Assembly (NCBI GenBank): GCA_910574455.1
Contig: CAJSYZ010000010.1
Span: 2,508,770-2,572,769, forward strand
Direction of reading: 5' to 3'
Length of the DNA: 64,000 nt
Source: Trichaptum fuscoviolaceum
Taxonomy: Eukaryota; Basidiomycota; Agaricomycetes; Hymenochaetales; Trichaptaceae
Shown here in pieces: positions 1-64,000 of this stretch (position 1 is the stretch's first letter; each line of letters begins with the position of its first letter). The position numbers and the translations under genes are program-made. The notes under the pieces are model-generated. The model was not told where the DNA came from and did no database searches. It was given only the letters and a program-made list of their open reading frames with translations.

Positions 1-559
1 GGAAAGAGGGAGAGGCGGTACATTAAGGAAAACGCATTCCTTTGTTGGCGTCAAGTCCGTGAGAATAAATGGATTAATCTCACCAAACCAAATCACATGT
101 TTTCAGGGTCTTGTTATGTCACGCGTTTACTAGTAGTACATAGTACTAGATCATGTCACATTGGGACGTCACCAAACTAATTAAATCCGAACAGTGCCCC
201 GCTCTCTTCGAAAGAGGTTCGCGCTTCGATAGATTTGCCCACCTCAGACACGAAGCACATTTGAGCAGCGCCATATGGGCTACCTTCAAACCGACCGACG
301 CTGATAGGACATTCTTTCGTTCAGCAAGAAAGATCGATAAGGTACACCTAGCATACATCCGTCTCGAGACCGGGTGCGCTATGTCAATCAATGGGATAGT
401 AAGTATTCTTGCGCAAATCAACACCATTGGAGATCTTTATTCATCCGATGAGAAGGCTTCCGAAGGACAACCCCATATGTCAGTGTTATTACCAGCTACC
501 GGGCCAAGTCCTAGTACTTGATAAGGCTTGGGATGCTAATAGCGATCGGGTAACCTGAC
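1..559. other. No supported gene; CTA/TAG palindromic tract
   Basis: Open frames of about 90-120 codons exist on both strands here, but none has a recognisable domain, splice structure or paralogue in the window. A short CTA/TAG palindromic tract (TACTAGTAGTACATAGTACTA, 129-150) recurs upstream of several genes elsewhere in the window. TGGATTAATC near 69 resembles the GGATTAATCC palindromes at 5 kb. Confidence 0.4.
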
Positions 560-1324
560 ATGGTATGTATGTGCCATCCTTTTCTCTTGCTCAGGTTTCT
601 CCTTGCTCACATCGCATTACTTCCAAGGAGCTTCACAACGACAAGCTTGTCAGCTATAACAGCTCTCCAACCACTCCAACTTTCGTTAATACTTCACCCA
701 TCGCTTTGCAAAGATTCAGGCTTTACTCCTCAAACAAACTCAGAAAGCTCAGATACTACCGGGACTAGTCCGGGACGAGAACAATCTCGCCGTGGGCTTG
801 TCAACCCGGATAACTTCCCTAAACCTTTCCAAAATCGCCCTGCTGGTCAATTCCATCTCCCATGGTCGCCATCCGCGTCGCAGACCTCTCATCCTACCTC
901 TCCGAGCAATCACAACTCCATGATCTCTATGGATGCCTCCATCGCGCCGTCAATGATGAGCTCCATTCTTGACGAAGCGCATGCCATCTCAATCAAGGCC
1001 GCGTTTGGGGATCATATCGTCGTCTTCCGGCGCGCTGATCGGGGCATCACTCTCGAGGAAGTGCGCACTAAAATCCATCATAAGCTGGTCAATCAGCAAA
1101 ACCTTAAGCTTTCCGAGAACTTCATTCTCATGTATAAAACCAACGCCACTCCTTCAACGTCAAGACCCGGCACGGGCGCTGGGCGAGCGCGGTCGAGCTC
1201 GATGTCATCAGTTGGTACGTCTTCTGAGGCACTCGCTTTGTGTCTTGTGTATTCACAAAACGATTGGCAGAATGTTGTCAATGCCTCTGGGGCAAAGATT
1301 ACTCTCCACATTATCAACGCTTAA
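560..1324 (+). CDS. PB1-like domain fragment, possible Bem1/Scd2-type C-terminus
   Basis: The frame is open to the TAA at 1322-1324. Its last ~130 codons look like a PB1 domain: a first strand with FGDHIVVFRR, a helix with ITLEEVRTKI, and a final strand ending KITLHIINA, separated by a Ser-rich loop. PB1 domains mediate heterotypic pairing of polarity and NADPH-oxidase scaffolds such as Bem1/Scd2 and Cdc24, usually at the C-terminus. The part before about codon 90 is low-complexity and does not look like protein, so the real N-terminus is either absent or joined by introns I cannot place. It runs convergently to the broken ARP10 copy. It is either a truncated copy of a polarity scaffold or the last exon of an unresolved gene. 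The PB1 call rests on pattern only. Confidence 0.35.
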   Translation: MVCMCHPFLLLRFLLAHIALLPRSFTTTSLSAITALQPLQLSLILHPSLCKDSGFTPQTNSESSDTTGTSPGREQSRRGLVNPDNFPKPFQNRPAGQFHLPWSPSASQTSHPTSPSNHNSMISMDASIAPSMMSSILDEAHAISIKAAFGDHIVVFRRADRGITLEEVRTKIHHKLVNQQNLKLSENFILMYKTNATPSTSRPGTGAGRARSSSMSSVGTSSEALALCLVYSQNDWQNVVNASGAKITLHIINA

Positions 1325-1717
1325 TTGTACATAACATTATTGTTCCTTCATTGATTTCTCTTGCGGATATCCATATCTTCGGAACATATATATCTTCGAA
1401 CTTCATTATTCTTCATCTTTTCCCTTTGCCGTCCTCTTATACCTTCCTGTATCGCATGGAGCAACATCTATTCTGATTTTCTCTCGGATTCTACAGTATG
1501 TTTGTACTACCTGTAACTCTTCGCCGCCATCCTCTGTCCTTCACTGTTTCTTATACCGCTCTTACATTACACACTCTCACCGTGCTGTTGTTTTACGTCC
1601 TGTGAGGCTTTCTATGTAGCTGGGAATAGATGGATTTCCATGTCTTCGATCTAAACCGGTTATTAGAAACCTTCGCAATTAAATTATTAGAATATACAAT
1701 AGGCGGAACCGCATCAA

Positions 1718-3696
1718 TCAGTAAGGAAAATGAGAGGACCTCAGGCTCCCACTGCAAGTTTCAACCTGCATAACGAGCGGCCTCGGAGCTCTGGGCGCCG
1801 GCGGTGCACCTTGTGGCAAAGGTGCCCTCGTCCAGTCTGGAAGGTGAAATATTCGCAGCGGAGGTTGTCCAGTCTGCTGCTCATTATCGCCATCAGCTGC
1901 TTCATCAGCAACCTCTGCTTCATCCCACTTTTCCCGAGTGATCTTGATTCCACCAATTTTCATTGCCCTGGATAGGAGAAAGTTTTCGTCAGCACAGCGT
2001 GTAGATTAAGAACTTCACGAAGTAGGACTAGAGCATCTTACCCTGCCAAAGAGCCTCCAACCCAAGGTAAAGCTACCGGAGTAAACGCGGGTGCCTTCCC
2101 CCCGGCGCTGTTGCCAGAGGTGGTGAAGGGTTGTTGAGTATCGCTATATAGAAGGTGCAAGAGGCCGTAGCGGAGTATACGGGTCATATGTGAGAGGTGC
2201 TGGTCGGTCCCGCCGAAGAGATTGACGATGTGAAATAGTAGGTCGAGTTAATAAGCGGACGAGTTCAGTATGAAGCCGAGGTATGAATCCAGGTAACATC
2301 GGCGTGCCTCCAACGACTAAGATGGACGACGCCATCGACTTGCGGAGATCTATCGGTACCTAGGTAATAGCGAAGCAGAGAAGCACACGAATGTGGGGTA
2401 AACAAGCAAAGGATCCGAGTATTAGAGATTTGACGTGACACCCAGACAGATTGAGTTAATGGCAAGTTAGCCTTTCAGTTTATATCTCGGGCGTACCTTG
2501 AGTAGGGCATCTAAGAGCACATCAGCAACACAGCTTTCGTCAACATCTCCTCCCTCAAATAGGTCTTCCGCCGCCCTTTCCCTGACCCAACCCGGAATAA
2601 CGAGGGTGCCTTTGCTCGTTCCTGATCCAACTTGCATGGTGGGGGAATCAACACGAATATGCAATTCTGTTGCGGTAGAATGTCGGCTGTATATCGTCGC
2701 CATGGCTTGGAGTCGATGCTCTCCCGTACTTCGGTCTATACCCGAGAAATTTGAGCTGAGCGCGTGCGTTAGAGAGGAGAACCCCGATGGAGATGTAACA
2801 GACGAAAGACGATTTGACGGTGGAGAAACGGGGAGATAAACGGAACCACGATTTATATCCTGGTCCTGGTCTGCTAGGCTTCAATCACCAGGTGGGACAT
2901 CTGTTTCTGTTGCGCCATCATCAACATAAACCATAGATGAATTTAGGTCAGCGTCGAAAGCCTCTCCAACAAAGCAACACCGAGCCTTTATGTCTTCCAT
3001 AACAGCATCTGTGAGTATGTCTTCAGGTACACGCATCGAGCGACTTGCAGCAGGGATGTTGGCTGCACCTCCTAGTGTACCAAGGGGCGGTAGATATGTG
3101 GCAAACATAAGAAGCAAAGCACGTAGATGTGAAGTCAGGCGTAAACCTGCTAATGGAGTTGATCGAATTAACGGGAAGAGTGGTCGTGAGGAGAATATCT
3201 AAAGACTTTATGAATAGAATCGTGTTGGTAGTATGATGTTCCTTAGACTTACTGGTAAGACCGTCGGTTTGAGGTGTCCGCAATCAAGAACGAGTCCAGT
3301 GATTCTGCCCACACCATCTGAGATGCGACAGCAGATGACTGCTGGCGAAAGAGAGTGATGGAATCTACATAACATTTCTTAGTTATTTTCAAAGCATAAA
3401 TGGCAGATAGTCAAACATGACACTCGCCATCATATCCTTAACATGCAGCGGCAGAAGAGGATCCCGTTCTGAGTGGACATGTGTCCGTGACAATGACCAG
3501 AGTGAGGTGCTTGGCTCTTTCTCGACATAAAGCACATCTCGGGGTCGGCCCTCTCCACTGAAGCCAACCTTCCAGATGTTCGAGCCTGAATCGATGATAA
3601 TTCTGTCCTCAGTCCCGTACAGAGAATGCCGCCTGGTCGTAACATAATAGGAGAGCTCTGCGCAGCTATGCCAGCACTAGCTGGCGTTGAAGGGTG
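1718..3696 (-). pseudogene. ARP10: Broken copy of actin-related protein 10 (dynactin Arp10/Arp11)
   Basis: The minus strand encodes nearly all of an actin-fold protein. An N-terminal phosphate-1-like segment (IIIDSGSNIWKVGFSGEGRP, about 3590) is followed by GVGRITGLVLDCGHLKPTVL (about 3290), an exon with LPPLGTLGGAANIPAASRSM (about 3090), GSGTSKGTLVIPGWVRERAA (about 2610), ILVVGGTPMLPGFIPRL (about 2310), and a C-terminus with WVGGSLAG joined to AMKIGGIKITREKWDE across an intron at 1968-2041. Arp10 caps the pointed end of the dynactin filament. Introns are kept (donors GTAAGT, GTACGC, GTAAGA), so this is not a retrocopy. Four lesions are visible: a one-base frameshift between the start region and IIIDSGS, an in-frame TGA at 2881-2883 inside an otherwise open exon, and two successive frame changes around 2130-2170 (LRPLAP, YIAILNNPSPP and SGNSAGGKAP lie in three different frames). 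The conserved blocks are well preserved, so decay is recent or some lesions are assembly errors. Confidence 0.75.
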
Positions 3697-3834
3697 CATC
3701 GCTACTCTTGATTACGGTGTTTCGGGCTTGATAGTCATTTTGTTGTCTTTGTCCGCAGTTTATAGAGAGAATCTGTAAGATTTGTGGTAGTTTACCATCC
3801 AAGTTACCAGTGGAGTGCCAGTGGCCGCTGGAGC

Positions 3835-3860
3835 TTCAAGTTCAAGTTCAAGTTCAAGTT
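3835..3860 (+). repeat. TTCAAG hexanucleotide microsatellite (4 units)
   Basis: TTCAAG is repeated about four times in tandem in the region upstream of the ARP10 copy. Shorter TTCAAG or TCGAAC runs occur at 27,798 and 31,762, so this looks like ordinary microsatellite sequence. Confidence 0.7.
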
Positions 3861-4026
3861 GAGCGTGTGAGAAACGCGTCGCGACGGGTCATCCGACTCA
3901 TTAGTAGACCACCATCCCCCCATCCCCAGCCCTCGAGCCGATACTCTTCCAGCTCTCCATATGATCATTCCTATCAACACTGATTCAGCGACAGCAAATG
4001 ATACATGATCATGATGTCCAATCATA

Positions 4027-4833
4027 CAGTCTTGGACGGGTCTTTGAAACACCACATTTAAAGCCTTCAGATTTCTTAGTTTTGGATATATTTTCTTAAA
4101 TGTTTCGTGCTATATGTATAGCATATGTACTAAAGATCTCAATTCCAAAGTTTGGCGTGCATAGAGACAGTCTTACAGGTGGAAATAAATAACAAAGATT
4201 TTGGTCATTTTACGGGCCTCGTAGTCCTTGAAACACACTTTTTCCCACGAGTCTTGTGGACATCTCTTTCTCAAGTTCAAATACCCAGAGTACATTATAT
4301 GCATTTTGACCTCATATTTCGTATTAGACATGTATTATCGACATACACATGAAGTTTTATATAGTTTGAAGGCAAAACTAAAGTTGTAGAGCTCAAATGG
4401 TGGGTTGGCTAGATGCAATTACCCAATTAGGAAGGTAGAGGATTTTCGGACATTAAGAGCCAACATAATCATTTTGTACTTGCACTGAGAGATTCTAAGA
4501 CCGAATTGCCATAATTCTTGCATATTTAGAGTCCGGTATCTACAGAGGATTTTTATACACTATATCTACAAGATATATGGTAAGATTAAAGGAGCAATGA
4601 ATTGTTTGCATATTTCACGCTCCTTTTGGAAATTTGTAAACTTACAAGAACTGACACTGTTTCATCCATATCTCAAGAGCAACTGGAGCAATTAGCTCCA
4701 GTTTTTCACTGCATGCTGTACTCATATCATAGTAATATAATAAAGCTTCAATGATATAAAATTGAGCTGTGGTACCGAGGAAATGCAAAGTGTCTCATAC
4801 ACCGTGGGTGTTTCAAAGACCCGTCCAAGACTG
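4027..4833. mobile_element. Tc1/mariner-like MITE with 27-bp perfect terminal inverted repeats
   Basis: The left end CAGTCTTGGACGGGTCTTTG continues AAACACC and is matched by the exact reverse complement at the right end (4807-4833). Both ends are flanked by TA (4025-4026 and 4834-4835), the usual Tc1/mariner target duplication. The 807-bp interior is AT-rich and has no open frame long enough for a transposase, so it is non-autonomous. Family assignment rests on the CAGT start and TA duplication. Confidence 0.85.
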
Positions 4834-4872
4834 TATATATTGCTTTCACTTTCCAAGAAAGTAAGTTCGTAT

Positions 4873-4948
4873 ATAGTGTAGTGGTATCTCTGCTTTTAAT
4901 AAATTGTTTATTTCTATCTTGGAGTTCGATTCCCGCCGGGACCTAATT
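4873..4948 (+). other. tRNA-like sequence with A-box and B-box, degenerate
   Basis: TAGTGTAGTGG matches the RNA polymerase III A-box (TRGYNNARNNG) and GAGTTCGATTCCC, 50 bp further on, matches the B-box (GGTTCGANTCC). No clean cloverleaf can be folded: the anticodon arm is AT-rich and the T-stem is imperfect. It lies just outside the right end of the 4.0-4.8 kb MITE. The same A-box word occurs in the tRNA-like arm of the element at 15.2-15.9 kb. It is probably a tRNA pseudogene or SINE head. Confidence 0.5.
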
Positions 4949-4975
4949 GTAAATTAATGTTTTACTTACCTCAAC

Positions 4976-5105
4976 GGATTATTATGGTCCCACGCCACCG
5001 GATTAATCCACTTTTGGCCGCACACGGTCCATCCCTTCGGTCGGATTAATCCGTTGCGTGGATTAATCCGGGGTGGCATCGCTGACGGCCCCGGATTAAT
5101 CCAAA
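4976..5105. repeat. Cluster of GGATTAATCC palindromes
   Basis: The palindrome GGATTAATCC, or a one-base-shorter form, occurs four times in about 100 bp (near 5000, 5043, 5069 and 5092), with a related GGATTATTATGGTCC just before. The spacer includes CCGCACACGGTCC and GGCCCCGG. No gene overlaps it. It could be arms of a decayed foldback element or a cluster of protein-binding sites. Confidence 0.65.
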
Positions 5106-5829
5106 CAGCTGAGGTGATCGAAGTTCGCGACTTGGAATTGTTGGAGACTATCGGATTCTATGTGTGTATAGTGCTTGTTGCTCATTCACTTTACTCCGTG
5201 CTTATTGTACCATCTCTATAGCACAATTAGATGACCGACACATACAGGTTTGTGGGGTATTCGCGCGTCGCATCAGAGCCAATGAATCCTTATATGTAGT
5301 TCAGTACAGAACCATTGGGAGAAGCACCTTTTCGGGTAGCCAAGTACAGTATGCTGGAGAAAATATAACTGGCAAAACTATAACTAACGATTTACAAAGA
5401 ATAGGGAAGAAAGTATAATATCCACTGGAAAACGGGCACAATTTCATATTTGGGACAAGACTGTGCAGACTTATTACTATAAGTGAGGGAGCAGCACACT
5501 CTAAGACATCAATCGTATATCTTTACTCCCATACTACTACATAGATGCCAGTGTTCTCGACATCTGTAATCTGTTACTATCATTTTCATGTCTACCTTGA
5601 CTAAAAATTCAACTAACATAGTACTTATTACACAAATTGTAACATAGTCATATGGCAAACAAAGATGCATTGAAGCATATACTTGTTACTGTGTGTCCAA
5701 GAATAACACAGATAGGAGTTAGAAGTGAGTATCCATGACATGATGGATGAAGCATATTTTCTTTTCTGTACAAAGTATTCGAATGTCCTTGTAGTCCGGC
5801 TTACAATCATGTAGGATCAAACGAAAAGG
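5106..5829. other. No supported gene
   Basis: AT-rich sequence with an 84-codon open frame (5164-5418) that has no recognisable motif. I see nothing else in it. Confidence 0.4.
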
Positions 5830-7592
5830 GACTCCAATAGCAGTAGCCGGTATTGCTCCAATAAGTCACGAAACTCCTCGATTTTCTCTCATAAATTGTC
5901 ACTGGTCAGCTGAGTCAGGTTCCGTAGTGCCTTCAGAGGTACGACAAGCCGCACAAGCTCAAGTTCCTTCAGATACGTAAGGTGTTCGACTTGCAAAGCC
6001 TTTACTGCGAACGGACACTCATCATCGACGCACCAATCTCGTTCTCTATGTTCCGTGTTGAAGTTCCCATTGGAAATACGGAGGTGCTCAAGGCTCGGGG
6101 CCCATGCATCGAGGCACCGAGGCAGAGGACTCGCCATTGTCCTAGGGTGGCTAAGAATGACGAGCTTGACTGTTTTGAATCACTGCATATGCTATGCAAG
6201 GAGGGCATTGAGGTCACGATCATTGAATGTGTAGCCATGATTTCGCTGATTGCTGTATCCCAAAGTGAGAGACTCAAGCATGAATAGAGTCCCCGGCGGG
6301 CTGGGCCAAGCCCACTGGACCCTAGGGCTGGCCCGACCCAAGCCCTAGGGTCGGGTCAGAATAGGGCCGGGCCGGACGTTGCCTTAGTAGGGTCGGGCCA
6401 AGGGCCAGCTGCATTTTCCGGGAAGCTGGCCCTATAAAACCCGACCCGACCCTTGACCCTATTTAGGTAACAATTACCCGTGATAAGCCGGTTTTGTGCA
6501 CAACTTTGGCCCGTAAATCTGGCAGTTATAGCTGTATTTACTAACTACTTCTTTAACATGTACGTTAAACTACCTGATTTGGGCTTTTAAGACTTAAATA
6601 ACCGTGGAACACTGTATTTAGACACCTTATGTGTTGCATAATGCCCCATGAGAGTTTAATTTATATACTATTCATGTTACAATAGGGCCAAGGGCCGGGT
6701 TAGGGGCTCAACCCTAGCCCGACCTTATTTTGACCCGACCCTAAGGCTGGGTGAGGGTCGGGCCAAGGGTTAGCACTCCCGGAAAAAATCCTGGCCCGAT
6801 AGGGTCGGGCCAGAGCTAAAAAAAGGTGAAGGCCGGGCCCGACCCGACCTTTGGGGACTCTAAGCATGATCGGATACCGGCCGGTCTAGCTGTCAACATC
6901 GATGGGCTCGTCAGGACTGTTGATATCCTGACTGTAAATAGCAAATCTCGTAAGTGAGAGAAACCGAGGAGCCGGCCAGCTTCTGCATAGTATTTTAAGT
7001 AGATGTGCAAAGTCGCAAAGACCATCTCGGTCTAAGAAAGCTGGTATGCACCCCACGTTTACAGTGAGAGAGCGCAAAGAAGTCTGCCTTTCCAATGCGT
7101 CTAGTACTCCTCGCTGCTGGACTGGTGTACACAGTAGTTGTCCAAGTGAATATCTGTTAAAGCTGGGCACATGCGAGTGATCTGCACGTGATGGCTCATT
7201 TCTTCTTTTCTTACTTTGCCTCCACGCCCAAACGTTCTCCAATGCAAAGAATCGTCCGGTCGGGTGATCGTCAAATCTTTCACTAGGTCCGTCTCTGTTT
7301 CGGCCAACTTGGAGAGCAGCTGGAGTGTTTTACGCGCAAGGCGCAAAGATCCACAGCCGCGCCTGACCCTCCCGGAAGGGAATGTGACACCGTCGCCAAG
7401 AGATAGAGTTCGATAGAGAATGGGTCGTGCGACAGATCGGAAGACGCTCAAGTAAAGGAGGGGCGCGATCGGAGATGGTATGGAGGGTTCATCGGCACTA
7501 TCGTAAGAGGCCAAAAGTTCTTTAACAATCATTGTTAGGATCTCGAATGGCATCCTCTCCATCCACACTGTCTTCAATAAGGGATACGCCAT
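5830..7592 (-). pseudogene. F-box/LRR pseudogene, paralogue of the 28.6-30.1 kb gene, split by a MITE
   Basis: The 5' end encodes an F-box-like start (ERMPFEILTMIVKELLASY), then RSVARPILYRTLSLG, as in the intact paralogue at 28.6-30.1 kb. The frame then breaks near 7130 and continues as VLDALERQTSLRSLTVNVG in another frame. The next homologous block (LESLTLGYSNQRNHGYTF, about 6270) lies on the far side of the hAT-like MITE. Stops follow near 6195, and the C-terminal block CLDAWAPSLEHLRISNGNF lies at about 6110. F-box proteins recruit substrates to SCF ubiquitin ligases through their variable LRR part. Two frameshifts, stops and the insertion make it non-functional. Confidence 0.8.
6284..6861. 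mobile_element. hAT-like MITE inserted in the F-box pseudogene
   Basis: The left end ATAGAGTCCCC and right end GGGGACTCT are inverted. Eight bases, AAGCATGA, are duplicated directly at both edges (6276-6283 and 6862-6869), as expected for hAT transposition. About 170 bp at each end are built of GGGTCGGGCC/GGCCCGACCC repeats in both orientations, giving very GC-rich ends around an AT-rich core. There is no transposase frame in the 578 bp. Confidence 0.8.
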
Positions 7593-7987
7593 ATTGATAG
7601 AAGTTCGTGTGGTATGTGGGTGGAAGTCTGAAGAACATGGTCATAATCTGTGCCATCAGACCAGAGGACGGTACGTACCAGTAGGAAGGGAGTGATTCGT
7701 AGCGAAGGGAGGAGGGGCTAGCAATGTCGTGGCTTTTATAGCATCTGATAGTTGTGGTCCGTGACTCCGTGTAGTTTTGTGGTTAAGGGATACCGTGAAC
7801 CACAATAGATTATCCGCTGCCGTTTGGTCCTTTCAATTTCAGTGCAACTGACCTTGCTTAAGCATTGCCGAGTAGGGAGTACTATGGGGTGAAAACATGT
7901 ACAGAACATATGTACACATCCATGCATTGACCTATATTGGCTTAGGATGGCAACGGGATATTTGCATGTAGAGGGACTTGGTGAGCT

Positions 7988-8092
7988 CCAGCGCGGCTTC
8001 TCCCACCTGCAAGCGCAATGTCTCACTACAGCATCCTTCGTGGAAACCTTTCCTTCTAGATTGTCAGCAAAAGACAGCAGCGTGCGGAGCGC
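7988..8092 (+). repeat. Diverged partial copy of the 46.6-47.7 kb foldback-element arm
   Basis: The stretch with GCGCGGCTTCTCCCACC and CCTTTCCTTCTAGATTGTC resembles the inner arm of the inverted-repeat element at 46,860-46,975 (GGGCAGCTACTCCCAC and GCCTTTGTTTCTAGATTGAC). It is short and diverged; no ends were identified. Confidence 0.4.
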
Positions 8093-8378
8093 ACGGCCGA
8101 GTTGATATGCTCTTTCGGAACTTCGTTGCGATTAAATCAAATCGGCAATGACTTGCAAGGTGTCAACTTTCGCCATACTTCCCAAATGCTACCTCGAACT
8201 GTACCTTCACTAAAGTCAAATTTGGCATCTCAGGTCACGAGCAACTCCCGAATTCGACAAAGCGCCATAGGTAACTATTGGACACATCTCTATCATTGTG
8301 CTTGAAATGAGTTCTGGCTTAGACTATGTCCATCCATGTACATACATACATTGCCGTCTCGTTATCTCTCTTTCTGAC

Positions 8379-9008
8379 TCAAGCTTGCGGTGGTGGGAGT
8401 GAATCAGCAGGGAAGAAAAAACCCTTCTCCTTCGGCGGCTGTTCATCCAACGTGTTAGATAGTTTAGAAGGCTTTGATTGAGTGCATACCTGAAAGAAGC
8501 CAGACTGCATAAGTTCATTATAGAGTTCGCTCTTGCCATGTCTATAGTTGGCGTTCCGTAAGTTTAGCTTACTGGACTCTGGTTGCGATGTAATCGCACT
8601 TACGCTTCAACAGCTGCCGCATCCACATATCTAAGGAAATCACATGTCTGAGTAGATAGGCCTTTGAGAAGAGAAGGAAACAGAGTGACATACTTCTCCC
8701 AAGCTACGAACTCATCACCGAAGCGTACGATCTCGTATTGAAGTGTTCCCGGCTCGGCATCCGAATCCGCGCGGGCCTTTAGTTTGGCGAGTAGCTGTGC
8801 GGCAGCATCGGCTTTACCCGGATTTGCTGTCAGCTGGCGATAACCATAATCGATGCGATAAGTTCAACACGTTCAGTCAAGGCATTCCGAGCGGAAGGAC
8901 AACATAAAGTTGACATTAGTGATACTACATGGATTCAACAGAAGATCCCCGACTCACGCGTAAGTTAATGATGACTGCTCCCTTGATGTCTTTCGGTGTT
9001 TCTGCCAT
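8379..9008 (-). CDS. Small ABM-fold (antibiotic biosynthesis monooxygenase-like) protein
   Basis: Five exons give a 109-residue protein: 8958-9008, 8694-8833, 8604-8630, 8490-8541 and 8379-8438. Introns are bounded by GTGAGT/CCAG, GTATGT/TTAG, GTAAGT/ATAG and GTATGC/ACAG. The reading frame is kept across all of them, which is the main support for the model. The product begins MAETPKDIKGAV, then TANPGKADAAAQLLAKLKA, LQYEIVRFGDEFVAWEKY, AHGKSELYNELMQSGFF and a Pro-rich tail. This strand-helix-strand pattern, with W-E-K-Y and a final 'SGFF' strand, is that of the ferredoxin-like ABM fold. ABM proteins dimerise; some are quinone-forming monooxygenases, others only bind ligands. There is no signal peptide, so it is probably cytosolic. 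The substrate cannot be told. Confidence 0.75.
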
Positions 9009-9239
9009 CTTTCAGTGATACTACTTTTCAGGAAATACGCGTGTATCAGTTGCAAGTGATGGTCGATGATAGCTTGATCTGCTAATGCGAGACGAAAGCA
9101 GAGGTTTCTTGTGTTGGGTGTGGTTACTGTCCAGGCTGCGTTATATATGTATCCATTTTGACCAGAGAGGGTCTTGCACACGTTACTAATGAACTGCAAT
9201 CAGTTCTTCACATTAGTCATTTCCCTATACATACGTGAG

Positions 9240-10240
9240 CGATATCGCATAATCATCACGAGGTTTACATTTGGATGGCGCCTTCGAAGGTACTCTGGGA
9301 GTTTCCGAGAGCAATATAGGTTTGATCGTTAATCGAAGGAACAGGATGACAATCAGAACCTGACTTACAGATACGTCCGCACTGTCGGGTAGAAAATAAC
9401 TATTTCCACGGGTGTTACGGTGACAACTTAGGGGTCAGCATACTCCCTGGCTGGGATGTAGTTCATCTTCTCTAGATCGGTGAGGGTTGTCATATTAGAC
9501 AGTACAGCGCATTAGTCTGCAGTTGTCCAAGGAGGAAATGGCCTCGTCCAAGAACCAATACGTACTGGGGTAATCCATCACATACGCGTCAGACTTGAGC
9601 TGGGTGAGAGACCGAGCGCATAGTCACTCACACAGTGTGTCTAATTTGCCGTCGCTGAGAATTTCGTTATTGAAGTCGAAACGGGAAATGAAGAATGTCC
9701 TTACACCGCAGGTGCACATCGTAAGGCTGCACATTCACTGTTTGTCAGCGCGGAGGTCTGCCAGTGGGCAGGAGTCAGATACCTGAGATATCGGCACTTC
9801 CGCTCCATATCCCTCAACGCACTCCACCTGGATGCTTCGTAACTTCAGCCACTTTAGCACCATGTCGCAAAGCTGCAAGAAGCTAATTTGCCCCGACGCG
9901 GAGACATTTCGTCAGTCTCGCGAAGTGCTTTGCGTTCAGGAAGAGCTGCAGAAAGTTGGACGTTGCAGTCGCGCAACCGATGCAGCTTCCTTGAGAGCTC
10001 GCCTCAACTTATGAATCGAACAAGGCTTCCGCAGTTTTTTGTCCATCAATTTCCACGAGTTGAGAAAAGTTTCTGCGCTTCTCGCGAGCCGTCGCCTGTA
10101 TAGATTCGTGAAGGATGGGTGAGAGTTACGTCCGGGAGGAAAATTTGAACTCAGATAGTCTTTCCGATAGGTCTTCGGGTCTCATATTGGAAGTGATGGT
10201 CAACATCATTTCGCAGGTAAGGATGCATCATTCATTCTAT
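9240..10240 (-). pseudogene. Decayed F-box/LRR pseudogene
   Basis: Read on the minus strand, this stretch parallels the intact F-box gene at 20.0-21.3 kb almost throughout. Shared blocks are the start with the GTAAGGATG context (about 10,230), the MVLKWLKLRSIQVECVEG-like LRR (about 9,840) and the GCHRRTNSEC-like turn near 9,740. No long frame survives: stops and indels break every block. It is a whole-gene relic, not a fragment. Confidence 0.65.
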
Positions 10241-11991
10241 GTGGCGGTATCATATGCATAATTCTTAGTGTGGGACATACATACATCGATTGCGTTTGGG
10301 AATGAACTCAGCGGATGATGTTGCACCGATTCCGGATAGCATTTGAGGAAGATTCCCGGACACTTGCTAGTGAGGGTAGCACCTCATTCTAACAACAAGT
10401 TCAGCTTGGTTTAATGGTAAGCTGTCTACTCTTCACGCACCGCATTATATCTTAAGTACACGACTCCTACAGCTCCGCTGAGATATTCACTTCGCTTGGA
10501 CGGTAAGCGGCGATGATCTACGGATGGGCCAACCGTGGATTCAACATGCTCTCCATGACCCTCATTTGGTCGTTCGGCAAGGGGACAAGGACTTGCGGGT
10601 TCAACACACCCTTGATTTTGTTTACCGTCCGGGGCTTAAGTGACACTCGGTTTGTTTCCCACTTGCTGTCGGGGACGAAGTACTCTTAAGTGATGAAGAA
10701 TAGCGTGAGGGTGAATGAATACAATTAATTGGTACATACACTATTCAAAACATCTGCACGCTTCGTCGAACGTCCTCTGCTTGCTACTACGGACATCATT
10801 GCCTGAAGCTTCGAGACGTTTGCAGGTGTGTCATGCTCCTGTTACAAAGAGTCTTCAGTGCCTACAACGGAACAATCTGCTCCATACAAGTTAACCACCT
10901 TGCTGGAGCGCAGAATAAGCTCGCTCATACCTCTTCTTGATGACTTCAATTCTTTGGATCCTTGTATCCCCTCTTGAGTATCTGACGAGCCGGTCTCAAG
11001 TCGCCTACCACCATCGTCCCCTTGCCTTCCCCCAACGTCTGGACAGCTATTGGACTTACTTCGAACTCTGCGTACGCACGCGGCTCGCCCAACTTCGGCC
11101 AATCAGCGTATATATAGGAAGTTTTGGAGTCGAGTGAGAACGTCTGATCGAGTAGCGTCTGCATCGGTTCGGATTCATTTTTCAAGTACAAGCTTGAAGT
11201 CCGAGCAGAGTGTCGTCCTCTTCCGACGGGTTTTCAGCTATCCAATCTTCTAACTATCGACCCAGCAGTTCACGGCATCTGGATCTTCTAATTCTTGTAC
11301 CATTCATTCCCTTCAGTCGTTCAGAGCGATTGTATAGAATTTTGATATGTCGTTGATACTGAAAGAGTTGTGAATCTCATGATGTAGGAGGGTAACTTGG
11401 AGAGTACGAATTCAAGAGGGCGACACATGTTGGCAGTGACATTTTTGTGTGATCGTACCTGTGACTGTAACTGAACATAAAATCCGGCTCATTATCTGAT
11501 ATTTTGGACCCCGGACCGTAACTTGAACCTGAACCCGTCCCGCCGGGGCTGGGACCTGGGCCGAGTTTTTCGCTTTTCTGTCACGGTGATACCTTCAAGA
11601 AGTTGATCCTCTCGATAGTTATTACTCCTTGGACTTCCCGACATGCTGAATATCTCTCCCAAGTATCGTCTGGCTTGATCTTGCTGCCTCCGACTATTGT
11701 GAGCTTGAACCTCTTAAGCCTTTCAGAAGTGAAATACTGAGGGTAGCTTGTGGTAGGTAGGCATAGAACTGCCAGTGGCTGCGTCGCAGCGACGCCAACG
11801 CTTCAATGCTGTTTGCACATGTAATTGCAAGTTTCTCCCTACAACTCCTCGTTTCTAGATCTGAAATAATGATCTCCTGATCAGTCCACGTTACTGATGA
11901 ATCCGATAAAGCCACATGGGTCGAAGACTCGAAGTGCATTCGAATCTTTGAATAGCGGACTTGTGCACAATATAAAGCTTGCAGAATTGAA
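10241..11991. other. Intergenic, no gene I can support
   Basis: A minus-strand frame of 81 codons (10,946-11,191) contains WPKLGEPRAYAEFEV and GEGKGTMVVGDL and overlaps another frame at 10,842-11,102. Neither matches a family I recognise. The rest shows short repeats of GGAACC type only. Confidence 0.3.
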
Positions 11992-12018
11992 GTGCCCACT
12001 CTGCCTCTAGCTCTGCTC

Positions 12019-12528
12019 ACTATGCTCACTTCTACTCCGATAACTCCCCCAGTAACCGTCAAGGCTCAGCTTCCCGCCACAGCCCACGGTGATGACGATG
12101 TCGTCCTCCAGGTGCCAGTTCTTCTGGCTGAGCTCCTCTTGGCCATGCGCAAGTTCGCCGAGTCTCAGGACAATCTTCTCGAGTTTCATCCCCCTAATGG
12201 GTCGAAGAAATGGCGCAAGGACGTTTGGATGGCTCTCCGGACTTGGTGTTTGTATTGCAAATACCTGCGCGTGTATCATGGAACAGAGCTCGACGGAGAA
12301 TTGGAGATAAAAAGACAGCTTCAGGTATGGAGAGTGGGTATCATGCAAGACCTGAGGGCGGCCCTTTGGCTTTTCGACAACGGAATGCTGAATATACGTG
12401 CATTCCATTGGCCACCCCCTACCCCAATCAAGGCCCACGCAGTCAAAAGAATGGATCGTTCTGAACATGCTAAAGTAATTGCTGTGCACAATTTAAAGGC
12501 AATCCATGCAACTGAGCGTTTAACCTAG
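12019..12528 (+). CDS. Hypothetical protein, helical
   Basis: The frame runs about 170 codons from MLTSTPITPPVTV. It has a hydrophobic helix (VPVLLAELLLAMRKFAE), a basic/aromatic stretch (KKWRKDVWMALRTWCLYCKY) and ALWLFDNGMLNIRAFHWPP. I do not recognise it. The strong helical periodicity and clean frame argue for a genuine coding past. It lies 100 bp upstream of, and on the same strand as, the Zn2Cys6-like pseudogene. It could be a 5' exon of that gene, but the frame phase at the best splice sites does not fit. Confidence 0.35.
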   Translation, partial: TMLTSTPITPPVTVKAQLPATAHGDDDVVLQVPVLLAELLLAMRKFAESQDNLLEFHPPNGSKKWRKDVWMALRTWCLYCKYLRVYHGTELDGELEIKRQLQVWRVGIMQDLRAALWLFDNGMLNIRAFHWPPPTPIKAHAVKRMDRSEHAKVIAVHNLKAIHATERLT

Positions 12529-12626
12529 TCCAATCAATTTAAAGACTTCGATGACATCGCGCCAATATCCCAATCACAACAGTCTCCTTTTCTAAGCAAC
12601 GTCCCAAACAAAAATTCACATCCTCG

Positions 12627-14461
12627 GTGTCTCCGTCTAGGAAACGTCCGAGGGTCGACTGGGCGTCCAAGGGACAGGTGGAAGATGATAGGGATATCGG
12701 GAGTGTAGAAGAGTGTGGAGAGGCCGAGGTAGAGGAATCCGGAGGGGAGAGCTCGGAGGCTGGACCTTCAACCAGGACTAGAAGTACAAAGCGAAAGCCC
12801 AGAGCTGCTTCTGGAAGGGGCAGGCGTGGGGCAGGGGATGACGCACCTACGTCCACTCCAATCGCTAGAAAGGGCAAAGGCCCGGAGAAGAAAACGTCCA
12901 CGGACCTCCTTACCGAAGAGACAAACGCCGTGAGTTTGCAAAGTTCACAGATTTCTGATTAGAAGAGCTGATACTGTTACTTCTCCATTTCACAAGACTT
13001 ACGACCCCTACATTCACGGTTACAACATGTATAAGGTTGGGGCCTGGATGCATTCGCGTATGCTTTCTGTTTGTCATGACTTGGGGGCAGCCTTCGACGC
13101 TTATCGAAGCGATCCTGAAAAAATGGCACGAGACCCGCACCCCTTCTTTCGTATACCGGACATAGATGGCGGGTACAATATTGCGGTAAATTTTCCATGA
13201 TCTGTTCAAAACCAAGTTCTTACCTATAACGCATAGCGGATGGGTCTCCACACGGTCCCGTGCGATGCGTGCGCGATGAAATGGACCTGCTATGCATGGC
13301 CGTGGCCATTACGAACGAAAGGGCGTGCAAAATGTCTTCGGTGTGCTAAAAGCAGAATAAGATGCAGTAATGCTCCCGATGACCAGAAATGTCTGGATTT
13401 GCCGCCTGTCTTCGATGCAGAGCAAGTGCAAGGTACAAATGACCCGTCTTTGCGTGCATTATAATCATGTTAACTCTGACTTTATCGTTCAAGCACTAGC
13501 ACAAGCACTGGCTACTGAGACCTCGGAGGACCGTCCACTGCTCGAAGATACTTTGCCAGATCACTTCCTTTCTTCCATCGAGGAATTGAGGGCTGAGGCT
13601 GATATCGACCCTGTCGAAGAGGCTTCTAACCTCTTTTCTCACAAAACTGTGCCCCGAGCTCATAGTCCTCCTCGTGCTCTTACCGGTACTGAACCCATAG
13701 ACACTGCGGTTCATCTTACTGGAATATCGAAGAGAGCGGCTCATTATAACTCCCCTCGTGGATCTGCCTTTCGAGACCTTAATCAATACGGAAGCCCTAC
13801 ACCTTCGCCTCCTCCTGGTATCTAACCTGCTTCGACAGGATTTGTGTCCAATTATACGCTCAGCGACGTACCGCCTACTGGTTGGAATCGACCTCCTCCT
13901 GATCGACCCGCTTCACGAGCCCTAAGTGTACAGACCACTGCCCGACTCTCTCCTGTGCCTGTGCAAGGTGGTCATGAATTGCCATTGCGTCCTACCCTTT
14001 CAAACAAAGGACTGTCCGAGGCTTCTGCAACGACTGGGCTCGAAGTGCCTTCGTCTGGCCTGTCCAAGGTGACACCGTACCTTGTGTCTCGGTTCAGTCA
14101 AATTCAATCGGACGATGATCAACTCGGGGCACAGCGGATGCTATGGGAGATGCGGGCACGTCGAAATAAGGATCTCGCGCGGGCGAGTACCGTTGCGGAC
14201 AAGCTCGAGCGTGTACACTCTTCGATGGAACACCTGATGGAGACCTGTACGCAAATGCTCAAGGAGGCACAGGGCTTGGTACGCCAATCGTACTGCGAGC
14301 AGTCTGACGATGACTTTCTTGTCGACCGAATTATGGATTATTCGGCACGTCGTTTTCGCGGTGAAGTCCCGGAACCATCGATTGGTCAGCCCACTTCAGA
14401 AGTATGCTACTCCGATCCTGGGCCTTCAAAACCTCGTCCAAACTCCCGAATTCATGGTTGA
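12627..14461 (+). pseudogene. Zn2Cys6-like Agaricomycete protein with a premature stop
   Basis: Exon 1 (12,627-12,928) encodes a basic start (SRKRPRVDW, a likely nuclear localisation signal) and an acidic/Ser-rich stretch. An intron with GTGAGT precedes exon 2 (13,001-13,192; YDPYIHGYNMYKVGAWMHSR, then HPFFRIPDIDGGYN). Exon 3 carries six cysteines, C-x2-C-x5-C-x14-C-x2-C-x6-C (PCDAC to IRCS, 13,252-13,365), close to the fungal Zn2Cys6 binuclear cluster. A final exon from 13,492 gives a Pro/Ser-rich region and, from about 14,080, a helical segment (ADKLERVHSSMEHLMETC). An in-frame TAA at 13,823-13,825 separates two otherwise continuous halves of this last exon, so the copy is probably dead. 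The cluster could bind DNA; no target is inferred. Confidence 0.55.
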
Positions 14462-15344
14462 CTTCGATTAAAAACCCTCATAGCCAGATAGTCATTGATA
14501 CTCTTGGATATGATACAAAATCGAAAACAGCAGGGTGGAGTAAAAAGCTACATGTGATGCAACAGGCTACAGAATCTGGCTACAGGACCAAGAAGAAGAT
14601 TCGAGAATAGGGTGTATCATTAGAGAATGAAGTCAGAAGTTTGAAAGGATCCAAACGTGATCTTCCGATTGTCGCACAGGACCTTTACGTTGTTGGAAAA
14701 TCCGTCATCAATACGAAGTACGAGGACTTTGAGGGAGGGGAAGCTCTCCGCGTCTTCAAGATAGCTGGCCAAGAGATGTACTTCTTCAATAGAGTGCGGC
14801 GCAAAACATGCAAATCGTTCGAGCACCGGGAGCCTGTAAATAGAGCCGAAATCCACCTTCATGCTTCCGAGATGTAGCTCCCGGAGCTGCTGTAGGGTGC
14901 CGATAGCCTTGTCTAAAGGCGGATACGGGTCTCTGTAGTCCGCGTCTACCTTGAGGTACTCAAGCGTCGATGACCATGACTGCAAGCACTCGCACAATGC
15001 GTCTGCCACCACATCTTTAGAGCTGAGATGGCGACCGTATAACGAGACGGCGAGTTTTGTTATAGCACCGTTGCCCTTGTCACGTATAAGTCTGAATTGG
15101 CTGGCACGTAGAACAGCACCGGTGATGACGATTTCTCGAAGGTCAGGGCAGCAATAAGAAGCCCGAGATTTGGACGTAACCGAGGCGTACCAGCCAATCC
15201 AGTATTACCAAGTCCAGTAACTACTGCAAAGACGTGGGGTAAATCAGAGCAGTAATTATTCCACGTAGAAATAATACCCAAGTAATACAAAGTGGTAATA
15301 CCAAATAGCGTGGTAACAAATACAAAATATAAGTGAACGACACA

Positions 15345-15427
15345 AACGTGACTCGAACTTACGACTCTATAAAAGCCTAAACCGGAAACATTCTAATACG
15401 ACATATTAACCACTACACTAAGGGGGA
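15345..15427 (-). other. tRNA-like module in left arm of TIR element
   Basis: On the minus strand TTAGTGTAGTGG (A-box) is followed by AAGTTCGAGTCAC (B-box). The middle is AT-rich and does not give a usable anticodon arm. It is part of the inverted repeat of the 15.2-15.9 kb element. Confidence 0.55.
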
Positions 15428-15465
15428 TTATATATATCCTCAACACTAAGACTAACAACCCTAAC

Positions 15466-15583
15466 TACCTATCTACCCTAACCCTTACCCAAACCCTAAC
15501 TCCTAACTATGGGGGGCAGAGCCCCCCAAACCCCCCACTAACCCTTAAATAACCCTAACAATAACCCTAACAATAACCCTAAC
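15466..15583 (+). repeat. Interstitial telomere-like TAACCC repeats
   Basis: Several TAACCCT/CCCTAAC units, three of them in the regular form AATAACCCTAAC, surround a GGGGGGCAGAGCCCCCC hairpin. They are degenerate, internal and inside the transposon, so this is not a chromosome end. Confidence 0.7.
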
Positions 15584-15650
15584 TCCTTGCGGGGCTGCGC
15601 CCCGTTGGGACAGTATATAATTACTAAGTGAGGCAAGGTAGTATAAGCCT

Positions 15651-15742
15651 CAGTAGTCTAGTTGACTTGAGCGCGGCTTCTCTTTATGGTAATTCTTATT
15701 CTGACGCGGGTCGTGTGTTCGAATCTCGTCCTCGTTCACTTT
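15651..15742 (+). other. tRNA-like module in right arm of TIR element
   Basis: TAGTCTAGTTGAC (A-box-like) and GTGTTCGAATCTCG (B-box) lie about 55 bp apart on the plus strand, converging with the module in the left arm. The sequence AAGTGAACGA occurs at the outer edge of both modules. Confidence 0.55.
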
Positions 15743-16870
15743 TAATTATTTATTATTGCTTCTCTAAGTTATTTCACGGAATATTTACTGCGTAAAATTA
15801 CTCCACGTCTTTGCAGTAGTTAGTGGCTTTGGTAAAACTGGAGCTGCTGGTACTGGTGCGTAACCAGCGTTTTTGGGTCATCCACCGGCTCCGCATCCTT
15901 TAAGATCCCCATCTGGCGGCTATGTAGTTTCCGCCAGAGTGTGATTTCCAGTCCCGGTCCTTCCGTTAGAAACTTGTCCACCCGGATGCTTTGAAGCTTT
16001 GGCCACTTTCGCATCATGTCGAGAATTTGCGAGAAGCTCCCACCATTTCCCTGTCGTTGACTAGTGCAGTCTAGATCCAACGTCGTAAGAGAGAGAGAGA
16101 CGAGTGACTTCTCCTTCAACACGCCAACCAGAGCATCGAGATTGGATTGTTCAAATCCGCGAATGTCTACGTGTTCTACGTTCGGACAGAGCTGCAGAAT
16201 ACGGATGTGAGTCTCGGTCCATTCGGGCTTGGACGGGGAAGCCGAGTTCATGATCTCGGTGGCAGACGAACGCTGATATCGCTTCTGATAATCAGGCTCA
16301 ATTCCCAGCTGCAGTGTTGTGATAAATGCAGTTAGCCAAGAGTTCGTCGACAGCGTTTTGTACAAGTCCTCCGTGACCTCGTATCCCGTTCGGATGGATC
16401 GTGTCTTCTGGCGAGCATAGATTTGACGACGTTCATCCGCCGACTCTTCTTCTGTGGCAGGTAATTTGAAAGGAGCACTACTTCCAACGGCCACGGAGCA
16501 GTATAGGTACTTCGCGCATACCGCGTACCATCTTTTCGACACTCGAAGGAGAGGTGTAAGATACCACCGAGGGATAAATTTGACTTTTACCAGGTCTTTC
16601 GGCATTGGTTCAGTATATTTGCATATGAAGTCTTCAATGATCATCTCCAAGACTTCGGTAGGTAAGGACGTGTCGCTCATCTTAACGACTGTTTGTTGCT
16701 TAATATGCCTCTCGTTAGAGTCTAGTTTTTGTGGAGTCTCGTTGACGGACGTACATTGATGGTGTTTCAACGTGATGATGAGGAGAGTAAGAAACGACAA
16801 GACTGTCTTTTCAAATCGTAATGGGCTGACGTGGCTCGGAAATACTAGTAAACAATCAAGCCGGCCCTGA

Positions 16871-16888
16871 ACTACTAGTACTAGTAGA
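16871..16888. repeat. CTA/TAG palindromic tract upstream of F-box gene
   Basis: ACTACTAGTACTAGTAGA, a perfect-core palindrome of CTA/TAG triplets, lies about 190 bp upstream of the interrupted F-box gene start. Similar tracts lie at 129, 39,444, 44,017 and 62,102. Confidence 0.6.
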
Positions 16889-17234
16889 TGCGCATATTGC
16901 ACTCGGGCTGCAGTAGGTTGTTCTCGCCACCACTGATCTAGTGACTAACTGACCGTTTTTACGTCTTAGTCTTCTATCTCTAGAAATTAGGGACAATTTC
17001 TCATGAAGGTATTGTGTACTGAGCGTGTGATCTCGGAAACCCATCGTACAGATTAATATGGTCAAAACTTGACAAATGCTAAAATTCTAGTAGAATAATT
17101 TAAACAGAACACATGCAAGCCATACCGGCATTACGGTCCACAGTACGAAGGGAGGAACTACATGTGATACTAAAGTCTGGAACATGTGGCAGTAAGCTAC
17201 AAGGTCTAAATATAAATTAGCTGAAGGGGCACCA

Positions 17235-18683
17235 TTAGAGGAGAAAATCCTTGCTCAGTCTTCCTCCGAACCAAAGCTCGTGTACCTGAATGTTCCGCCT
17301 CCGAAACAACTCCTTTAGTATGCGGTTTTCCGCGAAGTTGAGCACAACAAGACTTAGCGAGGGGAACTTCTCCAAATCTTCGAGCTGACTGGAAAGGAAT
17401 TGTACTTTTTCTCCGCCCAGTCTGAAGTACGAGAGACAGGCGAGTCGCTTGAGTCGTGGTAGTTGCATGACAGCGCAAAACTCGAGCTCCATATTATCGA
17501 ACTGCAGCTCCCGTAGCTCTACTAACGTGCGTTTAGCCTCGTTCATATGCTGATACGAGACACGTGTATCGTGATGCATTATCTCTACCTTGAAGTACTT
17601 TAGGGTTGCGGACCATACACGAAGGCATTCGCAAAGTGCATCAACCGCTGCGACACCTCTGTCTCCAGCTCGGCGACCGTGTAGCGAGACAGAAAGCTTC
17701 GTTAACCCGCTGTTTCGTATGACACGTAGGGCTTTGTACATGTCGGGACGCAGAGCAGCGCCGGTGATGATAATGTCTTGGAGGTCTGGACAGCAGACAG
17801 AGAACTGAGATGCATCCAAGGTCACCTGTATGTCTGTCATCACGGCTTCCAGAAAGTCCAGAAAGTCCTCCACTTGAATGCTTCGAAGTTTTGGCCATTT
17901 CTGCATCATACGGAGAATCTGTAGAAAGCTTCCTCTTCCCCTTTCCCGATTGTCGCCTGAAAGTGTTTGCACAGATGCGGAGAAACAAACAAGTGACTTC
18001 TTCTCCAGCTCTTCAACCGCGGCGTCCAGTTTCGCGCGATGAAATCCACGAATGTCCACGTGTTTTACGTTCGGACAGAGTTGTAGAATCTGAATGAGCG
18101 TATGCGTCCAGTCCGGCTCAAGTTGCGGGTTCGGGAGCCGTGTGATAAGCAAACTACTTTCTTCGCATGATTCTCGTATATGTTGCTGATAGACAGTTTC
18201 GACGCCCAGCTGTAGTTTCGTGACCCATGGGCCCAGCGTTGAGTTCGCTGATAACGTTCTATACAGGTCCTCCGCAACTTCGTGTCCTTTTCGGACTTTC
18301 TGCATGGCAGGGATCCCACACTCCTTACACCACCTACAATCGACGTTTTTCTCAGACTTTGGGGGGGATTGGAATGGTGCATGACTTCCGACGGCTATAG
18401 TCTTGTAAAGGTACTTCACGGTTACTGCATTCCATTGCTTCGACAGTCGAAGGAGAGGTATAAGGTACCACCGCGGAGTATATCTGATGAATCTCCCACC
18501 CTCTGCATCGGCCTCTGCACACTCAATGAAGTCCTCCACAATTATCGACAAAATTTCGTTGGGTAACGATCGGCCGTTCGTGGTAAGCGCTGATGTGAGT
18601 AAAGCGCTTTTGTGAGATTCAAATTCCACGTCATAAACATCTGTAAGAGGCGTACATTCACGTTCCTTTGAGTAGCGTAGCAT
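17235..18683 (-). CDS. F-box/LRR protein, intact
   Basis: A single open frame of 482 codons. After an N-terminal extension of about 35 residues the F-box reads SLPNEILSIIVEDFIECAE (residues ~39-57), then RWYLIPLLRLSKQWNAVTVKYLYKTIAVGS (the family signature, ~72-101). Repeats follow with LCPNVKHVDIRGF, MMQKWPKLRSIQVEDF, CCPDLQDIIITGAAL, ALCECLRVWSATLKYFKV and LPRLKRLACLSYF. The end is RRRNIQVHELWF and SKDFLL. The F-box would bind Skp1; the LRR part would bind substrate. Length is a little above the array's 406-426 because of the extension, so the in-frame Met nearer the F-box may be the true start. It lies head-to-tail with the interrupted F-box gene. Substrate unknown. Confidence 0.85.
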   Translation of the reverse strand: MLRYSKERECTPLTDVYDVEFESHKSALLTSALTTNGRSLPNEILSIIVEDFIECAEADAEGGRFIRYTPRWYLIPLLRLSKQWNAVTVKYLYKTIAVGSHAPFQSPPKSEKNVDCRWCKECGIPAMQKVRKGHEVAEDLYRTLSANSTLGPWVTKLQLGVETVYQQHIRESCEESSLLITRLPNPQLEPDWTHTLIQILQLCPNVKHVDIRGFHRAKLDAAVEELEKKSLVCFSASVQTLSGDNRERGRGSFLQILRMMQKWPKLRSIQVEDFLDFLEAVMTDIQVTLDASQFSVCCPDLQDIIITGAALRPDMYKALRVIRNSGLTKLSVSLHGRRAGDRGVAAVDALCECLRVWSATLKYFKVEIMHHDTRVSYQHMNEAKRTLVELRELQFDNMELEFCAVMQLPRLKRLACLSYFRLGGEKVQFLSSQLEDLEKFPSLSLVVLNFAENRILKELFRRRNIQVHELWFGGRLSKDFLL

Positions 18684-19319
18684 TCCTTACGATGTACAAA
18701 GAGAGTGAAAGATCTCAGATGGTAGTGGTTGAAGATAGAATAGAAGGATGCGGCGTGGACGATGTCACAGCAGACTAATAACGTTTCTCACGGTCTCAGG
18801 TTCCGACAGCGACTCGTCACGCGTCAAGTCGCGTCGTGTTTCTTCATCATCGACCACAACATCAAGGACAACCTCGAGCCTCAAGGCAGTGGCTAAGCAC
18901 GATGAAGACCGCTGATTTTGCAACACCCGGTTTATTTATCAATGCCTAGCGGACGCTACCCGCTATAACAAAGCCCGTATCGTGGGCGCAATTCAAGCGC
19001 GATAATTTCACTGAGTAAGTAGTTTTTTGAACTTCGAAAAAAGACACATCTATGCACTCGGTGCTACAAATAAGGACTGAAAGCGGGGCAGGCCAATTCG
19101 GACATACTCGTTAGTGTTTGGGATAGCTCGGATATGCGCTGAAGAAAGGGATATCGGTATGAATTTCCCCCATGATCAAGACTAATGATCGAGTACTAAT
19201 TTAGGTCGATCTGAGACGTTTCATGGGATTTAAAATACTGAGAAAATCAGAGCAGAGCTATAAGATCTAAAGGTATAGCTTGCAATTTGCAGTAGATAAA
19301 TACGATCAAAGAAGAAAGT
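18684..19319. repeat. Intergenic with partial foldback-element copy (18,806-18,985)
   Basis: CGCGTCAAGTCGCGTCGTGTTTC, CATCATCGACCACAACA and GCCTAGCGGAC.CTACCCGC recur in the inverted-repeat element at 46.6-47.7 kb (reverse orientation in its right arm). Ends were not identified. The remainder holds no gene. Confidence 0.55.
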
Positions 19320-19870
19320 CAACGGTAAACTCGGAGCCCGGCCAGCATTTGTGCAGCTGAACGTTCCGCCTACGACATATATTCTGTAGTTTGTTGGCTG
19401 GTTCCATCCGTCGTCCGAGGAAGAGGACAATCTGACGGAGGGAGAAACATCTGTGGATTATTGAGATGTTGGGAGAGGTTCTGGGTCTCTTGTGCTCTGT
19501 AGAGGAAACGTCAGGCGAAACGCTCTAGTCATGGGAGGCTCGAAATGAAGCCGAAATCCAGCATCATCCCAATGAAGTGCAGCTCCTGGAGCTCGCATAA
19601 GCCAGCAATGGCCTCACTTAAGGGCGGATACGAGCCTTGGCTACACAGAATGCTTACTTTGAAGTACTGAAGCGCCGGAGACCATGCACGTAAGCAGTTG
19701 CACAGAGTAGCCTCCGCTGCATCGCCAGTACCACCAATCCGATTCCCGTATAGCGTAAGTGAAAGCTTCGCTACATCTCGGTTGCACATAGCGCGAATAA
19801 GTTTGAGCTCGCTTGGATGGAGAGTAGCACCGGTAATGATGATTTCTGTGAGGTCTGGGCACAGTGCAGC
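19320..19870 (-). pseudogene. F-box/LRR C-terminal fragment
   Basis: Only the last third of a family member is present. It begins in the PDL-EIIITGATL block (about 19,860), continues with VAKLSLTLYGNRIGGTGDAA, CLRAWSPALQYFKV and LQELHFIGMMLDFGFISSLP, and stops at 19,529. Traces of the final repeat (19,320-19,430, YVVGGTFS in another frame) follow. The F-box half is missing. Confidence 0.7.
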
Positions 19871-20037
19871 AGAACTATTTTCTCACTAAGCGATAGAACG
19901 CTGAGGCCGCTGAGGCTAAATGCAATCGTAAATTCTATCTTCTTTTAGTTTTTACACATCCTTTCTGAAGGTCAAATCGCTAATACGCAATATGCACCAT
20001 CTCGATTTTACAGGGGTAAGGATGAAAGATTGCGTGT

Positions 20038-21270
20038 TTAGTGCCAATCTACAGAACCGGAAAAAACATCGATGATGGGGCACACCGTTATCCAACTCCG
20101 TTTGTCTACCTCATATTCCTGCAGTTGGATGTTCCGCCTATGACAGACATCTCGAAGTCGTTCGCCGAGTTGCTTGTGCCGGTCGAGGCTGAGCACAATG
20201 TGACTGAGCGACGGGAAATTCCTCGTATCCTCGAGGTAGGTGGGAAGGGGCTGTATCTCTGCCTCTGTGAAGTGGGAGAAGCAGGCGACACGCTCGAGCC
20301 GCGGGAGGTTTGAGATGAGGCCCAAATCCATCTTCATCCTGCTGATCTGCAGCTGCCGAAGCTCTCCCAAAGTGGCAATGGCCTCGTCCAAAGGCCGATA
20401 CGATTTGAGGTAGTCCATCTCGTACGCGTCGATCTTGAGGTACTTCAGAGTTGGGGACCACGCGCGTAAGCACTCGCACAGTGCGTCTAGTCTGCCGTCA
20501 CCGGCGTTCCCGTTATTCAGGTCGAATAGCGAGATGGCGAACTTCGTTACGCCGCCAGTGCACATCGCACGTAAGGATGCATATTCTCTGGCTTGCAGCG
20601 CAGCGCGGTAGATGACGATCTCACGGAGGTCTGGGCAGCAGCCGGACACCTGGGACGAGAGTTGCGGTACCGGTTCCTTCGTCTCATATCTCTTAACGCG
20701 CTCCACCTGGATGCTTCGTAGCTTCGGCCACTTTCGCATCATGTCGCATAGCTGTGAGAAGCTGATTCCTTTTGCCGGGGAGACAAGTGGCATGTCCCGC
20801 TGAGATAAGGAGAAAGATACGAGCGACTTCGTCTTCAACACGTTGACCAAAGCCTGGACCTTCGTGTCGTTAAATCCATCGTATCCACAGATCTCGACGT
20901 GCTTCACGTTCGGACAAAGCTGCAGGATGTTGATGTTCGTTCGATTCTGTTCACCATAAGCCTTATTAGCGTATCGTTTGCACTCAATGCCCAGATGCAG
21001 CCGTTCGACCAGTACGGCCACCTCAGAGTTCGCCTCCAACGTCTTGTATAAGACTTCCGAGGTCTCTTGGTTATCGCATCCCATCGATTGATACAGGAAC
21101 TGGACGCTTATCGCCTTCCATCGCTTGGAGACTCGAAGGAGAGGTGTAAGGTACGACCGGGGGATATATTTGGCGTCAGATAGGTTTTCCGGCGTCACCG
21201 ATGGGTGATCTGATATGAGATTTCCAATGATAGCCGTCAAGGTCTCTGTAGGTAAAGATGAGTCGTTCAT
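20038..21270 (-). CDS. F-box/LRR protein, intact
   Basis: About 410 codons from MNDSSLPTETLTAIIGNL (F-box) through RSYLTPLLRVSKRWKAISVQFLYQS, LCPNVKHVEICGYDGFNDTK, MMRKWPKLRSIQVERV, CCPDLREIVIYRAAL, ALCECLRAWSPTLKYLKIDA, LGELRQLQISRMKMDLG and LPRLERVACFSHF to HRRNIQLQEY and a short unique tail. I start at the Met just before the F-box, as in the paralogues, rather than at an in-frame Met 16 codons upstream. All LRR blocks of the family are present without lesions. It is likely an SCF substrate receptor of unknown target. Confidence 0.85.
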   Translation of the reverse strand: MNDSSLPTETLTAIIGNLISDHPSVTPENLSDAKYIPRSYLTPLLRVSKRWKAISVQFLYQSMGCDNQETSEVLYKTLEANSEVAVLVERLHLGIECKRYANKAYGEQNRTNINILQLCPNVKHVEICGYDGFNDTKVQALVNVLKTKSLVSFSLSQRDMPLVSPAKGISFSQLCDMMRKWPKLRSIQVERVKRYETKEPVPQLSSQVSGCCPDLREIVIYRAALQAREYASLRAMCTGGVTKFAISLFDLNNGNAGDGRLDALCECLRAWSPTLKYLKIDAYEMDYLKSYRPLDEAIATLGELRQLQISRMKMDLGLISNLPRLERVACFSHFTEAEIQPLPTYLEDTRNFPSLSHIVLSLDRHKQLGERLRDVCHRRNIQLQEYEVDKRSWITVCPIIDVFSGSVDWH

Positions 21271-21829
21271 TCTAAGAGATGGGGTTATAAAAGTGTAAGT
21301 ATGTTTGTTAGCTTTCATCTATCACTGCAAGACGTACATCGATTGCCTTCTAAGATGTTATCGAAGAAGGGGGGAGATGGGTTCAATTTTAATTACAAAG
21401 TCAAATGATGTTGGTAATAATTTTCGATTTGACATTTGGAATTGACCCAAACCCTCATCATCCGAGACGCCGATTCTCGGGTTCAAGTTGAAGTGTCACA
21501 ACTGAGCGAAACACGTGAATGTGACAATGCTTATCACTGAGTCACGCGTCTCGACGCGGTCTTGGCTCATCGGCGTCTTCGCAACCAACAAAGGCCACGG
21601 AGCAGCGAAGAAGCATCAAGACCTCAAGCTTTACCTCATTCATCTCAGTAAGAGAAAGCCTGCTGCAAGCATCGAGCCCCTTTCCGTTCGCCTGGTCGAA
21701 ACGTCCGCTGACCGTTGACATGCTTTATCGATTCTAAAGCATTAATTCTTCCTTTGTTAATAGATTGGGTCAGGCCATCGACGTGGATTGTAGTTTTGAT
21801 TGTGATACTACATACGTTGTAACAACTTT
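21271..21829. other. Intergenic, no gene seen
   Basis: Short promoter region of the F-box gene followed by featureless sequence; no motif or frame supports a gene. Confidence 0.4.
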
Positions 21830-23662
21830 CTACGTCAAGAAAAAGGAGAACTTCCCGTCTTCGTACGGGAATGGGTAGCCATTCTGTTCCTCGTCTTTCC
21901 ATGCACATTTGACATCTCCCAGCTTGTCCCGTACAGAGGCATAATTTGATTTGGTCACCCATCCATCACCCTCAATGTCCAAATGCTGGTCGATCTGCGA
22001 CATTGTTCCCCGATACTGCACGAAATTCGCCCACTGCACCTCGTGCTCCTCGACTTCTTGGTCCGAGAACGAGATAGGACAAGCAACTCCAGACTGACAG
22101 ACTTCGTCCCATATACTCTCGATTTCAAGAAGAGCTTGACGAAATTCCAAGACGCTGTCAAACCATGTCCGCTGCCCACAGTAAAGGAGCGTCATGAGCT
22201 GCTCTTGGATGGGTCCTTCGATGACCTTGGCGCGACGCACATTATTCGCGAGGATGTGCTTCTTGTACCACATGAATCGATTGAAAAGCCTCTGCCTGAC
22301 GAGGAGATCTTCTCGCTCTTGATCACTGAACTCGTCGATGTTGTCTGGCGTAATGAGGTCAAAGGGATGATCATCAGACAGGATAGCAGGTGGGATGGTC
22401 GCCTGATAGAAGTACGGAAGAACGCAGGTATGCTGCCAGTCAATGATACCTTCGATATGAGCGACACCAGAGGCGGACACGTGTATATTTCCAGCACTAA
22501 GATCCGGATGCCAGATGGTGGGATGACAGAGCTCCTCTGCAGGAAGAATATTGGGGATCGCCTCGATGGCCATGTTGAGAAGACGCAAGTGGTAGGAGAC
22601 AGGGTGGTGAGGAGGCCGGCGGAAGGTCAAGGATGGGTCGCCATGACTTTCTAGCCATGTCCTTTGGTTCTTCAACGCAGCCACGAAAACGGATGTAGCG
22701 TCCGGCCCTGCAGAACAGTGAGCTCATCAGAAAGTGAAGGCGGATCAAGATGCTAACGTACATGGTCCTCGATCAAGATCCATGGCGGCACGCTCATTTC
22801 GCCACCATTGGCGGTCGCTTATGGGACCTATCCGGTATCTTTCGGAAAACGCTTTCAGTTGGTCCGGGACGTCACCGGCGAACAATGGTCTTTCTTGCAA
22901 CTCAGCGCTGACGTCTTCTTTGAAATACAAGCTTCCGTGTTGAGAAAACCGAACGCTTTCAAATTTCCTTTCGATGCCAATAAGCTCTTCCAAATGGGGG
23001 AGAGCCTCGTCGCCTTTGATCTGTTTCCTCCGGTCGTTCAGAGCGATGCCACCCGCCACTTCCATGATGATGAATTCAGACCCTACACTATTTTGGGCGT
23101 GCCCTTCGTCTCCGCTCCAAGCAAGGATGCGGGGAACGGGAAGCTGAAGTGCGTTGATGGCAAAATCCAAGGTCGCGACTTCACTAGACGTAGTTAAATA
23201 AGGAGGGCCAGCGATCGGGTTCGGAATCCGCGCAAGAGCTTTCTGAGAGCCTTCAAATCCCAGGTAGAAGACCTTGTTGTAAGAACCTAATCAGACTCTC
23301 GTAGATTTAGATACTTATTTGGTTTGTACTGACAGAGGACTACTGACCTTCGGTACCTTTTGCAATTGATGTGCATTTCGAACCAACGGCCTTGCTTGCA
23401 ACATCGGCTAAAGCCTCGATGTCAAACTTCACATATCTCTGAGCATTCTCTACGATTCTCATCAAAATAAATCACTCATAAAGTAGTTTGGCTACTCACG
23501 TTCTAACTCGTTGTACAACCAACGTCCAGACGTATAGTTGAACATCGATTCAGGGGCGTGTTCCATGACTTCTGTGGACATTGTTCTGGTAAGATAAAGT
23601 CTAGATATTTTGGTCCTCCCGAGTACGGCTCTTCTGGCGACCAAGCATAGAAGAAAACACAT
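21830..23662 (-). CDS. AIM9: AIM9-like mitochondrial phosphotransferase (APH/kinase fold)
   Basis: The first exon encodes an Arg-rich, acid-poor leader (CLVARRAVLGRTKISRLYLTR) before MSTEVMEHAPESMFNYTSGRWLYNELE. This fits the mitochondrial location of yeast Aim9. Later exons carry KFDIEALADVA, the strand EFIIMEVAGGIAL (hinge), a long linker with QWWRNERAAMD, the catalytic loop WHPDLSAGNIHV (H-x-D-x4-N) and GIIDWQHTCVLP (the metal-binding D of the DFG position as IDW). Together these define the aminoglycoside-phosphotransferase/kinase fold. The C-terminus ends YEDGKFSFFLT. Introns lie near 23,450-23,495 (donor GTGAGT), about 23,200-23,340 and 22,690-22,745. The exact first Met is uncertain; later Mets would remove the leader. 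Substrate of the family is unknown. No lesions seen. Confidence 0.85.
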
Positions 23663-25526
23663 GACTTTAAGTGCAAAGCCATGAAGCCAAAGATCTTGAC
23701 GGTTAGAAGAAAAAAGGAGGTTGACGACCCTGATGACGGAGATACCTAACTTGAAATAGGTGTTCCGGCAAACTCCACGCGTGACCAATGAGGGGGAAAA
23801 ATCAATTTAGACGATAGCTATGCTCCTTTCAATACAAGGTAGCATAGAAGATATGGTTCTCACTGACTGACTGAATAACAAGATGCAGCATATCATCCGG
23901 ATTCCGTCTTGCATCATGTTGAAGAAACTGACCTTTGGCAGCTGTTATCATTGTCATTTCATATATGCAGTTGGCTGCGTGCAGAAGAGCACTTTCTCTA
24001 ATATAGGTACACCTCTGCTGCAATATTAAGATACCAATGGATGTGAGCAAGACAGCTAAACCATTCTCTGGATGAAATCCGAGGTCAAAGCTGTCCATGG
24101 AGCTTTGCTGTATCAGTGGAGCAAATGGCAGTGTATGTCGTAGAGTGTAAGTGCCGTGGCGTTATTCTTGGACAGGGAAGAAGGTGGCCAGCCTGCTATT
24201 GATAAATTTAGGTAAGAAAGGAATTTAGAAAGTTTAGTAGCATGAGGTATTGTCTAATCTAAATGACATATGGTACTACGTATGTTTCTTCTCCATTTTC
24301 TTGAATTCAGATTACCATCCATCCACAAATGCACATTGCTGTATTCATGATCTGGAATGGAAGAGCACTCTATTTTCCGGGAGGACATTATTTTAATTAA
24401 ATTTGAACTTTATGTATAGAGCACATCCAAAATTAGTCCTTTTGCAGTGCATCGGGCTTATGATTGCGATGCAGTCTCGGAGAACCGAATTTGATCCCGC
24501 CCGCGAGATCAATCTGGGAGTCTTTGCTTGTATACCCCAATTAAGTGTGGCACCCGTCAGGCACCTACTAAATAGTCCCCGAGTAATGCCGTCAGTTAAT
24601 GCCTGTTTGAAAATGCGTCCATTCACACCGGAACCTGAAAGCATATACTGTAGTTCTGTCTGCGTAATATCCAAGGACTCTAAACTTGTCATCCCTAGGT
24701 CTGATAGAGTCCATATAGTGACATCAGCGCTTCAACTCTTCTTGGGCGATTCGGAGCATCTGCTGCGACGTTGTGGGAAAGGTGTTTGATCGTTACGAAC
24801 AATTGGCTTGTCATAAATTTGATCTTCTCGTGGCAATACATCAAAGAGGTTCTCAGGACCTCCGACCGTCCGGTAGTGACACTGCGGGGATGGTCTGTAG
24901 TGCCTTTCGTACGCAACGTAGGGTTCTCTGTAAGGTGCTAAAGCTTATAACCCCATGGGTATCTTCTAGCCTGGTTGTTTTCAGAATAAAAAAAGTTCAA
25001 GATAGAGAAAAGCCGATATTGAGCGTGTCAAATTATTCGGAGATTTAGTTCGTGATAATACTCCAAACCCTTGGGTCAAAACAATGGGGGATAGAAGGTC
25101 ATAAATAAAATGCCAACATAGTCCAACACTACATCTCCAAAGTTCCAGTCACACGTTAGCTACAATAATGTAAGACTTCGCCACTCACCATGTATCTAAC
25201 TATGCCTCACGCCCCGTTAGTGGTTGCCAATTTGCGTGAGCTAGCGCCACCGTCTTTGAGTCTACCAAGGCCCGTGAGCTACTCTTGGTGTAGTAAACCC
25301 CCCATAGACAAAACCGACTTCGGATCTCGTCCAAAGAATGGTATAGCTGCCTTTGCTCGCATCCGTTGGGCTCAAAGTTCTGCGGCGACTATGCATCCAC
25401 GTTCAAAAAAAGAGTTAATCTGCGCCGTAGTCAGTCTCATATAAAGTGTCGACAATACTCCTTGACAAGCTCCATCAGCAAGCAAACTCAGCACAGTCCA
25501 TTAACCAGTCTTACATACCCTACAAC
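23663..25526. other. Long intergenic stretch without a supported gene
   Basis: Several frames of 70-130 codons overlap on both strands (23,829-24,098 minus; 24,403-24,789 plus; 24,393-24,916 minus) without recognisable domains or consistent splice sites. The minus-strand words MTSLESLDITQTELQ and FVTIKHLSHNVA could be an LRR relic, but too little is left to say. Confidence 0.35.
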
Positions 25527-26037
25527 ATGCCTATGATTCCTACTACATTCCTTGCCTCTGCCCGTGTGGCAAAGACGTTCTTCAAAAAGAACCTCAAGAG
25601 CGTGTTCAAGGACTCCAACACGGTGAATCACATTGCTGCAGTGTATATAGAGGAATAATTGCTAATGTAGCATATTTGTATCGCAGGGACTCTGGAAAGC
25701 AATCCAGAACAAGGCCGTGACTGGTACAGCAGGTGACCGTCTGTTCCCCAAGAAAGATAGCAACACCGACAAGAAGAACGGAGTTCGCGTCGACCTTGGA
25801 GAGAAGGTCTCGAAGAAAGTCGGCAGCAGCACGGTGTGGTACCGGAACCTCATTCTTCAGATTAACAAGGACCCAGAGAACCCGGCGCTGAAGGAGGCCG
25901 TTGGGAAGCATGGAACGCATGCTAAGCGTATAAAGTTCGAGGTTCCTCTTAATAGCACAGGTGATGGTCTGCACCCTGATTTGAAGAAGGCGGACGTCGA
26001 TGCTATTATCGACGAACTCGCAGAGAAAGGATTGTAG
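25527..26037 (+). CDS. Small conserved-looking hypothetical protein (148 aa)
   Basis: Two exons: 25,527-25,622 and 25,687-26,037, with a 64-bp GTGAAT/CGCAG intron in phase 0. The product begins MPMIPTTFLASARVAKTFFK and continues into GLWKAIQNKAVTGTAGDRLF. It has a Lys-rich middle (LGEKVSKKVGSSTVWYRNL) and an acidic helical end (KKADVDAIIDELAEKGL). The Met choice follows the frame; an in-frame upstream Met is absent. Codon use is more GC-rich at third positions than the neighbouring intergenic DNA, and the exon 2 frame is clean. No family recognised; no signal peptide or membrane segment. Confidence 0.65.
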
Positions 26038-26296
26038 TCGCGCATATGCGTCGTGCATGGTGTTATGACTCACAGTATGATTTGAAGTCCTAGCCCTCGC
26101 TCCATGTTATTCGTTGAAACGAAGCAAATAGTCACGTAGAGAAAGAATCATAGCACAGCATGGATGGTCATTGCCCCAAGTAAAATTAAGAGCACTCCTC
26201 GTAAAGAATATTCTCGAGAGCTTTACCTGGTTATAAAAACCATTATTTCCAGCACCCGCCCATGATCCGAATCGCGTATAAGGGATTGTAGAGGAG

Positions 26297-27554
26297 TTAA
26301 AGCAGAAAGTCTGAGTTTTGCAACCCATTCTTCAGAAGATCAATTCCTCGTTCAAGACAGATAGTATCAAGTCGCTTGCTCTCCTCCGACTCGGTTGAAA
26401 GCCGGACGACAATGATTTTAAGTGACGAAAATTTAGTTGTGTCTCTAAGAAGTCCGCAAAGGATTCTCAGTTCTTCACCGCTGATAAAGACTGAGCAGTA
26501 CAATCGGCCGAGCCGCGGAAGGTCCGAAAGCCTGAGGGTGTCCATGTCGATAGTCATATTGCCGAGCTGCAGCTCCCGAACGCCCTTAAGCGATGAAAGC
26601 GCCTCAGTTAGAGGACCATGCGTAGACAGGGTTGACCGCATGCTCAGCTTTAAGCATTCAAAGTTTGGGCGACCAGTGACATAATGCATCCAACGCTGCT
26701 TCGCCCATTGTACTACCGGCTCGTCTTCCGTACAGCGAGACATTGAGTTTAGTGACGCCGCTGTACATGCTACCCAATATCTTGAGGTCAATCTTGCTGA
26801 TCTCGGCACCGGTGAAGATTATCTCGCGTAACTCGGGGTATGGAATGATGATCTGTGGTGTGTCAACCGTTGGCCTATTTCCCCAATGTTCGTTTTTTAT
26901 ATAGTTTTCTGCCTTGATACTTCGGAGCTTCGGCCATTTCTGCATGGCGTTGAAAAGCGAACACGAGCTTCCTCCATGCCCTCTGTATAATGACAGGTTC
27001 ACTGGAGATATGTAGAGAGTCGTGAGCGATTTTTCCATCAACACGCGAAGCAGAGAGTCGAGCTTGTTATGGAGGAATCCACGTATCTCCACCTGATTCA
27101 CGTTAGGACAGAGCTGAAGAATGCTGATGTTTGTTTGCGTCCACTTTGGCTCCATGTCTTGATGATTTTTAGCCTCGATTCCCAGCTTTAGTGCTTTGAC
27201 TAAGGATGCTAGTCGAGAGTTCGCCGTCAAGGTAACCAATAGATCCTCAGCAATCTCGTGTCCGTTGCGTTTCGACTCCATCGCTTGCAGATTTTCGATA
27301 CGCGCTCCTCTGTCAAAGTGGGACTCATCTTCGACCACGGGGACCCGATGTGACATCTTGCTTCCGACGGCGACAGACCGATAAAGGAAACTCTCGGTTA
27401 CCGCATGCCAAAGCTTACAGACTCGAAGCAAGGGTATAAGGTACCACTGAGGGAGGAAAATTGGAGGCCTCAGTCGAGTTGTGTACGAGTATTCTGCTAT
27501 TAGATCCTCAATGATGAATTCCAGAACCTCAGTGGGCAATGATGGGCTATTCAT
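26297..27554 (-). pseudogene. F-box/LRR gene with deletion and frameshift
   Basis: It starts MNSPSLPTEVLEFIIEDLI and runs with all family blocks (RWYLIPLLRVCKLWHAV-like, LCPNVNQVEIRGF, AMQKWPKLRSIKAENY, YPELREIIFTGAEI) to ALDALCHWSPKL. At about 26,660-26,690 the expected ECLRAW is missing and the frame shifts. The remainder (FECLKLSM, VRELQLGNMTIDMD, LPRLGRLYCSVF, SDFLL) follows in the other frame to 26,297. Otherwise undamaged, so a recent loss. Confidence 0.8.
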
Positions 27555-27992
27555 TCGCGGCACCGGGAGCATCCTTATTGCTATTGCCCATAGTCAGTAG
27601 TATTGCAGCGTAAGTTTCCACATCTGTGCTAACCTCCTTCAACTCAAATAGAGATGTCAAACGTTAGCAAGGCCTTGTGTGGATGTTTTTACAATGGATG
27701 ATGAATCAATGATGTCGTCGTCGTAGTAGTAGTAGAAGAAGCCTAAAAACGTTGTTTGGCGTGACTCAAAGTCGACAAAACTCCCACGAATTGCATTCAA
27801 GTTCAAGTTCGCGCTGCCTCACAACCCACTGTTCCATACTGAAACATCATGTCAGACCTTTATGGTGCAGAAGGGATTGCATCCAGTACTTGTCCTTCTG
27901 TCATTTAAGTTTGACCACAAATGAGTAATTTATGAGAATAAAATGATTTAAATAGCGCTGTGAAGAAGCTTGTATAATATCCTAAATCACAT
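27555..27992. other. F-box gene upstream region with GTA-triplet tract
   Basis: Contains GTCGTCGTCGTAGTAGTAGTAG near 27,715-27,735 and TTCAAGTTCAAGTTC near 27,798. No gene. Confidence 0.4.
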
Positions 27993-28118
27993 GGTGAGAT
28001 GGCCGAGCGGTCTAAGGCGCCAGACTAAGGATCACCCTGTTCTTACAGGGATTCGAGAAATGCGAGTTTCTCAGATATCTGGTCCTCCGGGGCGTGGGTT
28101 CGAATCCCACTCTCATCA
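27993..28118 (+). tRNA. tRNA-Leu(AAG) with 46-nt intron
   Basis: The acceptor stem GGTGAGA pairs with TCTCATC (one G-U), the D-arm has GGCCGAGCGGTCTAAGGC, and the anticodon stem CCAGA/TCTGG encloses CTAAGGA with anticodon AAG at 28,027-28,029. A long variable arm follows (TCCTCCGGGGC). The T-arm GTGGG-TTCGAAT-CCCAC is perfect. The intron occupies 28,031-28,076, right after position 37 as in eukaryotic nuclear tRNAs. Discriminator A at 28,118; CCA is not encoded. The type II shape and AAG anticodon identify leucine. A T-run at 28,138-28,144 could terminate polymerase III. Confidence 0.95.
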
Positions 28119-28614
28119 ATTAACTTACATTTCTTATCTTTTTGCATGCATTCTTTCCCCTGTTTTTTGTGCAGATTGCACTGATCGAGCAAAGGAGAAC
28201 GCGGAGTGCGTGCGGGGAGGAGGTATTTTAATCTAGACCAAGTAAATACCTCAGGTCACAGTGGACAAGCGGTAAAGGCTAGTTTATTACAACATTTTTC
28301 TGATTTTCAATGCCAATGCTCATACGTAAAGCTTCCAAAGTCAGATCAATGCACTAGATGCAATATACCTTTGGGCTGAGCTGTTTTCTTTCTTCTAGTT
28401 GACATATCAGAGCTTCGGATTGCAGTAGAGCCTTCACCTCTTTACTCTCTGACATGAGCTGTAAGGGCCGTTTCGGGTCGCATCATCGTGAAGGCGCGTT
28501 GAAGATGCTAAAGCGTTCGCACATTGTATGCACATTCATAAGTAGGTATACACATTGCGGATTTATCCTCTAATATCCTAGATAATTTCGTCGTAAGCGA
28601 CCCAGAGGTATAAA
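28119..28614. other. Intergenic, no gene seen
   Basis: 3' flank of the F-box gene and of tRNA-Leu; nothing recognisable beyond a short T-rich tract. Confidence 0.4.
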
Positions 28615-30061
28615 TCACCAGCTGTAATACATATTGTCTACAGTAAAGCTCAGTTTCTTTCGTACGCAGATTCCGAACAGTTCTCTGACGTCCACAGAGC
28701 GCATGAGGAAGTTCCAAACTATTAGGTACTCCAGTGACGGCAGGCAATCCTGCTGCAGCAAGCTGCGAAGTCCGGCATACCGCTTCTCGTCGACTGTCAC
28801 CGTCAGCTTCTCCAGCCGCGTCAGGTCCCACAACGACTCGGAGCCGGAGTCCCGGGCCGCCGGGAGCAGAATGCGCACGAGCTCGAGCTCGCGCAGGCGC
28901 GTGAGGTGGCCGATCCGCGGGCCCTCGACGAGGAACGGGCACGCGTTGTTGATGTGCACGTCGGTGCAGTCGTTCGGCGAGAGGAACTTCCCGCCGCTGA
29001 TGCGCAGGCGCTCGAGCGCCGGCGCCCATGCGTCCAGGCAGCGCTGCAGGCCCGCCATCGTCCGGGCGTTCGTAAGGACGGCGAGGTGCACTGTTGTGAG
29101 ATGATGCAGCGGGGGGTGGCGGAGTGCGAGCAGGTCGCGCTCGTCGAGCGCGTAGTCGGCCCGCGTGTCTAGAGAGTCGCTGCCCCCCAATATGAGCGAC
29201 TCAAGCGCGAGCGGGCGATGATGGGCCACGATGGCCACGTTGGCGACATCGGACGTACCGGTGTTGTCGCGGCGGGCAATGGCGTGTCCCGTAAGCTCAA
29301 GCGTCCGCAGGTGCGGCCAGCTCTCGCACAGCATCCTGAGCAGCTCCGGGAATGTGAAGAAGCCTACCGGGCCCTCGCAGGGCGCGACGTGCTGCACATG
29401 CGCAACCACAGAGCGCAGCAGCGTCTTGCCCGCCAACGCGTCGAGCAGCGCTTGCTGTCTGCACCGCGGGACGACGGTGTAGTGCAGGCTGAGGTGCGTG
29501 AGCGCCGGGCACCGCCGTATGATCTGTTCATGGCAGGCTATGTCTGCTGTCGTGTCGTCGACGACGAAACCCGAGTCGCAGCAGTCATCGTCAAAATCAA
29601 CCGCGTACCAGCTGACGAGCTCCAGGCGCCTCACCAGCGCTGCTGCGTCCGGCTCCGTGTCCGCGAGCTTGTAGTTCCGCTCGAGCGTGCGGAGTGCGCG
29701 TTGCGCAGAGACACACTCTGAGCCCCGACGCACCTTCTTCGATGAGAAAGCGATTTTTTTGCCGAGCGAGAGGGATCGATAGAGGATGGACCGCGCGACG
29801 GCCCTGAAGACGGCTAGGTGGAGAAGAGGCGCAATTAGAGATGAATCATTTTGGTCTTGGTCGTTCGAGGGTGGAAGAAGCTCTAGTGCGATCTTTTCGA
29901 GGATCTCGAATGGCAGCTTTTCTATCCATGCTGTCTGATTTGCTTGAGATGTGACACATCCGGAAGCGCGCGCACAATAGTCTGAAGGAGATAAACACTA
30001 TGTTAGTACGCTGTACTACTCGTCGAGAAGATGGCAGCTTACCAGGTAATGTAGGATCCAT
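28615..30061 (-). CDS. F-box/LRR protein, GC-rich, second subfamily
   Basis: Exon 1 (30,043-30,061) encodes MDPTLP. After a 61-bp intron (GTAAGC/TTCAG), exon 2 (28,615-29,981) completes 461 residues. The F-box is EKLPFEILEKIALELLPP, then IAPLLHLAVFRAVARSILYRSLSLG. The LRR region has HEQIIRRCPALTHLSLHYT, FPELLRMLCESWPHLRTLELT, CLDAWAPALERLRISGG and GHLTRLRELELVRILLP. This is the intact relative of the pseudogene at 5.8-7.6 kb and is distinct from the main array (no RWYLTPLLR signature). Third-position GC is far higher than in the neighbouring F-box genes, which gives long antisense frames. Presumed SCF receptor; target unknown. Confidence 0.85.
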
Positions 30062-32952
30062 GTTCGGAATCAAGGGAAAGGACAGCTATGGCTAGGATTT
30101 TGAAGGAACTGCGAAGTTTATATACATGGTTCAATCTGTGTGGTTGCGCTGCATCAGTGGTCACGAACAGTACTACGAACCACAGACAAACCACAACCGC
30201 TTACGCACATAATGATTCCATCTTCTTTGAACACGCATTCTCTTTGTTAGACTCTATTCGTGCACCGCAGCAATCGCGATTCGCGGCCACTTCATTTAGC
30301 AGTACATATCCACTCGCCTTGACTCCCTGACCCTGATACACATACATACAGGCTCTTGATTGCTCACGGCATCTCCGAGCGACTATCGATCACCGAGAAC
30401 CACAGATGGTGGTCTGGTCGCTGATCACGGTCGTCGTTTGTCGTTTGTCGAGATCCTTGAAGAGCGTGGAAAACACGTGCGTTTTGACGGCCTCGGATTC
30501 GAGTGTTTTGAAGACAGAAAGCAAAAAGCGAAGAAAGAGCAGAGGGTAATCGTGTAATCGTGCGTTGTGATAATTGTCGATGATCGAAGGAAACGAGGGA
30601 AGTGTAACGTTCGATCTTGATGAGGCACTCCAGAAATAGCATAAATATTAAAATCCAAGCTTGGGTGTCCGAAGACAAATACGAAGTAGAAAGCAGACGG
30701 CAGTCGACACGTGCCTTCTGCTCCCAGGGAAGCGCAGCTTACGATGAGATCCTCCCGCCAGAAAGCTGTATGGACTATCGAATGCGAAGAACACCAGTCG
30801 TGCTCCTTCCATAGTGAACCAACCAAGTAACAAGCACATCGCTGTGCGACTAGCGTCAGCATTTGCAACAAGTCCAGCCGCTGCCGCTAGCTCGCACCCG
30901 CTGCGAAGCTGTCAGATCTCAGCTAGACCTTGAGATGTACAGTACGCGGCGTGCGCGTCCCCGTTTGTTTTCGACATCATGACCATGATGAACACTCAGG
31001 CTGGCGCCTACCCCACTGGCAGTGCCAGCCTGGGCCCCGATCAGCCAGTTGAGCCATAAGTCCCAGACGTAGACGAGTTGCACACCCGGCGGCGGGCCGC
31101 TAGGGTTGGGGCGCACAGGCGGCTTACAGAAGTATTAGGGAACGTTGGGGAGGGGAGGGGCGCCTCAAGCTTTGACTTTGATATGATAAGGTCTGCCACA
31201 GCCTGATACACATCGTGTGTTGACTAGTGAATGTCAAAGAAGCGAAATCGTCAACCGTCTTGACTCTTGATGGTCGATAGGTAACAAGCTCAAGCTAGAG
31301 AAGGGACGTGCTTAGTCAACTCGGCTTTCATTGCTTTAAAGTCTCCGATTTAATCCATTACTCGGGGCTCACTGGCAGATCCCGAAACTTCCAGTTATGC
31401 CAGAGCCGGGGTGCCGAGTACTGAGACCCCGCCGATCACTTTCTGTAGCTCCGACCGAGTCCACGATGCCGATGAAGAGTGTCTGCCTTCGCATGCATGA
31501 CTTCGCGCTCCGGCTTTTTACCTTTGACAGAGCGCAAGATTTCTTGTTTTTCACGAAGCTTGCTCCAAGTGTGAAAGCGATTGATGCGTAACAATTTTTT
31601 AGCGGTGAAGCTCTATCGAATGTATGTAGTTGGGGAAACTCAGTTTGGATGTAAGAATGTGCGTAACGGTGCTGCGTTACTAGTAGTGGGTGTTTGTGTA
31701 TGCGGGAGTTGAAACTTATACTATACTTATTATATTGTGATAGGAATAGCCTGAGGTTGATCGAACTCGAACTCGAACTTGGCTGTATGCAGCGTACGGC
31801 AGACTAGTTGACCAATGCGAGACGAGACACGTCCTTCAGGATTGAATTGACCATGTGTAGTCAGCATCGGGGAGAGGAGATGGATGAGGCTGGAGTGTAC
31901 AAAATAGCATTACGGTATTCCGTGATGCATAACTTACTTCGAGAGCCAATCATGTTTGTACCGTTGTGATATGTATTTTAAGTGCCTTGGTCATCGTCTT
32001 CGGGCAGGAGAACGACTCCGACGACCCAACTTGTTTAGCTTGTTTTATGTTCGCAGTGGATGCCGACCACACCTTCAAGTTCGAGGTCGACAAAGCATCA
32101 TGATAAAACTGACAGAATAACGAGCTTGTGGTCCGTGGATGGACTACAAATTACAGGTAACCCGTGAAATCGAGAGCGATCGCCAGTTTGTATTAACCCA
32201 CTCAAGCGACGTAGCGACGTAGCGACTACAAATAATGAATTATGCGCGAGACCGTAGACGTGCCCCATGGGCCATGGGCGGGGCCCAGAGCATGGCATGC
32301 GATCATCATCCGGGGACGATGAAACCGAATACACCGGAATGAGAGCTTGAGCAAGCGGCACGTGGGCGCCAGTGGGCGGGATGCCGATCATTGCCACTGG
32401 CATCGAGGTTCGGGCATTTGACGACAGTGTTCGCCGGCGGGCTCCAGAAACACGTCGGCTCCTATGTATTCCCCTCTTAAATCCAGCGCAAAATGACTCG
32501 TTACCCGGCGACGCGAGTCGATCGTACTCAATAGCCGGAGCCAAAATTGCGCCTGCATATGTTTTGTCAAAATACGAATGTCAGAATGAAGGTGAACGTA
32601 AAGGCTAAGTAGCTCAAAGCTACCAAGAGCACCTTCGATACTCTGGCAAGGCAGGATCGTGATTTTGAAATATAATTTCCGAGCGTAATGTGCGGGGGAT
32701 GATTTGCTGGGGGTGCAGATAGAACGGGAATATCACATGCGAAATGTCGAGGAGTTACCCATTTAGGGGAGAGGAAGGCCCGCATTCGCCGCACGGTGCA
32801 AAGGGTCGTTCCGCTATCCCGTGATTGTTCTGCCCCAGTCTCCCCCGCCCTTATAACACACATCGCCGCCCGAATACTCTCCTGTCCTCTAACCACCACC
32901 ACCAACTCCCCACCAACCCCTCATCCCCGACACACACATCTTGCATATCACT
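30062..32952. other. Long intergenic region; pyrimidine-rich promoter at the 3' edge
   Basis: Nearly 2.9 kb without a gene I can support; frames up to 148 codons lack motifs. Near 32,885-32,945 a CCACCACCACCAACTCCCC-type pyrimidine-rich tract directly precedes the fumarate reductase start, typical of highly expressed basidiomycete genes. CGAACTCGAACTCGAACT (about 31,762) is a microsatellite. Confidence 0.45.
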
Positions 32953-35263
32953 ATGGCCCAGGTCATCGTTGTTGGTGGCGGTCTCGCCGGTCTCTCGGCC
33001 GCACATACTCTCCTCGAACGAGGCGCGAACGTCCTCCTCCTTGACAAGCAGCCGTGAGTGTCCAGTCGCTTTCTTTTCGTTCTGAATTTGCTTTTGCTTC
33101 TGCTTTCTGTGGGGTTTGAGGAGGTGTGGTGGTGGTGCGGATGATGTGAAGTTTAGTTTTGGTGTAGAGAGGTGGTGGCAGCTTATCGTCGTGATTGACG
33201 GGGGATTCTGTATACAGGCTGTTGTAGTATGGTCTCACTTCGTGCCGGCGATAGACGGATGAATCGTTTATGCTTCCGGTTCCCTCCCCAGTATTTTGGC
33301 ATGCTGCGGGCACTAGAGCTTCATTATGGGCATCAGCGACGACCAGCATTTCAAATTCTTCTTGGTCTCGAAATCTGTGTACTGACATGCTTCCGCTCCT
33401 AGTTTCATGGGTGGCAACTCCACAAAGGCGACCTCAGGCATCAACGGCGCCGGCACCGTCTCGCAGCAGGATCTCGGGATCCAAGACTCCGCAAAAATCT
33501 TCTTCGAGGACACCAAGCGGTCCGCCAAGGAGCTCGCGCGCGACGACCTCATCCGCGTGCTCACGGGGCGCTCCGCCGACGCCGTCAACTGGCTCATCAA
33601 CCGCTTCGGGCTCGACCTCTCCAAGGTCTCGCGCCTCGGCGGCCAGTCGCGTCCCAGGACGCACCGCGGCGGCGCGCAGTTCCCGGGTATGGTCATCACG
33701 TACGCGCAGATGGAGCGCCTCGAGGACCTCGCGGTCTCCGCGCCCGAGCGCGTGCAGATCAAGAAGAAGGCGCGCGTCGCGAAGCTGATCAAAGACGGTG
33801 AGACGGTCGTGGGCGTCGAGTACGAGCACGACGGCCAGATGCAGACGGCGTACGGCCCGGTGATACTGGCGACGGGCGGCTACGCGGCGGACTTCACGGA
33901 GAGCTCGTTGTTGAAGAAGTACAGGCCGGAGCTGTGGGACCTCCCGACGACGAACGGCGACCATTGCACGGGCGACGGCCAGAAGCTCGCCATGGCCGTC
34001 GGCGCGAACGGCATCGACCTCGAGAAGGTGCAGGTGCACCCGACGGGCCTCGTTGACCCGAACGAGCCGGACGCGAAGGTCAAGTTCTTGGCTGCGGAGG
34101 CGCTCCGCGGCGTCGGTGGGCTGCTCCTCGACAACGAGGGCCAGCGCTTCGTCGACGAGCTGCAGACGCGTGACTACGTCACCGGCAAGATCTGGGAGAA
34201 TGGAAAGGTAAGCTGCTCTGACTTCTCATTTATTCGCTTTTTAATGAATTATCGCCAGTACCCCATCCGCCTTGTGCTCAACGGCGCCGCGTCGAAGGAG
34301 ATCGAATGGCACTGCAAGCACTACTGTGGGCGCGGGCTCATGAAGCACTACACCAACGGGCACGACCTCGCGAAGGACATGGGCATCCCCGCGTCCACGC
34401 TCGAGAAGACGTTCAGCACGTACACCGCGCAAGCCAAGGCGCAGAAAGACCCCTTCGGGAAGAAGTTCTTCCAGAACGCGGACTTCCGGATGGACGACGA
34501 GTTCAACGTCGCGATCATGACGCCCGTGCTGCACTACACGATGGGCGGGCTCGAGATCGACCCGGAGTCGCGCGTCCTCGCGCCCGGCGCGAAGCCCATC
34601 CCCGGCTTGTTTGCGGCCGGCGAGGTCGCGGGCGGCGTGCACGGCGCGAATCGCCTCGGCGGCTCGTCGCTGCTCGGGTGTGTGGTGTTTGGCCGCGTGG
34701 CGGGCGACAGCGCGGCGGCGTATCTCTTGCAGAACGCGGGTGCGGCGGATAAGGCGAAGGGACGGTTGGGCGCGGTTGCGGGACACCTTGGCGGCCAGCC
34801 GTTGAGCACGACGATCACGATCGACCCGAGCCAGTCGAAGGTGAACCTCTCCTTCTCGTGGGCCGACGGCGCTCCGTCCTCCTCCTCTTCCACCTCCACC
34901 CCCGCACCCTCCACCTCCACCTCCGCACCCGCATCGTCGAGCGACAAGCCCAGCGCGTCCGCCGACGAGGAGAAGTCCGTCAAGGCCGACGCCGACGCCG
35001 CCGCCAACGCGCCCTCACCGGCCTCGGGCGGCGAATACACGAAGGAAGAGGTCGCGAAGCACAACAAGAAGGACGACATCTGGGTGATCGTCGACGGGCA
35101 GGTGCTGGACGTGACGAAGTTCCTGCCGGACCACCCCGGCGGGGAGAAGGCGATCCTGCTGTACGCGGGGCGCGACGCGACGGAGGAGTTCAACATGCTG
35201 CACGACCCGAAGGTGATCCCGCGGTATGCGCCCGATGCGGTCATTGGGAAGGTTAAGGCGTGA
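32953..35263 (+). CDS. Soluble fumarate reductase with C-terminal cytochrome b5 domain
   Basis: Three exons (32,953-33,053; 33,403-34,207; 34,259-35,263) give 636 residues. Residues 3-34 are the FAD-binding Rossmann start (VIVVGGGLAGLSAAHTLLER). FMGGNSTKATSGINGAGT follows, then VILATGGYAADF, and HYTMGGLEIDP leading to LFAAGEVAGGVHGANRLGGS, the FAD_binding_2 signature of Osm1/Frd1-type enzymes. After a Ser/Thr/Pro-rich linker, a cytochrome b5 domain (YTKEEVAKHNKKDDIWVIV, haem ligand in LPDHPGG) ends the protein at IGKVKA. It would reduce fumarate to succinate with FADH2, reoxidising NADH or flavins under low oxygen. The b5 tail could feed electrons. No organelle leader is seen. The first intron is 349 bp, long for this genome; the second is 51 bp. 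Its GC-rich codons mark it as an expressed housekeeping gene. Confidence 0.93.
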
Positions 35264-35846
35264 GCGCGTGAGCGGCGAGCGGCGGACGTCGAGTGAGTGT
35301 TGTTGAGCTTATAGACGACATCAAAAAATTGTCGACGCGAATGAATGAATTATGTGCTGCTCTTGCTCTTTATCGTCATACTCCCCTTGCTCCCCCTGCA
35401 TACATACATCTCCTACGTAGTTCTCAGAGTGTGTTCTTTAGGTTTTTTAATTATATGTTTTATTCTTGTCTCTCCTCTCACATTTGGCGTGTGCACTAGA
35501 GGGCTAATTTGAGACTCAGACTCGGTACTATGTAGTACCTAATCCAGCGCTTATAACCCTTTATTCACTGGCAAGTTCAGCCGGCGTACTGGCAAACGCT
35601 TCCTACCGTGACGTCTCCAATCATCTCATTCGTCTATAAATCGCTCCTTCTTGGCTCCACCTGGCGGAAGATATCCTGTTCTTGATAAGTCTCTACCAGT
35701 GTTAAACGAGCACTAGATGTTAGTGGAGTTTCTCAGATGAAACAGTGTGTTCATATCGATGCATATGGCTACTCAAACTAATGGCTACTTCAAGACGTGT
35801 CTCGATTAACTACATAATTTTCAGCACCAATCTTTCCTGCTTCTAC
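35264..35846. other. 3' flank between convergent genes, no gene seen
   Basis: T-rich downstream sequence of fumarate reductase, then AT-rich DNA; no motif. Confidence 0.4.
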
Positions 35847-37292
35847 CTACACAAGGTGGTGTAGACCGACTTGGAGTTTTACTCGTATGTAGTCCTTCAC
35901 CTGCGTCCAATGAGCATAAACATCACCTGCATCCTCGTACACCTCATCCGCCTTGGTTTCTAGGAAATCACAGATTTTCTGCAAGCTATGAATCCGGAGA
36001 CGTGGGTTAGGAACACCCTGCTCGTCACCATCAGTCTCTTGGAGACAAGCAAGGATCAATGCGAAGAATTTCCACTTCTCGCACGACTTCACCCTCTTGC
36101 CAGCTTCTTGAATGAAATTTTCTATATTGTAAGGCCCATTCATGAATGATACGCCACCTTCACACATAGCCCAGAAGATTGCGCCCAGTGACCAGATATG
36201 CGCCTCTTCAATGCCGAGTTGATAGTTTTTCTCTTCACTACGGCTCCGTGAGGGTTTGTGTTCTGTCATAGTACTAATCCATGCTTCTTTAGGTATTCTT
36301 CTTAGCCAGGGTGCCTTGAATGCATCTATCATAGTTGTTGGGGTGAATCCATCAAAGATACATTCGTACGTTGTCGGTTTGTCTGGATGCCTTGTTTCGA
36401 TTAGGGTGATATTTTGGGGTGAAAGTAAGTCATACGCTAATTCACCTGCACGATGCCTTTTCAACGCCGCTTTCGTCAGTTTGAGCGCGACCTTTATAAT
36501 CCTATCTCTGGCAAGGAGACAAGCTTCGTCGCCACCGAAGCTGTGTGGCATGGCATTATAAGGGCTTATCCATTCTGCAAGTGACATGGTGGTGTCGGTG
36601 CTGCTTGCTTCCACTGTCGTTTGCGGAGCAGATGGAGAAGTGACATTTGATGATGCTTGTATTTCTTGAGAAGGACCAAGTTTTTGCTCATCTTGGGGAC
36701 GAAGGTTAAGCAGTTTTGTATTAGCCACTAGATCCTGCACCTCGGCACTCCACGCTGTGCACTTGCCAGAAGACACCACGGAGACTTTAAAGCCAGTATC
36801 CGATGGAGTTTGGGGTTGAGCTGCCGTCCTTCTCGTTTTGGATGCGGGATTGGGATAAGTTGATGGAATACGGGGCGTAGAGTTCAACGGTTTTGCGCCA
36901 GAGCTAAGTTCTGCTTCACGGACTGAGCACTGCTGAGAAGTCATTTGGTTGACAGGACCAGGTCCATTGCTCGGCGAAGTTTGAGACCGAGTGTCCTGCG
37001 TCCTTTTCTGTTTGGATGCAAATTCTTTCGCATAGTACTGTCCCGCTGACGATACCGACTTCGTAGGTCCGTGAGGCTCTTGGTCTGTACGAGTCGCTTG
37101 ATTCACAGAACCATAGCTCGGTGGAGCTTGAGACTGAGGGTCCCGAGTACTCCTTTTGGCTTCAAGTTCTTCTGCATACTTTCCCGCTGACGATATCGAC
37201 CTAGAAGGTGTACGAGGTTTCTGGTCTTCACTAGGCTTGGATGGGCTCCATGGAGTGTGAGAGCCTTTGCTCAACTCGGACATACCAGGCAC
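35847..37292 (-). CDS. Pseudokinase with N-terminal Ser/Pro repeats
   Basis: One open frame of 481 codons. The first ~170 residues contain two long imperfect repeats (SISSAGKYAEELEAKRSTRD..SYGSVNQ and SVSSAGQYYAKEFASKQKRT..PGPVNQ), low-complexity and Ser/Pro-rich. From residue ~245 a kinase-like C-lobe follows: AALKRHRAGELAYDLLSPQNITLI in place of the catalytic loop, YECIFDGFTP in place of DFG, and HIWSLGAIFWAMCEGG for helix F. The glycine loop and the invariant lysine/glutamate pair are not evident and the HRD aspartate is displaced, so catalysis is doubtful. It is distinct from the 'AREAWFYDEMQ' kinase-like family in this window. It runs tail-to-tail with fumarate reductase. Function unknown; a scaffold or regulatory role is possible. 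Confidence 0.7.
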   Translation of the reverse strand: MPGMSELSKGSHTPWSPSKPSEDQKPRTPSRSISSAGKYAEELEAKRSTRDPQSQAPPSYGSVNQATRTDQEPHGPTKSVSSAGQYYAKEFASKQKRTQDTRSQTSPSNGPGPVNQMTSQQCSVREAELSSGAKPLNSTPRIPSTYPNPASKTRRTAAQPQTPSDTGFKVSVVSSGKCTAWSAEVQDLVANTKLLNLRPQDEQKLGPSQEIQASSNVTSPSAPQTTVEASSTDTTMSLAEWISPYNAMPHSFGGDEACLLARDRIIKVALKLTKAALKRHRAGELAYDLLSPQNITLIETRHPDKPTTYECIFDGFTPTTMIDAFKAPWLRRIPKEAWISTMTEHKPSRSRSEEKNYQLGIEEAHIWSLGAIFWAMCEGGVSFMNGPYNIENFIQEAGKRVKSCEKWKFFALILACLQETDGDEQGVPNPRLRIHSLQKICDFLETKADEVYEDAGDVYAHWTQVKDYIRVKLQVGLHHLV

Positions 37293-38021
37293 CTCGATAC
37301 TAACGTATGAGTGAAGATATAGGTGTGTAAGTCTTCTTTCTCGTATTGAAGAAAGTTATTGTATTCTGATACGCCTGATTGTGCACACTTTATAATGCCG
37401 CCTTGGTATGATATTACGGAGGAAGTACTATGTGGCGGCCGCACGATGTGGCGCTCACAAGAGCATAGATAGAAGATAATTTTGCTGTGCATAATACGTT
37501 TCCTTTGACACTCAACATAAAGATGTCTCGCAATATAGGATGGAGATCAGTTGTGCATACAAAACATCCTACTGAGTCATCGAAGGCGACAGTCCCTCAC
37601 GCCACAACACAACAAACATACCTACAACTATCTCTCGTTAATTCCAGAACGAGACATCATATCACAACTAATCCGTGTTCAGCATAGGCGATTCGATAGA
37701 GCCCATAACGAGATAACTTTTAAGTCGATAATGAATCTCTGGTTTGCATTTCGGAATGACCTAGGCGATTTGTCCCAGAAGGTATGAAGATCGCTGGGAA
37801 TTTGACACAGCACTCCTGCAAGAGATTCTATCTTTATCTGTCAGAAAACAAGGTCTAAATGTGTCGGACGGACCTCTCCGTAGCCGTGGAATCAGAATGG
37901 ACACGGACGACGGTCACCAACGATTGATCGGAGGCATTGAATGCAGAATGTAATTGAAGAGCGCAGATGAGAAATAAGATGAACATAAGTTTACTTAAAT
38001 GAGAACTGATACGGAGAAACT
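37293..38021. other. Intergenic, no gene seen
   Basis: Includes a NotI-like GCGGCCGC at 37,435 and short frames without motifs; nothing supportable. Confidence 0.4.
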
Positions 38022-39242
38022 CTACATTACAAAGTCTGAAAGTGCTTCCCTGGAACTACCCAACTTGATGCGCCGCACTTGACAAATATTCTCGAGGCGT
38101 TGAGAGAAAACCGTATTCAGGCTTCCAGGCCGAACATATACGAGTAGCCTGAGTGATGGGAACTTCTCTGCGGTTTCCAGATATTCGGCAATACTGTTGA
38201 GCTGCTGTGGGTTTGAAGGAGAGTCGCAGAGCAGCCGCTCGAGAAGAGGGAGAGTCGCGATGGATCCCAAATCTAATGTCGTGCAGACGAGCTGCAGCTC
38301 TCGAAGTCCTTGTAGCATAGAGAGTGCCTCGGATAGAGGTTGGTAAAGTGAGCGATATCCCTGTATATGAAGCTTGACGTACTCGAGCGTTGCGGACCAT
38401 GCGCGTAAGCATTCGCACAGTCCATCTAGTGCCGTGCGTCTACTTTCTGAAGGACTCCCATTCAACGGGACATTGAGCTTCATTACACCGCCGCACATAG
38501 CTCGTAACACCCTAAAGTCTTCGTTGTACAGAATAGATCCGGTGAAGACGATCTCCTGAAGCTCCGGACAGTATTTGCAAGCCTGGGACGGGTCGAATGC
38601 AAGCACTTTCTCTTCTTCTACGTTTCCCAGGTAGTGCTTAGCGTGGAATGTTCGGAGCTTCGGCCATGTCCGCATCACGTCAAAGACCTGTACTGACTTT
38701 CCCCACGGAACCCCATACATAGACAGATTTCGAGAGTCTATGCTAAAAGAGATGAGGGATTTTTCCTTTAGAGCGTCGATAAGGAGGCTGCGTCTGTGGG
38801 ATCGGAATCCCCGAATCTCTACGTGCTCCAAGTTGGGACACAGTCGTAGAATGCGAATGTTTGTCTGCAACCATTGTGCGAGCTCGTTGGTGTTGTCGCC
38901 ATCCGTACCTAACCGCAGCTCCTTGACCAATTTGGCCAAACGAGGTTCCGCTTCTAGTGTTGTTAGGAGATCAATGGCAATCGTATGCCCAGAGCGTCCT
39001 TCGCTTCGAAGAGGGTATTTGCTTCCAATGGAAACGGAGCGATACAAGTATTCTTCGGCTACCGCATACCAGAGTTTGCATACCCGAAGGAGAGACGTGA
39101 GGTACCAACGAGGAAGAAATTCGGTTGAATCGGAGCGTCTTGACCTCGTACTTTCATGGTCATGAACGAGACTTTCAACGATTATCTTCAGGATTTCAAC
39201 AGGTACTTCAATCATCGTCACTGCCTCTAGTCTTTTGTCCAA
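38022..39242 (-). CDS. F-box/LRR protein, intact
   Basis: A 406-codon frame: an F-box from MIEVPVEILKIIVESLVHD, then RWYLTSLLRVCKLWYAVAEEYLYRSVSIGS, LCPNLEHVEIRGFRSHR, VMRTWPKLRTFHAKHY, YCPELQEIVFTGSIL, GLCECLRAWSATLEYVKL, LRELQLVCTTLDLGS, LPLLERLLCDSP and ICQVRRIKLGSS. Two in-frame Mets are possible (the first gives nine extra residues). No lesion. It is divergent from the plus-strand F-box gene at 40.3 kb, with a CTA/TAG palindrome between. Its closest neighbours in sequence are that gene and the 26-27 kb pseudogene. Confidence 0.85.
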   Translation of the reverse strand: MDKRLEAVTMIEVPVEILKIIVESLVHDHESTRSRRSDSTEFLPRWYLTSLLRVCKLWYAVAEEYLYRSVSIGSKYPLRSEGRSGHTIAIDLLTTLEAEPRLAKLVKELRLGTDGDNTNELAQWLQTNIRILRLCPNLEHVEIRGFRSHRRSLLIDALKEKSLISFSIDSRNLSMYGVPWGKSVQVFDVMRTWPKLRTFHAKHYLGNVEEEKVLAFDPSQACKYCPELQEIVFTGSILYNEDFRVLRAMCGGVMKLNVPLNGSPSESRRTALDGLCECLRAWSATLEYVKLHIQGYRSLYQPLSEALSMLQGLRELQLVCTTLDLGSIATLPLLERLLCDSPSNPQQLNSIAEYLETAEKFPSLRLLVYVRPGSLNTVFSQRLENICQVRRIKLGSSREALSDFVM

Positions 39243-39443
39243 ACTCAGTTAGCTTGTCTTTTGAACAGCGTGAGTCTCATACAGTGTCTTATGCCAGTAG
39301 GTTTGAATTGCCAGATTTTAGGCCGAAATATGCTGCTGTAGTCGTCAAAGACAGATGATGATAACGATGATGATGGAAGTGATGGGAGTGTGGTACCGAA
39401 TTTGACGTTGCCAAAAGCGGAGTGCTGTTTCCACGGCGGTGGG

Positions 39444-39470
39444 TACTACTACTAGTAGTACTAGTAGTAG
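39444..39470. repeat. CTA/TAG palindromic tract between divergent F-box genes
   Basis: TACTACTACTAGTAGTACTAG with further TAG units. It lies between two divergent F-box genes, about 200 bp upstream of one and 840 bp upstream of the other. Confidence 0.6.
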
Positions 39471-39658
39471 CCTCTAAGTACAAGATCATAGTCTATAAAT
39501 ATGTATGTATAGGATGCTTGTAGAGAGATGACGCTCATCTCGCAATTGTCGGGCACCAAAAACTACTGATGCTGTTCGGAAAGACATAGAGAATAGTACA
39601 CGATCACTGGCATCCGAATGCGGACGACTCCGACTCCGGGTCAGAGATTCTGCATTGC

Positions 39659-39944
39659 GTGACCGTGACTGATCACATAAGCCACTCAACTTTGCCGTCA
39701 CAGTCACCTCTTCTCCACAAACATCTCTCTTCTTGGCTTGCGGCTCTATCCATATCGCACTTGCTCAAAAGAAAGTGCTCAACTCTCTCTGGCTTCATCG
39801 ACAAGGGTAAGTCTCGTGATATTATATCGGTACCAGGTGGCAGGCACTGAATCTCCAAACTATCATTCAAGAGAATGGGGCGCTCATCCGAATTTGTATC
39901 AAGGCGTGCTGTCGATACAACGACGGTCGACTATAACGGATTGA
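39659..39944 (+). CDS. Possible two-exon small protein, weak
   Basis: A frame beginning MTVTDHISHSTLPSQSPLLH can be spliced at GACAAGG|GTAAGT to GTGGCAG|GCACTG, continuing ESPNYHSREWGAHPNLYQG to a stop at 39,944. The splice sites are good and the joined frame is open, but no family is recognised. The overlapping 39,875-40,204 frame is an alternative. Could be chance. Confidence 0.25.
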
Positions 39945-40313
39945 AAACCTCTCGAGCGCATGCAGCACGAACAGGTCAGAAATTTTGCTTCCGATCTGAT
40001 TTTCGCAGCCTTGACATGTTTTCCGACCTCGGTTGCGCTTCCGAACAGACTCTCATTCAAACGTCTGGAGTGATTCCGCTCCAGGTCCTACATCCGGGTG
40101 GTATTTATGGGAACGCTAAAGGCTCGATTTTGGACACGCCCAACCAGGCTCACCTCTCACCAGCCTCCGTTGCATTGTCGATAGCTGGAGAACTAGCAGG
40201 GTGATAGGCGAGGTCTTCAACGCGCACATCGTACGAGCCTTATATCTCTTAAGTTGGACTTGAACTAACGTGTATGTGACCTTCAGGCACAGTGGCTCTG
40301 TCTAAGGATCGCC

Positions 40314-41588
40314 TTGCAACAAATAGCACCTGAGATGATCGAGCTACCCGCCGAGATCTTGGAGATCATTATTGAAATCTTCATATCGCAATACAAAGAT
40401 CTGCACTCGAGTAGATCAAACTCAATCAAGTTTCTCCCCCAGTGGTACCTCACACCTCTCCTACGTGTCTCCAAGCTATGGTGCCAATTGTCCGAACGCC
40501 ACTTGTATCAGTCCATCTCTGTTGGCAGCAAGTTTCCTCGCCATTTTCCAGCCCTGGATGGCGAATCCTTCGAGGAGAGGAAAGAACTTCTTCGCCATAT
40601 CCTGGAAACTCAGCTGAAGCAGCCCGGGCATATCACCGCTGAAGTCCTGGTGAACACACTGGCAAAGAATTCACGGCTGGCCTCGCTGGTCAAAGAACTG
40701 CAGCTAGGCATCGAGGATGACAACCACGACGAAGTGCCGGAATGGACATTAACTATCATTAGTATCATTCGCCTCTGCCCGAATGTGGAGCAGATAGAGA
40801 TACGTGGCTTCCACTACACCAAGCTCGACAAGCTGATGGCGGCGTTGAAGACGAAGTCATTGGTGTCTTTGTACATCTGTCCACGAAACTTGTCCAACAT
40901 TGGCACGCGGGGTGGCACAGCGTCTCAGCTCTTTGAGGCGATGCAAAGCTGGCCGAAGTTGAAAAGTATCACGGCGGATGGGTTCTTGGACGTGACGCGG
41001 AGGGGAGAACCTTTATCGGCTGAGGCTACCTCGCTCATTAAGTGCTGCCCGGAGCTCCAGACGCTCGTCTTCACTGGGGCCGATCTTGATGCGACGGACC
41101 TCAAGGCGTTGCGCTTGATGTGCCCTCGCGTGACCAATCTCCACATTCCGATCCAAGGTGGTCAAGGCAAAAACGGAGAGGAAACGCTTGACGCACTGAG
41201 CGAGTGCTTGCGAGCATGGTCCTCGACCCTCGAGTGCGTCAGACTGAAAGTACGCGAGTACCGCGTCCCGTATGCCCCATTCTGCGACGCCCTGTCCACT
41301 CTGAAACACCTTCGGGAGCTTCACATCGATTTCATGGAGGTGGAAATGGACAGTATCTCAAAACTTCCACGGCTTTCGCATCTGCTTTGCTCGTCAATGG
41401 GCAGTACCACGCAGGTTGACAATCTCACCGACAGCCTGGAAGAGCCCGACACATTTCCCTCCCTCAATGTTGTCGCAGTACGACTCAACCCTGATGAGGA
41501 GTATGGGCAACGTCTCGAGAACAATTGCATGTGGCGGAGTGTTTGGTTGCAGAAATACGACGACCAACTTTCGAGCTTCTCGCTGTAG
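40314..41588 (+). CDS. F-box/LRR protein, intact
   Basis: 424 codons. The F-box is MIELPAEILEIIIEIFISQ, followed by QWYLTPLLRVSKLWCQLSERHLYQSISVGS, LCPNVEQIEIRGFHYTKLD, AMQSWPKLKSITADGF, CCPELQTLVFTGADL, ALSECLRAWSSTLECVRL, LRELHIDFMEVEMDSISKLP and RLSHLLCSS, ending WLQKYDDQLSSFSL. The first in-frame Met (QQIAPEM) may be a few codons before the true start. It is the only complete plus-strand member of the array. Promoter and the CTA/TAG tract are shared with the divergent gene at 38-39 kb. Confidence 0.85.
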   Translation: MQQIAPEMIELPAEILEIIIEIFISQYKDLHSSRSNSIKFLPQWYLTPLLRVSKLWCQLSERHLYQSISVGSKFPRHFPALDGESFEERKELLRHILETQLKQPGHITAEVLVNTLAKNSRLASLVKELQLGIEDDNHDEVPEWTLTIISIIRLCPNVEQIEIRGFHYTKLDKLMAALKTKSLVSLYICPRNLSNIGTRGGTASQLFEAMQSWPKLKSITADGFLDVTRRGEPLSAEATSLIKCCPELQTLVFTGADLDATDLKALRLMCPRVTNLHIPIQGGQGKNGEETLDALSECLRAWSSTLECVRLKVREYRVPYAPFCDALSTLKHLRELHIDFMEVEMDSISKLPRLSHLLCSSMGSTTQVDNLTDSLEEPDTFPSLNVVAVRLNPDEEYGQRLENNCMWRSVWLQKYDDQLSSFSL

Positions 41589-41953
41589 GGTCACATGCGA
41601 TTTCCCTACTCCTGCTATACCTCGTCCAAAATTTATTGCGTTTATCTCTAAAGATCATTGTACATTAAAGAAGACTCATCAGTCAGGCAAATGCCTCTCT
41701 TATTTATCAGAATTCGTCGTTCATACGCTACTGTCTAGCGCGCTGTGAGTGAAGCACTTGAAGATTTCAATTCCTCCGTTAGTACCTAATTTGAAAATAT
41801 ATTCTCACATTGACATCGTATGATTTTCACAACGAAGGCTGTATCGATGTTCTTCAGTCTTTCCCGCTCTCAATTCACTGAAAGCTAAATAGGTAAATAT
41901 GACAGTGGTATTGTGTTAAACTTGCGGCTAAAAATTGACGACCAGCACCTATT

Positions 41954-42640
41954 ATGCCCTCCTCAACCATACCCATCGACATCTTGGAGTCCATAGTCGA
42001 GGAAATAATATCCGAACACACTACGGCGCAACTGAGAACGCAGCATTCGGTTAGCTATTTCCCTCGGTGGTACCTCGTACCTCTCCTTCGGATATCCAAA
42101 CAATGGTATGCGACAATTGTGTAGCACCCATATTAATCCATAGCCACGGGAAGCAGAGGTTTCTGGCTGCTGCCCAGAACTTTGAGATATCATCATTACC
42201 GGTGCTACTCTACGTTCCTATGAACTCTAGCTCTACGTGGCATGTGCAGCAGCGGTTTGACAAATCTCACTGTTCGTATTTACGCATCATATGCAGGCCG
42301 TCATGACGACGCAGCGGCAGACGTACAGGCTGAGTTGCGTGGTTCCCCACCCTTCTGAAGATGGACTTTGAAAGCTACCTAACTTTTTCTCTGCATCTCT
42401 CTGCATCTCAACGAGGCTATTGCATTTTCAAAGGCTTCGGAAGCTGCAATCTTATAGAATGCATTTAGTTGGTATCATTGGAAACTCCCCTAACTTAACC
42501 ATATGTATAGTCTATGTTTCGCTCGACAGAGTGAAGAGCTACAAGCCCTTACGAATACTTAGAGGTCTTGGGACAGCTTCACCTCCCTTAGTGCCCTTGA
42601 GCTCCTAGCTCATCTTTAATATGGCTTGAGGATGGTGACA
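41954..42640 (+). pseudogene. Decayed F-box/LRR gene
   Basis: An intact start (MPSSTIPIDILESIVEEII, then RWYLVPLLRISKQWYATIV) stops at 42,122. Later homologous islands survive in mixed frames: SGCCPELxxIIITGATLRS (about 42,160), AIAFSK (about 42,417) and RSWDSFTSLSALELLAHL (about 42,570). Large parts are deleted. It ends 185 bp before the 3' end of the kinase-like gene, the same arrangement as the F-box/kinase pair at 48-51 kb. Confidence 0.7.
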
Positions 42641-42824
42641 TCGAAGCGAAGCACGGCACTTTCACCCAACTGTTTTAGAATAGTCTACGGAGATTTATGC
42701 ATTTTAAACACGTATGTAATTGTTGTCATTCCTATGGGAAAGCACAGCATTGTCTCATATCCATTACAATCTCAGAATCTGATTTCTTGTATTGATAAGT
42801 TCTAACCATGACACACTCCTCTCA

Positions 42825-43914
42825 TTAATGACGCTGGTTTATAATGTCACCAGACGGAAGATTCTCAATGAGCTTTGTCAGCGGACCATGCATACAATAC
42901 TTCAACCAATCTGAAGAACCCGGGGTTTTTCTTGAAAGCTCAAAGTCGATGATGCGGCATCTGAGCGTACGCCCGTGTAGCGGTGAGGGTAACCCAGGCA
43001 TTGCAAGAGGTGAGTCGAGTGTTTGAAGTAAGTTGTCTATCCGAATGTCGAAGTGCTCGTATCCGAGCTCGGCTAGCACGTCGTAGGCTGCGAATGCGTC
43101 GTTCCTGTTGAGACGTTCAGCTTCACGTGTGCATTTATAAAAATGCATAGCAAGCGCACTTTATTTCTTCCGGCGTAGAAATTCCTACAGTTAAGAATTC
43201 CCCGCCAAGTCGCTCAATCAGCAGTAGCACTACTCGGTTCGGGTCCTCCAATCGTGTCAAGATTGTCCTATTTGCAGGTGTCTCCTGGAATCCGCCAACA
43301 TACATATCTTTGTACAACTGTTCTGGCTTCTTCAAGTAGACGTCCGGCGAGCTGTCATTGCTCTTTGGGCCATTTGCAGCAGAGCTCCACGGCAGGAAGT
43401 CTTGCTCTCTCCCAGTTGGAAGAACAGCCTCGAAGAACCCAAAGCACCGCGGGATGGCGATTCCCTGGATGGTCTGCATCTCGTCGTAAAACCACGCCTC
43501 CCGAGCGAGGCATTTGTTGCGCTCGCGTGCTGCGATCTTACAGACCAAGGGTGGGACTCGCACGTGTCGTCCGTCTGATCCGACCACATTTGTCGGTGTC
43601 TGAACCTCGTAAACGAGTCCACTGCGGCCCGAAGCGATGAATTTACCCAGACTTGCTTGAAGGTCGATGTGACTGGATGGTGGATAAGTAGCGAGGTGCC
43701 GGGCCTCGCGATTTTTCTCTCTGCAAAAGTCCTCAACGAAGTCTACTGGTAGGTCTATCCTTCGGAATGTTAGTGGTGGAGCTGCTTCATATCCTTCTCT
43801 CTCAACGAATGCGTCTTGAACGGTCAAAGACTGTGCGTCAATGCGATTCTACACAAAACGTCAATAGATGATGATGATTCATACATGGAGTGGAGTTTAC
43901 CAGTGTAGTCATAT
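42825..43914 (-). CDS. Fungal kinase-like protein, divergently paired with a nuclease-like gene
   Basis: Three exons (43,903-43,914; 43,160-43,848; 42,825-43,104) give 326 residues. The first exon is four codons (MTTL); introns are 54 and 55 bp (GTAAAC/GTAG; GTGCGC/ACAG). Seen motifs: a glycine loop (IASGRSGLVYEV, about residues 75-86), the ATP-lysine in PPLVCKIAA (K108), helix-C-like AREAWFYDEMQTIQG (E121), hinge-like VVLLLIERLGGEFL, the catalytic loop EHFDIRIDNLL (H251, D253, N258) and CRIIDFELS in the DFG position (D287). All residues needed for phosphotransfer are present. The family is common in Agaricomycetes; its substrate is unknown. It is divergent from the PD-(D/E)XK gene 0.9 kb away and very similar to the 49.7-50.8 kb copy. 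CATAAAAG lies about 75 bp upstream of the start. Confidence 0.85.
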
Positions 43915-44016
43915 TAATTAGTAAAGAAACACCGTACTGTTCTTGAAGATGAGGGCTTGATGAACTCTGACTACCCTGGTGCGCCAACTTTTATGGTCTT
44001 AATACCGTGCGAAGAA

Positions 44017-44058
44017 ACTACTAGTACTGGTACTAGTATTAGTAGTAGTACTAACTAG
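44017..44058. repeat. CTA/TAG palindromic tract in divergent promoter
   Basis: ACTACTAGTACTGGTACTAG continues with TAG/CTA units to CTAACTAG. It lies about 100 bp upstream of the kinase-like gene and 780 bp upstream of the nuclease-like gene. Confidence 0.6.
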
Positions 44059-44834
44059 AACTGGCACTCAGGCTGCAAGTGCATGGCCGATTCAAGTCGG
44101 CCGACATGGAGGTTTCGGCGACAGAAGAAGGTATGCATATATGCTTAGCGAAGAATGCTCGGAAATTCACTTTCGTTCCTTCATATCTGGTTGAATGGAG
44201 ACATTCTAAGATCAGACTTCTTCGGAGCTTCTCCCAAAGGAATGGCATAAGGGATACCCGTAATGTATACAAGAACTAGCTAACGGAAAATGATAGACGA
44301 TCCCACTGTGCTCTTGTATTCCACTATCATACCTGTCCATGTCTATTCTGTCTCTGACATTTGTGCGTTCTTCGGCATTTTCCTGGTACATTATTGATTT
44401 AGACTCCGTTCCTAAGCAAAACCGGACTCACTATTTTTCATAGTAGTTTAATGGAGGACTGAGCTTGCATATGGCAATACTGAGGCTCGCATCCGTGGTG
44501 ATAGTCATGGAGCTCAATGAATTCTATGAAATAGATCACTCTGTTCATTGCGTTCTCATCACAGGGAAGCATTCTAGGAACATATATCATTCTTCAATCC
44601 TCACTCTTCTTATTTACTACATTCTTCATTCATGGAGATTGGTTTAGGATATCAGAGAGTTCTACGCCAATGTTGAAAGCTGAGCTTCTGGGAATTTAGA
44701 GATGATGTTAGTATCTGCCACTTAAAGTAGAGTGAATATAAGAACATCTTCATGAACCGTTTTTTCTATCAGACGACTGGAGTCGAACTCACCTCTAGCT
44801 CTGAGACACACCGAAACTCATCAACACTGATATC

Positions 44835-46282
44835 ATGGCCCAAGTTCTATGGAATCAAAATGGCCTGACAAGAACTTACTTGCCAAATTTGTTTTCTCAT
44901 TTCGGCATGACTCAAGGTACTCGGAATGCCTTCCATCAGCAGACTGGACTGAGTCACTACGAAGCGGAGCACACCCCGGTGCAAGGACCAGAGACATTCC
45001 CTTTTACGACGCCTCCGGGACTTCTCGCATTCTATCATGCCATGAATCTGCCAATGGTGCCGCCAAGCATTACCGTTGGCAGTTTGTATGCACTACCACT
45101 CAGAACCGAAGACAGATCTAAAACAAAGGTTGCGGATGCCGTTCTCAGTTTGCCATACGCGAGACAACTGCACCAGGTCAAGTGCTCAAAATGCCTCTGG
45201 GATAATTTAGTGGAGTATGCTAAAGCTATGGACGTGAACCGCCCAAATACATACCAAGTGAACCATGCAATAGCTACACGAGGAAGTCAAATGCGGGCTA
45301 TCTGTGGGCTGTTTGGGTGGTTCCAAAAACAGCTGTTTAGCACGCAACATCTCGTTAATTCGGAGCCAGATGTGCAAGATGTAGTATTCAATGATTTAAT
45401 CAGCTTCGCAAATGAGGAGTTAAAAGTAAGCACGTACTCCGCTCCAATGCCAAGCTGAGCAATGTCTGATTATACATTAAGGCCAGATATCCAAATCACA
45501 TCCAAGATGTTGGGAATGATGTAATGCATAACCGGGTTCAATGGACATATAACTATCCGGTCGGTCATAATGGTCCACCTACTGATGCAACAATGCCAGT
45601 TTGGAAGATGCCTGTCTCAAAAAGTCATAAGGATGCCGACGGAGGTGGGCCTTCAAAAGCAGGATATCCTGATTTTGTTCTTTATTATGCACCAGCAAAA
45701 GGGAAGCATTCCGCTATAGCTGAGATAAAGACTTTCTGGTCCTACAAGATTCAAGAAGTGATTAATATATTTCGCCAAGGCATTTTGACAAACGACAGAC
45801 GCGGACATGCCGAGTTTCCGGAACTTCCAGTTCATCTCGAAATTCCAGGTGAAGATGGAGGATACTTCGATTGGCGCAATACACTTGACTCAGCAGACAT
45901 AGTGAAACAAGTAAGCTTAGAGATCACGAGTAACTGTGATATCTTACTGAAGACCTGTCATCAGATTTGGGGAGAGGTCGAGGCCTTTAAAGTTAGATGG
46001 GGAGTTTGGACAAACGGCAAGATAATACTTGCTTTCGTCAGGACGGGAACATACAATGTGAACATACCTGGATCGGCAAATCAGCTGACATTCAGCAAGA
46101 TTATGAACATAAACGCACCAAATGTGATTCACCTCGGGTTCCTTGGCCTGTGCTTCGCCAGTCTGGACGAGAAGGAGGACATGGTAGCCAACCTACCTGT
46201 ACAGGATCTTGTACAGGTATTATGCCCAGAGGGAGATAGATTGAACCCACTCACTCAGGACTGGTCAGCAGTCAACCTTTAG
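44835..46282 (+). CDS. PD-(D/E)XK nuclease-like protein
   Basis: Three exons (44,835-45,425; 45,482-45,910; 45,965-46,282; introns GTAAGC/TAAG and GTAAGC/TCAG, the latter 54 bp and also open) give 445 residues. The N-terminal ~180 residues (TYLPNLFSHFGMT, LHQVKCSKCLWDNLVEYAK) are unrecognised but conserved in the 63-kb copy. A helix NSEPDVQDVVFNDLISFANE (~176-195) precedes the nuclease signature: PD at 260-261 in GYPDFVLYY and E278-x-K280 in AIAEIKTFW, 16 residues apart. KVRWGVWTNGKIILAFVRTG follows, the core-strand motif of HSDR_N/PD-(D/E)XK folds. Such folds cut nucleic acid with Mg2+ bound by D and E. No signal peptide. It is divergent from the kinase-like gene at 42.8-43.9 kb. Nuclease fold by motif only; activity unproven. 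Confidence 0.8.
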
Positions 46283-46643
46283 TATGAGAAATATCTAAAT
46301 GAGTAGAAATCAGCGAAGTGAATAGTAGTAGAAACTGTACAAAATAGTACAGATATGTTTAAGCCAAGAGAAATAAACTAACAGACGGAGGTCCCTAGCA
46401 TCAACAACATCGGTTACACAGCTGCCAGATGTGAGCCATGCATATGAGTCAGAGTCAGCATCATAGTTATCAAAGAGATCGATACCATCGGAGCCTCACC
46501 TTTGTCCGGAGATTGAGGGAGCTGAAGGTTGAGATGAATAGAGGGGAACTTAGCTTCGTCATTCCTTAGAACGTACAGCCTCGAGCGAACCGGCCGAAGT
46601 TGGAAGGACTTTGAAGAAGTACCACGCCTTGTGCCGAGCATGC
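46283..46643. other. 3' flank of nuclease-like gene, no gene seen
   Basis: AT-rich sequence, then the start of the inverted-repeat element; no coding signal. Confidence 0.4.
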
Positions 46644-47745
46644 GTACATCACTGGCACGCGTACATCACGTGTCAAGCTGCGTCGCGTTTCTTGATCATC
46701 GACCATGTTAGGACAACTTCGGCGATGCAGGATGAAGACCACAATTATTTTGCGATATTTTGAAACTCCTGTGTCGGACGAGGCCTCGTTATTGCCACCA
46801 GACACTAACGGACGCTACCCGCTCATCCTAAGATGCCCTAGAGCAAGGTCCTTTTTTTCAGCGAGCTTCAGGGCAGCTACTCCCACAAGAACCGGGCAGG
46901 CTCCCAATTTTCGACCACATCATCCTTCAAGGAAGCCTTTGTTTCTAGATTGACAACAACAGACGGGAGCGAGACGAGTCGCAGCTGATGTAGCGGCAAT
47001 TTCCGAATCTGGCATACTCAGGTCGCTGCGTTGCACAAGCTTGCCCACTGGGTCCTCCGCAATAGAATTAAGACAGTTCTGTATTTCATTTTCAATATTG
47101 AATTATAGATGACAGTATGGTACAAGGACACTGGTCTGAGGTTCAGTGGCCATAGTAGTGGGCTGAAGTGGTGCGCGCAATTCGTTCCTGTGCCCCCGCA
47201 CGTTCCCATCTGTTTGTCGACAATCTAGAAAAGAAAGGCTTCCTCAAAGGATGCTGTAGTGAAAAACTGGGCTGGCAGGTTCTTGTTGGAGAAGCCGCTC
47301 GCTGAAAAGGTCCTTGCTCTAGAGCGACTTGGGTTGCTGAGGGACCGACGAGTCAAGCCCACAACGGTCAACCGAAGGGAGGAGAAACCTCGGCAGTTGA
47401 ACCCACAAGGAAGGCTAAGTCGACCGCAGTACATTGCAGTGCAACACTCACCTTACTTACATCCCACACCCCGGATGTCTGCAACAACCAATGGGCTTTG
47501 ATATAACAGGTGGCTTCTGCTGCTTTCAAAGCGGGTAGCGTCCGCAAGGCCTTGAGCAGTAAGTTGGGTGGTGTCCAAATGGAAGCGGGTAGTGTCCGCT
47601 AGGCATCGATAAAAGAACTCGGGTAGCACGAACAGGGTCTCGTCCGACATCACGCGTCGCCGGTGTCTTGAGGCTCGGAAACGTCCTTGTTGTGGTCGAT
47701 GATGAAGTCACACGACGCGACTTGACGCGTGACGGCGTACTACGC
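46644..47745. mobile_element. Foldback (long inverted-repeat) element
   Basis: The left part (about 46,644-46,985) is repeated in reverse orientation in the right part (about 47,205-47,745). Examples are CACGTGTCAAGCTGCGTCGCG against CGCGACTTGACGCGTGACGGCG, and GGAAGCCTTTGTTTCTAGAT against ATCTAGAAAAGAAAGGCTTCC. The right arm is longer and carries extra repeated GCGGGTAGYGTCCGC words. The core has no frame with a motif. Partial copies lie at 7,988-8,092 and 18,806-18,985. Exact ends and target duplication were not found. Confidence 0.6.
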
Positions 47746-48061
47746 GTGCTCGGAGCCTGCCAGTGCCTGCCACTGGCAGTGTCACGAGTCGTGGTGTGCG
47801 GAAGCCTCCGCGGCTCGCACCAGCAATAACTTGGTCTAGGGTGAGGGTGGGTGGGCTTGCGTGACAGATGTTCGATTGTGATGGAAGGACTGCTTCATTC
47901 TCTTCGACAACGACCTCCACGCAATCGATGGCATTTCTTCTGCGTACAATACAAGGCTTTTGCCTCGTTCAGATAGCTACCCTCGTATGTTCTGCAGTAT
48001 TAACTTGTGTAGATCTGAGAGCTGACAAAGGCATTTAACCTCGATAGCACAAGTTATCTAT
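47746..48061. other. Intergenic, contains CAGTGCCTGCCACTGGCAGTG hairpin words
   Basis: GCCTGCCAGTGCCTGCCACTGGCAG is a short self-complementary stretch at about 47,757-47,780. The upstream part of the next F-box gene must lie here, but no start exon was placed. Confidence 0.35.
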
Positions 48062-49346
48062 CGAAATAGTGGTGATAATCGTTCAATATCTCGTCTTAGA
48101 TTATCAGAAAACAGAGAGACCAGCACTATTCACTCCTCGATGGTACCTCATACCCATCCTTCTAGTATGCGAGCAATGGCATTCGGAATTCGAGAAACAC
48201 ATGTATCGCACCGTAGCAGTTGGAAGCCATGCTCCCTTTGACTTTCCCGCGAGAGATGGCGAGGCTCCCTATGCCACAGATTATCGCTATCATCTCCAAG
48301 CAAGCAATACTTCAATGTGGAAACGAAATCCTCGACAGGGACACAGAGTTGCAGAGGACCTGCGAAGAACACTGTCAAAGAATGCTCGGCTGGCTGGACT
48401 CATCACTAAACTGCAGTTGGGCATCAACCCCGTCTTTCGCCCAGACGATGGGTCTCCATATGCTCCGGAACGAGACCCGTATTTTGAACATGAGCCGGAA
48501 TGGATGGAAACGAACGTTCGCATTCTGCAGCTCTGCCCGAACGTAGAGCACGTGGAAATTCGAGGCTTCGAGGCATCTGAGCTTGATGCCCTGGTCAATG
48601 TCTTGAAGAAAAAGTCTCTCATCTCTTTCCAAATATCCTCGCAGACCCTATGCCGAAACTTTGTGGAGGGTGCGCAAAGCTACTCGCATATTTTTGACAT
48701 GATGGAATCTTGGCCGAAGCTCCGAAGCATCAAGGTGCTTTCGTTTATGAGCTACGATGCTCTGGATTTGATAACTTTTGAATCGTCGGGCACGATCTCT
48801 CCTCGCTGCCCAGACCTTCGAGAAATCGAGATCACCGGCGCTATGCTACGTGTTCGCGAGGTGGCACGAATGCCCGCAATGTGCTGCGGTGGGGTAACAA
48901 GACTTTCTGTTTCATACCTAGATTTCTACGTCTACCCGGGAGCGATAGTCGCACTCTGCAATTGCTTACGTGCATGGTCCTCGACGCTTGAGTACTTTGA
49001 GGTACGCACCCATTGTGAAAGCCCTTCGTCGTATTGGCCGCTATACGAAGTTATGAACAGTCTGACGAAGCTTCGGGAGCTAAAACTCGGATTCAAACTC
49101 GGGCGGATGGAGATGGATGCGGCTGGCTCTATTGCCAGACTCCCAAGGCTGGAGCGTCTCCACTGCGCTTTGAGAGGAGAAGGGCAGCAAACTCTTTCCC
49201 GCCAGCTCGAAGACCTGAAAACATTCCCCTATCTCAATCGCATCTTACTCTTCCTTGAACCCGAGTCAGAGACAGAGGTTCTCTACGAGCTTCAAAATAT
49301 GTGGCAAGCGGAACATACAGCTGGCCGAAAGCAGAAACTGGTATAA
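48062..49346 (+). CDS. F-box/LRR protein, start unresolved and end frameshifted
   Basis: A long open frame carries IEIVVIIVQYLVLDYQ (weak F-box), RWYLIPILLVCEQWHSEFEKHMYRTVAVGS, LCPNVEHVEIRGFEASELD, MMESWPKLRSIKVLSF, RCPDLREIEITGAML, ALCNCLRAWSSTLEYFEV, LRELKLGFKLGRMEMD and LPRLERLHCALRG. No ATG lies between the last upstream stop and the F-box, so either a 5' exon exists or the start is lost. At about 49,300 the family's C-terminal block RNIQLAESRNW lies in the next frame, so the present end (AGRKQKLV) is probably shifted. Possibly a very recent pseudogene. It faces the kinase-like gene that ends 319 bp downstream. Confidence 0.6.
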
Positions 49347-49664
49347 ATACTGGTAATGCGAGTGCGAAGACTTCTTTTCTTAACGTGGGTGTCACTTTCA
49401 AGGCTACGATGTTCAACCTTCGGAGCCCAACAATATCTTCGACCTCACTCTTCATGTTCAGTCTGAGCTTTGCCCCTCCTTCTTTTACCAAGCTGTTAAT
49501 TCCACCGGGAAGATAAAAACGATTTACAAAGCCTTGTAGATCGCAGATGAAGCTTTCACGCATGTAAAGGACTGTTAACGATTCTATAATAAATGTGTAT
49601 TGTTGTCCCACAACTATGTCTACAGCAGACAGTCCGAACATCGACACATGTATCCGTCTCACTA

Positions 49665-50751
49665 CTAGTAAAGACGCTGGTTTATGATGTCGCCAAACGG
49701 AAGATTCTCAATGAGCTTTATCAGCGGACCATGCATACAATACTTCAACCAATCTGAAGATCCCGGGCTTTTCCTTGAAAGCTCAAAGTCAATGATGCGG
49801 CACTTGAGCGTACGTCCGTGCAGTGGGGAGGGTATCCCTGGCAGTGCGAAGGGTGAGTTGAGTGTTTGAAGTAAGTTATCTATCCGAATGTCACAGTGCT
49901 CGAATCCGAGCTCGGCTAGCACATCATAGGCTGCGAATGCGTCGTTCCTGTTGAGACGTTCAGTTTTACGTGAGCATTTACAATGTATAGCATGCGCACC
50001 TTATTTCATCGGGGGTGGAGATCCCCACCGTTAAGAATTCCACACCAAGTCTCTCGAGCAGCAGTAGCACTACTCGGTTCGGGTCCTCCAACCGTGTCAA
50101 AATTGTCCTATTTGCAGGTGTCTCCTGGAATCCACCAACATAGAGATCCGTGTACAACTGCTCTGGCTTCTTCAAATAAGCGTCCGGCGAGCTGTCATCG
50201 CTACTCGGGCCATTCGCAGCAGAGCTCCATGGCAGGAAGTCTTGTTCTCTCCCAGTTGGAAGAACAACTTCGAAGAACCCAAAGCACCGCGGGATGGCGA
50301 TTCCCTGGATGGTCTGCATCTCGTCGTAAAACCACGCCTCCCGAGCGAGGCATTTGTTGCGCTCGCGTGCTGCGATCTTACAGACCAAGGGAGGGACCTG
50401 AATGTGTTGTCCGTCTGATCCGACCACATTCGTTTGTGTCTGAACTTCGTAAACGAGTCCACTGCGGCCCGAAGCGATGAAGCTACCCAGACTTGCTTGA
50501 AGGTCGATGTGACTGGATGGTGGATAAGTAGCGAGGTGCCGGGACTCGCGATTTTTCTCTCTGCAGGAGTCCTCAACGAAGTCTACTGGTAGGTCTATCC
50601 TTCGGAATGTTAGTTTCGGCGATGTTTCATATCCTTCCCTCTCAATGAATGCGTCTTTAACGGTCAAAGATTGTGCGTCAATGCGACTCTACAGAGGAAG
50701 TCAATAGAAGCAATGTTTCATACAGTGTGTTTGCCATACCAATGTAGACAT
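49665..50751 (-). CDS. Fungal kinase-like protein, recent duplicate
   Basis: Exons 50,740-50,751 (MSTL), 50,000-50,688 and 49,665-49,947, introns 51 and 52 bp, 327 residues. It has the same motif set as the 42.8-43.9 kb gene: IASGRSGLVYEV, PPLVCKIAARERNKCLAREAW, EHCDIRIDNLL, CRIIDFELS. Most of the sequence is identical in nucleotides, including long runs in exon 2, so the duplication is recent. No lesion seen. No nuclease-like partner is present upstream; instead a degraded plus-strand kinase fragment lies at 51.4 kb. It faces an F-box gene as in the other copy. Confidence 0.85.
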
Positions 50752-51399
50752 GGTACTCAGTAAGGGATCTACCTGAGTATCCGTATTGGCTGTTGCTCAA
50801 CGTGAATGTTCCGTTACTCCAGACCAGTGTAGTAGTAACGTCTTTTATTTGCTTACACCGCGCGGAAAAGTGCGTCTCCATGGCGGAAGTGATGGCGGAT
50901 ATTTGACCCACTGCTAACCCCAAACGTGCGCTCGCTTGGGATACAAGAGGCTCCTTGATCTTGCGCATAATAGTAGGCCTTCAGTGACCAGAGTAGCCAT
51001 GAGCTACCAGCGTTTCTCAAATGAAGTCATTAAACACGTTTATACCTCAAGATGCAGTGACGTACAGGTTAATTTGTTAATCATTGATTCATGGGGCTGT
51101 CCTGAGAGATAACAGATATGCACAACCTGATTGTGATGTTGTTTTGAACCTCCATTTCACTCAGAAGGTACAAAAAATGCGACCGAGAATTTCGCATCAC
51201 AGAAGGTAGTTGGACGGTCTTTTGTCTGGTTGTAAAAGTTTCACCTACTTGAAGTTGCAGCTTCAAGCGGAGTTCAAATGCCACTCCGTGCTGACGCGGC
51301 GGCTATCTTCTCTCCTGATACACTCACCGCACCGACTCACCGCAAACGAAGATATAGTCACAGTGGACATGCCGCCTACAAGCTATGCGCCCCGCGCCC
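50752..51399. other. Intergenic, no gene seen
   Basis: Upstream region of the kinase-like gene; only short frames without motifs. Confidence 0.4.
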
Positions 51400-51612
51400 G
51401 TCGCCTCTTACAATCCCCGGAGAGAAATTAAAGCGGACGGGAAGGACGTCTGCTTGTCGCATCGTCGACTTCGAGCAATCTATCAGGGACCCGATAAATC
51501 CTAACTCAGTCAATCGTCTTGCGGATTCTGTGCTAATCGGAGTCGGGGTCTGAACCGAGGAATACTATGGAGAGGAACAGCGGTTGGCAAATGCAATGTG
51601 TTATATGCCTTA
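51400..51612 (+). pseudogene. Kinase-like C-terminal fragment
   Basis: IPGEKLKRTGRTSACRIVD, then FEQSIRDPINPNSVNRLAD, matches the DFG-region block of the pseudogene at 52.3-53.5 kb (IPGEKSKRTDRTFACRIID). A frame change near 51,553 leads to EEYYGEEQRLANA. Only the last ~70 codons are left. It lies on the opposite strand to its relative, an inverted duplicate. Confidence 0.7.
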
Positions 51613-52290
51613 GATAGCAAGGGGTAAATGTATGACTGAAGGGTGTCTGAGGTAGCTTATAGGCAGTAAACTCAATTAAAATAAGAGAAGGAAAATGAGA
51701 GTTTGTGTTATTCATAGAGGATACTAACTGAGGCTGCGCACCTCCCTCTCGCTATGAACATACGTGAGGACCGTAATCAACAGAGGTTGTATGAACTCGT
51801 CCAGCCAGTGTAGCACGCACTCCGGCTGGCAGTGTCAGTATATTCACTATGAGTGAGAAGATGGTCGAACGAGCTTGTACATGCCGGACTTTCACGTCCA
51901 TTTCTGACGTAGGATTGGAGTGACTCGATTATATGCGAGAGCGGGCTAGAGAGGAGGTAGTCGTCGAGGACTTGAAGGTTTTCTAGCATGATCCCATAAC
52001 AAGAATATTAAGCGCAATATGGTATAGTCAAGTATGAGCAACAAACAATGAGAGTGAGAGGATGGTCGGAGGAGTGAAGCCTGAAACATGACTTCGCGAC
52101 GCGCAAGCTTCAAGTTGAGGCATGGTCCTCGGCGTGACCCCCGACTCAGATTCCAGGGAAGGAAAGAAATTCAAGACAAATACCTCGAACTTCCCATATT
52201 TATCAAAGATTTGCCTTGTCATGTGTATGCAAGTTTACTGTCTATGAGATCATATACATCCCAAGCAATCAAGACTTTATCCCCTGATAT
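51613..52290. other. Intergenic, no gene seen
   Basis: No motif or frame of note on either strand. Confidence 0.4.
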
Positions 52291-53469
52291 CTACAAATTG
52301 ATTCCATTTTCGCGTGCTATTCGTCGTTCCTCTTCAAAGAACCCTTCTTCAAAAACCCCATCCCGGATCAGCTCATGTTCCGCTAGACGATTGAGTAAAT
52401 CGGGATTAATCGGGCCCCTAATAGATTGTTCAAAGTCAATGATACGACAGGCAAACGTCCTATCCGTTCGCTTTGATTTCTCTCCGGGAATAGCAGAGGG
52501 AGACGTGAGCACGGCGCAGATGTTGTTGAAGTTGACGTCATAAAGGTTGATACCAAAGTGTGCCAGATCGTCGTACGCAGCGTACACTTCGTCGCTATGG
52601 ATAGGGGAAATGAGCAATATAATCATATTCATCAGTAGATACACGCACCTTATCTCTTGAGGGATGATCCCATATTCGTTTTGGTGCTGCTCCAGATATA
52701 CAGGACCCAGTCGCTCGAGTAACAACAACGTTACACATCTCTCATTTTCGAGTCGTGTGAGAATCTCCCTGTTCGTAGGATTCTCTATGAAGGTTCCTAG
52801 CCCTCTTCAGCGGTAAGATTCCTCCAGCAGTGAATCATCATCGTAAACTTCTTCTCTATCTTCTGTATCATCACGGGCCCGTGGAAAGATCTCCATATCA
52901 CTTAGAATGTCTGCTAAAAATAGACCAAAGCAACGCAGAACAACAACGCCCTGAATGGTCTGCATCTCGTCGTACATCCAAGCTTCCGAGCAATGAGTTT
53001 ATTGCGGCACTCAATAGAGAACTTGCAAGCGAGAGGCGGGATGTGCACAGGACGACCATCAGGTCCCTGTACATTCAGAGGGGCATTAACTGCATAAACA
53101 AGGCTGAGTACCCTGATCCAAGGTGGCTGGAAAGAGAGAGCTCAAGGTCCAGATTCAAGGATGGAGGGAGGTCAACGAGCGGCCGAACTAAGCGAGGCTC
53201 CTCATTTAAGATAGCGTTGTCAAACACGAAGTCCACGGGAAGGTCTAATCTCTCGAATCGGAGGGTCTTAGACTTGTTCGTTTTGCTTTCGTAGATTCTT
53301 TTAATGGAGATTGAACGGATGTCAATTGGAGACTAGGACGTGTGCCATTAGACAACGAACTATGATGAAATAACTAAAAATTCAAGCTTACTAAATATCG
53401 GACACTGGGACCCGCCTGATCGTCTTCTTTACCATTTTGCTCCGAAAAAGACGTATCGATGATTTTCAT
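52291..53469 (-). pseudogene. Kinase-like pseudogene
   Basis: Exon 1 encodes a leader (MKIIDTSFSEQNGKEDDQAG). After the intron, SPIDIRSISIKRIYESKT and LRFERLDLPVDFVFDNAI begin the family domain. CKFSIECRNKLIAR is followed by EAWMYDEMQTIQG in a different frame (one base missing at about 52,983). A TGA at about 52,812 interrupts EESYR and RGLGTF. The rest (LLLERLGPVYLEQHQNEYG, then a catalytic-loop exon with NLYDVNFNNICAVL and CRIIDFEQS) is readable. The catalytic histidine-aspartate pair is already altered. Confidence 0.8.
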
Positions 53470-53910
53470 AGAGAGTGGCGCACGAGTGGGAGAGGTTGAA
53501 GAAGAGGACGGCCCCCCATCTTCTGATCGGTCGAAGCAGGATGCTTGCTGCTTTGGTACGTAATTGAAAAGCACGCCCTTCCGACTGGTGGTAGAAATTA
53601 GCAAAAACAGTAGCTAGTGACAGAGGAGTCCTCACCTCTCGCTGGCTACTCTCGGAATGATTAATAGCCTACGCTAAGCACAGGCTCGCTCGACTCAAGA
53701 GGGACAGCCAAAGTACAGTGCCTGGCAGGGAAAAGTCGAAAAAGTTTGTTGCTCGGCAGTGCTCACATGCTGTTCCGGGTACAAATAAATAAGGCTGCGT
53801 AAATAGCTGTGGTCGGACTCAGCGCTTTTTGTCTTGGAGATGATCAGCTTTCTAGTGGCATTGGCAACTTTCTGAACGGTGAAAATTGTAATTCAGATTT
53901 TGCGCGACTC

Positions 53911-54370
53911 GGCGGAGGCGTGGGAGTTAGACTCCGAGTCCCGAAGGTGTTGACTTTCCGCCGCTGGTCCCTGAGCCCAAAAAGGAAAGTAAGTTAGGGT
54001 CGGGTGCCAACACATCGGCAAAGGACTTGCCGGTGCACAGCATGAAACCACTCACCATCGACTGTGACAGAGCACCCTTGCTATCCTCCCTCCACCATCC
54101 TTCCCTCCACTTTCTAACAAGCTGCATAGAATAGTAGTGTCACCTTATGTTTCCCTATCAAAATACTAATTTCGATGTCCCCATGTCAAAAATGCACATT
54201 CTGTTAAATTTTAAGTGCAAATGTGGTTTTCATTCCTCCGGAGTTTAAACCACGGCATGAGTGTGCCGGAGGTCAAAAACACTGTTTTGGGCACACTTTC
54301 CTTTTTAGGTTTCAGGGACCGGCGGCGGAAATTCAACAACTCAGTCCCGACTCGGAAGCCGCCGGCGGAC
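53911..54370. mobile_element. Inverted-repeat element with ~80-bp arms
   Basis: Arms 53,911-53,990 and 54,293-54,370 are imperfect inverted repeats. Shared words include CTCCGAGTCCCGA against TCAGTCCCGACTCGGAAG, and TTTCCGCCGCTGGTCCCTGA against TCAGGGACCGGCGGCGGAAA, and CAAAAAGGAAAGT against ACTTTCCTTTTT. The interior is short and non-coding. It abuts the left end of the 54.4-57.8 kb element. Confidence 0.65.
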
Positions 54371-54798
54371 TTCTAACATCATACAGTTGACATTTTAATA
54401 GTGCATAAGGTCCGTCCCCAAGTTAAGCTATGCATTATGAGATGTTATGCAAAGTAATATTATTCCCGCTACACCCTAGCGGGTTCTAATAGCGTACTGA
54501 CTTGCACCTTTCAAAAGCAAAACCTTATTTATCATGTGACTTAAGGTCTGGACCGGTCTTCGGGAAATATAAAGATCCGGTTGCATGCGAGTCAACTCGC
54601 CTCGGAACCGAATACTAGCAATGTCTCGGATGTCCCCGAGAATCCTCTTCCTCACTATGACCTCCTCTTTGTCGCCTTGCATTCTGCCTCGTCCCCGACT
54701 ACCACAGACAAGCAGAACAAAATATACTTTCCCTATCCTTGCTCTCATTTTCTATGTCTCCCATGACCGTTCGGTGTGACTTGCAGCCTGAAGAACAT

Positions 54799-55580
54799 GA
54801 TGAAACAGCGATGGGAGGATGAAGACTCGCCTTTGGCTGAGACAGAGAAAGCACAACTGAAGGGTAAGCTGGTCCCTGCAATGATCTTTGAGTCCAGCGG
54901 GCAAGACATTATGAGCGCAGGTTGTTGAGGCCGTGCCCATTGCCGCAAAGTATGATCTCCCGAGCAGTGGCTAGATCTCATTGATCAGTTCGTTTCTTCA
55001 CTCTCGCTCGACGCAGCAGATTATCCGACAAACGTCTCTGTTCTCGAAACTGCTCACTCAATCTTCAAACCACGGTGTTCTGAAATTCGCTCGGACTTGC
55101 TCTATACGACGATTAACTTCGTTTTGATCCGCTTCTAGGGCACCTTGCTCCAAAACTTCGAACTCACCACAACCAATCTGCTGAATAGATCGGGAGCTGA
55201 AGCGATGGTACAGGCTCAACAAAGTGCTGAAGAAGTACCCAAACATTGAGCTGGCGAAGGTATGGGCTATCTATGTTCTGATGATAGTTGGTCTTATGTA
55301 TTTTGTAGGCCCTGAAAGCGCTGGCGACGGTGCGCATGAATATTAAGGCGACATTTGCGGAGAGGGAGACGATCAATGATTTGATCAAAGGTGTAGTTGT
55401 CCTATCGTCACATTATGAGGTGCGCAAGCTTCTTCTTTCATCCCGCTCATCTCTATTGAAAGTGTCTCGACCTGCAGAGCACGAGGTGGAGCAATTTGAG
55501 GGCAATCCTCTGGAGTATGTCCGAGTTGGCCCTTCTTTCAATGTGCCCTCTTCGACAAGTCGGTCAGTAATGCTTGTGAA
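54799..55580 (+). pseudogene. CSE1: Exportin-2 (CSE1/CAS) N-terminal fragment
   Basis: The blocks are in order of the Cse1 N-terminus: KQRWEDEDSPLAETEKAQLK, KLVPAMIFESSGQDI, QVVEAVPIAAKYDLP, LIDQFVSSLSL, SVLETAHSIFKP, RSEIRSDLLYTTINFVLIRF (different frame), then MNIKATFAERETINDLIKGV and HEVEQFEGNPLEYVR. Cse1 exports importin-alpha from the nucleus. The frame changes several times, stops occur, and the C-terminal two thirds are missing. An intron-like interval remains at about 54,865-54,920. It is a captured relic inside the Pack-type element. Confidence 0.75.
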
Positions 55581-55619
55581 ATTTTCATATGTTTTGGTAT
55601 TTATTGAATTCCGCCACAC

Positions 55620-57258
55620 AGCTCTGCGAATACGACCGCCCACCCAGCAGGATACAAGGTCCATCCCTGCACGTTTTCAGCGCACTGTTGTCCGTGCTAT
55701 CTCTTCAAACACTGTAGCGGTCGACCCAAGTCCGTCAGCAAAGTCTGCGGCCAGCTCGGGCGCGTCTGGGTCAATTTCTTGCTCTTCACCCGTGAAAAAG
55801 CAGGCATTTGCTTTCAATCAAGTACTCAGTTCTGAAACGACTCAATACCAGCTCTTTCAGGCCACTGCGGAGCCGGTTATATTACGGTTCTTAGAGGGCT
55901 TTAATTGTACCATATTGGTGCATGGCCAGACTTCTAGTGGTAAAACGTACGTTGCGTCATTTTTGCTTCATTTTTTCCCAAATTTTTGACTATCAACATA
56001 TGCTAGATATTCTATGACTGGTGTCGATCTCGACTCGGATCCTGCAAACCCGCATAATGGAATGGTTATTATCCCTCGTTCAATTTCTGCCATCTTTTCC
56101 CAGGCGGCGGCTCTCAAGGGGACGTGGACATACAGTATCAAGGGATCGTTCGTCGAACTCTACAATGAGGACCTGATTGATCTTCTGAGCTTGGATGATG
56201 GGGCAGGTGGTCGTCGCGAGGTCTAGATTAGGGAGGACAAGCATGGTCATATCATTTGGGATTGGTTGAAGGAAGTACAGGTGCGGGGCACGAACGAGGT
56301 AATGGGCCTCATCCGACAGGGAACTGCTATTCGCCGGACAAACGAGACGGACATGAACGCTCAATCATTTCGCTCGCACGCAATTCTTTCTTTTCTTCCC
56401 ACCCGCTTGACAACCCCGGTGCCTCTGGGGGGCCGCTTGCCGTCCCGGTTGGCTTGTCCCGTTTCGCAGCACAGTGGTACTGCTGCAAATCGTTTTTCAT
56501 CTCCTACGCTCGGTCGTCCCTCAGACTCTACACCAAGTTTTACTTCCGCTATGGGCCGCGGTGGAGGACTACGGCCATCAAGCGCTATGGGATCACATTC
56601 GGCTGATGGGAAGGCTCGGAATCTGGATGAGGAAAATGGTGAATGGGTGACTATTGTGTCCAAATTCCACTTCGTGGATTTGGCAGGTTCTGAACGCGTA
56701 AGTCCAATCATCGCCCACGCGAAGTTCACGTGAACTCGTGCGTCAATAGCACACTCACGCGGTGCTATATATTTAGTTGAAGAGAACTGCCGCCGCCGGC
56801 GAGCGAATCAAGGAAGGTATCTCGATTAACAGCGGTCTTCTAGCCTTGGGCAATGTCATATCACCTCTTGGCGACCCGTCGCGCGCGAAGTCGCATACCA
56901 ACTCTCACATACCCTATCGTGATTCAAAACTCAGTCGACTTCTCCAAGACTCTCTCGGCGGCAATGTACATACAGTGATGATCGCTTGTGTGAGCCCTGC
57001 GGAGTGCCACTGACGGTGAATACCTTGAAATATACCAATCGTGCTCGTAATATCAAGAATAGGGCTGTTGTTACGGAGAAAGAAGAAGGTTGGGATGACT
57101 TGCGACTTCGCAAGGAGCTCAAAGGCATTAAGGATGGTGGCCTCGGGACACTACGGGCTCCTAGGGAAAGCACGGAAGTATTTAAATTGAGCCGACCTGT
57201 TGACCGGCCCATCGAGTCCTCATCGCTGATCCTCCCAGCCTCTCTTGCCCGTATATAG
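55620..57258 (+). pseudogene. Kinesin-4 (KIF4/chromokinesin-type) motor domain fragment
   Basis: The motor blocks are in order: ALRIRPPTQQD (beta 1), FNQVLSSETTQYQLF, EGFNCTILVHGQTSSGKTY (P-loop intact), SMTGVDLDSD across an intron, YSIKGSFVELYNEDLIDLL, NETDMNAQSFRSHAILSF (switch I, normally SSRSHA), HFVDLAGSERV (switch II) across an intron (GTAAGT/TTTAG), [35 protein letters not shown], and the neck RNIKNRAVVTEKEEGWDD. The last motif is typical of kinesin-4. An in-frame TAG lies at 56,223, SSRSH is mutated, and a frameshift follows VSPAE (about 57,003). No stalk or tail coding follows. Confidence 0.85.
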
Positions 57259-57837
57259 CTCATCCCTGCTCTAAATGTACATAAATAAATGAATAATATT
57301 AATTCTTTTGAAAATCTAATAACATTAACCAATCCTTGGTAGCGGGCTCTGCTGTGCACCCACAGCGTTCGCAATTATTACATAATACTTTTAAAGTTAC
57401 TGCATAACCAATTATAGTCATAGCTACCGTTTCATTATTGCATAAATGAAATAGGACCTTAATTACCTTAAAAGAAGTTATAATGAACACAATATAAGCC
57501 TTGCAATATGAAACCTCAAGGTGAACTCTGAAGCCAAAGCTCCAAAATGGGTACTTTAAGGTACAAGGCTATGTGCTTATGTTATAAAATAGACCCTTTA
57601 GTTACTATAAATGGCAGATATGATACTGCATATCCAACATTTGGCTATGCATTATTATGTATTAGATTTTATGCATAATTTGGCTGGGACGGAGTTGGTT
57701 CCCTGCCTTTCTTATGCATTATGAGGTTTTATGCATTATGATGCTATGCATTATTAAAATGTCAACTGTATGTCGAAATTATTTTTACACGAAACTGCTC
57801 CAAGGAAGTCTCTCTTGCAGTTACAACCATGAAAACC

Positions 57838-58192
57838 CTAGGCATTTCCTCCTAATTTACCTTCACATCTCGACCCCGCCACGCTCACACATTTCGGACC
57901 TCCCAGGCGAGTGATTATCTCCTGATTGACACAACTCTCTGCGAACTTCCTAACTTCCTCGCTGAAGTAGAACCTCTCCACCAGCGGGTGGCCAATAACA
58001 ATCTCCTGAGGTTGCTCGGGTGGCTGCCTTATCCTCGTCACCCGTCGTCCGACCACGCATGTTATCATTCATCCACGGCTTCAGCTCTTCACCGTCCAGA
58101 GAGGTTATTATGAAGAACCCGACGCAGTGCGTGATTACAAGACACTGCAGGCTTGCATCTCGCCGGTAGAATCCATGACTCCCACAGCCCAT
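57838..58192 (-). pseudogene. Kinase-like fragment
   Basis: LQCLVITHCVGFFIIT resembles the family's LQGxxIPRCFGFFEA, and further on NQEIITRLGGPKCVSV resembles NxxILTRLEDPNRVVL. The two lie in different frames with no catalytic loop left. It sits directly downstream of the Pack-type element and upstream of an intact kinase-like gene on the same strand. Confidence 0.55.
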
Positions 58193-58461
58193 GAAGGGCA
58201 GGACTCTGATCTGCTCACAACTGTGTTCCGTACTATATTTATTTGAGGGATATTCACCTCTTAGATTAAATCGGTAATCCCGTTTCTGACTTACACGCTC
58301 AAGGTGAAGATCAAGACTAAGATGTGTAACTCATTGAAATGACACTGCTTCAAGCCATCGGCACAAAGACGGGTACTTTGTGACAAAATGTGTAAGTAGT
58401 ATACAGTCATCGGATGAAGCATCTTCGACGCTTGAAGACAACTGGGACTATCCAAATGAAC

Positions 58462-59566
58462 TTAATACAGGTAATGTAATTTCTGATTCAGAACATCACC
58501 GGCAGGAAGACCATACATCAGATCATAGAGCGGGGTATGCATCTCTTTTTTGAGGATGTCCGTGGATACAGCCGTTTTACACGAAAGTTCGAAATCGATG
58601 ATTCGACACTTCAGAACCCTGTTATGGATTGGAGAGGGTATCCCAGGGAGGGCAAGGGGTGAATCAAGTGTACAGAGCAGATTCCCGAGCCGAATGTCGC
58701 AGTGCTCGAATCCAGCCTCAGCAAGGACGTCGTATGCTGCGTATGCGTCTTCGCTATGTAAACAGTCAGCCGATCTGGGTCTGTGCAGTTCAGCTGATAG
58801 ATGTGCGTACCGAATTTCGTCTGGTATTTTCGTGTAAAGGGGCAGAAACTGACCTCCAAGGCGCTCGAGTAGTAGCAGAACGACCCGCTGGGGCTCTTTG
58901 ATCCGCCTGCGGATCTCCCAATTTCTAGGTGTGTCTTGAAATGACCCTACACCCGTTCTTTCATATAACAAGTCCGCTGCGCGCTCCTCAGGTGTCCGGT
59001 CTTTGTAGTACGTCTCCACCGTATGCGGAATGAACTCAAATCCCTTTGGTATTTCGGCCTCGAAGAGTCCAAAGCATCGGGGGATCGCCATGCCTTGGAT
59101 CGTCTGCATCTCGTCGTAGAACCACGCCTCGCGCGCCACACACGTGTTGCGGTCAGGGGCTGCGAACTTGCAGACGAGGGGAGGAATCTGGATACATCTT
59201 CCACTCGAATCGAGGACGCTCGTGGGGGTGTTAATCTCGAAGACGCTTCCGGAACGCCCAACGGCGATAAAATTATCCAACTTAACCTGGAGATGCAAGC
59301 GTGCGGATGGAGGAAAAGACGCGAGTTTGCGAGGATGATGAACGCCTGGATACACGTCATGAACGAAATCAGTAGGTAAGTCTATCCTGGAGAAGGTCAT
59401 CGAGGGACCAGCGGCCTTGGTATGACTATCTATTGCAGAGCGTAGGGTAAGAGCGACAGGATCGATTGGAGACTATGACGAAGTCAGTACCAAAGAACGG
59501 ACCAGATGAGACATTTCACCGTACCAATGGAATCATATCGTTTGATGGAAGAGCACTTGCTTCCAT
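58462..59566 (-). CDS. Fungal kinase-like protein, second subfamily
   Basis: Exons 59,525-59,566, 58,811-59,472 and 58,462-58,753, introns of 52 and 57 bp (GTACGG/ATAG; GTACGC/ATAG), 331 residues from MEASALPSNDMIPL. Motifs: IAVGRSGSVFEI (Gly loop), PPLVCKFAAPDRNTCVAREAWFYDEMQ (Lys and Glu), RVVLLLLERLGGQFL, EHCDIRLGNLL (catalytic H-x-D and N) and CRIIDFELS. The 57-bp second intron is also open, so an unspliced frame of the same length class exists. I favour splicing because the paralogues keep introns at this exact site. It is most similar to the gene at 60.8-61.9 kb; no nuclease-like partner is adjacent. Substrate unknown. Confidence 0.85.
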
Positions 59567-60772
59567 GCCTGCGTTAGAAGCTACAGATCTACCAGCAATG
59601 GACATCGAATGGAGAACCCTATGGCAGCGCCCATCGTGTTCGTTATGTATAAAGCCGGTGCCGGTGAAGCGTGGGAGTATTACATGTTTAGTAGGAGCTT
59701 AAACTGGCGTAGATGAATATGTGGGCATATAATCATAATCTTATAATGACGGCGCTATAAAGCACTTATACAAAAATTTGTAGAGGGTTTTAGCGTCTCG
59801 GATCGGCTTCTGGGAAGCCGGTGACTGAACATGACCTCCCATGTTATACTTGGAGGGATGTCCAAAGGTTCTAGAAGAGGCCTGCTCAAGCATCCGGTGT
59901 TCGAGAAGAGTGAGTATCCAGATCAAGTTCACATGATTTGAGACGGGTGCACATGATTCTCTACGGGGAAGATGTAAACAGGCGCTTGTAGTCCAGACCG
60001 AGGATGTCAACAAATCACAGCCCCTCCTGTCATTTGCATTTTCTACCACAGACAGTGCAGTAGACCAGCTAAGAGGAGCCGAGGTATATTATAAAGTGCA
60101 GAGCTTCCCAGGCGTTATAGTCCGGGTTTGCTTCGGAAACCTTACACCGTGAATGAAGGAGAGTATGCTTTATCAGAGGGGACGAAATGTCAGACATCCG
60201 CTAATGGAGAAGCCCTACTATGACCAAAAAAATCGGGTCATTCATGGAAGTAGTGTTAATAGGGAGATCTCGGACGGAGCGGTATAGAATACTGCACACT
60301 GTACCCCGCCCACACGGATCAAACAGGATTGTTTATTAGTATCTTATGCACCTTTGTATTAGGATTAGAGATATATACATGTACATGTTTACGCAGTGAG
60401 AGAGATCTCGACTATAAATCACGGAAGACGGCAAAGAGTGAGTTACTGCACACTGTACCCCAATCCCATCCCAGGTATTGCGGATATCATGGTAGAAAGG
60501 TCCTCTCAAAACAAAGTATTATGCAGACTAATTGGACTTGATTTCTCCCATAGTTTTATATCATTCTGAAATAAAGTCGATGGCATTCATAGGGCTGGCG
60601 AGAGGATGTCTGTACGGGTTAAAAGTACGAAGGAAAGAATCAAAATCATCATGTCGAATTCAGAACAATGATCTAGCTGCACAGTCTTCAAAGCTACCCA
60701 ACATAGACAAAGATTCATATTTCAAACATATGTAGATTCGTCCATATTACAAAAATGCACTTCTACTACCCA
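59567..60772. other. Intergenic between tandem kinase-like genes
   Basis: 1.2 kb with no supported gene. Two AGTGAGTTACTGCACACTGTACCCC-like words (60,289-60,305 and 60,445-60,460, shared core ACTGCACACTGTACCCC) form a direct repeat. Confidence 0.45.
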
Positions 60773-61881
60773 CTAACATCTCTGATTCAGAACATCACCG
60801 ACAGGAAGACCATACATGAGATCATAGAGCGGGGTATACATGGATTTTTTCAACAGCTCCGTTTCAATGCCCGTCTTGCACGATAGTTCGAAATCAATGA
60901 TTCGGCACTTGAGAACTCTACCATGAAATGGAGAGGGTATACCGGGAAGGGCGAGAGGTGAGTCCAGCGTACAGAGTAAGTTGCCTAGCCGGACGTCGCG
61001 ATGCTCAAAGCCAGCCTCAGCAAGGACATCGTATGCTGCGTATGCGTCTTCGCTATATAGGGTTATTCAAAAGGCTTAGCAGAGCTGGATCTTTACAATG
61101 CAGTTGAAATGGAAGACACGTGCGTACCGAATCTCATCAGAAATTGTCGTATAAAGGGGTAGAAATTGACCTCCGAGGCGCTCTAGCAGCAACAGAACAA
61201 CTCGCTGAGGTTCTTTGAGCCGTCTGCGAATCTCCCAGTTTGCAGGAGTGTCTTGAAATGATCCTATGCCCTTTCGTAAATAGTACAATTCACCTGCACG
61301 CTCTTCAGGAGTTCGATCTTCGTAATCCATCTCAAGCGTATGCGGAATGAACTTGAAACCATCCGGTATCTCGGCCTCAAAGAGCCCGAAGCATCGCGGT
61401 ATGGCCATACCTTGGATCGTCTGCATCTCGTCGTAGAACCATGCCTCGCGCGCCACGCACGAGTTTCGGTCATGAGCCGCAAACTTGCAGACGAGGGGAG
61501 GGATATGGATGCGCCGCCCATCAGAGGCGATGATGGTAGCAGGAGTTTTGATCTCGAAGACAGTGCCAGAACGTCCATCGCCAATGAAATCTCCCAAGTT
61601 TGCCTGAAGACTCAGATGTGAGGAGGGAGGAAAGGATGCAAGCTTGCGGGGATAATAAACGTCTGGATACGCGTCGTGGATGAAATCAGTGGGTAATTCT
61701 ATCCTTGAGAATGTCAGAGAGGGCCCAGCAGCTTTGGTCTGACTGTCAATCGCTGAGCGTAGGGTCAGAGTGACGAGATCGACTGGAGACTACGGCAAAG
61801 TCAGCTGTATGGGACGAATGGACAATGGCATGACCGTACCAAAGGTTTGTCGTCAGTCGTGGACAGAGAGTTTGCTTCCAT
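60773..61881 (-). CDS. Fungal kinase-like protein, divergently paired with the second nuclease-like gene
   Basis: Exons 61,840-61,881, 61,128-61,789 and 60,773-61,052, introns 50 and 75 bp, 327 residues. It starts MEANSLSTTDDKPL, like its tandem neighbour, then SPVDLVTLTLRSAIDSQT. Motifs: IGDGRSGTVFEI, PPLVCKFAAHDRNSCVAREAW, RVVLLLLERLGGQFL, a catalytic loop EHRDVRLGNLL (the only copy with a canonical H-R-D) and CRIIDFELS, ending GDVLNQRC. All catalytic residues are present. It is divergent from the PD-(D/E)XK gene whose start lies 1.2 kb away, repeating the arrangement at 43-45 kb. Confidence 0.85.
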
Positions 61882-63023
61882 GATTGTCTGAAAGATATTT
61901 CTAGGTAGATATAGCTACAATGAGTTCCAATAAGCAAGATCGATGGCAGGGTATTTGGGTATTGTGCTCCTTTTATCGGTCCACAACTCGTGTATCGTGG
62001 GAAGATCTTATGGGTCCGAATCGGTCAACCGCCGAAGAGGTGGTAATTTGATATTGCCAACTTTACCATGATTCTTGGCAGAGAACATGCAGAGCCACCC
62101 AAATACTACTAGTATGTACTCATCGGGTGGCACTGCATGTTCTCTGCCACACCGCATGTTCTCTGCCACACCGCATATAGGCGATGTTCTGTGAGACTGT
62201 GACTCATCTGGCTAACTCCACTCGTAGCAATAGTCTCCTCGAAATCACAAACTACACGTGCAAATTTATGGTAAAGTCAAATAGCGTATCGTAGTAGTGT
62301 AGCTCTTGTCTGACGCTCGCCACGTATACATACGCTCCGCGCCGAGGGTTCCATACAAATACATCGCCTAATGCGCAATAACCTACCTAGTTTTCACGCC
62401 GCAATATGTCACGGCGATTTATCTCAGGATCTCCTTCTGTATGAAATGGCAGGCCCTCCATTAGCTCCGCATCCAAAAGTTGCTTTTATTGTGGCAATAT
62501 CTGTATTTATTAACGGAGAAATCCTGAAAGAAGGTACGTGATTGATCAATGAAACAATAAGGAAAGTAAATCGTTAATATGTTGAGACTAACTTCCGCCA
62601 AGCTTCCTTTTAGTGCGCCAGCGGTGTGTTTAGCATTCCTTCCTCGATTGACTTCTGCCGGCACATGCGATAGCCACTATTGCCCTCGAATATTCCTTGA
62701 GTAGTACACGACTTTAATGCGACTACACATTCCAAGTCACATTCACAGACCATTGCATTGTACTTTTGGTATGTGGCAAAACATCAATCCTGAGTACTGC
62801 ACCTGAGAAGGCGCTTTTTGTAACAGCTTACGCGTACCATATACCTGTCTTTGGACTACACGAGCTCATGGTATCTATGAGTCGTTGTCTAAAGCGGTTA
62901 ATATGTGGCAATTCATCGATTTCAGCACTACGTCTGAGTGCGCAGCATTTGGAGTAGTTTGCGCATGCCGTGTACCTGTGCTCAAACACACAACTGCATG
63001 TTGCCACTAAATGTCAGATGCAG
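61882..63023. other. Divergent intergenic region between kinase-like and nuclease-like genes
   Basis: About 1.2 kb without a supported gene. It holds a CTA/TAG tract and a 24-bp inverted repeat (annotated separately), and GATAAAAGG about 90 bp upstream of the kinase-like start. Confidence 0.45.
62077..62172. repeat. 24-bp inverted repeat plus 19-bp direct repeats
   Basis: GGCAGAGAACATGCAGAGCC continues ACCC (62,077-62,100) and is repeated in inverse at 62,125-62,148 with one mismatch, around a 24-bp loop with ACTACTAGT. The unit GCATGTTCTCTGCCACACC is then repeated in tandem (62,135-62,153 and 62,154-62,172). Confidence 0.85.
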
Positions 63024-63030
63024 TATAAAA
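63024..63030 (+). promoter_or_regulatory. TATA box of nuclease-like gene
   Basis: TATAAAA lies 77 bp upstream of the chosen ATG, followed by a pyrimidine-rich TTTTCTCTCTCATC stretch, a usual fungal core-promoter layout. Inferred from position. Confidence 0.55.
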
Positions 63031-63100
63031 GGCGTAAGCTATGGAGTTTTCTCTCTCATCAACATCCTTTTCTTATCATATCGACACCTACCTCTTCATC

Positions 63101-64000
63101 ATGCAGAACGAAAATGCACCAGGCATAAGGAGGCTTTACCTCCCGAACTTATTCTCTCGATATGGGCTAACTGATGCTCAACTGAATCATTTCGAAACAG
63201 TCTCAGGACTACGTGTGTGTGGTCCGCATGAGTTCCCAATGCCAGACCATACAGTCCAGGGGATGGGTTTTCCATCTGCTGACCCGAATGGAGTTCATTT
63301 ATACCCAGCACAACGCACCCCACCGAGCCTCCGAATTGGACGCATTGTCCCACTTCCATTGAGGACTAGTGATAACTCGCGCACTGGTATTGCTCCATCA
63401 ATTAACCAGTTAGCCCGTCCGCATCGATTGCATCAGGTTAGATGCTCTAATGTTCTTTGGAGCAACTTGGTGTCCTATGCAAAAGGCGACGGCGTGAGGC
63501 ACACCTTCAATACAAATGAGGTCATAGCAACTAGAAGGGATCAGACCAGAGCTATCTTCGCGTTACAAGGTTGGTTCCAGAAGAAACTTCATCAAGCTGA
63601 ACACCTTGTCAACTCCGAGCCGGACATGCAAGATATTATCTACAATGAGCTCATAACGTTCGCCAATGAAGTGTTCCGGGTGTGTCTACTTTGAAAGAGA
63701 ATGGATTCGGGCAGAGGCTGACTTGAATCACAGTCTAGGTATCCGAACCATGTTTCTGACCCAGTTGTACCTGCTGCACCCTGGGTTGATGAGCTCGAGT
63801 TCCCAGTCGGACGAAATGATTGTACAATGCCTGTATGGAAGAAACCTGTATTAGCGAGCCACAGGGCACGAACACAAGAGGGCCAGCGTAGCAGGGCCGG
63901 GCTTCCGGATTTCTTGCTTTACTACGGGCGAGGACATACACAGCAGTCTGTTATCTTCGAAATCAAGACATTTTGGTCCTACAGAGGCTATCATATTGCT
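63101..64000 (+). CDS. PD-(D/E)XK nuclease-like protein, cut by the window end
   Basis: It begins MQNENAPGIRRLYLPNLFSR, aligning with the start of the 44.8-kb gene (TYLPNLFSHFGMT), so I prefer this Met to an in-frame one 20 codons earlier. Shared blocks: RLHQVRCSNVLWSNLVSYAK, VIATRRDQTRAIFALQGWFQ and NSEPDMQDIIYNELITFANE. An intron at about 63,680-63,740 ends CTAG. Exon 2 carries YPNHVSDPVV, MPVWKKPV and the nuclease signature: PD in GLPDFLLYY and E-x-K in VIFEIKTFW, again 16 residues apart. The sequence stops after FWSYRGYHIA; the C-terminal part lies outside. It is divergent from the kinase-like gene at 60.8-61.9 kb. The spacing and motif conservation despite overall divergence argue for selection on the catalytic site. 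Confidence 0.8.

What the first reader, a model, noticed from the sequence alone, without database searches (positions are those of the whole stretch)
42825..46282. Divergent gene pair: intact kinase-like gene and PD-(D/E)XK nuclease-like gene
Seen: a minus-strand kinase-like gene with every catalytic residue (K108, E121, H251/D253/N258, D287) lies head-to-head, 0.9 kb apart, with a plus-strand gene bearing PD-x16-E-x-K and a following WGVWTNGK strand. Known: Podospora Spok spore killers combine a PD-(D/E)XK-type nuclease region (killing) and a kinase region (resistance) in one protein, and Crinkler-type proteins mix the same folds. Inference: this may be a two-gene version of such a conflict or defence module in a basidiomycete, with the kinase-like product restraining the nuclease-like one.
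Basis: partly seen in the sequence, partly recalled or inferred. Interest (0 to 1): 0.87.

Follow-up and report, generated by a model that had tools for sequence, protein, structure and literature searches.

The report
Paired nuclease-like and kinase-like fungal genes
In a mushroom-type fungus, five of the six copies found of a nuclease-like gene lie back to back with a kinase-like gene, while many kinase copies stand alone, as expected if one protein is a poison and the other its antidote, although no activity has been tested.

Summary
The unnamed 59-Mb genome holds six nuclease loci, five within two kinase clusters and one (p6) at the edge of one. Five of six have a divergent kinase about 1.0-1.5 kb upstream; at p6 it is 13 kb off, with a young LTR element between. 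Random placement gives about 3% each. Linked kinases are scattered over the kinase tree, four with firmly placed lone sister copies. Many kinases lack a nuclease; no nuclease was found without a kinase in its surroundings: the asymmetry expected of toxin and antidote. Against: the p3 kinase has lost its catalytic Asp and Asn; the nuclease fold rests on motifs and sub-threshold Pfam matches, its model failed; none of the five named species appears in both hit lists. Killing, rescue and drive are untested. Spok is an analogue, not a shown relative.

The parts
42825..43912 (-). kinase-like gene p1, 326 aa, 3 exons (43912-43901, 43848-43160, 43104-42825)
   Evidence: splice model; kinase residues all present; relatives; fold of a relative; dN/dS 0.20-0.25 against the copy at 49.7-50.8 kb
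43913..44834 (.). 922-bp intergenic region between the two start codons, presumed to hold both promoters
   Evidence: spacing of about 1.0-1.5 kb at 4 other loci; no blastn match at E 1e-5 in window 48000-64000
44835..46282 (+). nuclease-like gene p1, 445 aa, 3 exons (44835-45425, 45482-45910, 45965-46282); PD 260-261, ExK 278-280, Q340, TNG 356-358
   Evidence: P0023 supports the KQ/IW junction
49669..50763 (-). lone kinase copy k2, 90% identical to the p1 kinase, open reading frame intact, no nuclease match beside it
   Evidence: the DNA match to the p1 region covers only the gene (42826-43924)
52393..53326 (-). broken kinase copy, matches in three different frames
58465..59472 (-). lone kinase copy k4 (close to P0002)
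60779..61789 (-). kinase of pair p2
   Evidence: catalytic loop HRDVRLGN
63101..64000 (+). nuclease-like gene of pair p2; runs out of the window to at least C10:2573280
   Evidence: 51% identical to p1

Best explanation
A two-gene toxin-antidote-like module of a basidiomycete. The nuclease-like protein would damage DNA (or RNA) through a PD-(D/E)XK site, and the divergently transcribed kinase-like protein would neutralise it, most simply by phosphorylating or binding it or its target. Shown: both genes intact, active-site residues kept, recurrent head-to-head linkage, the same deep split in the two families, kinase-only copies common, no nuclease locus found away from kinases. Inferred: nuclease activity, toxicity, neutralisation by the kinase, and any use (drive, defence, incompatibility).
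For: Four nuclease queries find the same 6 loci, every candidate scored; 5 lie within kinase clusters, p6 13 kb beyond the outermost C9 kinase. 5 of 6 have a divergent kinase 970-1451 bp upstream, between match ends (the p5 start was typed as 596000, one search puts it near 595854); chance per random placement 3.1-3.6%, P(5 or more of 6) = 2.4e-7 under that model. Nuclease copies are 31-51% identical to p1, and p1 and p2 share no flanking DNA found by blastn, so the linkage is old. Both trees separate p1-p3 from p4-p6. p1-p4 kinases each have a lone kinase as close kin; p5 weakly so. PD-ExK D, E, K invariant in 8 of 8. All 6 linked kinases keep the Lys and Glu; 5 of 6 keep the catalytic Asp and Asn. 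P0004 (kinase) and P0025 (nuclease), unnamed, each come from one contig of 7,778 bp, the only length shared between the 14 kinase and 11 nuclease rows, and each joins the p1 branch. Control: the F-box/LRR-like family of the same C10 region has 117 matches (96 of 135 candidates scored), none within 250 kb of the three C9 nuclease loci. In Spok, a nuclease domain kills and a kinase domain protects (PMC6660238, PMC9972908, passages read).
Against: The linked p3 kinase has K in place of the catalytic Asp and H in place of Asn, while its nuclease keeps D, E, K: either p3 is decaying or protection needs no phosphotransfer. p6 is 13 kb from its kinase, about 6.3 kb without the LTR element, and a stop lies within its first matched exon stretch, so it may be damaged. 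None of five named species is in both hit lists. No expression, toxicity or rescue data. The nuclease fold is not established. Paralogous pairs are not independent events. The 2.2-kb limit and cluster bounds of the permutation were set after seeing the data, the C9 bound so as to include p6. Linkage in another organism rests on an equal contig length, not on a contig read.
Confidence: 0.42

Rival explanations
1. A cell-autonomous defence or heterokaryon-incompatibility module: the nuclease is an effector held back or switched on by the kinase when foreign DNA, a virus or a non-self nucleus is sensed; it benefits the fungus and does not cheat in meiosis.
For: Same anatomy; expanded, fast-diverging gene clusters, on C10 intermixed with an F-box/LRR-like family; an HsdR-like motif set.
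Against: No sensor domain recognised in either p1 protein (no Pfam family); kinase-only copies are not specially predicted.
Confidence: 0.25
2. The two proteins act independently or as partners in some housekeeping or developmental DNA process, and share a bidirectional promoter for co-expression; neither is toxic.
For: Divergent spacing of about 1 kb is compatible with co-regulation; dN/dS of 0.20-0.25 for the kinase is ordinary purifying selection; the p3 kinase is linked without catalytic residues.
Against: 6 nuclease loci against 42 merged kinase places, fragments included, in a few clusters with decayed copies; few relatives in the protein searches (1 hit, then 10 with a profile, 2 of these the window's own frames), unlike a housekeeping pair.
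Confidence: 0.2
3. Crinkler-type effectors: both proteins are delivered into other cells and act there.
For: Crinklers mix REase-like and kinase domains (recalled; PMC5289972 seen in search listings only).
Against: No LxLFLAK-like motif in either protein; no signal peptide seen by eye (no program run); separate genes.
Confidence: 0.05
4. The linkage is a by-product: one ancestral pair was copied with its neighbourhood and neighbours were simply not yet lost.
For: The copies are paralogues in few clusters, so events are not independent; no named species shows both genes.
Against: Nuclease copies are down to 31% identical to p1 while spacing and orientation persist; p1 and p2 share no flanking DNA; F-box/LRR-like neighbours are not found at the C9 copies (capped list).
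Confidence: 0.08

Closest known systems
Spok spore killers (Podospora and other Ascomycota)
   Same: A predicted PD-(D/E)XK nuclease (kills) and a kinase-like domain (protects); multi-copy, diversifying (PMC6660238, passages read). A QxxxY motif after ExK in Spok; here an invariant Q, QxxxE in 7 of 8 and QxxxQ in P0023, after ExK.
   Different: Spok is one polypeptide with a coiled coil, nuclease, Cys cluster and kinase; here two genes on opposite strands, no Cys-cluster motif in the p1 proteins, named relatives only from Agaricomycetes; no sequence kinship tested.
Pkinase_fungal / FunK1 (PF17667)
   Same: Fungal kinase family, expanded in the same genome (117 matches, 107 of 163 candidates scored); P0014, 60% identical to the p4 kinase, has a sub-threshold match (10.2 bits against a cut-off of 24.1).
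   Different: The p1 kinase has no Pfam match at E up to 10; most PF17667 matches lie elsewhere, though two places (C9:629 and 651 kb) fall in the C9 cluster.
HsdR N-terminal (PF13588) and VRR-NUC (PF08774) nuclease families
   Same: Sub-threshold matches at the expected segments: p6 PD...ExK to VRR_NUC, p5 Q-LWSEM...TNG to HSDR_N_2, E 0.03 each. That both are PD-(D/E)XK families is recalled.
   Different: Both far below the Pfam cut-offs, and unrelated families also appear at such E-values (7 of the 9 families); the N-terminal 200 aa have no known relatives.
Crinkler (CRN) effectors
   Same: Mix of REase-like and kinase domains (recalled).
   Different: No LFLAK motif, two genes.

Membership tests
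Spok spore killers | nuclease and kinase in one polypeptide | tested here: not met
   two genes on opposite strands
Spok spore killers | Cys/His cluster C-x3-C-x13-C-x5-H-x7-H before the kinase | tested here: not met
   p1 proteins; motif from PMC6660238
Spok spore killers | PD-(D/E)XK catalytic residues | tested here: met
   D, E, K invariant in 8 of 8, (motif only; fold not shown)
Spok spore killers | kinase catalytic Asp | tested here: met
   D253 in p1; 5 of 6 linked kinases, not p3
Spok spore killers | sequence kinship to Spok | not tested
   no Spok sequence held; no hit named so
Spok spore killers | spore killing and resistance in crosses | not testable with these tools
   needs crosses
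PD-(D/E)XK nuclease superfamily | PD-x(n)-(D/E)xK motif | tested here: met
   the P of PD is A in p3
PD-(D/E)XK nuclease superfamily | alpha-beta core fold | tested here: inconclusive
   AlphaFold2 of P0023 pLDDT 42.7; sub-threshold Pfam matches; no PDB sequence match
Protein-kinase-like fold | kinase fold and catalytic residues | tested here: met
   (model of P0002, not of p1 itself; TM-scores 0.26-0.45 in the 50 rows shown)
Pkinase_fungal (FunK1) | score above the PF17667 cut-off | tested here: not met
   no match; best of the 8 relatives scanned, P0014, 10.2 against 24.1 bits
Crinkler effectors | N-terminal LxLFLAK motif | tested here: not met
Two-gene toxin-antidote system | linked pair, toxin not found without antidote | tested here: met
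   5 of 6 nuclease loci within about 1.5 kb of a divergent kinase, the sixth 13 kb away
Two-gene toxin-antidote system | toxicity and its relief | not testable with these tools
   needs expression

The most novel reading that the evidence does not exclude
This is a two-gene killer element of mushroom-forming fungi: a diffusible nuclease poison and a kinase antidote in divergent genes, repeatedly copied in chromosome-arm clusters, with lone kinases acting as suppressors and, since the p3 kinase has lost its catalytic residues, possibly protecting by binding. It would be a molecular candidate for meiotic drive in Basidiomycota and a split counterpart of Spok reached independently.
Probability: 0.2. 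Interest if true: 0.88.

Novelty: new variant of a known kind. Interest (0 to 1): 0.62.

Why it matters
Kinase-guarded nuclease killing is known from single-protein Spok genes of Ascomycota. A split, repeatedly duplicated pair in Agaricomycetes would let poison and antidote be tested apart, would give a concrete candidate for drive or incompatibility in basidiomycetes, and would account for a kinase expansion that Pfam does not register. Among the rows listed by eight paper searches (10, 12, 12, 10, 10, 10, 3 and 12 rows of 19, 199, 35, 111, 163, 16, 3 and 2,020 papers; titles and starts of abstracts, open-licence PMC only) none reports such a pair; that is a thin search, not proof of absence.

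Tried and rejected
Pfam on exons (E up to 1) and on full models of both p1 proteins (E up to 10): nothing. PDB sequence profiles: nothing for the nuclease; for the kinase only weak kinase matches, best E 0.14. AlphaFold2 of the nuclease family member P0023: pLDDT 42.7, not searched further. An unseen second partner for lone kinases: divergent frames within 1500 b upstream of 31 fetched kinase loci and p1 were compared; several loci share flanks with a sister copy, and the one frame over 200 aa other than the p3 nuclease, shared by L006 and L007, is F-box/LRR-like (the same places are matches). The other lone kinases were not examined. FunK1 membership: rejected. Viral-contig scan with the nuclease profile: 30 stretches matched a pattern, none a relative. 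Whether linked kinases form one clade: no, 6 changes, no fewer than shuffles (42 rows = 30 of this genome and 12 database proteins; P0002, P0007, L015 and the remaining places left out). The nuclease tree was computed twice; branching inside p1-p3 and inside p4-p6 is mostly poorly supported and differs, only the split between them is firm. Two regular expressions for the kinase loop returned nothing because they were written wrongly; one search is the corrected one and gave no row for p3 and p5, which were read by eye.
Full report
Check of the observation. The kinase-like gene needs two short introns (52 and 55 nt); the spliced 326-aa product carries K108, E121, H251, D253, N258 and D287 as stated. 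The nuclease-like gene needs two introns; the second (45911-45964, 54 nt, a multiple of three without a stop) was invisible to a frame reader, and the product is 445 aa rather than 463. The annotated public protein P0023 (Amylostereum chailletii, 415 aa) reads straight across that junction. The start codons are separated by 922 bp.

What the proteins are. Neither p1 protein has a Pfam family at E up to 10. The kinase search gave 14 proteins; P0007 is the window's own p2 kinase frame, P0002 is nearly that of k4, and four are named, all from Agaricomycetes. A model of P0002, which appears to keep an unspliced stretch (residues 189-214, pLDDT under 50), folds as a small kinase (pLDDT 76, pTM 0.79). 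The 50 PDB rows shown of 1,583 are kinases at probability 1.00, with low TM-scores (0.26-0.45). The nuclease search gave 1 protein by sequence and 10 by profile, of which P0016 and P0018 are the window's own frames and one is named, P0023. In 8 members D, E, K of PD-ExK, a Q 62 residues after the E in p1, W and TN are invariant. Two members, p6 and p5, give sub-threshold matches (E 0.03) to VRR_NUC and HSDR_N_2 over the PD-ExK segment and the Q-W-E...TNG segment; I recall both as PD-(D/E)XK families. Unrelated families appear at like E-values (9 families at E up to 5 over 7 members, 2 of them these). The structure model of P0023 failed (pLDDT 42.7), so the fold is probable, not shown.

Copies in the same genome. 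The window lies in an unnamed 59.1-Mb genome of 12 contigs. Kinase matches fall in three clusters: C9 0.48-0.87 Mb, C10 2.46-2.76 Mb, C12 2.75-2.82 Mb; merged, 42 places, fragments included. Four nuclease queries find the same six loci and no others: p1 and p2 (in the window) and p3 on C10; p4, p5, p6 on C9. None is on C12. At p1-p5 a kinase lies upstream in divergent orientation, 987, 1315, 970, 1010 and 1451 bp between match ends (p5 by a typed start about 150 b too far in). p6 lies 13 kb outside the first C9 kinase, in divergent orientation; an LTR element of 6.7 kb with 818-bp repeats 99.8% identical lies between, which still leaves about 6.3 kb, and p6 may itself be damaged (a stop in its first matched stretch). 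A nuclease placed at random in the clusters, in random orientation, has such a neighbour within 2.2 kb in 3.6% (C9) or 3.1% (C10) of trials; five or more of six has probability 2.4e-7 under that model. Bounds and limit were set after seeing the data, and paralogues are not independent, so this is a guide, not a p-value.

History. In a tree of 42 rows (30 kinase places of this genome, 12 database proteins) the six linked kinases do not form a clade (6 changes). p1 pairs with lone k2, p2 with lone k4, p3 with a lone copy at C10:2.705 Mb, p4 with one at C9:0.846 Mb, all with firm support; p5 stands beside six lone copies (weak fork, 83/13); p6 is alone on a long branch. Nucleases and linked kinases both separate p1-p3 from p4-p6 (kinases 92/86 and 100/99; nucleases 100/99). 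The simplest story is an old pair whose kinase was copied many times without the nuclease, while no nuclease copy was found away from kinases. The lone copy k2 matches the p1 region only over the gene itself (42826-43924) and is under purifying selection (dN 0.05, dS 0.22-0.26). P0004 (kinase) and P0025 (nuclease), both unnamed, each come from one contig, whose length is 7,778 in both cases, the only length common to the two lists, and each joins the p1 branch: probably the same arrangement in a relative, not read directly. As a control, the F-box/LRR-like family interleaved on C10 (117 matches; 96 of 135 candidates scored) shows no match on C9 between 0.18 and 5.0 Mb, where p4-p6 lie.

Results against. 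The p3 kinase reads HYKVKRHH at the catalytic loop, without Asp or Asn, next to a nuclease that keeps D, E, K but has AD for PD. Some lone copies are decayed as well: strings with Lys to Glu, Asp to Asn and DFE to EFE in the C12:2.754-2.756 Mb loci, Asp to Asn at C9:850.7 kb. Of 17 distinct N-lobe strings that fitted a loose pattern, 16 keep the Lys. None of the five named species appears in both hit lists, Exidia, Punctularia, Artomyces and Auricularia having kinase hits and Amylostereum a nuclease hit; those searches reach only relatives sharing short exact words. Nothing here shows expression, toxicity or rescue.

Mechanism. Most likely a toxin-antidote-like pair: the nuclease injures nucleic acid, the kinase neutralises it. 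The step from anatomy to function borrows from Spok, where K240 in the nuclease is needed for killing and D667 in the kinase for resistance, and where Spok1 with a dead kinase disturbs DNA in E. coli and induces a damage response in yeast (PMC6660238, PMC9972908; passages read). Whether the pair is used for drive, defence or incompatibility cannot be told from sequence. A 2026 review of meiotic drive (PMC12941216) has no occurrence of 'basidiomycete' or 'agaric' at the start of a word in its main text.

Kinship. It works, on this reading, like a Spok split in two; it is not a Spok. One polypeptide and the Cys cluster are not met, and no sequence kinship was tested. It is not FunK1 and not a Crinkler.

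Verdict. I score it a new variant of a known kind, interest 0.62, with a 0.2 chance that it is a basidiomycete killer element.

Noticed in passing
window 38025-39248 (-), 40269-41585 (+), 48048-49343 (+), 20041-21318 (-), 17238-18686 (-): A large gene family, F-box/LRR-like by eye and by three sub-threshold Pfam matches among these five frames, is interleaved with the kinases; one copy as query has 117 matches in the genome, many near contig ends on C9 and C10.
   Followed up: partly
L006 (C10:2501448) and L007 (C10:2461065): Two lone kinases are head to head with F-box/LRR-like genes 84% identical to each other; the L007 kinase looks damaged in its last exon, without the usual IIDFE motif.
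   Followed up: partly
G000:C9:474667-481372: Young LTR element, Ty3-like by eye, 818-bp LTRs 99.8% identical, inserted between nuclease p6 and the nearest divergent kinase.
   Followed up: yes
G000:C10:2678545-2679219 and 2680189-2681623 (p3): A linked pair whose kinase has lost the catalytic Asp and Asn while the nuclease keeps D, E, K (P of PD replaced by A).
   Followed up: partly
G000:C12:2754465-2819140: Seven merged kinase places within 70 kb of the end of the contig, with no nuclease match on this contig; some decayed.
   Followed up: no
G000, PF17667 search: 117 matches to Pkinase_fungal (107 of 163 candidates scored), many in clusters on C3, C6, C7, C8, C10 and C12: a second kinase expansion in this genome.
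   Followed up: no
window 33386-35260 (+): Intact frame with FAD_binding_2 and cytochrome b5 domains, an ordinary gene about 8 kb from the pair.
   Followed up: no
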